From Paramecium tetraurelia (Eukaryota; Ciliophora; Oligohymenophorea; Peniculida; Parameciidae): a stretch of DNA of 64,000 bases. The stretch covers positions 150,510 through 214,509 of the forward strand of contig NW_001799015.1 in assembly GCF_000165425.1 (NCBI RefSeq). The letters are read 5' to 3'. The notes under the pieces are model-generated. The model made no database searches and was not told where the DNA came from. It saw only the letters and a list, made by a program, of their open reading frames with translations. Below, one piece after another: positions 1 to 64,000 of this stretch. The position numbers and the translations under genes are program-made. The first letter of the stretch is position 1, and every line of letters starts with the position of its first letter.

Positions 1-232
1 CGAGTGATCCTCTATAATTGCCATTGAAAGGGTCATCTAGAAAACAAGGAAGACTTTTGTCTGATGCAGTACAATTAAATGAAATCGTGGCATTGCGAAA
101 TAGGATTGAGTCATCAGTAGTTAGTAGATCATCATTGACTTCGACGTACACAATTACATTCATAAATCTAGTTATATAAGTGAGTTAGTGAAATTGGCCT
201 AATCCATCACCACATCTCTAAAACAAGAATGA
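1..232 (+). CDS. 3' end of an unidentified gene (partial)
   Basis: Frame 3 is open from the window edge. A 26-nt intron at 146-171 (GTACAC...TCTAG) joins it to a short last exon that stops at TGA 230-232. The visible tail is about 67 residues, polar and helical, ending ISELVKLAQSITTSLKQE. Without the intron the frame would stop at TGA 189-191 after a less plausible tail. Splicing keeps the phase (2+1). Most of the gene lies outside the window, so no function can be given. It converges on the minus-strand gene ending at 304. Confidence 0.5.
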
Positions 233-303
233 GTGATGTGAATTTCATATGGATTCTTTTCATATGAAATAATTATATATAATATAGGGAATATTCAATC
301 TTG

Positions 304-768
304 TCATATCTCGTATTCTTCCCAGGAGTTTTCTTCCTCCAGAATTTCTTCCACTGGTCTTGGATCCTCATAAAACAACTCTTCCCATGTCATAGCATAT
401 CTATATTTATCTACACAAATGTATCTCATTCCAATACCTTTCAATGCGTCCTGCAACAACTTCTTTCTGCTTCTCTCCAATGTTGGTTTGTACCAAACTC
501 CATATCCCCCAATTTCTATATAGCATTACTATGACAATTACACCTCTTATTGACTTCTGCCTATGCTACAAGTTCAGCCTCCGAAAATTGTCTTTGTTTA
601 TAATAAGCCCACTTTCCAAAGAAATAATATCTGCCCCCATAGAATGCTGTAAATGCAACTCCTCCCAAGACAATAAACTTGATGATATTGTGACAAATGT
701 ACAGGTCTGATTCTTCTCAACCACCATGCATTGGTTTCCCAGACAAAGTTTGTCCACTAATAAACCAT
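304..768 (-). CDS. Small single-pass membrane protein, function unknown
   Basis: The model has three exons and 137 residues, from ATG 766-768 to TGA 304-306. Introns are 678-702 (25 nt, ending AAG) and 516-541 (26 nt, ending TAG). Exons of 66, 136 and 212 nt keep the frame. The N-terminus is Trp-rich (MVYQWTNFVWETNAWW), then comes one hydrophobic segment (FIVLGGVAFTAFYGGRYYFF), then a charged tail ending in an acidic patch (EEILEEENSWEEYEI). The size and layout resemble small accessory subunits of ciliate mitochondrial membrane complexes, but that is only a resemblance. The start lies 28 bp downstream of the stop of the next minus-strand gene. The AAG-ending first intron is the least certain part. 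Confidence 0.6.
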
Positions 769-795
769 TTTTATATTAATAATAATAATATATTA

Positions 796-3430
796 TCATC
801 TGTGTCCTTTCGGTGGCAACTATTATGCTGATCTTATTGGTCTCACAGAATTAGATTGTTGCGATTAATTATCAAACTATTTCATTGACTTTTGAATCTG
901 CTTATTCAATCTCAAATTTAATTCTTGATCTTCTTAACTATCCTCTGCCTCCTCATCATACAGGTTGTGTTATTCATAGAACTCCCTATCTTCCTTGCTC
1001 ATCTTCTTATTCTATTTCTTCTCCTCAAATAGCAACTCCCCTATATCCTACTCCTCCAAAGTGTAATGCTACAATAATTGTTGTTCATCGAACTATCTCA
1101 TTGTATTCGAGTATTTCTTAGCCGACTACGGCAATTTAGGTAATACCTATTGAGTATTTGACCCATATTGGGGAGCTGCTGATTGAATATCCCTCTTTTT
1201 GGCATCAATTTTCGGTTTAACAGCCTTATATTTTGTGGTTTCCTTATATTTGTTGAAGTCTATCATTTGATTCAATTCATGCTTTGTACACTTGGGAGAG
1301 TAAGCCTCTATTTCTTTGACTTACTCTTCAAATGTATTATGCATATTAACATACTGAGGATCAAATATCTCCATCCATTCAGGAGGGAAGGGATTGCAAT
1401 TGTAGTAATTGTCATCAGGAAAGTATACGTTATTATATTTATACAGATTCAATTTGCCAGTATTATATTGTCCATCACAAAACTAAAGATAGAGAAATAT
1501 AATTACCAATCCAACTTAGAGATTCAATATGCAATAATGGCCATTTGCAAAAAACAATAGAACTTAAGCTCTGTGTCTCTGACCTCCCATCTATGAATTT
1601 TTAAAGTGATGTATGGTTTTTGTAGATCCCTCTGCCACGTAATTAACCCACTCTGAACCTTAACACAATCTCATCTTAATCTCTGTTTCTGAGAGGAACT
1701 TCTCAATGTCTGTAGTTTCACTAAAAAAGTAATGGACTCTGATGACATTCAATTTTAGATTCTCATCGTTGACTTAAGCAAATTAATCATCGATTTATCC
1801 TTCTGGAATATCGATAGAATCTGATCTCTCAATTCCACTAAATCTAAGTTATTTTTATTGTGATTGTGAAGTTTGTTATTTATTTGATTTCAAAGTTTAA
1901 TAGTTATCGTCTTTGATGATGTGTGTTTTAAATGATGATTTTGATTGATGTAAACGATATTGCAAAACTATGTTCTTTAGGTCGGTAACAGGATTACCAT
2001 TTAGATCTATCAATTTCTTACCTTACAAATCGACCATCTCTAAATAGAAGAGCAACCTCCATTGATATAGTTATTCATTCAATAAAGCTGGTCTATGTTT
2101 TGGTTTACTATCCATAGGAACTCTGATGATAGCATCCCCTAATGGAATGTTCTATGCTATGGCGAATTTCTGCTCAATTTCAACTAATTCGTGTTCTCCA
2201 ACGATCAACATATAACAAACATCACATACTCTACAAGGTCTGGTAGATAAATGAGATACTTTTATATTGGTCAAGTATTTATTTCGCTTTTTTAAATGTT
2301 ACACTAATTCCCATAATAACTTATAGGTAAGTGTTTTGCTCGCATCGTCTTTTTTGAATATGATGCCACACAACTTGCAATAGACTGAACAAGTCAATTG
2401 ATCAAGTGTCTTCTTTCCTTAGCCCACTCCCTGAATTTCACTCATGGAGATAGCATTTTCCATAATCAATTATTTGCAATTGAATAACCAGATTCTTCCC
2501 TCTGGATCTTAGAGAAAGTCAAAGACACCCGTTTTGATTCTGACAGGGTAATTCTTCTCCAAATAGGTGACAATCTATTCGCAAACCTTCTCGTATTCAT
2601 AGAGTCCCACTCCCTTGATTTATTGAATGGTGAATGAGTTTTATTGTTCTGTGTTGATGGTGGTTTTATTGGTGATAGATTTTTTGGGATTGGGATCGTA
2701 TAATTCCATAACGTTCATGATTCGATAACCGTAATTGGCATGGGAGGATTTTGAATTCTTAGTGTAGAATACTAATCGAACTATGGTTGCTTTCATTACC
2801 CTTGAGATTACGAATCGCTGCTCTAATTTATTGTTATCTAATTAAACTTTTCTCTCTTTTTATTATCGGAATGTGTAGACAGCCTTAGACATATTCCAAT
2901 CCTACCCTGTTTGACCTCTACTTATTATGTACGGATTATCCTAATTCGTAAACACATTGGTTCTCGCATCAAATCTGTCATCTTTAACATGACGTTTCAA
3001 ATATTCCTCGTGAAATTGATGCACCTAATTTAATGGACTTATACTTTATTCTCGAAATCCTAATATCCTATGTCCGTCTTTCTCATCAATTAGCCCGTTG
3101 TTGGGTCCGTGTACATCAAAATGTATGTTTATTCAAAACACATTACACTTTCAGGGATGTTGACTCTTATTTGTTCAGTCGGCAATTTTCCCAGAGCCAA
3201 AGCCTTGTAGAAAAATATTCCTATTAAAGGTTAATGGATTCAAATTAACCTGGTTTGATGGGCCATTTTTGATAATAGTCATCATTCGGAGGATTGAATA
3301 GAATTTTATTCAGAATCTATTGCCAATGCCTCTCCTTCTTCTCGGCTTCAGTTTCTATCTTTGGAGGACTCAATTGCACCGGTTTCTTTTGGGTGATTTG
3401 GGCCTCTGTTAATAAAAATGTATCAGCCAT
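796..3430 (-). CDS. Conserved hypothetical Cys-containing protein, 853 aa
   Basis: The start is ATG 3428-3430 and the stop TGA 796-798. Introns are 3221-3249 (29 nt), 3025-3044 (20 nt) and 1483-1506 (24 nt), all ending TAG. The exons sum to 854 codons. The N-terminus is charged (MADTFLLTEAQITQKKPVQL). The middle holds a Cys cluster, CKLCG...CRVCDVCY, that could bind zinc. The last third is Gln/Glu-rich and probably disordered or coiled. I do not recognise a named family. The central folded region (for example GRIWLFNCKQLI) looks evolutionarily constrained. The gene is divergent from the histidine kinase gene at 3637, with about 200 bp of shared upstream sequence. Confidence 0.7.
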
Positions 3431-3636
3431 TTTATATTATAATTTAAATATTTCAACTCTATAGTTTATGATAATTTATTGTGCATTACCTTAATTGTAA
3501 TTTAAGATTGGTGCCATACTCACTCGTTTCTATTGTTCCACTTCTGAGTTTACCCCTTGTCCCCTCCTTTTCCATTGAATTAATTCTCAAATTGTGCATA
3601 GATAAATTGCATCTTCGTTGACGCTTACTGAAAGAA

Positions 3637-6129
3637 ATGCTTATTGGCTCATAATATAAATAAGGTCCAAATTTAATTAAATCAGTATTCTTGTTATTAA
3701 CTAAATAGGGAACTTTGGGAAATTTATTATATCAAACAATAAAAATGATTTCGTAGTAACACATTCTTATGAGTGATATTTGCTAATTGGGATTGCTAGT
3801 TTACATCAATCTAGGTACGCATTTTCAAATTAAGATAGCCAACTCATTTCTTTAACTCTTCCTTCAAAGTATTCTTTATTCAAGTGGAATAATCATCTCG
3901 CTTTTATGCTACTTTTTGAAAAAGGATACTTGGAATAAAAAGTTGGAAATCATAGGCATAATCTTGAAGATCATCTCGTTGTGGTTTGCGTAATAAGAAA
4001 GTTAGGAATTCATGCTTTGCTCATTAATTTAAAGCTAAATGTTTTTTAAATCTATTGACATAATAAAACAGCCACAATATCCAATTATGATTGTGTTTTA
4101 AATGGCTTTCAATATTTTTCAGATCAGAGGAGTCATCAATAACATTACGATAACATCCCTAAATTTAGTCTAGGTTATTATATTTATTGTATGGTTATAC
4201 AGAGTGTAAAAACACAATATAATAATAGATTAGAGAGTTAAATTGTAAGAAGCCAATGTTATTATAGAAATTGATGAAGGCAGGGATTCTTTAAAATAAC
4301 ATTAGAAATTCATTCAAACTTCCTCAACAAAAAGAGTGATTCTGCCTCAGAATTCCTTAATATTCAATTAAGAATTGGAACTGATAGACTGCTAAATGGA
4401 GTTCGAGAAATTGATGAATCATCAAAGCTATTGTGATTAGGCGATTCAAATAATGTTAAGTTTAAGGTTAAATTATATTTTCGAGAATTAAATCAAGTCT
4501 TGCGAATTAAAATAATTAATGGAGCAATTATCGCTAGATCAAAGGATTTTGGGAGTCATCGATAAAAACGATTACATAAAATACGAAGATCATTTAGTGC
4601 TTCTGAGTTGTTTATTATATGAGGACATCAAATGTTATTAGATTCAAATAGAGCAGGTGCCATTCAAATTGAAGAAGATAGAAATGGAGGAATCTATGGA
4701 AGTGGATATGTGTAGATCCTTGTCTCACGAACTGGGAACCAATTTAAACAGCATAATTACATTTACAGCTATGGCTTTGGAAGACGATAAAGTGGATAAG
4801 TACACTAAATTGAAGTTTTTGGATCCTATATGGATTAATTGTGAGTAATTAAGTCTAATAGTTGGGTCAATACGAGATTATAATTTAATTAATTTGTAGC
4901 AATTTTCATTAAAATTAGAAGAATTGGATGTAGAACAAGAAATTAAATTTATGGTATCTTTATTTTCAGAAAGCATTGAAAGTAAATAAATAAAAGTAGA
5001 TTATAAATTTGATTTGCAATGTTTTACTTTAGTGGGAGACAAAACAAGATTCCGATAAGTTCTATTTCAATTACTTTAAAATGCCATAAAATATACATTT
5101 CAATCATCCATTACGATCGTAGTCGTCAATGACAATTTGGAGTGCAAGGTATTGATTGAAGATGATGGTGTTGGGATGGTAAAGATTTAATAAATCAATT
5201 AGAGTGAAGATGAGGCAAATAATTTAAATTCGTTATTGAAATCCAACAAGTTCATTCGAGTCTCAGAACAATCTGTGGGTATTGGATTGGGTTTAGGAAT
5301 ATCGAATCAATTGGTCAAGAAAATGGGGAATCAAGACAATCAAATAGAACTAAAGAGGATGGCCAAAGGATGTTAATTCAGTTTTGCCATAAAAAACCAT
5401 TTTTATGAATTAACCAAAGAGTTCACGAGGAAGAAATCATCTCGATTGACTAATAGAAGCAATTAAACAATTAGATTTATTTCTGCCAATTCTTATTTCG
5501 AGAATTAGATCAAGGAATAATCTATTTGTTTGAAAGGAAGTATCAATCAAAATAATACAAAAATGTATGTGATTCCATCAACAAAATAAATTAGTTTGAG
5601 TCACGAGATTAAAAGTTAAAAAGAAGAAGATAGCGTTTTATCAATTCATCCCCCAATTTTAAGTCCCAAATTTTAATAATCTATAATCCAATGCAGTTTA
5701 AAAAGCGATTGTTGTTCAAGAGTATTAATTGTTGATGATGAATATTTCAACATTTAATGTTTAAAATTGTTAATGACTAAATATTAATCAAAATGTGATT
5801 CTGCTTATAATGGAAGCGAAGCAATAAACTAAGTGTTGAATAAGAAAAACAACGCCTGCAAAATTTGTGGAAATAAATACTATAGTTTGATATTTTTAGA
5901 TATCAATATGCCAATTATGGATGGATTTAATACTGTGAAAGAATTAAAGAGAATGATGGGCTAATAGATCATTAATAAGGCATTTTGCATAGCGAACACT
6001 GGGTTTTGTGATTTGGAGACTAAATTGAAGAGTTATGAGTCAGGGATGGACTACTATTTAACTAAACCTTTAGATTAGAATGAATTGAATTCGATTTTGA
6101 ATGATATATTTCCTATGATTGACTACTGA
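3637..6129 (+). CDS. Hybrid sensor histidine kinase 1 (membrane, HisKA-HATPase-REC)
   Basis: A single open exon of 830 residues. The N-terminal ~230 residues are hydrophobic, with several membrane segments, for example SSGIIISLLCYFLKK and LVQVIIFIVWLY. The H-box SLSHELGTNLNSI puts the phospho-acceptor His near residue 363. The ATPase domain has an N-box (LFQLLQNAIKYTF), a G1 box (EDDGVGM) and a G2 box (VGIGLGLGISNQL). The C-terminal receiver has VDDE, the phospho-acceptor Asp near 755 in FLDINMPIMDGF, a Thr (ANTGF) and the Lys of LTKPL. Just before the Asp strand is a Cys pair (NACKICGNKYY). The start is the first ATG after an in-frame TGA at about 3619. ATG 3745 is an alternative start. Confidence 0.88.
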
Positions 6130-6238
6130 TTATAATGAATATGTACTATAATTAATTAAATTGAATTGTGTATTGGGGATGTTAATATGAAAAAAAATTA
6201 AATCATTTTAAATAAATTATTAAAAAATAAAAATTCTT

Positions 6239-6641
6239 ATGCCATCAAAGAGAAGAAATAATGGTCGTTCCAAGAAAAATAGAGGACATGTCAAACCAGT
6301 TACATGCTCCAATTGTTGCAGATTAGTTGGCAAAGATAAGGCCATCAAGAGATTCACAGTCAGAGACATTGTTGATGCATCATCAAAAAAGGATATCTTG
6401 GAAGCATCAGCTTATGACACCAAATAATAATAGTCAATTCCAAAATTGTTCGACAAACTCTAAGTAGTGTTTATATTAACCAGAATAGTATTGCGTATCA
6501 TGTGCTATCCATGCTCGTATTGTGAGAGTCAGATCTTCTGAGGACAGAAAAATTCGTGTCATTGAAAGAAAACGACCTGTTTAATAAACAACTTAAAAAA
6601 AGGATGCCCCCAAGGTTTAAGCTCCAGTCGCAGCTCAATGA
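6239..6641 (+). CDS. RPS26: 40S ribosomal protein S26 (eS26)
   Basis: This encodes 125 residues in two exons, with a 25-nt intron at 6464-6488 (GTAGTG...AATAG). The N-terminus [20 protein letters not shown] and the motif [21 protein letters not shown] match eS26 closely. The zinc-binding Cys pairs CSNC and CVSC are both present, the second only after splicing ([20 protein letters not shown]). Length and motif order fit the family. The protein is a structural component of the small ribosomal subunit near the mRNA exit. It is followed at 108 bp by RPL21 on the same strand. TAA and TAG read as Gln in the tail, so the standard code would truncate it. Confidence 0.97.
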
Positions 6642-6749
6642 TCTATATATTACAAACATACATTAATAAATTTAAATTTCCTATTCAATCAAGGGCTTTC
6701 TAATTATGTGAGTATAAATAATTTAAAAAAAAATTAATATCTTCAAAAA

Positions 6750-7250
6750 ATGACACATAGTTATGGTTTGAAAAAAGGTACAAGAAGCAAGTTTGCTAAA
6801 CCCTTCAGAGGACATGGAAACATTAGCATTCGCAAAACACTCCAAACCTTCAAAAGAGGTACATTCCCATCATGAATCTTAGGTGATTTCGTCGATATTT
6901 TGGTTGATGGTGCATAACACAAGGGTGTCCCCTTCTAATATTATCATGGACGTACTGCCAGAGTATTCAATGTCAATCCAAGAGGAATTGGTGTCTCATT
7001 ACAAAGAAGAGTCAGAGGTAGATATGTCGAGAAGAGATTCCATGTCAGAGCTGATCATTTGAGACCATCAAAATGCAGAGAGGAATTTGTTAAGAGAGTC
7101 CAAGAGAACGATAAAAAGAAAACAGAAGCCAATAAATAAAAAAAACATATTTCAACCAAAAGACAACCAGTCCTCCCAAGAAATGCTGAAGTCGTCAAAC
7201 CAACAGCTACAGTCTTTTAACATCCAAAAGCATTTGTAGAAATTATTTGA
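6750..7250 (+). CDS. RPL21: 60S ribosomal protein L21 (eL21)
   Basis: This encodes 158 residues with a 24-nt intron at 6859-6882 (GTACAT...CTTAG). The start MTHSYGLKKGTRSKFAKPFR, the segment GDFVDILVDGAQHKGVPFQY, YHGRTARVFNV and RVRGRYVEKRFHVRADHLRP are diagnostic of eL21. The C-terminal basic part EEFVKRVQENDKKKTEANKQ also fits. The protein is a structural component of the large ribosomal subunit. The gene sits directly downstream of RPS26 on the same strand, so the two may share a chromatin environment. Each is probably transcribed from its own short upstream region. Confidence 0.97.
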
Positions 7251-7454
7251 AATATAATACAATAAGTATATCTATACATCAATATTTAATATTAATTATT
7301 AGATGATCAACAAGAACAGTCTTTACTCCTTTTTCGAATGATCCTTCTCTTCTCTCATTACTTTCCACCTCCATTCCTCCTTTGAATTTCATTATATGAG
7401 ATTTATAATATTGCTTAGATTAATATTATTTATAATTTTTGAGAATATTCATAG

Positions 7455-9198
7455 ATGTAATCCAAAGACTTTTAATTGTAATTAGATTTTTAAGCTTTAA
7501 GAGAATCATAAATACAACTGGACAATATTATTGATCAAATTTAAAAATAAAAACAATCACAATCCTTAAAATTAAATTAACTTTCATCATCCAATTTCGA
7601 ATTCACTTAAACCTTATAGTAATTTGCTATTTCCAATTCCCCCATCAAAGACACTGATAATAATAGTAAATTACCCAATTCAAAGGATTCTGAATAAGAG
7701 AAGCTGAAAATTTAGAAGGCTGATGATTTGAAAAAGAAAGGGAACAATTACTATTGTAATGCTAATTATTAATAAGCCATCCTCATGTATACTGAGGCTC
7801 TGCAATTGATTTAAGATAATGTGGTCTTATGGCTCAATAGAGCTATCTCATATATCAAATTAAATTAATTTCATCAAGCAATTGAAGATTGTTCAAAAGT
7901 ATTGGAAATTGCTAATTAAGGGAAGGATGCCTTGAAGGCCAATAGTGATAACTGTTTTAAAGCATACTTAAGAAGAGCATTTGCATACTTTAAGGTGAAT
8001 TAATTTGCTCTCGCTCTATCCGATATTGAGTAGGCCTTGATTATTGATCCAAAGAGTTTAGAAGCTGAGAAGTTGAAAATGGATGTTGAAAGATAATGTG
8101 TACAAAAATAGAAGAGTTAATAAGAGATCAATAATGTTACTCCCAAGAAAAAGATTGTTGATTCAGAATTGAATTATTAGGACGTTATTGACAACTTCTT
8201 TTAACAAAAAGACAACTTTGATCTCTTTCGAGCATTATAAGTGATGTAGAAGAATACTGATGAAGCAGCTGCCTATTTCTATGATAAGAAGGGAATTGAA
8301 ACTTTAATATAAATAATTTAATCGGATGAAGAAGTCTAACATGATTAATACAACGTATTTTATCTTAAAAAATTAGTTGATGGCTAGTCTCCCAGCAATG
8401 ATCTTATAATGCTATTAAGAAAACAACTAGTTATACTAAGAGTAATTCATAAGAAAATACAATGGAGTTGATCTCTTGATTCAGAAAATAATCAGCTTGC
8501 TAGATAAGGCCAATAATAAAAAGAATTCAGCAATTTACGATTGCATCAAAGATTATATTGATGCTTTAAATATTATGACAGATAACAAAATAAGGAATCT
8601 TATTTAATCAAATCCAAATTTTGAAACCAAATTTTATTCTTAAATATTCTGTCCAATCCTAAGTCTACATCAAACTGAAATCGAACTAACAACCTCATTA
8701 TTAAGTTTAAGTGCCAACCTATGTTTTGATGTAAATAGTTCCATTAGAATTGTATTTTATAACAAATTTGATGATATGATAATTGCAGTGATTCAAATTT
8801 TAGAAAATGCTAAATTGAGTCTCTCCTCATGTAATTTACTAGTATAATTGTTTAATTATTTGTCAAACTTGTTAATTGAAGAGTAATTTAGACAAAAATT
8901 TCTGAGCCAAGACTTCAATAAAGAATTTTTTAAATAGTTTTTCGATATTTTAAAAAAACTTGATTTGCATTTTAAAGAACTGTTATAAATTTAATTAGGC
9001 TTTCTAATTAATCTTTTGTATCAAAATGAGATAATCCATTCCGAGTATCTGATATTTGAATTGAGAACTCTGCCTAGCTTATTTGCATAATTTAGTCTAT
9101 CTAAAGATGCGATAATTTTGGAAAGAATAGAAATTCTTCAATCCTTTTTATAGATTCGAAAATATTATTTATTTAATTAGAAAACCAAAAGCAATTGA
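7455..9198 (+). CDS. TPR protein with armadillo-like C-terminus (UNC-45/co-chaperone-like)
   Basis: This encodes 573 residues in two exons; the 22-nt intron is 8355-8376 (GTATTT...AATTAG). After a ~90-residue Gln-rich leader there are about three TPR units: KADDLKKKGNNYYCNANYQQ...ALQL, NRAISYIKLNQFHQAIEDCS and YLRRAFAYFKVNQFALALSD. This is the usual arrangement of an HSP90/HSP70-binding TPR domain. The remaining ~300 residues are all-helical with repeated hydrophobic pairs, like ARM/HEAT repeats. Known UNC-45/CRO1 proteins combine these parts, but no signature beyond the layout is visible. It resembles the TPR protein at 13553-16088, and each of the two lies near a histidine kinase gene. Confidence 0.75.
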
Positions 9199-9224
9199 GA
9201 TGAAAATAAGTTGATAATTTAATT

Positions 9225-10640
9225 CAATTTGATGTGTTTATATTTTATTATATAGTATTATAAACAATTAGAATTCTTATTAATTATTTATATTAGATTT
9301 GGAAGTTTGATTGTTTAGAACAATGATTTCTAAAGAATGAATTCATCAAGGTAATTTTATTTGATAGAAGAACACCTATCTTAATGAAGTCATTATTTTT
9401 AATTTCAAATCAATTAATTACTCAGTTTAACTCATAAGCATTGTAAAAATACTAAGTTCTTAGAGATTGAAACAAATATTGAAATATCATGGATTCTTGA
9501 AAGTGGATAATAATTGATGAATTAAGTGAAAGGTAAGAAAAAAATCATTCAGTATGATATTTAATTACTGAAATTTTACCACAAATAACAAATAGATAGT
9601 TGGTATAAGTAAATGGATGTCTGACTATGGTAATAGTATTATTTTAGAAAGTTGATATACTGTTATGTGCAACTTAAAGGAATTGTTAAAATCCTTCAGA
9701 TCTATAACTATATTAAGACATACTAAGTTTAATGTTTGGATATCTAAATTTAATTACAATTTAATCAGAAATAGTTTTCTGGAATAATTCCTTATTTTTA
9801 TAATAAGGAGATTTATCAAGAATTTTTAATGAAGAATTGAAATTAATTAAAAATCAATTTATCAATAAAAACAAGAACTATAATAGCATCTAAGATCAGA
9901 AATTTACTTGCCTTATGAAGTGGAAAAAAAAGACGATCAATTCCTGGTTTAAAGATTTTGAATATATTCTATATATGAAATTTGCACTTCAATCAAAAGA
10001 AATAAATTATAATTTCAAAATATTTAATCAACTACCAAGCGGGTTTAAAACTAAAACAAGGGGCTGTTCTAGGTTCTTTAGAGTTTTAAAATCTTGTAAT
10101 TAGATGCCACATTACAAAAGCATTAAAGTTAACTGATTTCTACTTTTAACTGCTCTTATTCTTAATCCTAATTCCAATAATGACCGACTTAATTAATTTA
10201 ATAGTAAAATGTATAATGTAGAACCCATCAGTTTATCAAAATCATAAACTTCAGAATGCTGCTTAAATAACAGAAGTACCACTTTAGCACATAATAAGAT
10301 AATCGCTTTTGAAAAACGCATAAAATCTTTGTAGAGTCATTTACCTAGATTTTTAAGAAGTGAACTTCTTTATAACCATTTTGGAATATTGCGTTGGGTA
10401 TTTTGAATAACAGAAGCTGATTGGTTTGAAAGAATACTATCTTAAATAATTTTTGCATTGTCTGTTAAAGCACCTCGGATATAAATGAGGTATATATTTT
10501 GACAGACATATTGATTACAACGCTAGAGTCTGAAATAGTTTGTCTGACAGCAGCAAACTTAATATAGAATGATGACAAAAAAAGAGAGAAAAATGATGAA
10601 AGTTCATAAGAGATCTACTTATATGTTTTAATTCAATTTA
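9225..10640 (+). pseudogene. Decayed helical-repeat gene, possibly a karyopherin relic
   Basis: No intact model spans this 1.4-kb gap. One plus-strand frame from about 9560 to 10137 reads as helical HEAT-like protein (for example QLYQDILSLMFGYLNLI, EIVFWNNSLFL). Upstream, the same frame is broken by several TGA codons near 9465-9500. A shifted frame from ATG 10181 to TGA about 10484 gives another helical stretch (ITILEYCVGYFEQQKLIG), and a third frame continues to about 10640. The leucine-rich helices and the EIVFWNN-type motif vaguely recall importin/exportin proteins. A real gene with unrecognised introns cannot be excluded. Confidence 0.3.
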
Positions 10641-10649
10641 TTATTAAAT

Positions 10650-11042
10650 TCATATTCCTTTTTTCAATATTGAAGTAGTTGGATATCTAAAGAGTTTAAG
10701 GTTTGTTCCAGTTTGTTTTTGGTAGAGAATCAAATCCTCGCTCACCATAACTGGAGGATCTGATTCTTCAAACAAGAGGACAACTTCTAATTCATTGAAA
10801 CTGACTTTTCTTGATTCCTTTTTTTCGGAATTCAATCTATTGATAAAAAAGGTTTCTCTAAATTCTTTGACTTGAGAAATACTCGGCTCATCTTCATAAT
10901 ATACTTCATCTATGGATGTGTCTGTGCTGGTGTATGAGCATTGCATAGTTTGAATATTTTTATTAATATTAATAAGATTTGTGGTGTAATTATCAACAAC
11001 ATTAAAAAGTGAGATTACATCTGTATATAAATTTAATTTCAA
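10650..11042 (-). CDS. Small protein with a PP1-docking-like KVSF motif
   Basis: An uninterrupted 130-residue frame from ATG to TGA 10650-10652, with no internal TAA or TAG. It is acidic and Ser/Thr-rich in the middle (YTSTDTSIDEVYYEDEPSIS). It then has ESRKVSFNELEVVLLFEE, where KVSF followed by acidic residues matches the RVxF docking motif of protein phosphatase 1 regulators. The end is basic (TTSILKKGI). PP1 regulator is therefore an inference from a four-residue motif. No other family is recognised. The gene is 429 bp downstream of the next minus-strand stop. Confidence 0.6.
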   Translation of the reverse strand: MKLNLYTDVISLFNVVDNYTTNLININKNIQTMQCSYTSTDTSIDEVYYEDEPSISQVKEFRETFFINRLNSEKKESRKVSFNELEVVLLFEESDPPVMVSEDLILYQKQTGTNLKLFRYPTTSILKKGI

Positions 11043-11470
11043 TTATAATCTAAAAATACCAAATATTTATGAGTGATTATTATTGATTTTTACATAATAA
11101 ATTGAGTTTATTAAATTAATTAAAATGTTTGTAAGTTACTAAATCCATTAAACTTCATTCTCTTTTATGTATAAGAATAAAAAGCGATTTACATAAATGT
11201 TAACAATTAATTTATAAAATGAGTTGTAATGATATCAATTCTTCTTCTGATTAAACTTCCCATTTGATATTTGAACCTTCTCCAATCCATTTTTCTTATT
11301 TATTTATTATTTATTATCTTTCAGAATTGACTCCAAGAACTTCCGATCAGAGTATCTGTTTAATAGCTCTTTTGAATCATTTCCATTCTATTATTAATAT
11401 TGATGCTTGAAATTTTTCATCAAAATTAGAGTGTCCTAATACACATCTTAATTAATTGATTGTATGTTAG
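11043..11470. other. Intergenic stretch with two weak short ORFs
   Basis: This lies between two minus-strand genes. ATG 11219 opens a 63-codon plus-strand frame ending TGA 11408-11410 (MSCNDINSSSDQTSHLIFEP...). A minus-strand frame of about 83 codons runs from about 11299 towards 11042. Neither has a recognisable motif. With only one stop codon in this code, random frames of this size are common, so neither is called as a gene. Confidence 0.3.
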
Positions 11471-12129
11471 TCACTTCGCATTTGCCTACTTTTTGGGGTG
11501 AATACTACTGAGTGGCTCCCGAATTGAGTTTTTACATATTATCAACACATCTATCGTACCACTCTGAGAGATAAAGGAATATGTGATGTTTCTCCTTTGA
11601 AAAATATTTTAAATTAAGATACTTTAATCTTAAGCTTGGGATTTAGACGAAGCTTCGATTATGCTGTCACATCTAATTGAGACTACTACGGCACCAACAA
11701 AGGATTCAGCAACACTGTGGCCTATATTGGCATACTTCATTTTATATTTATGGTATATACATGACTTCATCAATTTACTTTGGACCTTCTTGAGTCTCAC
11801 TGCTCTTTGTCTCCTGGTTTGGCTTGAATAATAAGCTTTAAATACCTTGGAACGCTTTCGTTTCAATAAGGCTGCCTTAATAAAAACTAAAGTTAAAGGT
11901 GACTTACCTCCTCTAATTTTTGTTATTCTTCTATCCTCTGCAAATACGATTTCAATTTTCTCTCCTCTCTGCTTGATGCCTGTTCCTTTATGTAATAATT
12001 TTAATTTGATGATTATTTCCTATTCCCCAATCGATGAACCTTATATTATTTCCTCTATTGTCCTTCCTATGAAGATGGTTGACTGAGGTTATCCAGACTT
12101 TCAGGCTTAGATAGATCATTCGCACTCAT
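11471..12129 (-). CDS. Basic helical protein of unknown function, 208 aa
   Basis: The start is ATG 12127-12129 and the stop TGA 11471-11473, with one 32-nt intron at 11876-11907 (GTAAGT...ATTAAG). A shorter TAG acceptor inside that intron would put the second exon out of frame, so the AAG acceptor decides the model. The N-terminus is Ser/Gln-rich and charged. The middle is a basic Arg/Lys helix (KRKRSKVFKAYYSSQTRRQR) that could be a nuclear or calmodulin-binding segment. The tail is mixed. No family is recognised. Divergent from the membrane-protein gene at 12618. Confidence 0.6.
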
Positions 12130-12617
12130 TTTTTTATTTTATTAAATTCAAGATTTTTAATGAATTTTTAAGCCCTTTAATATTTTTATTTCCTCAATAA
12201 TCCTCAACACACTATCATTTCACATAAATCCCTTTTTTCTCTCTATTGATCTATCTTTTTTATTACTAATTTATATATATTATTTATTTAATTACAAATA
12301 ATTAACAGCCAAATACACTATCTTCTACTCAAATCCATATCTCCAAATCCCTCCACCTCCATTAAATTACTTCTCCATGTTATTTTTATTTCATTATAAA
12401 TTTCTATCTTCTCTTCACAAAGACTTAATAAATACATTAATAATTTTGGTATTATAAACAAAAAAACTTCATTCATTCACTAATTCAAATTTTATAAATT
12501 TGAGTCTCCCTCGCTTTTCCACATTATGGTATTAAACCAAACTTAGAAAATACACAAACAAGTCATGATTATTAAATAAATTTATATTTTTTATAAATTG
12601 ATTTATTCATAAAACAA
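12130..12617. other. Divergent intergenic region, pyrimidine-rich on the + strand
   Basis: This 488-bp spacer lies between two divergent genes and should hold both promoters. From about 12180 to 12540 the plus strand has many C/T clusters (for example CAATAATCCTCAACACACTA and CTCCAAATCCCTCCACCTCC). No frame gives a credible protein. There is no tRNA-like cloverleaf or tandem repeat that I can see. Confidence 0.45.
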
Positions 12618-13468
12618 ATGCTCATCGCATTCTTTTTAGCGTTTTAGCATGTCTTAGCAGATTGCATAGAAAATTCATATTTCACTTATCCAAATTAGGC
12701 TGAATGGGTTTATGTATTCATCTTCTTTATTTACTATTAGGCTGTAAAGAGAATCTCAATTAAATTAGAGGGAGAATATGTAATAGGATATGGAGATGAT
12801 TATGAAGTCAAAGATAAATCAAAGATTTAAATCAAATAAGTACCAGGAGGCTTAACATTTGGACCATCTAATTTTGAGATATATTGTCCAGCTCTTCACA
12901 AATTATCCAATAAAGATTTAGTGAAATGCGAAATCCAATTAAACATGAAAGAAATAAATGCCACCTCTGTTCCTTCTAAAGCATTGTTTGTATTCTCAGT
13001 AGAAATAGATAATGGCCTTAAAGAAAACCCTGTGTTTGCAATTGAAAACAATTTCTAAATGAGATTGAAAGATTTTGCTAAATAATTGGAAAATATGGCA
13101 TATTACCTTGAGTACGAGAATTGTGATCAAATGGTCTATTTATTGCCAGATTCATTACCAATTTCATCAGAACAGGTTGCATTGCTCTAAAAATACTCAA
13201 AAACGTTACCTGATGATAGTCCAACAACCTAAATAACCGAGTCAATCAAGGGGTAACTGTTTGTTGAAAATTTCTCAATCGATTCAGGTTCAAAAACTCA
13301 TCTTTATGGTCTCGCCGCCATCATTATTGGTGTAATAATATTGGCAGCAATCAGAGCTTTTAAGTAAATATGCTTCGAGTATTTTATAGCAAAAAGCGAG
13401 AATAATCATAATAGAATGATCCTACTAAACAACCATTAAATGAATAAGAACTACCAAAGTTAGCTTGA
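12618..13468 (+). CDS. Type I membrane protein with signal peptide, unknown family
   Basis: This encodes 265 residues after removal of introns 12714-12740 (27 nt) and 13364-13389 (26 nt), both ending TAG. The first intron is a multiple of three. If retained, it would insert an out-of-place hydrophobic stretch into the lumenal domain. The layout is a signal peptide (MLIAFFLAFQHVLA), a lumenal domain of about 200 residues with a few Cys and two N-glycosylation sequons (NAT, NFS), one membrane segment (LYGLAAIIIGVIILAAI) and a short basic-polar cytosolic tail (NKKREQSQQ). It fits a secretory-pathway type I protein. No named family is recognised. Confidence 0.75.
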
Positions 13469-13552
13469 TCCTATATTTTTATGCATTTTTTATATCATCA
13501 AATTTCTTATCATTTTGAACAAATATTTTATTATTATAAATATAAACAAAGG

Positions 13553-16088
13553 ATGTAAGAAGCCAGATAGTTATTAATATCTAAAAACTATGATGAAGCA
13601 TTTACAAAATATAATTAATTGCTTAGTGAGAATATAGATAATAATAACAAATCAATATGCGCCTTGAATTGTGCGATATGTCTCATTAATAAATAAAATT
13701 ATGAATAGGCTATGGAATTTATTGAAAAATCTATAACTTATAATCCCAAATATATCAAGGCATATTATCGAAAGGCATAAGTTTTAATTTAAATGAAGCA
13801 ATATGAGGAGGCTTTGTAAATAATATAAAATTTAGATCCGTGTTAAGAAGTCAATGAATTAAAAGAACTTATTAAACTGCAGTTTAGTGATCCTATGTAT
13901 GTAATAAATGATCTAAAGAGTTGTGCAACTGAAAAGGATGCTATCAAATTCTTTAATGAATTGTATAGCAAATAAGATTACATTAATTATGATAAATTAA
14001 TGAAGGAAAATGGATTTTGTTAATAGATTCTCACTTAAAAATTCGTATTCTAATAAATGAAATACATTTAATATTGCTTTATCAAATCTCATATGCAGTA
14101 TTTACCTAAGTGGTTACAGGAATACTTATTAGCCAATTTCGAATTTTATTGCAAGTCTGAATAAGCTTCAAAAGTTTATGAATTAATTAACATATATTGT
14201 TCATTATTTTCTCATTTCCAAGTTAATTAGTAAGTGTTAGATTTGATAATTGAAAATTAATACTTTTTCCTAGAGAAATACTTGAAATGCACTGTTTAAT
14301 TGTTTGTCTAAAATCAAAACCCTGTTGTCAGTGTAGAATTCATTGAGAAGGTAGCTTATAAGGCTAAAAAGGCTGAAGACTTTGACACAAATACTGAAAT
14401 GTATTATCTAATTGTTGATCTAATTATATTATTGACAAAACCAAAATTAATACACTTTGGCTTTTTAAAGAGGGACACTTTTAGATATCAGGACTTATTG
14501 ATCTTAATAGGAATCATCAGCAATAGCTAACTGGAATCAATTAGAAAGACTTATACAAATTTGGCGATAAAGTTATTGAATACAATAGAGAAAAAGTTGA
14601 ATAAATTGAGATACATCAACTTAATAAACTAAATACTAATGATGACATTAAATAACTTTGAATTCAACCAAGAAATCAATGATAATTCTGTTAAATTGTC
14701 TGAAACATTGCTAGATTATATATAAGAATATAGAAAAAGTAAACAATTCAATTAAAATATCAAAAAGTTTTGCTTGCTCTTTCTACTTTAGAGTAAAGGT
14801 AAATATTTGTAATTGTATGAATATATTCACAAGGCAGATTGCGAAATCTTGTTGGAACACATATTCGAAGATCATAATATCGAAATTGATGAATCTATAG
14901 TGTTATTATAATTTATTACTTAATTTGATGATATCAAGATTATGATAATGCAGAAGAGAGAGCAACTTAAAAAGATTTATAATAACATAAATAATCAATT
15001 TAAATTGGAAGGTAAAACATCACTTCAGAAGTTAAGACAATATCAGATTTTAGTAGGTTACTTTAATATCTTATTATAATTGACTACGGATAGATCTGCT
15101 GAAACAAAGGAAGAACAGAAACAGAGATTCTAGATTAATGATGAATAATATGAATAAAATCGTTAATTTGCTAAGTAGTATTAATAAGACATTTCTGAAA
15201 AGTATTTTACTTATACAAACGAATACATCATGAAAGAATAAATTGTAAAATTCATAGCTCTTGAAATGAGAACAATTCAATTACTGTCATCATTTATATT
15301 TTAATATTAAGACATACTAAACAATGAAAATGTTGTATCGAAATTACTTACTTAATTTAGTTCTGAAGATTAAGTTCATTAATACTTATTTGATAAATAA
15401 TGTTTAAAATTAGTATCGAAATCTATCTTATCAAAGAATGAATTTGGAATTCCCTATTTATGTAAATAGATGAGAAATGCAAATCCAGAATTATTTGATT
15501 TTAAGGAGGCATAATTGATATGTGATGCTCTCTTTGTTTGTTCTTAGAATGCCACTCATGAATTATTGACATTTTATGCATTATTGGGAATTGTGCAATT
15601 GACATCACTGGGTGATTTTATTGTGGATAGAATCATGGATTAGAAACAATACATATAAATATAGAATTTCCTAATGGATGAGAATAATTATATAGTTCAT
15701 GCTAGTCTAGAGATTTTTAACAATATATCTTTGAATGAAAAGTTCTTAGTACTTTTGGAGGATAGTAAATTGCCTACATTTCTTCAATTAGTATAAGCTT
15801 TGACAAAACAATTCTATGAGAATATTGAAGGTAAGCCTGGATAGAATGAAAAAGACTTCAGTCACCCTAAGTAAATATTATAAACATTGTTGGGATTGAT
15901 TTCAATAATTTCATAAGTGTTGATTGTTCAAGATTATTTCAAAAAGGAATTGCCTCTGATTGTAGATAGATAGTTTTATAATAGAGTCCTACCTTATTCG
16001 AATGAGAACCAAATAAAAAAAGTAATAATTGTAAATATATTGATAGATCAAGATAGTTTGGGAAGAGTACGGATATAAACATCATTGA
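13553..16088 (+). CDS. UNC-45-like TPR/armadillo protein
   Basis: This encodes 836 residues. A 25-nt intron at 16022-16046 (GTAATA...GATAG) is needed to reach the stop TGA 16086-16088. The N-terminal ~110 residues form a three-repeat TPR domain (EARQLLISKNYDEAFTKYNQ, ALNCAICLINKQNYEQAMEF, AYYRKAQVLIQMKQYEEALQ). The rest is ~700 residues of helical repeats, as in the central and UCS regions of UNC-45/CRO1 myosin chaperones. Length and order agree with that family; substrate specificity cannot be read from the sequence. It ends 50 bp from the convergent histidine kinase 2 gene. Confidence 0.72.
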
Positions 16089-16137
16089 ATAGTTTGATTA
16101 AATTTAAAATTATAATATAAGTATCATCAAATTTACA

Positions 16138-18610
16138 TCATCCTCTTGGAAATATTTTGGTTGCTATGCTCTTGAAAGTAGCTATGTTCAAGGGTTTAGT
16201 CATAAAGTAATCTATACCAGCATCATAGGCCTTCTCCTTAGTTTCCAGATCACTGAAGCCTGTGTTGGCAATGACGTACACCTTTTTAATGATTCGATTT
16301 TGCATCATTCTTTTGATAACTCTGACTGTTTCAATTCCACCCATGATGGGCATGTTGATATCAAGGAAGATCAGTTAATACCAGCAATTTTGGCATTTGG
16401 GACAGGGTTTGACTAATTTGTTGTTTATTAGTTCGAGTGCCTCCATTCCATTATAGGCTTTATCACTGATGGCAGAGTATTAAGACATTAACATCTATAA
16501 GGCCATAATATTGAAGTATTCGTCATCAACAATTAGGACTCTTGGACAGCAAGTGCTCTTTAGCGAATAGGCTTGAATAGTATCTTAGAGTTGGGGTATA
16601 ATAGATTGTATAGGTTGAAGAGTCTATTTGTTTTCATCGAATTCTTTGGAATAAACAGTGAGATTGCCATCGTCTAGATTGGATTGTCCACTGAAAATAG
16701 ATTTAAAAGTGGCTTAGCTGAACTTGATTTGTACATCATTGATGTTTTCATAATATGAATTGATAGTTTGAAATTTGACAATGGTTCTATGAAAATTAGA
16801 TTGTAGTTTTTCGATGTTATCTTTGAATTCAGTCATATTTTTAATGAAGAAATAAAAACATGAGCCAGATTTATTTGAAGTGAATTGAATTTTGCAATCT
16901 TCATCAGCATTCAATTTTTTAACAAGTAAATTGCTTATAAAGAGTCCAAGACTTGATCCTATACTATTGTCAGAGACTCTCAACATTATCCGTTGCTCTA
17001 AGATTCTCCTCAAATTACTCTCCTCTTGAAAACCCTAATATAAATATTAATATTCTAACCATGCCAATTCCAGTATCCTTGACCATGATTTCATAAGAAT
17101 ACTCCTTTTGTTTGATCAATATTTAGATACTGCCAGTGATGGTAAAACGAACAGCATTAGACACTAATTGAAAGATCACTTAACGAAATCGATCGCGATC
17201 ATTGAATATGGGAACTAATTAGGAAATGAATGATACAAGATTCTGTTGGTAAAATCAATTCGATTCCTTTTTATTGGCAAGTGGGTTGGAAGAAGTCTAC
17301 GATTTCTTGGATTTACTCCCGAATGTTGAATGTTGATAGACTCAGATAGAATTGATCAGTTTCAATTGAACTATAATCTCTGATGTTGGAGATGATCAAA
17401 TTCAATTACTGACTATTGGATAGGATTGGCTAGACAATGTTGTCTTTGACATCTTGTGTGATTGATGACTTTTAGAGGGCAATTTCTGATAAGCTTTGGA
17501 TGCAATTGAGATTGGTTCCTAGTTCGTGAGATAGGGATTTGCACATGTCGAAAACGTTGTTGTTGATCTCGATGGTGAGTTTAGGAACAAGTTGAAAATG
17601 CATTATATAATACATTTATCTTCTGCCCATCAAACCGAAGACGTTTATCAAATACTTCTGAATGTCGAAGACTTGTCCTTGCATCTGGAATGTCTAATAA
17701 TAATAATCAGAATTAATCTGAGTTTACAACTGGTTCTCCAAGACCTACCTCAAAGTCACAACTCCTTTTTAAGACACAAGCGATTGCTGACTGTTGTCTA
17801 GTCTTGAGATAAACTTTACTCCCTAATCCAATAGGTGATTCACTATTTCTTCCTAGTCATCTGTGGATTCAATCGATTTGTCAAATATTTTAAGATCGAA
17901 ACTGTAGAACTTCATTTTTAAATCTGCTCCCATGACTAAGTATTTCTCGTATGATAACCATTTACTTATTAGATTAAATATTCTTACTAATCTAGCCATG
18001 GTTCGTCGTCCATCATCTTCAACGAATTTATCATCGGCATGCTTCTTCTGGATTCTTGGATGATCGCAAAGGTTTGTTATATTTACCCCCCTCCAGTTGA
18101 GACTTGAGCAAAGGATTGCTGAAGTTTATCTCCCTCGGACAATTTCCCTTAATACAAATTTTAGACTATCCAAATAACAATTTGCATGAAGTTTATGAGT
18201 TAATCATATCCTAAATTAATAAAATTGTTGAATTCGAATAAATTTAGAATCATCATACAAGCAAATGAATATTGTAGCGATTTTCTTTTGTAACTTTCTT
18301 AGGTCATGTAAATTTAAAATAGGATTAGAAGGTTTTGATTGGTGCTCAGCCTGACATCCATAATCCAAACAATCACTATCTTTCCCAAAGATGAAACCAA
18401 ATTCAATTTGTATTTCATATCGACTTGCCATTCAACAAATACTAGTAGTTGTTGTAACATTACAAATAATCCAAATCCAACCATCAGAGAAATCGTTAAT
18501 AACTAACCTAGTCCGTCCTCAAACGATTAAAAAAGCAAGATTGAAATCATAGCCAAATCCATTACAATGAATAAGAAAGTATTCACAATCAATAATTTTT
18601 TATATACCAT
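16138..18610 (-). CDS. Hybrid sensor histidine kinase 2 (membrane, HisKA-HATPase-REC)
   Basis: This encodes 797 residues from ATG 18608-18610, with introns 18055-18086 (32 nt, AAG end), 17215-17236 (22 nt) and 17035-17059 (25 nt). The N-terminal ~170 residues are hydrophobic (LLTISLMVGFGLFVMLQQLL, LGKIVIVWIM). The H-box SLSHELGTNLN has its His near residue 351, identical in core to kinase 1. It has an N-box (FQLVSNAVRF), a G1 box (VKDTGIGM) and a weak G2 box (SSLGLFISNLL). The receiver has VDDEYFN, Asp about 724 in FLDINMPIMGG, and MTKPL. A Cys cluster CPKCQNC precedes the Asp strand. The first intron abuts a G6 run, so a single-base indel there is an alternative explanation. Confidence 0.85.
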
Positions 18611-18628
18611 TTAATTAAATTAATAATA

Positions 18629-21190
18629 TCATTTAATTTTTCTTCTACTGAGAATCTTCTCCATCATTGATTTGTCCTCTTCCTGCAAAGTACATAAAAT
18701 TAATGGTTCCATGTTAAAGTAATTGTCATTCTTCCGTCTAATCATATTAATAACCAAATTACCCTCCTGTTCGCTTCCCCAAAACAGTGGCCAAATCCCT
18801 GAACATCTCCTGTAAACAATTACGTCTCTTCTCCAAAATCGAGTATTTGTGATTTATCCTCTGCACCGGAGGAAATGCCTTCAAATAGAAATCCACTCTC
18901 TGCGTTGTCAAATATGCTCTCTAACACAAGACATCCACCAAATTGATTAACTCCTTAAAATTACTAGTCTTGATATTCTAATTCCACCAATTCGCAATCT
19001 AATCCCCACACTCAGGCATATCCAACATATCCAACAGACTCTTCATCTTATAATCTGGCAAACCACTATCAAAGAACCCTTAGCACACCGATCTGTAGGC
19101 GAAATACTCTCTAAAGTCGTGCATCAATTGAAGCCAAGTCTTAGGCAATAAATAACTCTACGGTAAAACACTAAATAGTTGAATGATTGGAGGCTTCTTC
19201 AATTCGATTTCCATGAACTCAATTGTGACCTAAGGTTGATTCAGTTGTTTCTTGAATAACCCCTTTGGCTATATGATTGATTGAGGGTCGATCACCATTT
19301 AGTTAAAAGGAGAACCACCTTAACATCATGTTTCATAATTACCATTCATCTAAATGATCTATTTGCCTGGTTTCTTAATACTTGTTAACAGAATCTCTCC
19401 ATAACTAACTGAAAGTGGATTCAAAGTACCTAATTTCTCCATATGAGCAATAAATTCAATGACTAACACCAATTATTAATCCTTCTTTGTTGGCACGCAT
19501 CTCAAAATTATTGGATAATCAACTAAAAATAGCCATCTATGTCAATGTTATCAAATTATACTTATCAGGGGATGAGGGATCAGCTTAGCAAGGTACAAAG
19601 ACTGTATTACCAATAAATTTTTAATTTACTTTATCAAACAAACACATTGCTACTTCTCTCAACCTAAATGATTTTAAATCACACTTCTTTTCATCTGGAG
19701 ATGGTAAACCAGCAGCCAAATGGAATTTAATTTCGTAAAAGACCAATGGAGGTGTCTGAGTCCTAATTTTAATTTATAATCTACATATCAATTAAGGATC
19801 TTTAAAGATTGTACTTTTAGGCCTAAATCAAATTTAAATCTTCATATAATAATCCACTGCTGTCCAGTTGAGGTGAGAGACAACTGGAAATTGTGTTCAA
19901 ACCCTTTTTATTCTGAGCAAAAATAAAGGAATAAGTGAAGTTCTTAGGGATGCCCTAGAATAGTTCTCTTATCCCTGTAATTGAAAGGTTCTTGAAGTTG
20001 TTGATCTTGGTGAGAAGTGTCTAAGACTTAGGAGTATGTTGTGAGAACGGTTTATCCAAGAAATTGATGAGTTCGTCTTACTCGATGAATCCACTTCCAT
20101 CCTCATCAATTTCTTCAAAGAGATCTATTAGATCATTATTATCTAGTAAGATTCCTAATTTCTTAAACACCTATTGCAATTGAGCCATGTCCAACTCATT
20201 TCTATTGGCATCTGTTAAGATATTATATTCACTCTAGATTTAAGCAAACAGTTCGTCTGTGGACAATATGGCTTTCATCAATTAATCCTTAATAATGACA
20301 TTGAATTCCATTTTCGATATCTTTTCATCATGGTTCTTATCAAAGACTTGAAAATATTAATCCAATTCTTGCGGAGTGGGATTGATACCAAGTTAGAGCA
20401 AAGCAATATTCAATTCCTTGGGATCCAACCATCCATTTTAATTTGAATCAATTGAGTTAAATAAATCCTCAATCTATTAATCTAAAGTAGGTTCATTATT
20501 TTCATTGACTTCTTTCTAGAATCTCACTGGTTTTAATTGCTAAGTTTAGGCAGGTTGTTGATCTTCATTGTTCTAGTGCTCAGACATATTATCTTCTTAT
20601 TTATTTTCAGCTATCTATTTTTTATACTCTTCTATGTAATTCTCTTGTTGCGAAAGTTGTTACAAATCTTGTCGTTGAAATGATCTTTTATCGTTGGCTC
20701 CTTATTTGAGAGCAGTTTGAGCATTGAGAGTATGATGCACATTGATTGATCGTTGACTCGAAGAACTCGACATGTTGATGTGTTATGAGCTTCCTTATTA
20801 ATGCTATTGAGATTGGAAGATGTTTGAATTCTGATTATTTTGAATTGGCATCTCCGATTATCCTTAGGAACCCTCCATATTATCTGAGCTTTGATTGAGG
20901 ATGATCTGTGTTTTTTTTTTGTTTTAATCGATTATGTTAATTTTTAATTATCTTGCCAATGCAGACAAAGTAGTAATTTCTTGTATAAATAGCTTTTCCT
21001 TCAATGCCACTATTTCTTCTATGTTTATATCGATAATTATATTTTTAACAACTTCTTCGAAATTAGTAAAGGTTATCTACTTCTATTAGTCTGCTTTGGC
21101 AACAAAGTCACACCACAATCCTTTCTCTTTAATTTCTCTAGTTAGGACACTTGAGATGTCTTTGTAGACACTTTCTAAATTTTAAGCCAT
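18629..21190 (-). CDS. EF-hand calcium-binding protein, 817 aa
   Basis: There are five exons from ATG 21188-21190 to TGA 18629-18631. Introns are 19781-19814 (34 nt), 19537-19561 (25), 19319-19342 (24, AAG end) and 18738-18762 (25). The exon lengths sum to 818 codons. After a Gln-rich leader come EF-hand loops: DSNQNGWLDPKE, DKNHDEKISKME, a degenerate one near DANRNELD, and the canonical DEDGSGFIEQDE. The C-terminal ~450 residues hold beta-like and helical segments (PPLVFYEIKFHLAAGLP, LLDMLDMPECGDQIANWW) that I cannot place. A calcium sensor or scaffold is likely. The stop is 18 bp upstream of the kinase 2 start on the same strand. Confidence 0.75.
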
Positions 21191-21324
21191 TTAAAATATA
21201 TAATAACTATATTAAATTTGTAATGAAATTATAATGAGATGGGTGGAGTATATGGGATTGTAATTGGGAAGCAAGGAGTGTGTTCTTTTTTGATTATTAA
21301 AATTATTTTCAAGATTAAATTAAA

Positions 21325-21753
21325 ATGTCTGGTTTTATGAGATTAACAAAAATCAATAGGTTAATGCAAAGGTCGGAAGAGAATATGAAAAATTTGAAGT
21401 CCTTGTATGCACCTCAATTTAATCGAGGGTATGATGACGATTTGACTGTGATTGGCAGAATGAAGTAAATCCATTGATCTCATAAGCGTAGTTGGATGAA
21501 GATCAGGCAACCCAAAATGTATCCTACTGGCAAAGAGGAAGAAACATTCTAGGCTAGAAATATCTAGAGATTCCCTGAACTCAGAGATAGCTTGTCAAAT
21601 GAAATTGATCAAGTGCTTGAATTCTTGAAATTGAGAAACAATGAAAAATTGTCGAAAACATTAAAGAATGTTAAAGGAAACAATGTTGATGAGAAGATAT
21701 TTAGAGCAATGGAATATGACATAAACTCATTTAAGTAATTAGAGGAAAAGTGA
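21325..21753 (+). CDS. Small basic protein, 133 aa, unknown
   Basis: There are two exons with a 27-nt intron at 21465-21491 (GTAAAT...GCGTAG) and a stop at TGA 21751-21753. The N-terminus is basic and amphipathic (MSGFMRLTKINRLMQRSEEN), which could be a mitochondrial presequence. The rest is charged and helical (NWMKIRQPKMYPTGKEEE, ELRDSLSNEIDQVLEFLKL). No family is recognised; its size and basic character would suit a small organellar or ribosome-associated protein. Divergent from the EF-hand gene 134 bp upstream. Confidence 0.6.
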
Positions 21754-21999
21754 TTATATTCAAAAGAGTAAATATAAACCACATTCACAACATTTGGCTA
21801 TCCCTATATAATTCGAATAATTATTTATTCACAATTATCTTTTAATTGTGTTAATATATATGATCCAATTATTCAAATATATCTCCCATTAAGGTTCTGT
21901 ATACAAATATAGATTGTTTGTAATTAGAGATTAAAGAGAGAAAGGGAGAGTAATTATTGAAATTTAAGGATCGATAATAATTTTAAATGATTCTGAATA

Positions 22000-23243
<1,244 letters not shown>

Positions 23244-23257
23244 AAGTTAATTATATA

Positions 23258-24348
23258 TCATTCAAGAAAATTACAAAGTAACGCACATCTTTTTGGTTTG
23301 GCTTTGTGTTTTATCATTATTCTGCTCCTTCCTGATTGCAAAAAAAGCGTCTCGTTTTTCTCTATTCTCCTTGCTTTCTACAACTTGATTAGAGTTCCGA
23401 ATTTAGAATTCTTGTCCTCAATGTACAACTTCTCATTCCTACAGAGCTATTACAACTATCGTACCTCACAACAAATGCAAGATGAGTTCTGCTAATCGTT
23501 ATCTCACTAATCTTGACATTGCTCTCATGACCTCGTCCCACTGTCAAAGTTGTCAGATCCTTAAAATTCAAAACCAGGATAGTCTAATTTTCAATATCTT
23601 CTAACACAACATGGTATTTTAGATTTTCGAGATTATACAATGCTAACACGCTTGTCCCTGTGTACACTATGGAAGGATAGAACGATTAGCAAATTTCACA
23701 TCTGACACTCTTAGCATTTATTCTAAATTTGTGTATGTTTGTTACTCAGTACAATATTGAGTTTGTTTCGCTTACATTTTCCCAAATAGCCAAGTCTTCA
23801 AGCAATCATAATGCACGTACTTGGTACTACCACAACAACGACATAATGATAACAAAGGATTAGAAGTGTTGCAAGTATGTCCCAAACATATTCGGCACAT
23901 ATTTGATGACTCAAATAATGAGGCTTCTACATTTTCAATTTGACTAGCTACATTTTGGTAATGTGTCAAATGTAAGTTGTTTTCATTGCTAATACTTAGC
24001 ACTTTCAGCACCTTCTTCCCTAACTTTATCACATCATTCTGTCTTATTTGTTACTCATTCTTTGACTGAATCCATAAATCCTCAATCTTATCTTTATCTC
24101 CAATAACGAATTATCCTACAATGCAGTGGCCAAATACTACCATCGTCAATTCTGACATTGAATAGAGTCCTTACTCCATCCTTTCTACTCAAATTCTAAT
24201 CAAAAAATGTTTCATTTTCCCCATTTCTACAAAATATTCCAGGTTCGTTTATCAAATATTCCTATATTCTATAATTTTGCGATTCTCCATCAAACAATTC
24301 ATAATTCGGCTTATCCCATGTTGTTATTGTTACAATAAGCTCCCCCAT
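23258..24348 (-). CDS. RINGv (RING-CH) plus FHA domain protein
   Basis: This encodes 338 residues in four exons; introns are 24116-24140 (25 nt), 23723-23745 (23) and 23439-23464 (26), all ending TAG. The N-terminal ~110 residues are beta-rich. A RINGv C4HC3 pattern follows: CRICLG, then LCRCCGS, VHYDCLKTWL, and after splicing VRCEICQ. The second and third introns restore the last Cys pair and the FHA core. The FHA domain shows LTVGRGHESNVKISE, ISRTHLAF and KLYIEDKNSKFGTLIK, with the phosphothreonine-binding Arg, Ser and Asn positions. It should bind phosphothreonine partners and act as an E3 ligase. Soluble RINGv-FHA proteins differ from animal membrane MARCH proteins. Confidence 0.85.
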
Positions 24349-24632
24349 TTCAATTAAAATAATTAAATTATTACAAGAAGTATCATACGCAAAATTTATT
24401 CAGTAATGTGTTATATTATGCACATTTATAAATAAATACTCATAGACTCCCTAAATTCCTCCTCAATCCAATTCTCTATCTTGCGTTACTATTCCATATT
24501 CCACCCATATTCCACAGTTCTCTCTCCATTCCCCATAGCCAAGTTACTATATGCCTCATTCAAGCACACCCACAACATTCCCTGGAGACAATCATTATTA
24601 AAAACTGGGTTCTGCCCATTTTTTTATGGCAT
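24252..24632 (-). CDS. Probable small gene with unresolved 3' end
   Basis: From ATG 24630-24632 the frame reads MPQKNGQNPVFNNDCLQGML, then NEAYSNLAMGNGERTVEYG and RKIENWIEEEFRESMSIYL. The composition is clearly protein-like and unlike the surrounding AT-rich DNA. Under TAA/TAG=Q the first in-frame TGA is at 24252-24254, inside the neighbouring RINGv-FHA gene. The last part of the frame is therefore doubtful, and the true end is probably near 24420, through a splice I could not find. No family is recognised. Confidence 0.45.
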
Positions 24633-24878
24633 GCTTAATAATTCAATTATTAATATTTAATATCTTTCTGAAGACTTTATGAATTTAAAATCATGTATTG
24701 AAAGATTTATTTTATGTAAACCTGTTTAAATAATTGTGTTATCATAATGTGATTAGTTATTCTTTGAATCTAAACTAAGTTTATTAATAAGGATTATAGA
24801 TATATATCTAAGGGAGTATAGAAATAATGCATTAATTAACCTGTGTAATATCAATTAGATATGTAAATTATTAATAAA
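24633..24878. other. AT-rich intergenic spacer
   Basis: No coding frame or structured repeat is seen here. It should contain the promoter of the small minus-strand ORF and the 3' flank of the phosphatase gene. Confidence 0.4.
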
Positions 24879-25787
24879 TCATTATTCATGAATAAATGCA
24901 ACAATCACTGTTATATCGTCACTCTTTCCTCCCATATATCTTAGCCTACTCTGCTTAGCATGCTGAGCGAAAGGTGAATTGTATTTAGGATCCAAAGATA
25001 ATCTATAGGCATAATTAGCAATTGACTTAGCCAATGCTTAAGGATTATTAGGTTCGGTCTTAATAACATCTTCTATGACCACTTGAATTTATTAAGCTGA
25101 CATATTATCAAACAATCCATCAGTTCCCAAGACTAATAAGTCTCCAACCTAAACTTTATGAGTCTCATCTGTAGCTACATTTGGATTGTCTCCTTCACTT
25201 CCAATCTACAATTGATTAATCAAGATACTTGATATGGGAAATTGAATGATTTCTATTATTCTTGAGATTTGTAATTCAATTGATATTTATCATCAACTTT
25301 GCGATAAATGGCAAATCCTGAATCTCCGACTAAGGAGGATTTCAATTCACTTTTATTTAATGCTACCACACAAACCGTAGTGCTGCCCTTTGCTTTAGTT
25401 ACCTTATGAGCTGCAATTATATATTTTTTAGGGTTCTTAAGATCTTCAGGATTCTACTTGAAGGCTTCCTCTAATTTTTTGCATAATTCTTTGCTATACA
25501 ACCCTGGATCGATTCCCAACTAAATTCAACTTATCAACAATATCAATTACCTCAGCCCATCCACCAACACCATCTGCTACAACAAGGATCTTTTTGTCTG
25601 CAAATAGAGCATCTTCACCTCCCTTATGGACTTTCTCAGGATGAGGTATCATATGAGATCCATAATTGAAATAGTATTCTTTGGTAGTACAAAAATTGGT
25701 TTGTGTTAGGGTGGTCAATCCAATGGCTGATGCTGACCATACTATTTAATTTCTTAATTATCTCAAATAATTTAAAGAAGGCCTCAT
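24879..25787 (-). CDS. PP2C-family phosphatase, PPTC7-like
   Basis: This encodes 284 residues with introns 25520-25550 (31 nt) and 25206-25228 (23 nt). The N-terminus MRPSLNYLRQLRN is basic and amphipathic, as in a mitochondrial presequence. The motifs are those of the PPTC7/Ptc7 group: HKGGEDALFA, VVADGVGGWAE, GIDPGLYSKEL, STTVCVVAL, LVGDSGFAIYR, LGTDGLFDNMS and the C-terminal GGKSDDITVIVAF, which supply the metal-binding Asp residues. Known PPTC7 proteins dephosphorylate mitochondrial matrix proteins. It lies 42 bp downstream of the superoxide dismutase gene on the same strand. Confidence 0.9.
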
Positions 25788-25829
25788 AATTAAATTTTAA
25801 TATTAATGCTTCTCTATTATTATAATATT

Positions 25830-26492
25830 TCATAAATGTGCCTTGTTGACCAAATTTTGGTTAGCGTAGTCCCAATTCACTAAATTAGTTAAAAACAAAT
25901 TTGCATAATCGACTCTTCTATTCTAAAAGTCCAAATAGTATGCATGTTCCCAAACATCTAATGTAATCAAAGGATTGTATCCGGATGTTATGGGGTTGTC
26001 AGCATTCGATGTCTTGACAATACTGACTTTTCCGTCCTTCTCTACTAACCAGGTCCATCTATTGAGAATTAAGAATATTCTTATACCCTGATCCAAATTA
26101 ACTCAAAGCGGCATCTGTGAATGCCTTGCTGAAGGAATCCAAACTGTCGAAGCTTTACAATATCAAATCTTTAACTTATCCAGTTGCAGGGCCACCACCT
26201 TATTATTTCATACTTCTCCAATAAAATCTAATGACTTAATTTTCTAAGATTACGTGTGATTCCAGTTTTGAGCTGCATTATTGAAAATGGCAACTGTGGC
26301 TGGATTTCCAAAAGTATTCTTTACTACGTCTGTAAGACTTTGAGTTTCATAGGGTGTTCCTTTAGTGAGTTCGTTCAACTTGTTCACGTATCCAGCATGA
26401 TGTTTTCCATAGTGAAAACTGATGGTGTTTGCTGAAATATGTGGAGCCAAGGCATCCTAAGCATATGGCAATGGGTCAAGAACGAATGACAT
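25830..26492 (-). CDS. Superoxide dismutase, Fe type
   Basis: This encodes 202 residues with introns 26228-26253 (26 nt) and 26059-26086 (28 nt). Metal ligands are visible: His in [15 protein letters not shown], His in WNHTFYW, Asp and His in [11 protein letters not shown]. The residue pattern [14 protein letters not shown], with Gln in the N-terminal domain, is characteristic of iron rather than manganese enzymes. It dismutates superoxide to oxygen and hydrogen peroxide. No presequence is obvious ([18 protein letters not shown]), so a cytosolic location is likely. Length is normal for the family. Confidence 0.95.
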
Positions 26493-26620
26493 TATGATAT
26501 TTTATTTAATTTATCAAATGCCTTGCCTCTAAATCCTTTAATAACACTAATAAGATATGTTCGTTTAGATATATATTGGGAGAATATATAATAATCTTAT
26601 TTAAAATAAGTAAATTTTAA

Positions 26621-27889
26621 TCATCTTACCGATTAAACCGAAAATGTAATCGGTTCCATTTCTTATTCCTACCCTCTCGATTGACGACCACCCTCATTGC
26701 TCTAGGCTATCTCATCTGCAGTCTACTTCATTCTTATGATATTCAAACTCAGAATCATCACCAACATTAATATGGGAACAGACATCAACGAAAGGTAGAG
26801 CATGTTATAATTGTATTGATTCCCCAATTCACCCAAACTTACCTTGTCTCTGCCTAAAATATATATAATAAAATTTATACTATAGTAGATTGATTGAGCA
26901 ATGCCTACTTTTTTAGCTTCTAGATCATAATGAGTATAATACTTCTGCAGAAATACTACTCCGAGAATGATTTCGTCATCGTTGTCCAAGTTTTAGAAAT
27001 TCAAATAACACCTGTATTACAAAAAATAGTTGTATCCGCAATAGGAGATGTAATCCTAGGGAAGTAGGGTTAGGTTTAATTAAGAATTAATATTAAGAAT
27101 TAGATGTGGGAATTGAGTAGTGTAATGACATACTAATTCATGAAAATAATTATGTTTTACTTATTCGCAATGTAAATTATAGTCATCGTTAAAAATGTTA
27201 TGCAGACTATGAAACTTTCTGGTCGACAACATAATTTTGGATGTGCCACTATCAAACAAGATTAATTATTTATTTGACTCCAACATATATTAGTGAGTGT
27301 CATTTGAAACAAGGACAGAATTGGCATAAACATTCCATAGATCACTCCTTGTAGTATTGACATAATGGAGTTGTCCCACATAATTAGATGGATTTGGCTT
27401 ACCTAAAGTCAACAAGGAATTGGCAGAGCAGATTTAATCGCTCAACAATAATCCGAACTATTTAACATCTATGATTGTGTGATTATACAGGAGGTCAATA
27501 AGATTGGCATCCGAATCAGGATACTACTTGCTTAAACCAATGATTCCATCGGCAATAAGAGATTCTAAATCTTGTACTCTCTCAACTTCGACAACTGATA
27601 AATTGAGTGATTGATTGCCGAATTCGAACAATTGTGTGAATTAGGTACCATAGATGCTTCCCAAACCATAGTCTAATCTCTTTTGCATAATCGCTTAACA
27701 CTTATTGCATTCATAATATTTTCTCCTATCGTTTTGTTTTCCAAATATCCAAAGCGTATCGCTTCCTGTGTCCACAATTAAATTATAAGTGAAATTATTG
27801 GCTGTTATTGGAACACTATAATACACCTATTGCAAATTGATGAGCTGAACATCTAGCGATTACACAGATGCTATTATAAAAATTATCAT
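26621..27889 (-). CDS. Pepsin-type aspartyl protease, membrane-anchored
   Basis: This encodes 413 residues with one 27-nt intron (26854-26880). It starts with a signal peptide (MIIFIIASVQS) directly followed by the catalytic domain, without the usual long propeptide. The two active-site motifs are LIVDTGSDTLWIFG (Asp about 40) and ILFDSGTSKIMLS (Asp about 210). The late pepsin motif IILGVVFLQKYYTHYD is present. A C-terminal membrane segment (LYLSLMSVPILMLVMILSL) and a short cytosolic tail suggest anchoring in the secretory or vacuolar membrane. The start is 13 bp below the next minus-strand stop. Confidence 0.9.
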
Positions 27890-27902
27890 ATTTAATAATT
27901 AA

Positions 27903-29212
27903 TCATAATCCTGTTTGAACTCTCATCTCGTTACAGAGTTTTTATACCTCTCTAATTGTCTTTAATGGTATATCTTAATCTCTTTAAATATTTAAGGGAA
28001 TATCTGATGTGAACCTGAAACTCAACATACGATAAATCAAATAATATGTTGGATTATTGTTCATGTATTTTTACAACCATTTAAGACAACTATATAATTT
28101 TAAGAGAAATTTCTAAACATCACAAGTACAAGCCTTTTGAAGGTTAATTTCACCGTAAGTATCTTAAAGAAATTTTGTAAATTCAACTAATTTCTCTTGA
28201 CAAAATTCAATGGACTCAATTAAGGCATGTCCATTATTTATTAATAGATTGATCATTGTCATACCTAAACAAAAGAGATCTTATTATCTAGCAATCCTCC
28301 ACGCCTGTATAACCTCATTTGGATTTACAATTTTCCCTAAAATTTGGTAGGGAGTTTTAAAGAATTCAGCTTCAAATTCTGGTCTTGATAACTCCTATTC
28401 TTAAATTTTTTGAGAGTAACCGAAATCACAAAAACAAATTTTGATCCCTTTTTTTACATAGATACATTATGGATTAAAATTTACCATTCCTTATAACTTA
28501 AGCCATCTGTTAATCCAAAATACTAATTGATCAATATGTTCATTTCCAAACCTCCTTTCGATTAACTAACGTCTTCCGTTAGGTTATAAGTCTTAAAATT
28601 ACATATTTAGAATGCATTGCAGATTCGTGTAATCACGAGTGATATTTTATTCCATATAAGATGTTTATTGATTATTTCCTAAATTCTACCTTAATTGTTC
28701 GAGCCCTTACTCAATTGGTAATTCTATGTCATTATTCTCACTTGAATAACAGAATTAATATTCTTCGTGAAATAAGATATTGCTAGGTTGCACATCCAAA
28801 TGGAATATCCAATTTTTATGAAAATAGTTTAATATGTTGAGTAATCGATTACAAATAATAGTAATTGTCTCTAAATTTAATCTGTGCGGGTGCTAATTTT
28901 CCCAATAAAGACAATCCATATCAAGGGTGCCCATATTCATATATGCTGTTGTGATCCACAACATATATTAATTATCGCATTTATCATTCTAAACTTCACA
29001 TGTATAACCGCTGATAGCCAATTCTTGCAAACAATAAAGTTCATTCTAAATATATTTATTTTTACTTGATTCATTCCTCTCAACACATCTAATGTTAAGA
29101 TATTATTTTTTAAATTTAAGAACTTATAGACTCGGTCTTCACTCTTTTTACAAATTCCTTGACTTCCTTCCGCAATTTCGACAAGTTGAAAATTTTACTA
29201 TAACTCTTTCAT
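27903..29212 (-). CDS. Divergent protein kinase-like protein with a long catalytic insert
   Basis: This encodes 429 residues with one 20-nt intron (29047-29066). The catalytic-loop equivalent is IFHLDVQPSNILF (HLD for HRD, with Asp and Asn kept). The DFG motif is ICFCDFGYS, followed by TPYQILG in place of APE. About 120 residues separate the catalytic loop from DFG, where a normal kinase has about 20. The glycine loop is weak (EIAEGSQGICKK) and the Lys may be in DRVYKFL. It may be a pseudokinase or a highly derived active kinase. Divergent from the thioesterase gene with only 62 bp between starts. Confidence 0.7.
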
Positions 29213-29274
29213 TTAATCCTATATTATTTAATCTGCTACGTTCAAAGGAATTTCTTATTACATTATTAATTATA
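29213..29274. promoter_or_regulatory. Short bidirectional promoter region
   Basis: Only 62 bp separate the start codons of the divergent kinase-like and thioesterase genes. All upstream control of both genes must lie here or inside the neighbouring coding sequence. No specific motif is identified. Confidence 0.45.
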
Positions 29275-30504
29275 ATGACATTACCAAAATTTTCATTGCT
29301 TGCTAATAAATTGGCCCAAATACGAGCCAAACAGCTAGCCTTAAATTTTAGAGAGGATTAACTCAAGCCTTTGATTTTATCAGATTCGAAAATCAATTAA
29401 TTGGTTCCAAACTTCTTTACAAGTCAAAATAATTTCGAGTTGTTTGAGCTCAAAGATGAATACAAGACAATACCTGACTCCCAAAACTTTAACAGTACTA
29501 GCAACACATTTACTTAATTGAAAATACCTATAGGATAGAATTAGAAATTAAGAACCCAATTTACTAAATTATAAACAAAATATGCAAGAATAGGGAGACT
29601 ATTGGAAGTGTTAGATTTATAAGTAGGTTTTGTAGGATACAAACATGCCTACGCTGATTTCTCTAATCGCTAAATAACAATAGCAACATTAGGAGTTTAC
29701 GATTTTCTATTCTATAAATAAGAATTTGATTATAACAAAGACATTATAATGAATTCCTATATAAGTTATGTTGGCAAATCCTCAATTGAAGTTAATAGTG
29801 ATTTATTTTAAGATAACTAATTGGCTGCTACAGTGTCCTTCGTGATGGTAAGTAGGAATGCAGAAAAGTATGACTAAGCTCAGCCTGTCCCGCAGTTGTT
29901 GGATGAATTGCATCCTGACATTAAGGAATCCTGCTTTATTCGCAAACAGCTAGGAAAACTGAACTAATAAAGGCGAATTTAAGAGTCCAAACTATAATAG
30001 GAACCACCTAATCAAAATGAATCAAGATATTTGCATGATATGATGAAAAAAAGAGATGATAGTCTCTTTATAAGTCAAACAGAATTAGATAAGAACATTA
30101 TGATGCATACTTAAGATAGAAATCTCCATGGTAAAGCCTTTGGTGGTCATATAATGAAGGAAATCATTGAATTAGGTTGGCTTGTGGGTTATAAACATGC
30201 CATTGGAAATGATGTGTTCATCATCCACATTTTTGATGTAACTTTCCTTGCTCCAGTTGCAATAGGTAGTATAATCAATCAATCCGGAAAGATCTGTTAT
30301 GTAGAAGACGACATAATGATAATTTAAGTGTAAGTGGATGTCCACAATTACAAAGATAGCAAGGTAACAATTTTGAAAACATCTGAAGTCTACTTGGCTA
30401 TGAAATCATCAGTGCCAATCAAACAAGTTTAGCCGTAGACATACGAAGAAGCAATGTTATTCTTGCATGGCAAAAGATTGATGGAAAAATTGAAATATGA
30501 TTGA
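29275..30504 (+). CDS. Acyl-CoA thioesterase, ACOT9-like (double hotdog)
   Basis: A single exon of 409 residues. The first hotdog domain has ARIGRLLEVLDLQVGFVGYK, SYISYVGKSSIEVNSDLF and LAATVSFVMVSRNAEKYD. The second has RNLHGKAFGGHIMKEIIELG, FDVTFLAPVAIGSI and VDVHNYKDSK. This matches the ACOT9/10 mitochondrial thioesterases in length and order, which hydrolyse fatty acyl-CoA. The N-terminus MTLPKFSLLANKLAQIRAKQ is basic and amphipathic, compatible with mitochondrial import. An in-frame extension upstream of the ATG overlaps the divergent gene and was not used. Confidence 0.88.
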
Positions 30505-30762
30505 ATATCAAGTATTAACTTCTTAGTGTTTTCATTAGAAATTCTATTCTAAGCACATTCTTTTATAAACTAATCTTTTTCAATCGGAAAGGATAAAACA
30601 GAACTAAATTCTCTAAGAATACTATTTATTATTTAATTAATTTTACTAAGCTGATAATAAAAATTCCAACAGAACTGTAATATCAATATAATTGTAAATA
30701 GATTGTGATATTGAATAGTAAGTAATCTAAGGTAATCGATTGAAAAAAAAAAAATTTTGACA
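30505..30762. other. Convergent intergenic spacer with A12 run
   Basis: A 258-bp spacer lies between the convergent thioesterase and coiled-coil genes. It contains a run of about twelve A near 30742-30754. No coding frame of interest. Confidence 0.5.
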
Positions 30763-31362
30763 TCAATATAATTTATCATTATAATTCTGTTTTTATTTAT
30801 GTAAATCAAGATATGATTTACTTATGATCTAAGATTATGGACTTGAATACTTGATTTATTAAGATAATTTAGGTGTAAATGTACAAGTATTAATAATCTA
30901 TTATTCTTTCTCTTCTTTAAGCTTTTTTATTTTCAATTGCTTCTTTTTTTGAAATATTTCATTTCTATCAACTACTGATAGGCCAACCCAATCTTTGTAA
31001 TGAGATAAATCTTGTTTGATCGAACTCTCTTAATGTTTTAGCTCTCTGAATTCGGAAATCTACTTAAAAAGAGCCATGGATTGTGGTCTGTACATTTATT
31101 ATTTTGTTATAGTTTTTGGAGTCTAACTCTGAGTGGAAGTTGTTTCTGGAACCTTAGTATGTTTTTGCGTTTGTGCTTGAACCTTGGGCACTTGAGGTTT
31201 AACGAAGAATTTCAAATTCATAAATATGGTCTTTTTCATCTACTAATTTTGTAAATGAGGTTTATAATCCATCTAATTCTTTTTTTAAGTACTCATCAGA
31301 TTACTTAATCTTGATAAATTTTCTTTTAAGGTGTAGTCATCCAATGCTGTTGATTAATTCAT
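30763..31362 (-). CDS. Charged coiled-coil protein, 199 aa
   Basis: A single exon from ATG 31360-31362 to TGA 30763-30765. It is rich in Gln, Lys, Ser and Thr. The middle is low-complexity (VQAQTQKHTKVPETTSTQSQ) and the end is a charged helix (EIFQKKKQLKIKKLKEEKEQ) followed by CTFTPKLS. Short proteins with a coiled coil and a terminal TFTP-type motif are common in ciliates and often associate with the cytoskeleton. That role is inferred. Divergent from the giant NACHT gene, about 185 bp away. Confidence 0.6.
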
Positions 31363-31547
31363 TACTACTAATTTATTAATATCATTTTTAATTCATTATT
31401 AGATTATATTGATAATCATACACACTATTCTCACTTCATTTTAATAATATATAAATGCTTCAAACTCATATCTGTATTATATAATTAAAAAGCTCGTTGC
31501 AAAAAAAGATATTTATTTGTTTTATATTTTATTTATTGCTTTCCATC

Positions 31548-34500
31548 ATGAGTAAGATATTTTTGAGAGGCGGAGGTTGTGGAGCCTCTAAAAAAATTTA
31601 GAAAAAGCACGAATAAGAAATGGAAAGAGGGAAACAAAAAGTTGATTTGACCCAAAAAGAGAGAATGGCTAAGCTTATCCAATAACATAGCGAAGTTATT
31701 TTCAAAAACTCACCAATTGCTATGAGTGAGAAGAAGAAACTGATGTCCAGCTTCTAATTCTTCTTGGATAACAGGTAAGAATTGTGGGGAATCATAGTGG
31801 ATAAGGAGGAATCATCCCAAATTATTGACATCATCTTAACAAATCTCAAACCACTATTGGAATCCTTAAAAATCCTCATTAAAGGGTTCGTAGCTTATTC
31901 TGTCTACTTATCTCAAATCATCTAACTGTTATCTTGGATTGTCTTTTGTTTCTATACCAATGCGCACTCGAAAAAAGAAAATAAGGACAGATTTATGAAT
32001 GTCAAAGATTAAACTGAATACTTAGAGTTAATCACCCAAATAAAGACAGAAATAGATATAGAAAAAAACATCGATAAATACTAGAATAACTTAGAATACG
32101 AACTTTACATTATGGAGTCAATATTTACCATTGTTCCGACTGACAGTGATGAAGCTTAGGAAATAGCAGCTTCCTTTCTTATTGGGGCAGCTACCTCGTT
32201 TCTTTCCTTCTCTATCAATGATCAATTCTTGACTAGTCTAAAGAAGGGTGTTATCTACATTTACAACGAGCATGATAAAGCCAGCAGAAAGAAAATTCTT
32301 AAGGTCATTTTTGCTTTATTATAACTCAAATATGAAATCATAAACAAGATTTAGAAAAGCGAGTTAAAATAAGACTTCATTCACTTGGATCGATTAAATA
32401 CAGTTTATAAGGAAGTAGTCAGCAAATCTTCAGACTGGCAAGTCTGGTGCACATGGACTAAAGTGTTATCTTAATTATTCTAATAAAAACTGATACTCCC
32501 CCTGGAAAAAATATAGAGCCTTAAAATATCAGATTAACATTATATTCATAAAAATGAAAATACAAAAACATGCTGGTTGAATATTGACAGTAGATTAATT
32601 GAAAGTGATGCAACTGCAAAATTAATATATCAAAATACAGAAGAATTATAAGAACTTGGTAGATTGTAATATTCAATTTTATACGGATATCAATAAATGC
32701 CAAATTTTGAATCATTATACTCCTCCAAACTCACATAATCGATAGAAAAAGAGAATTTTGATGCATTTCAATTCAATTTAAGTTCAGTGTCAATTATGTT
32801 GCATAATGCTTAGGAAATCAAAAAAGCCCAGGTCTAATTGCAATAGCATGTTGAATTATTGAGTACGACAAACAAATCTAAGGTTTAAGATATTGAAAAC
32901 CTTCTTGTCAAAGCAATTAATAACACAATCTTATTGTTGGAGTCCATTTATTCATTGCATGAAATTGAAAATCCAAGAGATAATGAATTAGACTCTCCAA
33001 AGTAATAATTAGCGCAACAAAGTGTAATTTTTTTTAGTCAAAATTTATAAAATCCATCCCCTGGTAAAAAAAATGACGATGATAATGTATGGTTAGATGA
33101 AATTGTCAAATTGAAAAAAAGTTTAGGCAAAAAATTTATCACCTTCTTCTTAAAAAGTTTACTTCTCAAAACTAACAATTAATCAAAAGAAAAGGCATTA
33201 ATAGATGACGAAACAAAAGAAGAATACAAAATAGACTTCATCTTAAATTAATCAAAAAAAGAAAAAGATTAAATTATTCAAGAGGATTTTTAATAATATT
33301 AATTTAATGTATTAGATCTTTTGGAAGAAATTGAATTGAGAAGAATCAAAAAAAAAAAAACTAAGACTCCTAATTATTCTCAAATTATCGTTAATTATAA
33401 GTAGGATCCATTTTAAATAGAAACTCTTTAGTTATTGTAGACGAGACTCAAGTATATCAAAATTAAACCTTCTAAACATCAAATGAAGAGCGAGGAAGAA
33501 TACAAATTTGGATTTAAAGAAGGAATTAATTTGTTATAGGAAGGATCAGCATTCCTTCGATGGAATCTAAGATTGCTAGTTAGAATGAAGTTCTACATTT
33601 AAGAACTAAGTTCAAACTAACATAATGACAAGTAAGCAAATTAACAAACAAATCAAATAATAGACTCCTTAAAAGGATTTTCATAATAATTATCTTCAAT
33701 AAAAGCTATTCAAAAATGCATTAAGTTTTTTTATAGCAAATATGAGGCTTGTATAAAGTATTAACTAATTGGAAAGGTCTCATAAAAAAGAAATGTTATA
33801 TATTAAGTTTTGAAAACTATAACTTTAAAAAAGTTTGAAACTCTCAACATGGTTTATTAAATTCACAAGGAAGCAATAAGAAAAGTAAAAAATGTAGGAG
33901 TAATTTACATATGCTAATCAATATTTTAAGCTATCTAAAATGAGCATGAGACATTTCTAGAAGATATTGTTCAACTTAAAAGGGCTATTTAAATGATCAT
34001 CGACATATTAAATGCGAATGAAAAAAACAACAAAAAAGACTAGGATGAATTCAAAATTTTTTTAAATAATGATATTTTCAACTAAAATTAAATAGAAGAT
34101 CCAGAAAATCATTCTACATGGTTGGCAAATAAGGATGCCCTTTTTAAAATAACTTTATATTATTAAAATTATTGCCAATCTAATAAAAATTGGTAGAAAA
34201 AGAATAAAAATTCCTCTTAAGATGTTACTTAGCAAATTGAGAAGAAATAATAATCGATAAAAGATTACATTGAAAAGATTGAACTAGCTTAAGGTTACAA
34301 AACGATTTAGGAGGAAGATGACACTTTTAAAACAGAATTATATAAAGAAGTAAAATAGCACCTAAATTCTTTATTAGAGTTAACCATCTAAAATGAATAA
34401 GACAATTTAAATGCTGAATGGAATTCTCCTTTAAAAACGAAAGAATTTTTTAATTCATTATTTAATATCATAAAGGACATTGAACATTAGGTTTAAGTCT

Positions 34501-37500
34501 AATTCGGTAACCTAAAATTTATTAATCAATAATAGGGAGTATTTTAGACATTAATAAATAATTCATTGCTTCTTAGAAAAGCAATTAGTTTATATCAAAA
34601 CAAAATAGAACAGAATGAAAAGAAAATTTAGGAATTGGTTGGGAATTATGAGGAGAAATTACCTGAATAAATATTTGATCTAACAAATCTATAGAAAATA
34701 TTTAATGAAGCAAAATTACATCTTAGTCCTAATCTAAAATCAGAAATATTCTTCATCTTAACCCAAATATGGAAAAAGGAAGATGTAACATCAGATCCAA
34801 GTTACTATGATTAATTTAAAGAAGCAGCAAGTGACTTAATAAACTCAAATAAATGGAGAGTTCGATAATCATGCATATTTGAATTGCTCTAGTTTAAGCA
34901 GAGTTGTCTGACATAGGCTACAGTTGATTTGGCCAGAGGATTATTAGTAAAATGTTAAATATATGAAACTGATAGAAGAAATAAACAATTATTAGATGAT
35001 GAGGACTAAAATCAAGTAGTGAACATGATCTAGTAATGTTGGGCCTAATCAGAAGAGGATGTCTAAATAAAAATTAAATAAAAGCTAGAGGAATTGAATG
35101 ATATCGCCTATAAAATAACAATAGAAACCAAATAATACGAGAAATCTAAATACAAGAAAAGGTATGTTGAATTAGAAAGTGAAATATAAGGCATTGTAAA
35201 GAATGCTGAGAGTCTTGGAAATTCACTCGGTACGAGTTTACTCTTCTTTTAGGATATCAAACATGATTTAGTCAACATTTAATCTTAGTTGAAGAACTTA
35301 TAAGGTTCAATTGATTAAATCCATAAGGATATTCAATTATTGTAGGGTAGAAGTATAAAAGACTTACTCATAATTAGAATGTAAAGAGTGTTGCAATAGA
35401 GGATTATTTTGAATTCTGAAAATGTGTATGTGCCAATCAAAACGAAAGAGAAGCAAGTGTTAGAAAATCATGAAGATGAAGAGACTCCATTATATACTGA
35501 TGATTTATTTAGCAATGGAGAGATAAATGAATTTATTTGGAAGTAATAGAAATTGAGTCTATTGATTCATGGATAAGCTGGTTCAGGAAAGAGTACAGCC
35601 GCTAGAAAGATAGAGGAATTCTTATGGTTACTATTTAAGAAGAATATGAACATAGCAGAGTCTATCCCTATTATTCCTATATTTGTATCTTTGCCTTAAT
35701 TGAAGGATCCAATATCTATGGCTATGGAAGAAACCCTAAAATCAGACAATTACAGATTCAATGAGAAATAGATCATCGAATTTAAAGAAGCTATTGAATA
35801 GAACTAATTTAAAATAGTGATCATTATGGATAGTTATGATGAAATCAAATCAGAATTTACAAATAGAAATCTTATTCTCTCAAATAAATTGTATAAATGG
35901 AGATGCCAATCAGATGAATTGAGATTTCCAAAAATAATTACAACGTCAAGATCAGAAATGTTCACTAATACTGACTATAGATCCTGGTTTTTACCAGAAT
36001 CTGAAAATCTATATTTGTATAAAGAAATTAGATTGTTAAATTTTACTAGCGAATAAGTGAACTTATACATTGAATACCATACCATTTTTTCAGTCAAAAA
36101 AATCATTAAAGATTTCTTTTTTAATAATAAGGATAATTCCGGATTTTTTGCATTCGAAGAATTATTTAATGAAATAATTAAAGTTATCAATGACAAAGAA
36201 TAAGAAGATGATAAAAAGGATTAATAATTCTTATTAACTAAAAATTAGATTGAACGAATCTTATCTCTGTGTGAGAGTTTTGTCAGTGGAGACATAGCAA
36301 TAGCGATGAAATAATCTTTAGAGGAAGTTTGGTGTAAAGAATATTATATCAAAAATATAAAACAAATGGATATAGGTTCCTTGTTAGAAACACCATTTAT
36401 GATTGAAATTGTAGCATCTGTTTTACCTCAAATGATTAAGCATAGATAAGAATTAAATACTTTGAAGGAATCATTTATGAAAAAGCTTTCCTAATAGGAT
36501 GAAGTGTCTAAAGAGTAATTGTCAAAAGAATGGTCTAAGATAATTAGCAATGAAAAGTTCTTAGAAGAATATCTAAAGGTCTCAAATGATACTGAAAGAG
36601 ATCTAATTATCTCAGAATTTTTTGGGAAACCTGATAATTCTACAATTGTTCAAGATGCTCTTAAATTAGATCCTCTTTGTTCATATGATTTTTACGATTA
36701 ATTTTTTGCTTAGTATTTTAAGAGATAAATAAATAAACTTAGAGAATCTGGGGAATCCTTAGTTTACATTTCAAATTTATCTGATCTTTGGGAATTCACA
36801 CACAGATTAGCAAATGATATGACGTTAGATTCATTAAGCTAAGTACAATACATACCACGCATATTCTTATTCCAAAAAAATAGAGATGCTGATTGGAGAG
36901 ATGTTTATTTCAATGATGAATAAGAATAAGGTTAAATTAAAAAGTTATTTAGAAAGATAATGCCAATAAGATAAAAATATGGAATATACTCCTTCAATCA
37001 TAAATCCTTATAGGAATTTTTAGTGGCCAAGTGGTTAATTCAATCATTAGAATAATTTAATTTTAATTTATCTGAAGAGTAAATTGATGGCTAACTCGAT
37101 GATTTATGTGTTCATAACTTATCTAAGGATTTCATGAATGGCGTTGTAAGGTTTATGGTTGATAAATTAAATCAAAATTAGTATTTGCAAAAGAAATTAT
37201 TTGAAATTGTCCTTCTAACTAAAAATAAATAACCAAATGATTAATATAAAGAACTAGATTCAATTAAGATAAGTTAGAATATCAAACTAAAGAGAGCTTA
37301 AACTCAACTTATGGCCTAGCTAAAGGTTTCGCAAGCCTAATACTCAGACAAAGAAAAAACTTAAAGGGTCATCCAAGCAAGTTCTAATAGTTTATATCTT
37401 CTTCATTTATTAAAGTATCCATTTACTGAAGATCTGAGTTCAATTAAAATTAATGAAACTGATTTGCTCAACAGTAACTTCTTTGGAGCAAATTTATCTT

Positions 37501-40500
37501 TATCAGAATTTAGTAAAGTAAATATCTCTTAGAGTAATTTCAATTTTGCACAGCTTGATTCTGTTTAATGGCAAGACATCTTAATTGATGAACTACCTAG
37601 CATTGAAACTTAGATTTAGAATTTAGGTTTGGATATTCATTTTATTTATATAAAAACAGAAGACCTATTGATGTTTAAAAATAAAGATGTAATAAAATGG
37701 TTCAATTATAAGAATTAGACAACGGCTAAAGCCAAAAACTGTTCTGAATTTATAAATCTTAATCTAAAATATATTTTGATCTCTAAAGATTAATCAAAAA
37801 TAGCTTTGTTTTATAATGATTCATTTACTTTGATTTCTAAGAGCAACTCTAAAATTAATTTCCCTGAAGGATTTTAATTTGAAAAAGCCTATTTTACAAT
37901 TAAAGATGAACTAATTATTGGATCAAAAAATGAAATAATAAAATTAAAAACAGATGTTTAAGATTAGGAAATTGTAATAACTGATAATAATAAAATAAAA
38001 TTGGATAAAATACAAATTAGTAATATGATTTAAATTGCAAGCTATGATAATTATATTATTATTATAAAAGATAAGGAAATGGTCTTCATTAAAGAGAAGG
38101 AAAATCAATATATCTTCTTTACACTCTTGATATAATGTTCGCATCCTGAATGTAGAAATAAACCATTTGATGAAAATAAGTAAGAAGAGGAGATTCCATC
38201 ACAATGTACATAAATAGAATAATTCATTAGTATTTAGATTAGTGATAATTAGAATTTCTTATTAATAGGATTTAAAATAAACATTAATTCTTAAGGGTTT
38301 TTAGTAATTGAAAAATAAAATTTAATAGAGAAACATTAGATTGATAATTAAGAACCTAACAAATAAAAATAATATATTATTACTTCTAAATATATTCAAT
38401 TGGATTTGAAATAGGAGAAAAATTTAAAATTATTTTTCGTTGATGATGATAAATATATCTTATCATTTTCTGGTAATAAAACTACCTTTATGAGATTATG
38501 GAATTATAAGGAGAAAAAGATACTGTCTTGTACTATATTTAACAGTGAAATTCTTTGTGTAACCAAAATAACAAACATATTAATAGCTACTTTGAATAAA
38601 GAATCCATAATCTAAATATGGGATCTTTAAGCATTAATCTAATAATAAAACACAAATCCAAAACCTACTATTACATGTTGCATTTTTTCAAATAATAATA
38701 ACATTATCTCTGGAAACGATGAAGGAATTATATAAATTTGGGATGGAAAAAGAGGAACCAAAATTGGAAAAGACTTATAATATCTTAAAGCATCAGTAAC
38801 CTCTTTAGTGACATATTTTGATCAATACGAAATTTTGATATCTGGGGATGAAAAAGGAAATATCGCTTTTTGGAACCTTTTCAAACATTAATTCATACAT
38901 TCTATTTTTATAATTAGTCCTATTAAATCATTGAATATGATGGAATTTAGCAAAGGCAAATTTTAATTAATCACACATAGTTAACATTATCATTATCTAC
39001 AGTTATGGGCATAAAATTATTAATCTTATTAATTATTTTGTGATCAGCAAAGTAATATCGAAATAGATCAAATGAATTTACAAAAAATAATTCAAATGTT
39101 ATAGGACAAATCAATAAGAAAATCTGCAAAAAAATTTTCTACTTCTTATGTTGGCAAGGAATGTTCTGCATTTGCAATAGGCAAATACACAAATTATTTT
39201 TATTTTGCAGAACCATAATTAAATGGATAAAAATAAGTAATTAAAATTACAATTTATCATGAAGAGTTTAAAGAACTTAAAGATTCCGATACAGTTTAAG
39301 GACAACTTATTACAAATGGAAATTTACAATTAACTTTTGAAAAGGAAGATAGCTCAGAAGTTGTATCAATAATCAAAGAGCTCAATTAATAAAAATTTTT
39401 GGTAGCAACTCAAACCTATATATTTATCATAAAATTTGAAAAATTCTATATTGAAAATAAATTTAATTACAAAGAGGTTGGAAATATTCTAGATGTTTAA
39501 ATTGATGAAGATTTATTATTTTGTTGTGGAAATAATGTTGTAATTACAAATATTAGATCTGGAAAGAATATACCTTGTTCAATAAAAGCAACAAACCAAA
39601 ATGAATAACAAATAGAAATGGTAGGAGAATAAGATCTATTTTGTACTCTACTCTATTATCGAAAGAAAAATACTTTATTTGTAGGCATGACAAATGGTAA
39701 ACTAATTGAATATGATTTATTATAGTGTAAATCTTAAGTCCATAATTGTCATACAGAATAAATAATATACTTATAAATTCATTCAAAGTAAACATAAAAT
39801 GGTTTACAGGATATCTTAGTAACTGCAGGTTAAGATTCCTTCATTAATTTTTGGCCTGTAACCATTTAAGACTTAAAATAATGGAAGCCTTTTGATTAAA
39901 TATAACTTCGATTGGAAGAATAACAAATGAAATAAGCTTTTGGTACTTTGAGTAAGAGAACTACTTTATTTGTTGTTAAAAAGTGGTTTTTATCTTGTTG
40001 CTTATTTCTAAGACCTCTTATGTTATTACAGAATTTCTGATTATCATTCAACAGGTTAATATCATTATAACAATAAGAAATAAGCCTTTTACTAGCTTAA
40101 TTTTAAATAAACTGACCCTTAACAATATTAGCTGTCTAAAACTATGGTATTATAGGAAGCAATAAAGGCTCATTACTAAGAAAATAGTATTTATAAAGCT
40201 GAATTTGTTCTTCTTGACCGTAATAGATCATAAATTATCACTGCTGATAATGACGCAAACATTCTTTTTTGGAATCTTAATGGAGAGCATTCAAATTAAA
40301 TTCAACCTTTCAAAAATATCGAAGCAACTTAAGTTTATGTTAATTTATCTAATAAATTTAATTAACTTATATGCTATTGTTATCACTCTGACTCTCACTC
40401 TCACTCTAATGAGAATTTAATTAGAATTATTCTTTTAGATGATTTAGAAAAACAAATCTCTTATAAAATAAACCTAGGTATTGGTCAACCAAAAGTAAAA

Positions 40501-40863
40501 TAAATTCAATTTTTAAGTCAAGACTTAATTTTGATTTTAACAGATAGTCTATATAACAATATAATTACATATTTATTTGGAGAAATAAACAACAAATAAG
40601 AAATTCAAGATCGATCAGGTAAATCAAATGGAACAGCAGTATTGATACTAGATTAAGGATAAACTTAAGAAAGTATCTTTTTAACTTATGGATAATTTAA
40701 TCAACTTACTTCTTACCACAAAATTAACGACAATTATGCTCCAAAATTCAGATTTGGTGAAGGTATCAAAAGGTTTTCTTGTTGTCATGCCAATATTAGT
40801 AATTCTAAGTTTATTTCTAAGCATGGAATAGATTTAAGCAAAATATTTTCATAAAAGGGTTGA
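31548..40863 (+). CDS. Giant STAND-type NACHT/WD40 protein with an apparent +1 frameshift
   Basis: One frame from ATG 31548 runs without a TGA for about 8.4 kb. The first ~1300 residues are helical, including HeLo-like hydrophobic helices (FLIGAATSFLSFSINDQFLT). A P-loop LIHGQAGSGKSTAARKIEE lies near residue 1342, and Walker B IVIIMDSYDEI near 1422, as in NACHT NTPases. A pentapeptide-like patch (NFFGANLSLSEFSKVNISQS) lies near 1980. WD40 repeats follow (SGNDEGIIQIWDGK, SGDEKGNIAFWNLF). Between about 39943 and 40040 the frame must slip by one base, possibly at AAAAA 39978-39982, to enter the last WD40 segment (IITADNDANILFWNLNGEHS) and stop at TGA 40861. No intron of suitable length was found there. 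Confidence 0.8.
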
Positions 40864-42427
40864 ATGAATATTAATGTATTTATTAAAAGACTTTTTATTT
40901 ATCATAAATTTTAACAAATAAAAATATGATCCTTTTCGGAATAATAAAGTTAATAAATGCAATTTTATTCATTCTTTTACAATATCATATAATTTTATTT
41001 TATTTTCAACATAATAATAAATTTTAAATTTTTCTCCAAAGGCCTGTTGAATCGAAAAGTTTAACAAATATATAAACAATATCTAATTCTGGCGCGATTT
41101 GATATAAGTTTGCCATTTTTAATCTAATTAACTATATGAAGGTAAGAAGGAAATAAAGTATTAAATTCAATCCTATTAATAAATTATTATTCATATAGAG
41201 ATGGTTAACGATAGCGCTATTATATTTCAACTTATTTTCGTATTCAACTTCATTATAAATAAAAAATCAATCCATCAACAAATTCTTTTCTAAGTATATA
41301 AAATAAGAGTGCAACTAATTTAATTTTATTTTTTTTCTATCATCTAGATAAATTATAGCAATCAATTTATTCATTGATCAACAATCAAAGGTATAAAGAT
41401 TATTTATTTCAATAGTAGCAGTGTTGATTTAAAGGAAATACAAAAGCAAATCTAAAATTTATGAAAACCTAAGTATTCTTTCCTATGTTATATTATCATA
41501 ATTTCTAAATATTTAGAGTGTAAGGAAATATTACAATTGGATATTTCTGTTTATCTTTCATGTAAAATGAATTATGATGAAATTATTGCAAGGATGCTAA
41601 CAAAGATTGATGAAGGAAAAATTGATTAGACGAATTAAATATAACAAATTAATTTTCTAATAAAAGGAATTCTCTTGATTTAATGAGATAATCGCCTAAA
41701 ACTAAGCAACAGTATGATAAATGATGAATCAAATTAACGAATAATATATATTAAAAAGTTGATGTTAAAATAAATTATAGTCTAACTAATAATAAGTCCA
41801 CTCTATATAAATTAAAGGTTTCTTAAAAAATTCAAATTTGCAATATAATTTAAAAAACAAGAAAATAGGACTAAAGGAATTAATTAATAAAATAAATAAA
41901 TATTAATAATTTATTACATTACTTTTATCTGTAAAAATATATATACTATAATCAAAAAAATTATTCTTTATTTATTTTATGAATTTGATTACTAAAATTT
42001 ATGTTAGTTAATAACTGCAAGAACTTATTAGCCCAATTAATATAATTTATTTAATTAAATTACTTTAAATTGTTATTAATCCATGAAATAAAAAGTAAAT
42101 GAATTTATTACTTAACTTAAATTTTTGCAAATAATGAATATTTCCATATATTGTTGCATTATAATCCAAAACAATACCAATCGAATTTATGGTATTATCC
42201 ATTCGATTTTTATCTAATATGCAATATCAGCTATGTCAATGGATCTTATAATTCCCTCATAAATTCATACATCAATTGAACTCATTAAATTTCATACATT
42301 TTTCATTTTTTCTTAAAAGACAATAAATATATGAATGAAAATTATAAATAAAACTAGGAAAATAAAATTGGTTTGAATTAATTGGTCATATAATGAAGAA
42401 GTAAAATAGGATTTGAAAAATAATTTA
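40864..42427. other. AT-rich region with decaying coding-like frame
   Basis: No intact gene is seen. From about 41465 one plus-strand frame reads as a plausible helical protein (CKEILQLDISVYL, MNYDEIIARMLTKIDEGK). It meets TGA near 41682 and continues in the same frame to another TGA near 42337. This may be the eroded 5' half of the gene starting at 42428, or unrelated remnant sequence. The stretch 40920-41430 is AT-rich with nothing recognisable. Confidence 0.35.
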
Positions 42428-44233
42428 ATGAAAAAAATAGAGGCTAAGCAGTGTTGTAAACAAGCAAGGTTTCATAAATTGTTAGATGTTGAAAGTGTAA
42501 AGGATCAAATGCTTGTTTCTTATTAATAGGATTTCCAATTATTGAAACATTTTTTCTCAAACTTTGATCCTGACTATGTCGAATACTTAAAGGACATATA
42601 CTCAACAAGTTTTGATGCAATTTACAATACACAGGAAATATTAAAAATAGTTTAGAGCAGACTTAAACACGGAGAGAAAACACTAAAATAGAGTATCAGA
42701 AAGAATTTAATTTAATTGTTATAATTAGAATAGCCAGTTCCAGCATTAGTGTTCTTTTTAAAAATTACACCAACATCATTTGAAATTCATTACAAAGAAG
42801 ATCTGTTATTAATACTTGATACAATGCTTTAGAAATTTAATTTTGATTTAAGATCTGAGATTTACAAAAGTTTGTATGATGCTCTAATAGAAACTACGGA
42901 TGAAGAAATTATATTACTTAGTATAAAGCTATTAAATTCAAAATTTGATTTTACTAATCAATTCAATTAGAAGCAATTTGATATACTAGATTAAATTCAC
43001 AGTTAGATTAGTTTAATTAACTTGCAAGAATCGAAGGATATTATAATATAATTGGTAAGGCATTTCAAAGAATTTCATGAAAAATTAAAATACAAAAGAG
43101 AAAGTCTTGATTAAGTTAAGTCAGAGAAATTTCCTTAATTTGTTTTGAAAGTAGTGCTTATGTTATTAAAAGAACAAGAAATAGTAATCCCAGAATTACT
43201 TACCTTTTTATTCTTTAAAGACACACCCGATAAGAAGAAATGTATTGCTATAAAGTCATAAGTTAAAGAAATTTAGAAAATGTTTGAAATACCAAGAATG
43301 AAAACTTGTTTGAATTTATTAAAGATTGATGACAGTATTTTTTCAAAAGGAGCAATAGGTTATGAGTAAGTTTACTCTATTTGCTAAAAAGAATATCCAA
43401 TATTTCTGAGTTTGAAATTGAATGGAGCTCTAATCCAATATATTGAATTTCTTCATTCAATGACTCATGTAAACACAGATTAATTCATATAAGTCTTTCA
43501 TAATACTGCATTTGAAGACTTCTTAACGTCAATATGGAATATTTGTGGTAAAGAAATCTAATAATTATTGTAAAATATCTTAATAGAGGATTTAGAATAT
43601 GCTAAATATGGTTCAAACATTCTAAGGATTGGCACATTTTTATATAGAATCAAATTCAAACTAGAAAAAAAGATTATAAATAACATAGAAAGAGGTGGAG
43701 ATTTAGAAGAATAATCAATAGAAAGAAGAGCAGATAGTATGAATCCACTTTTTAAAACATTTATCACCTATTTAGTATCAAAATAAATACCCTTTCCATT
43801 ATTACTCAAAACATTGAAAATGGATTACTATAACTTAAAAATTGGATATAGAATAACTGATATGAGAGAATTAGTAGTTGATCCTAAATTTAAAAGTTAT
43901 ATGAAATAATATCATGGAGTAATTTGCAATAAATAGGATCCTGATGAAAATTTAGATCATATAATTACAAGATAATATCCAATAAAAGCAAATAATAATG
44001 GAAAGAAATATGAATTGAATTGGCCAAGATTAATTAAGAAATAAGTTAAATTAATTTTTGAGAATAGAGAATTAGTACAATAATAACTAATAGAAATTCA
44101 TTAGAACTAGAATTTTATGAAGGTTTATAATGAATTAATTAAAATAAATGATAATAATAAAAAGAAAATGTAAACTAAAGAAATATTAATAGAATTGGTT
44201 GCATATATTAAATCCATTCAAAACCAATAATGA
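42428..44233 (+). CDS. Helical protein of unknown function, 601 aa, 3' end inside inverted repeat
   Basis: A single exon from ATG 42428 to TGA 44231-44233. It is entirely helical and Leu/Lys/Glu-rich (FQLLKHFFSNFDPDYVEYLK, LLLILDTMLQKFNFDLRSEI, GTFLYRIKFKLEKKIINN), like a HEAT or GAP-type helical fold, but no signature motif is visible. The start is the first in-frame ATG after a TGA, and the upstream region has protein-like sequence, so the N-terminus may be incomplete. The last 114 codons (from 43892) lie in the left inverted-repeat arm and recur as an orphan fragment at 61542-61883. The stop overlaps the convergent secreted-protein gene by 16 bp. Confidence 0.6.
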
Positions 44234-45069
44234 TTCATTATTTTATTTATTATATACATAATAGTAAATTATTATACAAAATTATATAAGTAATCAAATA
44301 GGTTATTCATACTTAGGAAACTTTATATATAATAATTATAAATTACATGGTAATCATCTAAACAGGTTTAATCTGTAGTATATGTCTATTTGATTCCTCC
44401 TTTAAATTATGGGTCTTTGATTTACACTTGAACACCACTAACTAAGATATAAATGGATTTTATTTTGAAAGGTATTTATCTAATAGATGTAGTTTGATTT
44501 CCTTAACAAACCCTCCATAATTGTCCCTAATAATTACATTCACTATAAAAATCTATACAGTGATTAATAAGTTATAATTTGATATCTCTAATTCCCCATG
44601 ATTCTAATATTAGAATGTTTAGTTTACCTATATCGTCAGCTTATAAATTATCAACTAATGAAAAGGTAATATAGTTTTATCCTTATGGTAACTAATAGAA
44701 ATACGATCTATAATCCAATAAATCTGGGTATAGATTTTAACACACATTAATTCCCTCAAAAGGTCCATGAGTAATTCTATCAATTTCTTAGCCATCTTTA
44801 TAAATAAAAACCGATTCGTAGTCCCAACTATCGAATTTAGCCAAAGTGAATGATAATTTCATTAATTTTTGTGATGGACTCCAAAATGTTTTGGTAATTC
44901 TATGTCCTCCTGTAAATGCACCAATATAATTTATTCCTTAACATTCAGTCACATAATTGCCATTAGTCCAACCATTATTAATACATTCACTTCCAGTAGG
45001 TTCTACACAACCCTTATAAATTAAAAGAGGCTCTATAAATAAGATTTTTATAAAGGAAATCATTGTCAT
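44218..45069 (-). CDS. Secreted protein, left-arm copy
   Basis: Mirror copy of the gene at 60706-61557, read on the minus strand from ATG 45067-45069 to TGA 44218-44220. Every segment compared is identical to the right copy, so both should encode the same protein. It has a short hydrophobic start (MTMISFIKILFIEPLLI), Cys-containing lumenal sequence (GCVEPTGSECINNGW) and the motif KFDSWDYESVFIYKDGQEID typical of ciliate secreted or surface proteins. A 24-nt in-phase intron (GTAAAC...ATATTAG in the gene sense) probably removes KLNILILE. The stop overlaps the stop of the convergent 601-aa gene by 16 bp. Confidence 0.75.
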
Positions 45070-45627
45070 CTCAAAAATTTATATCAACTTTTATTTATAA
45101 ATAGATCATTTTGAAAAATAAATATATATTAGATGTAAAAAATATAAAAATTTATTCCCAATATTTTATGAAACTATAAATGTAGATTCTAAAATAATAA
45201 GGTTTTGAATAATATCTATGGATTTAAATTATTTATATGATTTTATTGAATACATTCATCATTTGAAGTACATGTACTTAATTTATATAAATTTTGGATC
45301 AAATGATTTTCATTAGAAGAATAGTAGCAATATTTTACTTAAGTCTAATAAATAATGAAATTAATAGAGAATGGTTGAATATCAATTATTTAAGAATAAA
45401 TTATATTCTCTTCTAAATTAGAATATCCAAGTTTAAATTTAGATTCTAAAACTGTTAATTTATTATTATTGATAATAAAATTACTGATTTATCAAAAAAT
45501 TGATAGAACAAATTATTGAATATATATATCTATTTAAATAATAAATGTTATTATTTAGATGTTTTATTTATTATTTTAAGTTCAATGTAAACTTTTAAGG
45601 TAGCGTACTTCTTAGATTAGAAAATGA
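45070..45627. other. AT-rich spacer inside left repeat arm
   Basis: The left-arm equivalent of 60148-60705. No frame is coding-like and no motif is seen. It appears identical to the right-arm spacer, so non-coding sequence is conserved between the arms as well as the genes. Confidence 0.6.
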
Positions 45628-46172
45628 TCAAGTTGGTTGTTACTAAAACTCATCCTAAAATGATAAAACTTATTTCATATTATGGTGATGACCAAGTTGG
45701 ATTAAGATTAAGTGCATTATTTAGGCAAATAATAGCATCTACATAGTTTTTGGTCTTAATTAATGAACAGCCTTTATAATAATAGAACATATATATCAAC
45801 CTTTATTGTAATGACCAAATGGATTATTAGGATCAGATTAAATCGCTTTCTCAAAACAAATGAATGCTTCTTCATATTTTTTCAATTGTTTCAGTGCTAC
45901 TCCTTTATTATTAAATGATCCTTTTATTTATTTAAAATATTATATTGAATCTTTAAATATTAAATATCTTGAGATGTTATCTATTTATATTATTATTAAT
46001 TTAAATTAGATACTATTCATATATTAATAATCTCTGCATTAATTAACTTTTTAATGATCTTTTAATTATTATTCATCAAAGTAACAATCTTATTCTTAAC
46101 ATTCTAAATTTAAACACATTCCTATCATTTTACTATCTATTCCTATTAATTAATCATATTAATAAATTTCAT
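45628..46172 (-). pseudogene. TPR gene pseudogene, left-arm copy with internal deletions
   Basis: A truncated copy of the TPR gene at 58593-60147. A 25-bp deletion after codon 12, between two TAGATAGTA repeats still visible in the right copy, causes a frameshift and immediate TGA. A second deletion removes the end of the Cys-rich leader. A third of about 0.8 kb joins ...AAAAGGATCA to TTTAATAATAAAGG, removing introns 1-5 and most TPR units. A fourth of about 60 bp lies near the 3' end. The last TPR unit (GVALKQLKKYEEAFICFEKA) is still readable. It cannot encode a functional protein. Confidence 0.85.
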
Positions 46173-46230
46173 TACAAATTAATTCACAATTTATATTTAA
46201 TATCTTTCTCAGAAATAATCAAAAAGATAA

Positions 46231-46597
46231 TCTTAAGGTGTATATAAAAATGATTACTTTATCAACAGATAATATAGAGAATATATTTTGTTATTATTTG
46301 CTATATTATTAATAATATAGGTATAGTTAACAAATAACTTGCGTTATGAGTATAATTTAATTTCATTTTAGATGAATTAATTTAAAAGTTATCATCTGTT
46401 TTGAAATTAGTAATGAATAAGTTTGGAGGATGGAATCTTTTGTTAAAATGTTTATTATGCATTAAATGAACTGTTTTAATGGCTACACAAAAAATTCAGT
46501 TTAAAACCTAAAGATTGAGGATTTCTTTTGGTTATTAATTATTCAATTCGTTTTACTTTTTTGTAAAATTTATTAATTAATACTATATAAGAAATTT
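46231..46597. other. AT-rich spacer upstream of the giant membrane-protein gene
   Basis: This lies just inside the left repeat arm. No coding frame or repeat is recognised. It should hold the promoter of the gene starting at 46598. Confidence 0.4.
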
Positions 46598-49500
46598 ATG
46601 GGCTTTAGAGCTGTTTTAATAATTGCGACATGGTAAGAGATGAAAATATATTAGTATTTATTAAGGGATTAGCGATTGTGTTTTTGATATCATAACAAAA
46701 CCCGATACAGAATAAAGAATAATTGAATAAGACTTAGTATATTCAGGATCGAAAAATTATGGTTGGGGAGTTTGGACAAAATATGAGGCAGGATATGGGA
46801 GTCCGGAAGAATTAACTAAAACAATATCAACTATGCATGTGTTGACTGAAAAGTATTCTGAGCGAATAGTGCTGTCCTATTTCATTGAATTAGATAGGGA
46901 TAAATTAATATTTACTCACCAACTATTAATATAGCATGGAGGAATAATGCAAATTAGGGAGTTGAAGACGGATGCAGCGACAGTAAACAAGAAATGGGTC
47001 TTTTTCTATTTTTGTTATAATGAAAACTTGAAGTCTTACAGTATGTTCCTTTATGCAGAAGATGATACGTTTCATGTGGGAATGTCAACAGGGGGACCTT
47101 TTGGTGTAGATGATTTGGTGAAAGAATATTATTTAGGCCAAATCATTAATGTAAAAATTAAGAATATAAATAGTTAATAAATCCATTCGATTCATCAATA
47201 AATTACAATTTAAGTGTGTTTATCGGCTAGATTAGCGATATGGACTTAAGATATGGGATCTCCAGTTATTACGGAGATATAGACTCCTTTTTAGCTAGTA
47301 TAGGATCAACAGTTTGTGTAAAGAAGTATGAGTGTTCTGGGACAACCAAGACAATAAGTTTCGACAATCTTCTTCTCAATGATTAAAGTGCTCGTGTCTT
47401 ATCGAAATTGAAATATGAAAACCATCGTTTCCTCATAAGTGGATGGATCAAAGTGTCTCCGGTTCCTTTGTATCAACAAAGAACCTTAGCTCTATTCAGG
47501 ATAACTTTGAAGGGTAAATACGAAGACGATAGGTATTATGGGGATCGAGCTTTGTTTTGGCAATATTTGCAAAATGCAGATCAACCGGATTCATCAGGAT
47601 TGATTGTGACCACTTATCATGAGAATACCCCTTTTATCCCTTATGAAACCAATTATGATGATATAATGAGTTATTTGAGTTCATATTACAGCAAGGCAAT
47701 AACTGAATGGCATTGGTTTATATATGAAGAAGGAAGAACTGAAAATGTTTATAATATATAGAATACTATTTATTGGGGAAATGGAGGTCGCAACATAAGA
47801 ACAGATGAAAATCATTTATAAAAAACTCATTTGAGCGAGTCAACTTTATACATGACTCTGGGAGGAGATAAGTTCTATAGTTTTTTTGGTCAAATCTAAT
47901 AGTTTTAGTTCCAATATTGCCTTGTTGATGACAACGAATACTTTTTAAGTAAGGAGATTCTGATTTCATAATAGAATGTCATTACAGTTGTTAAAGTTGT
48001 TTTGGTCCAGCTGAAATTCATTGTATTACCTGTCCTGATGAAGATACTACGAATAGAGCCTACAATCCAAGTCAGAGTAGTTGTGGATGCAAAAACTCCT
48101 ATGTTGAGAATGGAGATAAGCAATGCGTTAGTAATGAATTCCGATAGCATTCTTAGAAACCCAAGAGTACTTTTAGGATATCACTATTCTTGAGGGGGAG
48201 ATAGTCAATTCGATTGCTTGTGGCTTAGGTTAGTTTTATGTTTAGTTTGGCTAAAAGTCATATTGTGCTGATTGCCCAGGAAACAGAGAGCCAGATTTTC
48301 TGAGCAGAAGGAAATTGTTTTGTGTTGATTGTCTCAATTAATAGTATCATTGGTAATCAAATCCCACATGCACATAAGACTATGAATAACTGATTACAAG
48401 TTAAACGAGTGCATATTAAAAGAAGGCCAGAATACCTATAGATTACGAGTATTTCCTTATAAATTTCAATGCTGAAATGAACAAGATAGAAATAGAACTA
48501 TGTGAAGGTTGTTTGGGAGAGACAACTGCGAAATCTAACTATATTTTGAAGTAAAAATTGGATAAAGAAATAAAAGTGGAATGCAAAACGTGTTATTTTA
48601 TTATTGATGGAGAATGTATTAATGTTAATAGCAATTGTGATTCTTGTGATTAAGATAAGTGTGTGGAATGCTCATTAGGTTATGCACTTTATTAAAATGA
48701 ATGTTATAAATGCCCAGTTCTATGTCCAAATGATTGTATGTTTGATGGATCCAAATTTGGGTGTTTGAAATGTGACCTCGGTTATTACTTAGACAAAGTA
48801 AATAATGAGTGTCTGTAATGTGGGGCCAATTGTATAATATGTGAGCCTGGAATACCTATGGATGGAACTTCTGTTGAAATGAAGTGTTTTAAATGCATTG
48901 ATGACGTGGACTACTTTATTGATGCTGATCAGATCAATTGCAAGCTGAAAACTATGCCTCATTGCATCTATCAATATCAAGAGTTCTATTTTCGACATTA
49001 ATTTTCGAATGATAGTTACCCGTTTCATCTTTAAACAAGTTGGGATTTCAATTTTTCAAAGCCTTCAGCATATAGTTACTAGAGATGTGCACTTTGTGAA
49101 AAAGGTTATATTTATAGTTTTTACGAATACGGATCGGGTGTTGACAAGTGCATGCTAAAGTCAGAAATAACAGATGCAGATATCCCACACTTTAATACTC
49201 TTGACATTGCTCCTGAACCTGAAGATGATCACTTCTAAATTATGTTGTATCATGAACAAACAATCAGTAGGGGGTATTTCTAGTATTTTGTAATGATGCT
49301 TGGAGATTATATGACAGCAACATTAGATGGGAAGTTATATAATATTCCTGTGATGACTAACATCGATAGAAAAGTCAAAAAGAGTCTGGATGTAACACCC
49401 TAAAAAGAGAAAGATCTATTACAAGAGTGTGCTACTAAAAATTGCAGGTATTGTATCAAGAATTATGTGTGGTTTATGGAATATTGTATGAGTTGCAATC

Positions 49501-52500
49501 AGGGTTATTATGCAGACATGCTCTCTGGTTAATGTTATTAATGTTTGGCTAAGTTGCATTGTCGAACCTGTCAATAACAACATAAAGTATATAAGGATGG
49601 GTGGAAATGGAAAATCAGATCCTATTTTCGTGCAAGAACTTGTGCAAACTTCTGTTTTACTAGTTTTAGTCTCAAGTGTGCCAGCACAAATGCAGATGAT
49701 TATGAAGTCTATTGCACTGATTGCGAAGATGGATATGAAATCTATTAAGAAAAATGCATTCCCAAGTGCAGTTGTTCTAAATGCATTGTGCAGAATGGTC
49801 AAAATGTTTGTGTTGAATGTCCTTCATCTTTGATTAATACAAATTAGCCCATTCAAACACTAATCAACGACAAATGCACTGATTGTCCTGCCAATTGTGC
49901 TTTGTGTAGAGAATTAAATGACGATGAGATCATGTTAATCAATCCTTACTTTAACCCACAATATAGTCAACTTGCCATCTATTCCAAATCCTGTATCAAG
50001 GGCTATGAACCTGACAAAACATTGCTTCAGTACCAGTACATCTATCGTGATCCCATCTTAAGTACTCAGATCTTATGCAAACAATACTAAAAATGCTACT
50101 AATATTTGGAACAACAATATACGATCTATTGTAGTCAAGTTGATTTTGAGAATGAACTCGATTCGGCTACTAACAGTAATACATTTCTCTACAAAAACAT
50201 GGCTTTATCTCAATTATTCTCATCAACTCATTTTTCTATTGAATCTGAAAAGCTTTTCGATCAGCTCAATAAGAAATCCATCAAATCAGCAAAGTATATT
50301 CTGAATTTTAGATACTACAATGATGAGCCTTGCATTATACCTCCCAATTCTGTGATCTTTTCAAATCTTAGAAAGAACATATTTACTCTCCAATAGTTAG
50401 AGATTATTTTCAATGGAGACATCACAAAGCAGACTTCCATTCAAGGCACCTTATCTCTTTAAGATTTCTCTAAGATCACAATATAGAATTTTTAATTTGT
50501 TTAATCATCTAAACAAACCCAAATTGCTATTTCTTAACTTGATAGAGTCACTTTAAATCTCGAAAACATCATCATACAGGATTCAGATAATTATAAATTT
50601 TAATTCTAAATCAAAGATCCTCAAATTATTTCGATCAACAAGTTTAAAATTATTAATTCTAAAATTGTGGACACTTAAGGGATTGTTGCCTACTCATTTA
50701 GCTAATAAATTACTGATAGATTTGAATTATAAGCCAATGATATCACACTTATGAATTCCTAATTTACAAACACCTAAATAATCATTCAAAATTTAGATGA
50801 CAATTGCAACAATCAAATACATCAAATCACAAAGATAAAATCTATAAAAAATACTTTCACTACATCATCACTATTCGAAACCTACTTTCCCTTATCATAG
50901 AGATAATCTAGCTTCATAATCAAAGAGTTTTCTGTTGATGGAGACACACTAACTGACTCCAGTTACGCTATATTACAAGGTGCTCTTGATGTATTGTTGC
51001 AAGACTTGACTATTCAAAACAGTGTCACTTATGGAGGAACAAAACTATTTCAATTGCCTCTATTTGTTATTAAGAACTTCTACTTCCTAGATAATAGTCT
51101 ATAAAGTGATGAGAATAGAGTAATCACAAATCTAATAAATATCGTATATTCTGATTTGGATTCTATCACTTCAAACATCTTAACTTTTGACAATATCAAA
51201 TTTGAGAATAATTACTATGTTGGTAGTAAGGGTTTCATAGAAATAATTCAAAGCAGTAACTTTAGATTGTTGGAACTGTAAATTACTGATATTACATTGA
51301 TCAAAAATGATATGATATTAGATAGGACAACTGCTTAGAGTGCCATTACTCTAGAAAACTCTACAATTTACTTGGATGTAACAGAATTACAATTGAAAAA
51401 TGTACTTGTTAAGAGAAATCTAAATTTGCCTGAATTCACTATAAAGAATGCCAACAAGGTTACCATAACCAAATTCACAGGATAGTTGATTAAATAATTT
51501 AACATACTCCATCCTTCAAAATCCTGTCTATCTTCTGTAGATGAAGTCCGACAAACAACTATGTTGTTCTTCTTTAATATCCTGAACATAGAAATGTCGA
51601 ATATCTTTTTGTCCAATCTTACATCTATAAATTTACCTTTGATTTTAATAAAATCAATTGAAAAGTAAAACAAAAGACAATTAGAAAATATCACTCTATA
51701 AAATTGTTAATTTACAGAGAATATTCTTCTAATTACCAAAACGTCAGAGTAGTAAGGAGTATTAGCCATAATATCTGAACAAGAACAAACTATCGTATTT
51801 TCGAAAATACAGTCAGAAAGGAATATACAACATAGTTATATCGAAGACATAGCCTTTATTTCTTCCTCGACAATTTTATTAATCACTCCATATTCAAATG
51901 TAGAGATGAGGGATTCATTATTTTAAAAGAATATCGTTACAAATGGAGAGAATTCCAATTTAATTTTGGTTGGTAAATAAGTGTCATTGCTGGATACGTA
52001 GTTTATAAATCAGAATAATATAGAGTTTGAGTCCTTTGCGAAAAATTTAAATTGGGGATTCTCAAATACTGATTAAGTGTACTTAGAAAATTTGATGGCT
52101 TCATTTCCAATCTATTCCAAAGGAGGAGCTGGATACATCAAAGGTTCAGAACTCTTATTGGATAACGTGTATGTGAACAACACTCAAGCATTATTTGGAG
52201 GAGGTTTCTATTTAATACCATAATCTTTGGGTTCGTTGAAGTTGATAAACTCTTAATTTTTAAATTGCAAGACAGTAACATCAAATTCAGAGAGATCTCA
52301 GGGAGGCACTTTATATGTGGACTCTTCCTAATCATAGTTGGATCTCTTAATAAAGAACACTACAGTAACTAATTCATATAGTCGAAATGAAGGAGGATGC
52401 ATTTATATTGAACCATCTAGAGTGACTAGTTCCATCAAATTTTAAGATTTTACAATTTAGAACATCTATTCCTTGTTGACTCCTTTCTTGAGAATACCTG

Positions 52501-55500
52501 TAAGTTTCACCAGTTCTTCGCTAATACTGAAGATTTAATTTTCTAATGTCCAAATCACTAATGCTTACAGTGGGTATTTAGGTTATTTAGAGGAAATTGT
52601 GAATTTGAAACAAACTGAAATATAGAATCAAAAAAATAACTATTTGATCTCCATAGATTAAGCAAATGTTTCAATGCAAAATTGTTTGTATAAGAATATC
52701 TTTAATTATGGTTTGTTGAATTGTCAAGATTGCCAATAAGTACTATTTACAAATGTCGAGGTCAAAAATTTCACAATGTTATCAGAAGCAATCATGAACA
52801 TCATACTGAATAAAAGTAATTATACATATTTTTACATTAGAGTATTAAAGTGCAATTTCATTTATCGAGATCGCTGTGGAGAATGTAGTAGAATTTAATG
52901 GGGTAGTAAGTATTCCAAATGAAAAGGAAGAGATTCTTGTCAATACGGTTTATAAATGTTATTCGAACTATCAGATTCCTAAGACTATAGATACATTTTA
53001 TACTGAATAGAGGAAAAAAATACTCTCGCTCCATAATTTCTATGAGATAATTAATGGGAAATAGCCCTTGATTACAATTCTGAAGATAGATTAAGTGTCT
53101 ATATTGCATTATCTATAATTTTTGAATTTCAATATGGAGCAGAATTATTGTTCAAGTTGTGAAAACAGCATCTTTCAAATTACTAATATTGACAAGGCAG
53201 ACTAAAAAAATTTGATTTACATCACAGATTCTACATTCAAAAACAATACATGTGGTAAATTTGGCTGTGTTGTGGTATCATAGAAGGATGCAAAATCATT
53301 TCAAACATAAAATTCAAATCGAATTTTAGCATCTGATTCAGTGATTGGTAATATCAATGCAGAAGTCAAAATTTTAGACACTGTTTTCATAGAGAATACA
53401 GCAACATATGGCGGAGCTTTGTTGATCTCCTAAATCAATACCTTAATCAACAATTGTATTTTTAATCAAAATGCAGCAATGTAATCTGGAGGAGCCATCT
53501 ATTATTAACATTCTCATGATTCCTAATTACATCTATATAATTCCTTGATCACGTACAATAGTGCCAACGTTGGAGGGGGATTGTACATGGGGAAGTATCA
53601 GATGAATGATCCCAAGACCTTGAATAATTATTTGAGAAATAATAAGGCCAAGAGTTTTGGAGACAATATGGCTGACAATCCTTCTTAATTGACTGCACAA
53701 GTAGGAACCTAATTGCTGTTAACTAAGAGAATCATTAATAATAATCAATAAATTATAGACCAAATCTCTTTCAGTAATTACACTATAGGTTCATAGAATT
53801 ACAATTACATTATGGTTCCAAGTGGACAGATAATATCCTCGTATAAATTCTTTGATGAAAATTCTTAAAGCTTTATCAACTACAATTTCAGTTTAAGAAT
53901 AGTCCCTTTGAATAAACAATATGACAGAATCAAAAACCTAACTGGAACTGAATGCACTATTAAAAGTCGTGAAATCTTAGATTCAAAAGAAGGGGAATTC
54001 AATTCAAGTCTAATAAATTTGAAGAGTGTCACTTTCAATTAGACTTCCTAAGATTACAATTTGGATTCTCTTATTGTTTACTTCAATCCAGATTAGAATA
54101 CAAAAGGGTATTTGCAATTAGAGATCTCTTGCAATTCAGTCTAAATTAGTATGTATTCGTCAGAACCTCCTTATAAATTCTCTTCTTTTCTTACTAATTA
54201 TTCTCTAAGAATCGACTTATAAGCATTCCCTTGTCAAAGAGGAGAGTACAAAAAACCAGATGGCACTTGTGTTCTGTGTGATGCTCAATTTGATCAGTAT
54301 AATATACAGGCAGGAGAGTAGTGTTAGATTAAGAACTAATTGACTATGGATGAAGTGAATGCAGCAAGAGTCAAACTAAAACCATTTTATTGGAGACCTT
54401 ATGAATACAGTCATACTATTGAATACTGTTAGAATTTACCTGAGAATTGTGTGGGTGGTTGGAATCCTGGGAATGATCTGTGTATTAGTGCACATATTGG
54501 TGCCCTCTGTGAATAATGTGACATCTATAATGTAAGAGGAAGTGGGAAGTTCTCTACAAGCGCTTTATACAAATGTGGAAGTTGTGAAAATATAGGCGAC
54601 AACACCATTAAGATTGGGCTTATCAGTTTATGGACCATGATCTCAATTTTAATCTCAGTCAAAGGCACTGTTGATACAGCAAATAAGATAGACCATGAGA
54701 ATAAATTATCTAAATTGAGAATCTCTGCCAAGAATCCAAAGGCAGGTTTTGGTGGAGTGTTAATCAAAGTGTTGACCAACTATCTTCAAATTGTTGGAGC
54801 CATATCAACATTCTAATTGTAATTACCAAGTGTTTTGCAATCGAGTATTCGATCTGTGAGCAATCCTGTTGAATCAATGAGTTTTTCATTGGATTGTTTC
54901 TTGATCACCATATCAAACATCAACATCATATACTTTAGAATGATCTGGGCTCTCATTATGCCTGTCATATACATTATCAGCTTTTTAGTTCTATATACTA
55001 TCGCAGTTGTGATCAATATCACTAAGGCCGATAAAAGTGCTATTACAACAAGTGCCATATATCTATTCACATATTTATAGCCTACACTCTTGGGAGGGTT
55101 CATTTCCTTATTGTCATTTAGGAAGATCTCAGACATCTATTGGATTCAAGGGAATGTAGCCTACAGATATGATACTCAAACCCACTTTAATTGGATGATA
55201 ACTTTTCTTTTGCCTGCTACTCTTTGTCTTTCTCTAGTGATCCCAATTTATATGTTTTTGAGTCTATATAAGAGAAGAGAAAAGCTGGCAGACGGAGAGA
55301 CCAGAAGAATTTGGGGTTACTTGTATAATGAATATTCCCAGAAGGCCTATTTTTGGGAGATCGTCAAGATTCTGGAAAAGGGATTTATGATTGTCTTCTT
55401 GACTTTTTACGAGGACTTGATCATCATTAAGGCAGCCATGATCTTCATTATAACCTTCCTCTATTCAATATTGACTAAGAACTTTAAGCCTTACAAATTA

Positions 55501-56079
55501 CAATATTTGAATTTCATCGATGAGATCAGTACATTAGTTTGTGAAACTTCAATTGTACTAGGAATGACTATCTATTCAGCTTCAAATTCAGATAATCAGG
55601 AAATAATTTGGCCTTTCTACATCATTTTGATAAGCATCAATACAATCTTTATCGTCATCATCCTTTGGGAAATCGTACTTGCATAATTGGAGGATTAACA
55701 AGAGAACATAGACAAGGTTAGGGAGAAGGTTAATTAGAAATACCCAGAATTATAAAAAAAGAATTGGCTTTTCCGTAGATTACTTACAAATAGGGGACAG
55801 CAGTAAAAGAGAGTGAGAGAGAGATTTTAGAAGATCAGACAATACTTAATGAAAATAGTAAGGGCTAATCCAGGAAGATATAAGATGCCAAGTCTTTAAA
55901 TATTTGATGTTATTTCGAATGAAAAAAACAAAGATTAGAATGTAATGGGGTATTTATCATATTAGAACTCTCCATCAGCTTCAGACAAGAGAGATACCTA
56001 AAATTATATTGATTAAATAAGCAAGGCAAAGGTCTACCCAGAATTTATCATTATTGATAAGGTAGAATCGGATTAATGA
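46598..56079 (+). CDS. Giant Cys-rich, beta-helix, multi-pass membrane protein, 3119 aa
   Basis: There are six exons; introns are 46633-46654 (22), 47151-47173 (23), 47949-47974 (26), 48131-48156 (26) and 52816-52840 (25), all ending TAG. The exons sum to 3120 codons. It starts with a hydrophobic leader (MGFRAVLIIATC). A Cys-rich furin/EGF-like region follows (CHYSCQSCFGPAEIHCITC, CDSCDQDKCVECSLGYALYQ). Then comes a very long beta-helix-like region with GG repeats (SKGGAGYIKG, RNEGGCIYIE, QSGGAIYYQH, NVGGGLYMGK). The last ~500 residues hold eight or nine membrane segments (MIWALIMPVIYIISFLVLYT, WPFYIILISINTIFIVIIL), then a basic tail. This layout suggests a surface receptor or adhesin. It lies wholly between the inverted-repeat arms. 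Confidence 0.88.
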
Positions 56080-56208
56080 TTTGGTTCACAACTAGATTTG
56101 CGAATAAAGATAATTAATGAATAAATTATATCAAATTAATTATTATTTCTTCGTGAACCCAATATCTAAAATAATTGTCAGAAATGCTTCAATTAATATT
56201 AATTATAT

Positions 56209-58412
56209 ATGATACTTTTTTTATGTTGGGTATCTCTTTTGCCTCTTATTTATTCTTACGTAGATCTAGAAACTAGCTTTACTAACAATAGATTCACAGC
56301 TGCTGACAAAAATGGTATTAATAGTCATAACTAGGCTGGACCTTCGTTTATATGATAGATGCAGGTAATGCTGCTACAGTAACAGGTATGACAGGCAATA
56401 GAGATACTGATTTAGAAAAAAGCTAATGTTTGACAAGTGATGGATCTTGCACTGATCCAAATGCGGTTTAATACTTTGGCTTAGGTTTGCTAGGTGAATT
56501 TGCTGGGGCTTTTAAGGTATTTGAGAATTTGCCTCCTCATTGTTAAATTTATATATCTGTTGATTTGGCTATGTACTCAATTACCATATATTAGAAAGGG
56601 GAGAGAAATCTCAACATCTAGATTATTAGTATTGTTGGACATTTTACCTGTGGCAGCTTACACAATCAATCCCAGTGGTGATACTGACTTTTATGAAGCA
56701 GTTACATTATAAGGAGTTGCCTCTCATAGTTATCCCTTTGTATTGATTAGCTTTCATACCGCATTCTATGTGCTTCCTAAGTCTATGGGTATTCGCAATT
56801 TAAAAATCAAATATACGCCATGTCCTCCTGGATGCTTAATTTGCACACTGATGGATGTTTAGGTGCAATGTTCCCAATGGGTTCTGGGCTATGAGGGATT
56901 AGGTTTGACTTCTAAGCTTCTTAGTAATGATGGTTGGCAAATAACCAACTCCAAGGAATAATTTAAGAATCTGAATCAAGATGTAAACACAATCTCCTAT
57001 GTATATTGCTTGTCTCCAGGACTTGGTCCATTTACTCAAAATTAAGATGTTCAAATAGATCTGTTTTTGGATCCACATTATGAAGTTCGATTCGTTTTCT
57101 ACTTGATATCAATATATACAGATACTAGATTCCCACCTATGATTGTCGTTCGCTTAGATGGACTGGAAGTGTATTCATTAAATATCAAAACTACAATTCC
57201 TCTAATCAATTTCTGTTAATGGGAAGCCTATAATTATGTAACTAGAAAAGAAGAAAAGTTGACAAGAAGAGTAGACTTTAATTACAAAACCACAAAACGT
57301 AAGCTCAATCTTTCTCTCAGAACCTAAACTATTACAGTACCAATTATTTATGATCAAACCATTTTAAAAGATTTTTAAGTTTACATCAAGAAATGCTATT
57401 CAGAACCGAACTTCCCTTGCGATGAATGCATAGGCCCTCTAAAGAATGACTGTGTACAAAAGGCTAAAGTAACCAACTTTTAATAGATTGCTGCCAATGA
57501 TTTCTCAACAGGTCACGGATGGTAAGTAATGCTACCAGAAACTGGTGGTGTTTAAATTTGTAATGGAAGATACTATTTTGGCTTGGACTCAACCAAAATT
57601 ACCACCTCATACATTTAAAAGTCTTTTTCGTTTAATAATCCTCACACTGATATTGAAATATCATTTATCATTCAAAAAATAGATAAGCACACCACTGAGA
57701 AGTTTCAAATCTATTTAGATGACGCCTTGATTGAAGAAATCCCGTTTTCAACCTTTGATAGTCAGTTTAGTTATTGTGGTACTAGTGAGAATGATGGCTA
57801 ACTGTTTTATCAAAAGAAGATTGCTCATACCAGATCATATTCAGTCATTTAAATGAAATCAACTTAAACCACTACTGATGGTATTAATTTCAATAATATT
57901 CAGGCCTTTTTGGAATATACAATTTCAAACTCAAAGTTAGAAATGGATAGGAATCTTAAGATTTGTATAATGATTTATCCAATATCCCTATTGTTGGTGC
58001 AACTTAATGGAATAAATGGATAGTTACTTAATCCTCTAATGACCTTAAATAGTATGTCTGTGATAGTTCAGTTACGTTGTTAGGTAAACTCTAGCCAGAA
58101 ATGTAAATCAGAAGATTTGTCTAAAATATAGCTGTTCATACATAAATTAGGATTCAGTTCACTATTTATTTATTCACAAGTAGCTTTAATAATAAAATTT
58201 TGACTTTAATCCTTAATAATAAAACTATTTGGGAATAAACTATTAATTGGTACAATTAAAAGGCTTGCGATGCCAATTTAGATACTTTTGTTGTCAAAGG
58301 AGATATCGTAATGGATCACGAATTAGATCACGCTTTCTTTGTATGGAGCAGTAGTGTCTCAGATCTAACTGCTTCATGGGGAATTGCAGACTTTAAATTA
58401 TTTATTTCATGA
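56209..58412 (+). CDS. Secreted or surface protein with repeated beta-sandwich-like domains
   Basis: About 712 residues. Introns are 56315-56334 (20 nt), probably 56573-56594 (22 nt), and 57881-57903 (23 nt, CAG end). An alternative second intron of 28 nt in 56631-56660 also keeps the frame, so residues near 100-130 are uncertain. There is a signal peptide (MILFLCWVSLLPLIYS). Repeating segments alternate hydrophobic strands with YLDD/RLDGLEVYS-type motifs (KFQIYLDDALIEE) and Cys pairs (PPGCLICTLMD, FPCDECIG). No membrane anchor is visible. It shares the W/F-strand style of the secreted gene in the repeat arms and may belong to the same ciliate family. It lies between the repeat arms. Confidence 0.72.
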
Positions 58413-58592
58413 ATTATTTATTAGTAAAAATCATCAATAATTTCATCTTTCTTATTACTTATTAGAATTAAGATGAGTTAAAAAGATAGTCCATCTTTCA
58501 TTTTGATCAGTCTCAAATATTTCAAATGAGGGAAAGAACTTTTTGATTATTTTGTAGAAAGATATTAAATATAAATTGTGAATTAATTTGTA

Positions 58593-60147
58593 ATGAAATC
58601 TATTAATATGATTAATTAATAGGAATAGATAGTATAGTAATTTGAGAGAGTAGATAGTAAAATGATAGGAATGTGTTTAAATTTAGAATGTTAAGAATAA
58701 GATTGTTACTTTAATGAATAATAATTAAGAGATCATTAAAAAGTTAATTAATGCAGAGATTATTGTAAAATGATTGATGAAATTGAATTAATATTAGAAT
58801 ACTTAATATATGAACTTAAATAATAATAATTGATTCAAACTGATTAATAAATAGAACTAGCAAATTATCAACCAATATTATCTAATTTAAATTAATAATA
58901 ATATAAATTGATAACATCTCAAGATATTTAATATTTAAAGATTCAATATAATATTTTAAATAAACAAAAGGATCAAAATAAAATCATACAATATTGTTAT
59001 TTTATTTATTTAATATTTCTTAGGTTTATAATAAGGAATTCAATTAATTGAATAACAGAATTGGCATAAAGCATTATTATACTTTACTAAGATATCAAAA
59101 TAATAATAAAAAAATGATATTGCATTATTCTATTTAGGTATTAAATTCATTTAAAATTAGGTGTAATATTATTAGAATTAAATGAATGTTCTAAATCAGG
59201 AAAAATGATTGAAAAATTAAAAACAGAATATCCAACCTTTTTTGAAAATTAAATTACAACAATGACAAAAGACTAATCAATTAATCAAAATAATTTAGCT
59301 TAGTTATTATTAATAGGTATATTATTAATTATTATTATTAATAGGACATTCCTTATTTCAAACTAAAGAATATCATTCAGCAATTGATATAAGTGATAGG
59401 ATCTTATAAATTGATAACGATAATATTAATGGTTTAATAGGAAAAAGTAATAATTCATATACAATTAAGTTGGATCATTAATAATGTTATAATAATTTGA
59501 ATAAGCTATTCAAGTTTAAAATAATTGTTTAAAAACTAACATAAACAAAAGTGTGTTAATACTTTTTTAAGGTATTTATAATTAATACATTATTATTAAA
59601 TAGGATTACTTCTAACTAAATAAGGATAATATAATTAAGCAATGACATTTTTTAATCATGCAATTTAAATAGATCCAAAATTTGCTGATGCTTATTACCT
59701 TATAGCAAACTTATATCTTGATTAAAAAAAATTCGAAGATGCAATCATTTATTTTGATAAAACAATTGATCTTGATCCATATCATGCTGAAGCATTTAAT
59801 AATAAAGGAGTAGCACTGAAACAATTGAAAAAATATGAAGAAGCATTCATTTGTTTTGAGAAAGCTATTTAATCTGATCCTAATAATCCATTTGGTCATT
59901 ACAATAAAGGTTGATATATATATTCTATTATTATAAAGGCTGTTCATTAATTAAAACCAAAAACTATGTAGATGCTATTATTTGCCTAAATAATGCACTT
60001 AATCTTAATCCAACTTGTTCATCACCATAATATGAAATAGGTTTATCATTTTATTATCTAATTAATAGGAGTGTGTTTAAAAGCCCTAAATTAGATAAAA
60101 AAGACTATCATCAATTATAGGATGAGGATATGTAACACCCAACTTGA
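58593..60147 (+). CDS. TPR-repeat protein with N-terminal Cys/His-rich segment
   Basis: This encodes 463 residues in seven exons. Introns are 58996-59023 (28), 59138-59160 (23), 59317-59344 (28), 59447-59469 (23, AAG), 59572-59603 (32) and 59910-59938 (29, AAG). Every junction is phase 1 and the exons sum to 464 codons. The N-terminus has a Cys/His cluster (CLNLECQEQDC...CRDYC) followed by Gln-rich coiled coil. Then come about seven TPR units, for example ALLYFTKIS, YHSAIDISDRILQIDNDNIN, AMTFFNHAIQIDPKFADAYY, AIIYFDKTIDLDPYHAEAFN and AFICFEKAIQSDPNN. A protein-interaction scaffold is likely. ATG 58593 is the first in frame; ATG 58608 is also possible. Confidence 0.85.
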
Positions 60148-60705
60148 TCATTTTCTAATCTAAGAAGTACGCTACCTTTAAAGTTTACATTGAACTTAAA
60201 ATAATAAATAAAACATCTAAATAATAACATTTATTATTTAAATAGATATATATATTCAATAATTTGTTCTATCAATTTTTTGATAAATCAGTAATTTTAT
60301 TATCAATAATAATAAATTAACAGTTTTAGAATCTAAATTTAAACTTGGATATTCTAATTTAGAAGAGAATATAATTTATTCTTAAATAATTGATATTCAA
60401 CCATTCTCTATTAATTTCATTATTTATTAGACTTAAGTAAAATATTGCTACTATTCTTCTAATGAAAATCATTTGATCCAAAATTTATATAAATTAAGTA
60501 CATGTACTTCAAATGATGAATGTATTCAATAAAATCATATAAATAATTTAAATCCATAGATATTATTCAAAACCTTATTATTTTAGAATCTACATTTATA
60601 GTTTCATAAAATATTGGGAATAAATTTTTATATTTTTTACATCTAATATATATTTATTTTTCAAAATGATCTATTTATAAATAAAAGTTGATATAAATTT
60701 TTGAG
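60148..60705. other. AT-rich spacer inside right repeat arm
   Basis: A 558-bp spacer between the TPR and secreted-protein genes. No coding-like frame, tRNA or tandem repeat is seen. It should contain the secreted-protein promoter. Confidence 0.5.
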
Positions 60706-61557
60706 ATGACAATGATTTCCTTTATAAAAATCTTATTTATAGAGCCTCTTTTAATTTATAAGGGTTGTGTAGAACCTACTGGAAGTGAATGTATTAATAA
60801 TGGTTGGACTAATGGCAATTATGTGACTGAATGTTAAGGAATAAATTATATTGGTGCATTTACAGGAGGACATAGAATTACCAAAACATTTTGGAGTCCA
60901 TCACAAAAATTAATGAAATTATCATTCACTTTGGCTAAATTCGATAGTTGGGACTACGAATCGGTTTTTATTTATAAAGATGGCTAAGAAATTGATAGAA
61001 TTACTCATGGACCTTTTGAGGGAATTAATGTGTGTTAAAATCTATACCCAGATTTATTGGATTATAGATCGTATTTCTATTAGTTACCATAAGGATAAAA
61101 CTATATTACCTTTTCATTAGTTGATAATTTATAAGCTGACGATATAGGTAAACTAAACATTCTAATATTAGAATCATGGGGAATTAGAGATATCAAATTA
61201 TAACTTATTAATCACTGTATAGATTTTTATAGTGAATGTAATTATTAGGGACAATTATGGAGGGTTTGTTAAGGAAATCAAACTACATCTATTAGATAAA
61301 TACCTTTCAAAATAAAATCCATTTATATCTTAGTTAGTGGTGTTCAAGTGTAAATCAAAGACCCATAATTTAAAGGAGGAATCAAATAGACATATACTAC
61401 AGATTAAACCTGTTTAGATGATTACCATGTAATTTATAATTATTATATATAAAGTTTCCTAAGTATGAATAACCTATTTGATTACTTATATAATTTTGTA
61501 TAATAATTTACTATTATGTATATAATAAATAAAATAATGAATCATTATTGGTTTTGA
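60706..61557 (+). CDS. Secreted protein, right-arm copy
   Basis: From ATG 60706 to TGA 61555-61557, about 275 residues after removal of a 24-nt intron at about 61147-61170 (GTAAAC...ATATTAG). If the intron is retained the frame stays open and adds eight residues. The N-terminus is hydrophobic (MTMISFIKILFIEPLLIYKG). The mature part has Cys (CVEPTGSEC, CQNLYPD, INHCIDFYSECNYQGQLWRVC) and the strand motif KFDSWDYESVFIYKDGQE. The C-terminal ~50 residues are Tyr/Phe-rich. A secreted or surface-bound role is inferred. The identical copy is at 44218-45069. Confidence 0.75.
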
Positions 61558-61883
61558 ATGGATTTAATATATGCAACCAATTCTATTAATATTTCTTTAG
61601 TTTACATTTTCTTTTTATTATTATCATTTATTTTAATTAATTCATTATAAACCTTCATAAAATTCTAGTTCTAATGAATTTCTATTAGTTATTATTGTAC
61701 TAATTCTCTATTCTCAAAAATTAATTTAACTTATTTCTTAATTAATCTTGGCCAATTCAATTCATATTTCTTTCCATTATTATTTGCTTTTATTGGATAT
61801 TATCTTGTAATTATATGATCTAAATTTTCATCAGGATCCTATTTATTGCAAATTACTCCATGATATTATTTCATATAACTTTT
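61542..61883 (-). pseudogene. Orphan 3' fragment of the 601-aa gene
   Basis: Reverse-strand copy of 43892-44233, the last 114 codons of the helical-protein gene. There is no 5' part and no start, because the repeat ends at 61883. The reading frame is intact (KSYMKQYHGVICNKQDPDEN) but should be dead. It overlaps the 3' end of the secreted-protein gene by 16 bp, as in the left arm. Confidence 0.8.
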
Positions 61884-61978
61884 TGAAATACACGGTGTTG
61901 TTCTATTATTTTAACATTTCCATAAAAAATTAATTATATGGTATAATGTGTATTAGTTAAATCGCAATTAAATTATAA

Positions 61979-63013
61979 ATGGGCAATGACTCATAAAAAT
62001 ATAAGCAACCTCTTTATGAATTATAGAAGTCATGTACTTTCTAAATGAAATATCCATGCTCAACCGTAGCTATTAACTAGAGTGGCTCTCTAATCTTGAC
62101 AAATTTAGTTTCAAGAATATTAGTATTTGGTTTTGATGGGAAATCCATAAAAAGTATTTCAAACATTTAGAAACATTAATGCTCAATTACCGTTCTTAAA
62201 TTCTTTAATTTGAGAAATTAATTTATTTCAGGCTCAAGTGACCTATCTATCATCATTATGCCTACAATTCTAAATCCAACAAAATATATATAAAAACTTA
62301 AAGGACATAAAGGAATGATCATGTGTATAGCTATTCATTCACTTAATGAAGATCTTATGGTTTCTGGAGATTATGAAAATACAATCAGAATCTGGTCAAT
62401 GTAGTAATCAAGTTTATAATGGAAATGCATTCAAGAAATCATAGAGCACAAAAGTTAAGTTTATGGGATATCAATTAATGAAATTGGAAATTAAGTTGTC
62501 TCTTGCGATAAAAAATAATTGATTTTAGTTATTGAGAAAAGCAAAAATTCAAATGCTTGGTTTGTCAAGTAAAAAATAGAAGCTTATTAACACGAAGGAG
62601 CTGGAGTGAGCTTTTTAACAAACGATCGATTCATCATTTAGTCTATTAGTGAAAGTACAATTGACCTATATGCATTACGGTAAGAAGGAAGATACACTAA
62701 AATCCAATCAGAAAAACTTAAATATTGCAACAACGGATTAATTCGTTAAAATTTATCATACAATAAAAAAATGAAAATCTTGACTTTAAAAACAGGTTAG
62801 AAGCTATTCATTATTAGATTTGATTTGTAAAATAACAAAGATCAGTCTTAAACCAAAAATAATGAATTACTCATTAAGAATGTTTAGATAATTGATTTTA
62901 AAACTCTTTTTTTCTACAGGGCAATAAGTGATGATGGCTAATACTTGATAACCAGGAATTAATTATCACAATCTATTGAAGTTAGGTTTCTCAATAAAAG
63001 TTTAATTGATTGA
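61979..63013 (+). CDS. WD40-repeat protein, 344 aa
   Basis: A single exon from ATG 61979 to TGA 63011-63013. The clearest repeats are FISGSSDLSIIIMP and GHKGMIMCIAIHSLNEDLMV, then SGDYENTIRIWSM, with the GH and WD-like dipeptides. The other repeats are degenerate (QVVSCDKKQLILVIEK). There is no second domain. WD40 propellers are protein-interaction platforms, but the partner cannot be read here. It starts 95 bp beyond the right repeat arm. Its repeat style resembles the WD40 part of the giant NACHT gene, but I could not align them convincingly. Confidence 0.75.
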
Positions 63014-63302
63014 TTAATTGATATATACATACAATTTTTCTCGTATTTATATAATTATTAAATTTTCCAATATCATCCTGAAATTACTTAGATTGGCAGT
63101 TAATAGCATTCTTTAATTTTAAACACATGGTTAATATGAGTCAAATAAATTTTAATTAAATTAATCATAATAAGTAAAGCTGGCAACCTATGTAATATTA
63201 AAAAATTTTGATTTATATTTTATAATTCTTATATACCATATAAGATAATCTTATTGTTATAAAAATCAATCAACATTATAGTTAGTTTAAATAATCTTAA
63301 TC
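63014..63302. other. Convergent AT-rich spacer
   Basis: 289 bp between the stops of the WD40 gene and the HSP70-like gene. No gene or structure is recognised. Confidence 0.45.
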
Positions 63303-64000
63303 TCAGCCAAGTGAAAATTTAGCACTCCTTTCAAACCATGCTTTTGCATACTACGAATCATTATCATCTAAACAGACCTACTAATTAAGCTATTGCTAAA
63401 CTTTTTCAAGTTCCTGCAATTTATTTTAATACTCTTTAATATCAACATTTTGATTCTTGTGAATCCATTCTATTGTTTCATTTACAATCAATTAATACTA
63501 TGACTTTTCAATATTAGAGAATTTAAGGTTAAACTTTTCATTATTAATTGTATTTCTAATAAGATATATAGTAGATTCCAGATTATTCTTTTCTTCAATT
63601 GTACTTTTTATCATTTTGTCTTCATCTTCTAATTTTTCAGCATCCAGAATATGTTTTTCAATATATTCCCTCGTTAATCCCTTATAAAAGTTAGCTATAA
63701 TTATGCTATTACTATTCTTTGAACATAGATCTTAGGCAGTCATAGTAAGAGTATAATCCGAATCAATCTCAGATGTTATCAAAATTTCAGGAACTCCTTT
63801 GAGAGCTGGAAAAATACCAGTTAAATTAAATTGTTCTAAAAAAAGACAATCTTTAGTCAAGTATCTATAACCTAAATAGATTTTAATTTGGATTTCAGAT
63901 TGATAGTCATTCTTGGTGGTGAAAATTTGTGCTTTCTTTGTTGGAATCGTTGTATTTCTTGCTATTAAAGTAGTCATTAACCCTCCAAGAGAACGAGGGT
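63303..64000 (-). CDS. Divergent HSP70, C-terminal part (partial, runs off the window)
   Basis: The minus-strand frame is open from the window edge to TGA 63303-63305. The substrate-binding domain is recognisable: LMTTLIARNTTIPTKKAQIF, IQIKIYLGYRYL, FNLTGIFPALKGVPEILIT, and the later helical lid (GLTREYIEKHILDAEKLEDE). Compared with typical HSP70, four residues are missing just before this (SLG then GLMT, where SLG-IETA-GGVMT is usual). The lid is Gln/Lys-rich, and no EEVD or ER-retention signal is at the end (SAKFSLG). This is a derived paralogue or an eroding copy. The ATPase domain lies outside the window. Confidence 0.75.

Follow-up and report, generated by a model that had tools for sequence, protein, structure and literature searches.

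In invertible DNA switches, a middle segment is flanked by inverted repeats. For Paramecium, passages of two genome studies describe gene conversion between WGD paralogues as common (PMC10195154, PMC11334263), and recent single-gene duplications are described in the relevant section of the former as very rare in the P. aurelia genomes, with a median of 28 per genome (PMC10195154). Segmental inversions between P. aurelia genomes are mentioned in a passage of PMC11334263, and an excerpt of PMC9788069 presents an inversion on surface-antigen chromosomes in a comparison of two species. Among the records listed by searches of the open-licence part of PubMed Central, no recognised report of the present locus, of an inverted duplication or of an inversion switch in the Paramecium macronucleus was found.

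The DNA analyzed here (the window) is the final 64,000-base stretch of C62, a contig of 214,509 bp that belongs to an assembly of 69 Mb in 231 contigs. Long reading frames appeared only when TAA and TAG were read as glutamine, and introns of 19 to 35 nt can join such frames according to a gene finder that permitted introns of 18 to 36 nt only. Mixed C4A2/C3A3 telomere repeats are located at the start of C62; the telomere pattern gave 12 matches versus 7 for the reversed control, and 7 of these matches are no more than about 110 bp away from a contig end. The genetic code, the short introns, and the telomere repeats together indicate what we take to be a Paramecium-type macronuclear (somatic) genome. 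The right end of C62, which is also the right end of the window, carries no telomere, and the contig stops 2.1 kb past the right arm of the repeat described below. A missing telomere is frequent in this assembly: ten other contig ends were fetched, two of which carry telomere repeats and two N, with neither in the other six. Nine long frames from the same window served as training data for the gene finder. At default penalties it missed two of the genes described below, gene B and the TPR-repeat gene, and relaxed penalties were used for both. No match to a described RNA family was obtained at the gathering score within the window.

Self-BLAST of the window revealed a large inverted repeat with a left arm at 43892..46226 (plus strand) and a right arm of 3,345 bp at 58539..61883 (minus strand). 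The outer block, 43892-45664 paired with 61883-60110, showed 99.5% identity at a constant coordinate sum of 105775. The similarity extends inward as broken blocks, in which 45656-45917 pairs with 60053-59793, 45916-46017 with 58975-58874, and 46026-46226 with 58764-58539. The repeat was thereby recovered with the coordinates, the constant sum, and the inward fragmentation that had been given in a preliminary description of this DNA. It lies far beyond chance, because the only further self-match in the 64-kb window (E <= 1e-5) is 56 bp long at 82% identity.

The two arms were then compared base by base, as the preliminary description had proposed, and 43892-46226 aligned with the reverse complement of 61883-58539. 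An outer core of 1,704 bp (43892..45595 on the plus strand, 60180..61883 on the minus strand) is identical in the two arms, with 0 differences, and makes up about half of the copied block. The first mismatch is located at 45596/60179, and the next five follow at 45637-45648. A difference-free stretch of about 1.74 kb had been claimed; the identity was borne out, with the length slightly overstated. The whole arm contains 20 mismatches in 2,334 aligned bases. Five length differences exceed 1 bp (66, 819, 61, 40, and 25 bp), and all of them are segments that the right arm keeps and the left arm lacks; the left arm has a single extra base relative to the right. The change in divergence between the two parts of the arm is sharp, with 0 mismatches in 1704 bases of the outer part versus 20 in 630 of the inner part (Fisher's exact test, p = 3e-12). 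When the five clustered mismatches at 45637-45648, which are positioned beside the 66-bp gap, were left out, the inner value was 15/625. A fold-back assembly chimera is an unlikely source of the repeat, since the arms differ internally by five gaps and 20 substitutions.

Searches of the assembly with DNA from the locus, in which the best candidates were scored and very common words were skipped, found no third near-identical copy; the other matches reached 68 to 77%. The best other matches were 69 to 77% at four places for the left arm, 68% at one place for the right flank, and 72 to 74% at four places, all on C24, for the right TPR part. Positions 38669-43891 of the window did not form a separate genome query. 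A dispersed repeat was rejected, because just two near-identical copies were found in these searches. Among the matches listed, duplicated stretches shared by window positions 3-18668 and contig C15 are 79 to 94% identical over the longer matches, and 100% identity over 1.7 kb therefore stands out. The proteins predicted from C15:112000-131999 gave no match to any predicted protein of the window. The duplication at the present locus is a multi-gene block that occurs in two copies in opposite orientation.

The left arm has its outer edge within a gene, gene A (42428..44233, plus strand), which was predicted as a single-exon gene of 601 amino acids. The right arm contains only an orphan tail of this gene (61542..61883, minus strand), which consists of the 113 terminal codons plus the stop and is identical to the tail in the left arm. 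Full-length relatives of gene A were identified on C48 (68% amino acid identity) and C37 (70% amino acid identity), and the alignment to both relatives runs over the whole length of gene A and across the left arm edge. Around these two relatives, no synteny with the window was detected beyond gene A itself. Because gene A is complete on the left and present only as a tail on the right, the left site is native, at least at its outer edge. The left arm thus looks like the native copy, which we propose as the donor, and the right arm like the inserted copy, in which the gene is cut at the block edge.

Gene B follows in both arms. The left copy (44218..45105, minus strand) is a stop-to-stop frame of 295 codons with the first ATG at 45069, and the right copy (60670..61557, plus strand) is identical to it at the DNA level. 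The relaxed gene finder gave an alternative model of 249 amino acids with one short intron. Together with its upstream spacer (45106-45595), gene B is positioned wholly inside the identical core of each arm. A genome search with gene B revealed 37 matched stretches, including the two arm copies, which identifies it as a member of a dispersed family. Pfam analysis gave nothing significant for gene A, gene B, or gene D (described below), and in a single comparison genes B and D appeared at most weakly related (E = 0.001).

The inner part of the right arm encodes a TPR-repeat gene (58593..59914, plus strand), for which a TPR array with three matched stretches was found in Pfam (E 1.4e-28). At one of three finder settings, this gene was predicted as a five-exon model of 407 amino acids; at the remaining two settings it was split into models of 247 and 90 amino acids, so that the right copy may be non-intact as well. 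As judged by eye, TPR-like sequence may extend to about 60100. The left copy (45640..46226, minus strand) is decayed. It lacks 25, 40, 61, 819, and 66 bp, all five multi-base gaps of the arm alignment being located in this copy, and its longest model comprises 110 amino acids.

The 66-bp segment of the right arm was compared with internal eliminated sequences of the Paramecium germline. It is flanked by TA on both sides, as are 7% of random 65-bp segments. In a passage of PMC3464196, internal eliminated sequences are described with a size peak at 65 to 66 bp and a minimum of 26 bp; the segment falls within this peak. Compared by eye with the consensus TAYAGYNR given in the same study, one end is 1 letter off and the other is 3 off. 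By eye, two of the five gaps, those of 66 and 25 bp, can be aligned so that TA stands on both sides, a weak signal given a simulated expectation of 7 to 9% each, and the 25-bp gap lies below the minimum size cited from PMC3464196. Given an extra non-canonical intron, the 66 bp can also be interpreted by eye as codons close to where the TPR gene ends. The difference may be due either to a germline segment that was retained or to a deletion.

Two genes were predicted between the arms. Gene C (46640..56079, plus strand) corresponds to a six-exon model of 3,106 amino acids with a Cys-rich part, one sub-threshold match to the Chlam_PMP repeat, and a C-terminal part that appears hydrophobic by eye. 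Gene D (56352..58412, plus strand) corresponds to a three-exon model of 668 amino acids. In outline, this agrees with the content that had been described previously for the middle segment, a large Cys-rich gene plus a second gene; the labels "secreted" and "multi-pass" used for proteins of the locus were assessed by eye. Both inner arm edges are located between predicted genes, 413 bp before the predicted ATG of gene C and 126 bp after the predicted stop of gene D. To the right of the locus, a WD40 gene has its predicted start at 61946. With the predicted stop of gene D at 58412, these two genes would by arithmetic be separated by about 190 bp when the block is taken out.

Inspection of the arm junctions revealed a 10-bp direct repeat at the two ends of the right arm, with one copy at the outer junction (61877..61886, minus strand) and the second at the inner junction (58537..58546, minus strand). 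For the junctions of the left arm, the shared sequence is 5 bp long, and for the crosswise pairs it is 8 and 7 bp. For comparison, 6,000 random pairs were drawn per set, and pairs less than 100 bp apart were dropped; at least 10 bp were shared by 9 of 5,894 pairs from low-GC parts and by 1 of 5,988 pairs taken from the whole window. The repeat is A-rich and consists partly of letters from inside the block and therefore provides moderate evidence. At this strength, it fits insertion at the right via short-match repair. The comparison of 10 bp at the right junctions with 8 and 7 bp crosswise weakly suggests that the orientation seen now is the original one.

The arrangement of the arms had led the preliminary description to suggest antigenic or allelic switching. 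In a switch of this kind, recombination between the arms would flip the 12-kb middle segment and alter expression or antigen type, and identical inverted arms of 1.7 kb would indeed be a good substrate for homologous recombination. However, neither inner arm edge is crossed by a predicted gene, each arm contains gene B in full along with the DNA upstream of it, and the gene A tail is the same in both. Because the inner edges are located between predicted genes and gene B and its spacer are located inside the arms, a flip would alter no predicted gene and none of the upstream DNA next to it, and the suggested switching is unsupported. The junction repeat, which weakly favors the present orientation, and the lack of a recombinase match among the frames scanned with Pfam also speak against a switch, which we consider highly improbable. 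A related possibility is that the arms exchange continually and that both orientations of the middle segment coexist among macronuclear chromosome copies; we regard such a standing inversion isomerism, maintained together with conversion of the arms, as quite unlikely. Another reading takes the locus for a large mobile element with the arms as its terminal inverted repeats, as cargo genes are flanked by inverted arms and, according to a passage of PMC3464196, germline Tc1/mariner elements of Paramecium can carry long inverted ends. This reading is close to refuted: the left outer edge falls inside the conserved gene A, the outer flanks differ by eye and show no target-site duplication, Pfam scans of the frames searched gave no transposase match, and no further copy of the arms was found among the best-scored assembly candidates.

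The history that we favor, with a probability of roughly 0.7, is an inverted duplication from left to right, followed by decay of the left TPR copy and later by ectopic gene conversion of the outer part. A block of about 3.3 kb, comprising the gene A tail, the whole of gene B, and the TPR gene, would have been copied from the site beside gene A and placed, in inverted orientation, about 12 kb away in the narrow interval that separates gene D from the WD40 gene. The copying probably took place during repair of a break, with short sequence matches used at either end. The left TPR copy, being redundant, would then have decayed through deletions, to which the five gaps would correspond. Afterwards, ectopic gene conversion between the arms would have restored full identity over the outer 1,704 bp. 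These events are tentatively placed in the germline. The causes that the preliminary description had listed for the near-identity of the arms (a recent event, gene conversion, or an assembly artefact) were soundly chosen, and gene conversion acting on an older duplication fits best, because the inner blocks are about 2 to 3% diverged and the outer 1,704 bp are not. An abrupt change from identity to 2 to 3% divergence would also be expected if the duplication were old and real and the assembly had merged copies about 2% different into one consensus and placed it twice. The nearby contig end without a telomere and another contig end that reads like low-quality sequence are in line with such an artefact, but the inner blocks, which are alike enough to merge, stayed separate, and the window contains zero N; we judge the artefact unlikely, though it retains some weight. 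Alternatively, the duplication could be very recent and free of conversion, with the inner part damaged during copying by error-prone repair with template switching. Five mismatches within 12 bp beside the 66-bp gap would suit such damage, whereas most other inner mismatches are spread over about 600 bp and are not confined to the gap edges, which makes this alternative very unlikely.

At the mutation rate of about 2.4e-11 per site per cell division that a passage of PMC6027866 gives for P. biaurelia and P. sexaurelia, and with neutrality and the same rate assumed, 0 differences in 1,704 bp place the last homogenisation at most about 4e7 divisions ago (95%). Given this bound, the identity of the core need not be very recent. 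Under the same assumptions, the inner divergence of 2.4 to 3.2% would take about 5-7e8 divisions.

Taken together, the locus is an inverted segmental duplication in which gene conversion probably took place; it is fairly ordinary and gives no evidence of a switch. As a well-preserved recent duplicate, in which the native side, the insertion junctions, a decaying copy, and what is probably a conversion tract can still be read, it provides a usable worked example of duplicate formation and homogenisation and leaves the picture held in the field unaltered. Its geometry is that of invertible DNA switches, with inverted arms around a middle segment; unlike in such switches, no junction is positioned at a gene or promoter whose usage would change, and no recombinase was found in the frames scanned. 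Surface antigen duplicates of Paramecium, as presented in a section of PMC9788069, are likewise young, located on one macronuclear chromosome, and of non-WGD origin. In contrast to these duplicates, the unit at the present locus is a mixed block in which one gene is present as a truncated tail and another has decayed, and genes B, C, and D are predicted genes without surface-antigen assignment. The available passages on segmental duplication and conversion in Paramecium (PMC3464196, PMC10195154, PMC11334263) describe, as found here, near-identical DNA among well-diverged duplicates, and a step in divergence is taken there, too, as a sign of conversion. In contrast to the WGD-pair conversions published in these sources, the copies described here are inverted, lie close together on one contig, and extend over a few kilobases.

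Comparison with other contigs of the same assembly revealed a duplicated block at 1-18668 of the window, with matches on C15, C167 and C76. Synteny with C15 (148117-132114) runs in reverse order, and the longer matches demonstrated DNA identities of 79-94%. The matches on C167 and C76 are colinear with the block, look older and continue to approximately 27.9 kb of the window. C15 was absent among the matches listed for window positions 18669-38668, and the predicted proteins of C15:112000-131999 gave no matches to those of the window.

Gene prediction and domain matches revealed a single-exon gene model of 2,830 amino acids at 31548-40040 (+). A NACHT match (PF05729) in this model barely exceeds its cut-off; after it come WD40-type propeller matches that fall short of theirs. 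Stretches related to this model (68-71%) are located on contigs C211, C67 and C35. At 63303-63998 (-), a domain match and a comparison with a 646-aa Hsp70 model on C224 (44%) identified a divergent Hsp70 gene, of which the contig end leaves only the C-terminal part. The end of another contig (C29:272563-272762) contains extended C and G runs and looks like low-quality sequence, which gives a hint as to assembly quality.

In the right arm of the inverted repeat, the modeled first exon of the TPR gene (58593-58995, +) includes a Cys/His-rich stretch, noted by eye, that looks like a zinc-binding motif. Base-level alignment of the arms revealed a TA-flanked 66-bp segment (60054-60119) that is present only in the right arm and missing from the left. 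This segment resembles internal eliminated sequences in its length, which is typical of these elements (PMC3464196).
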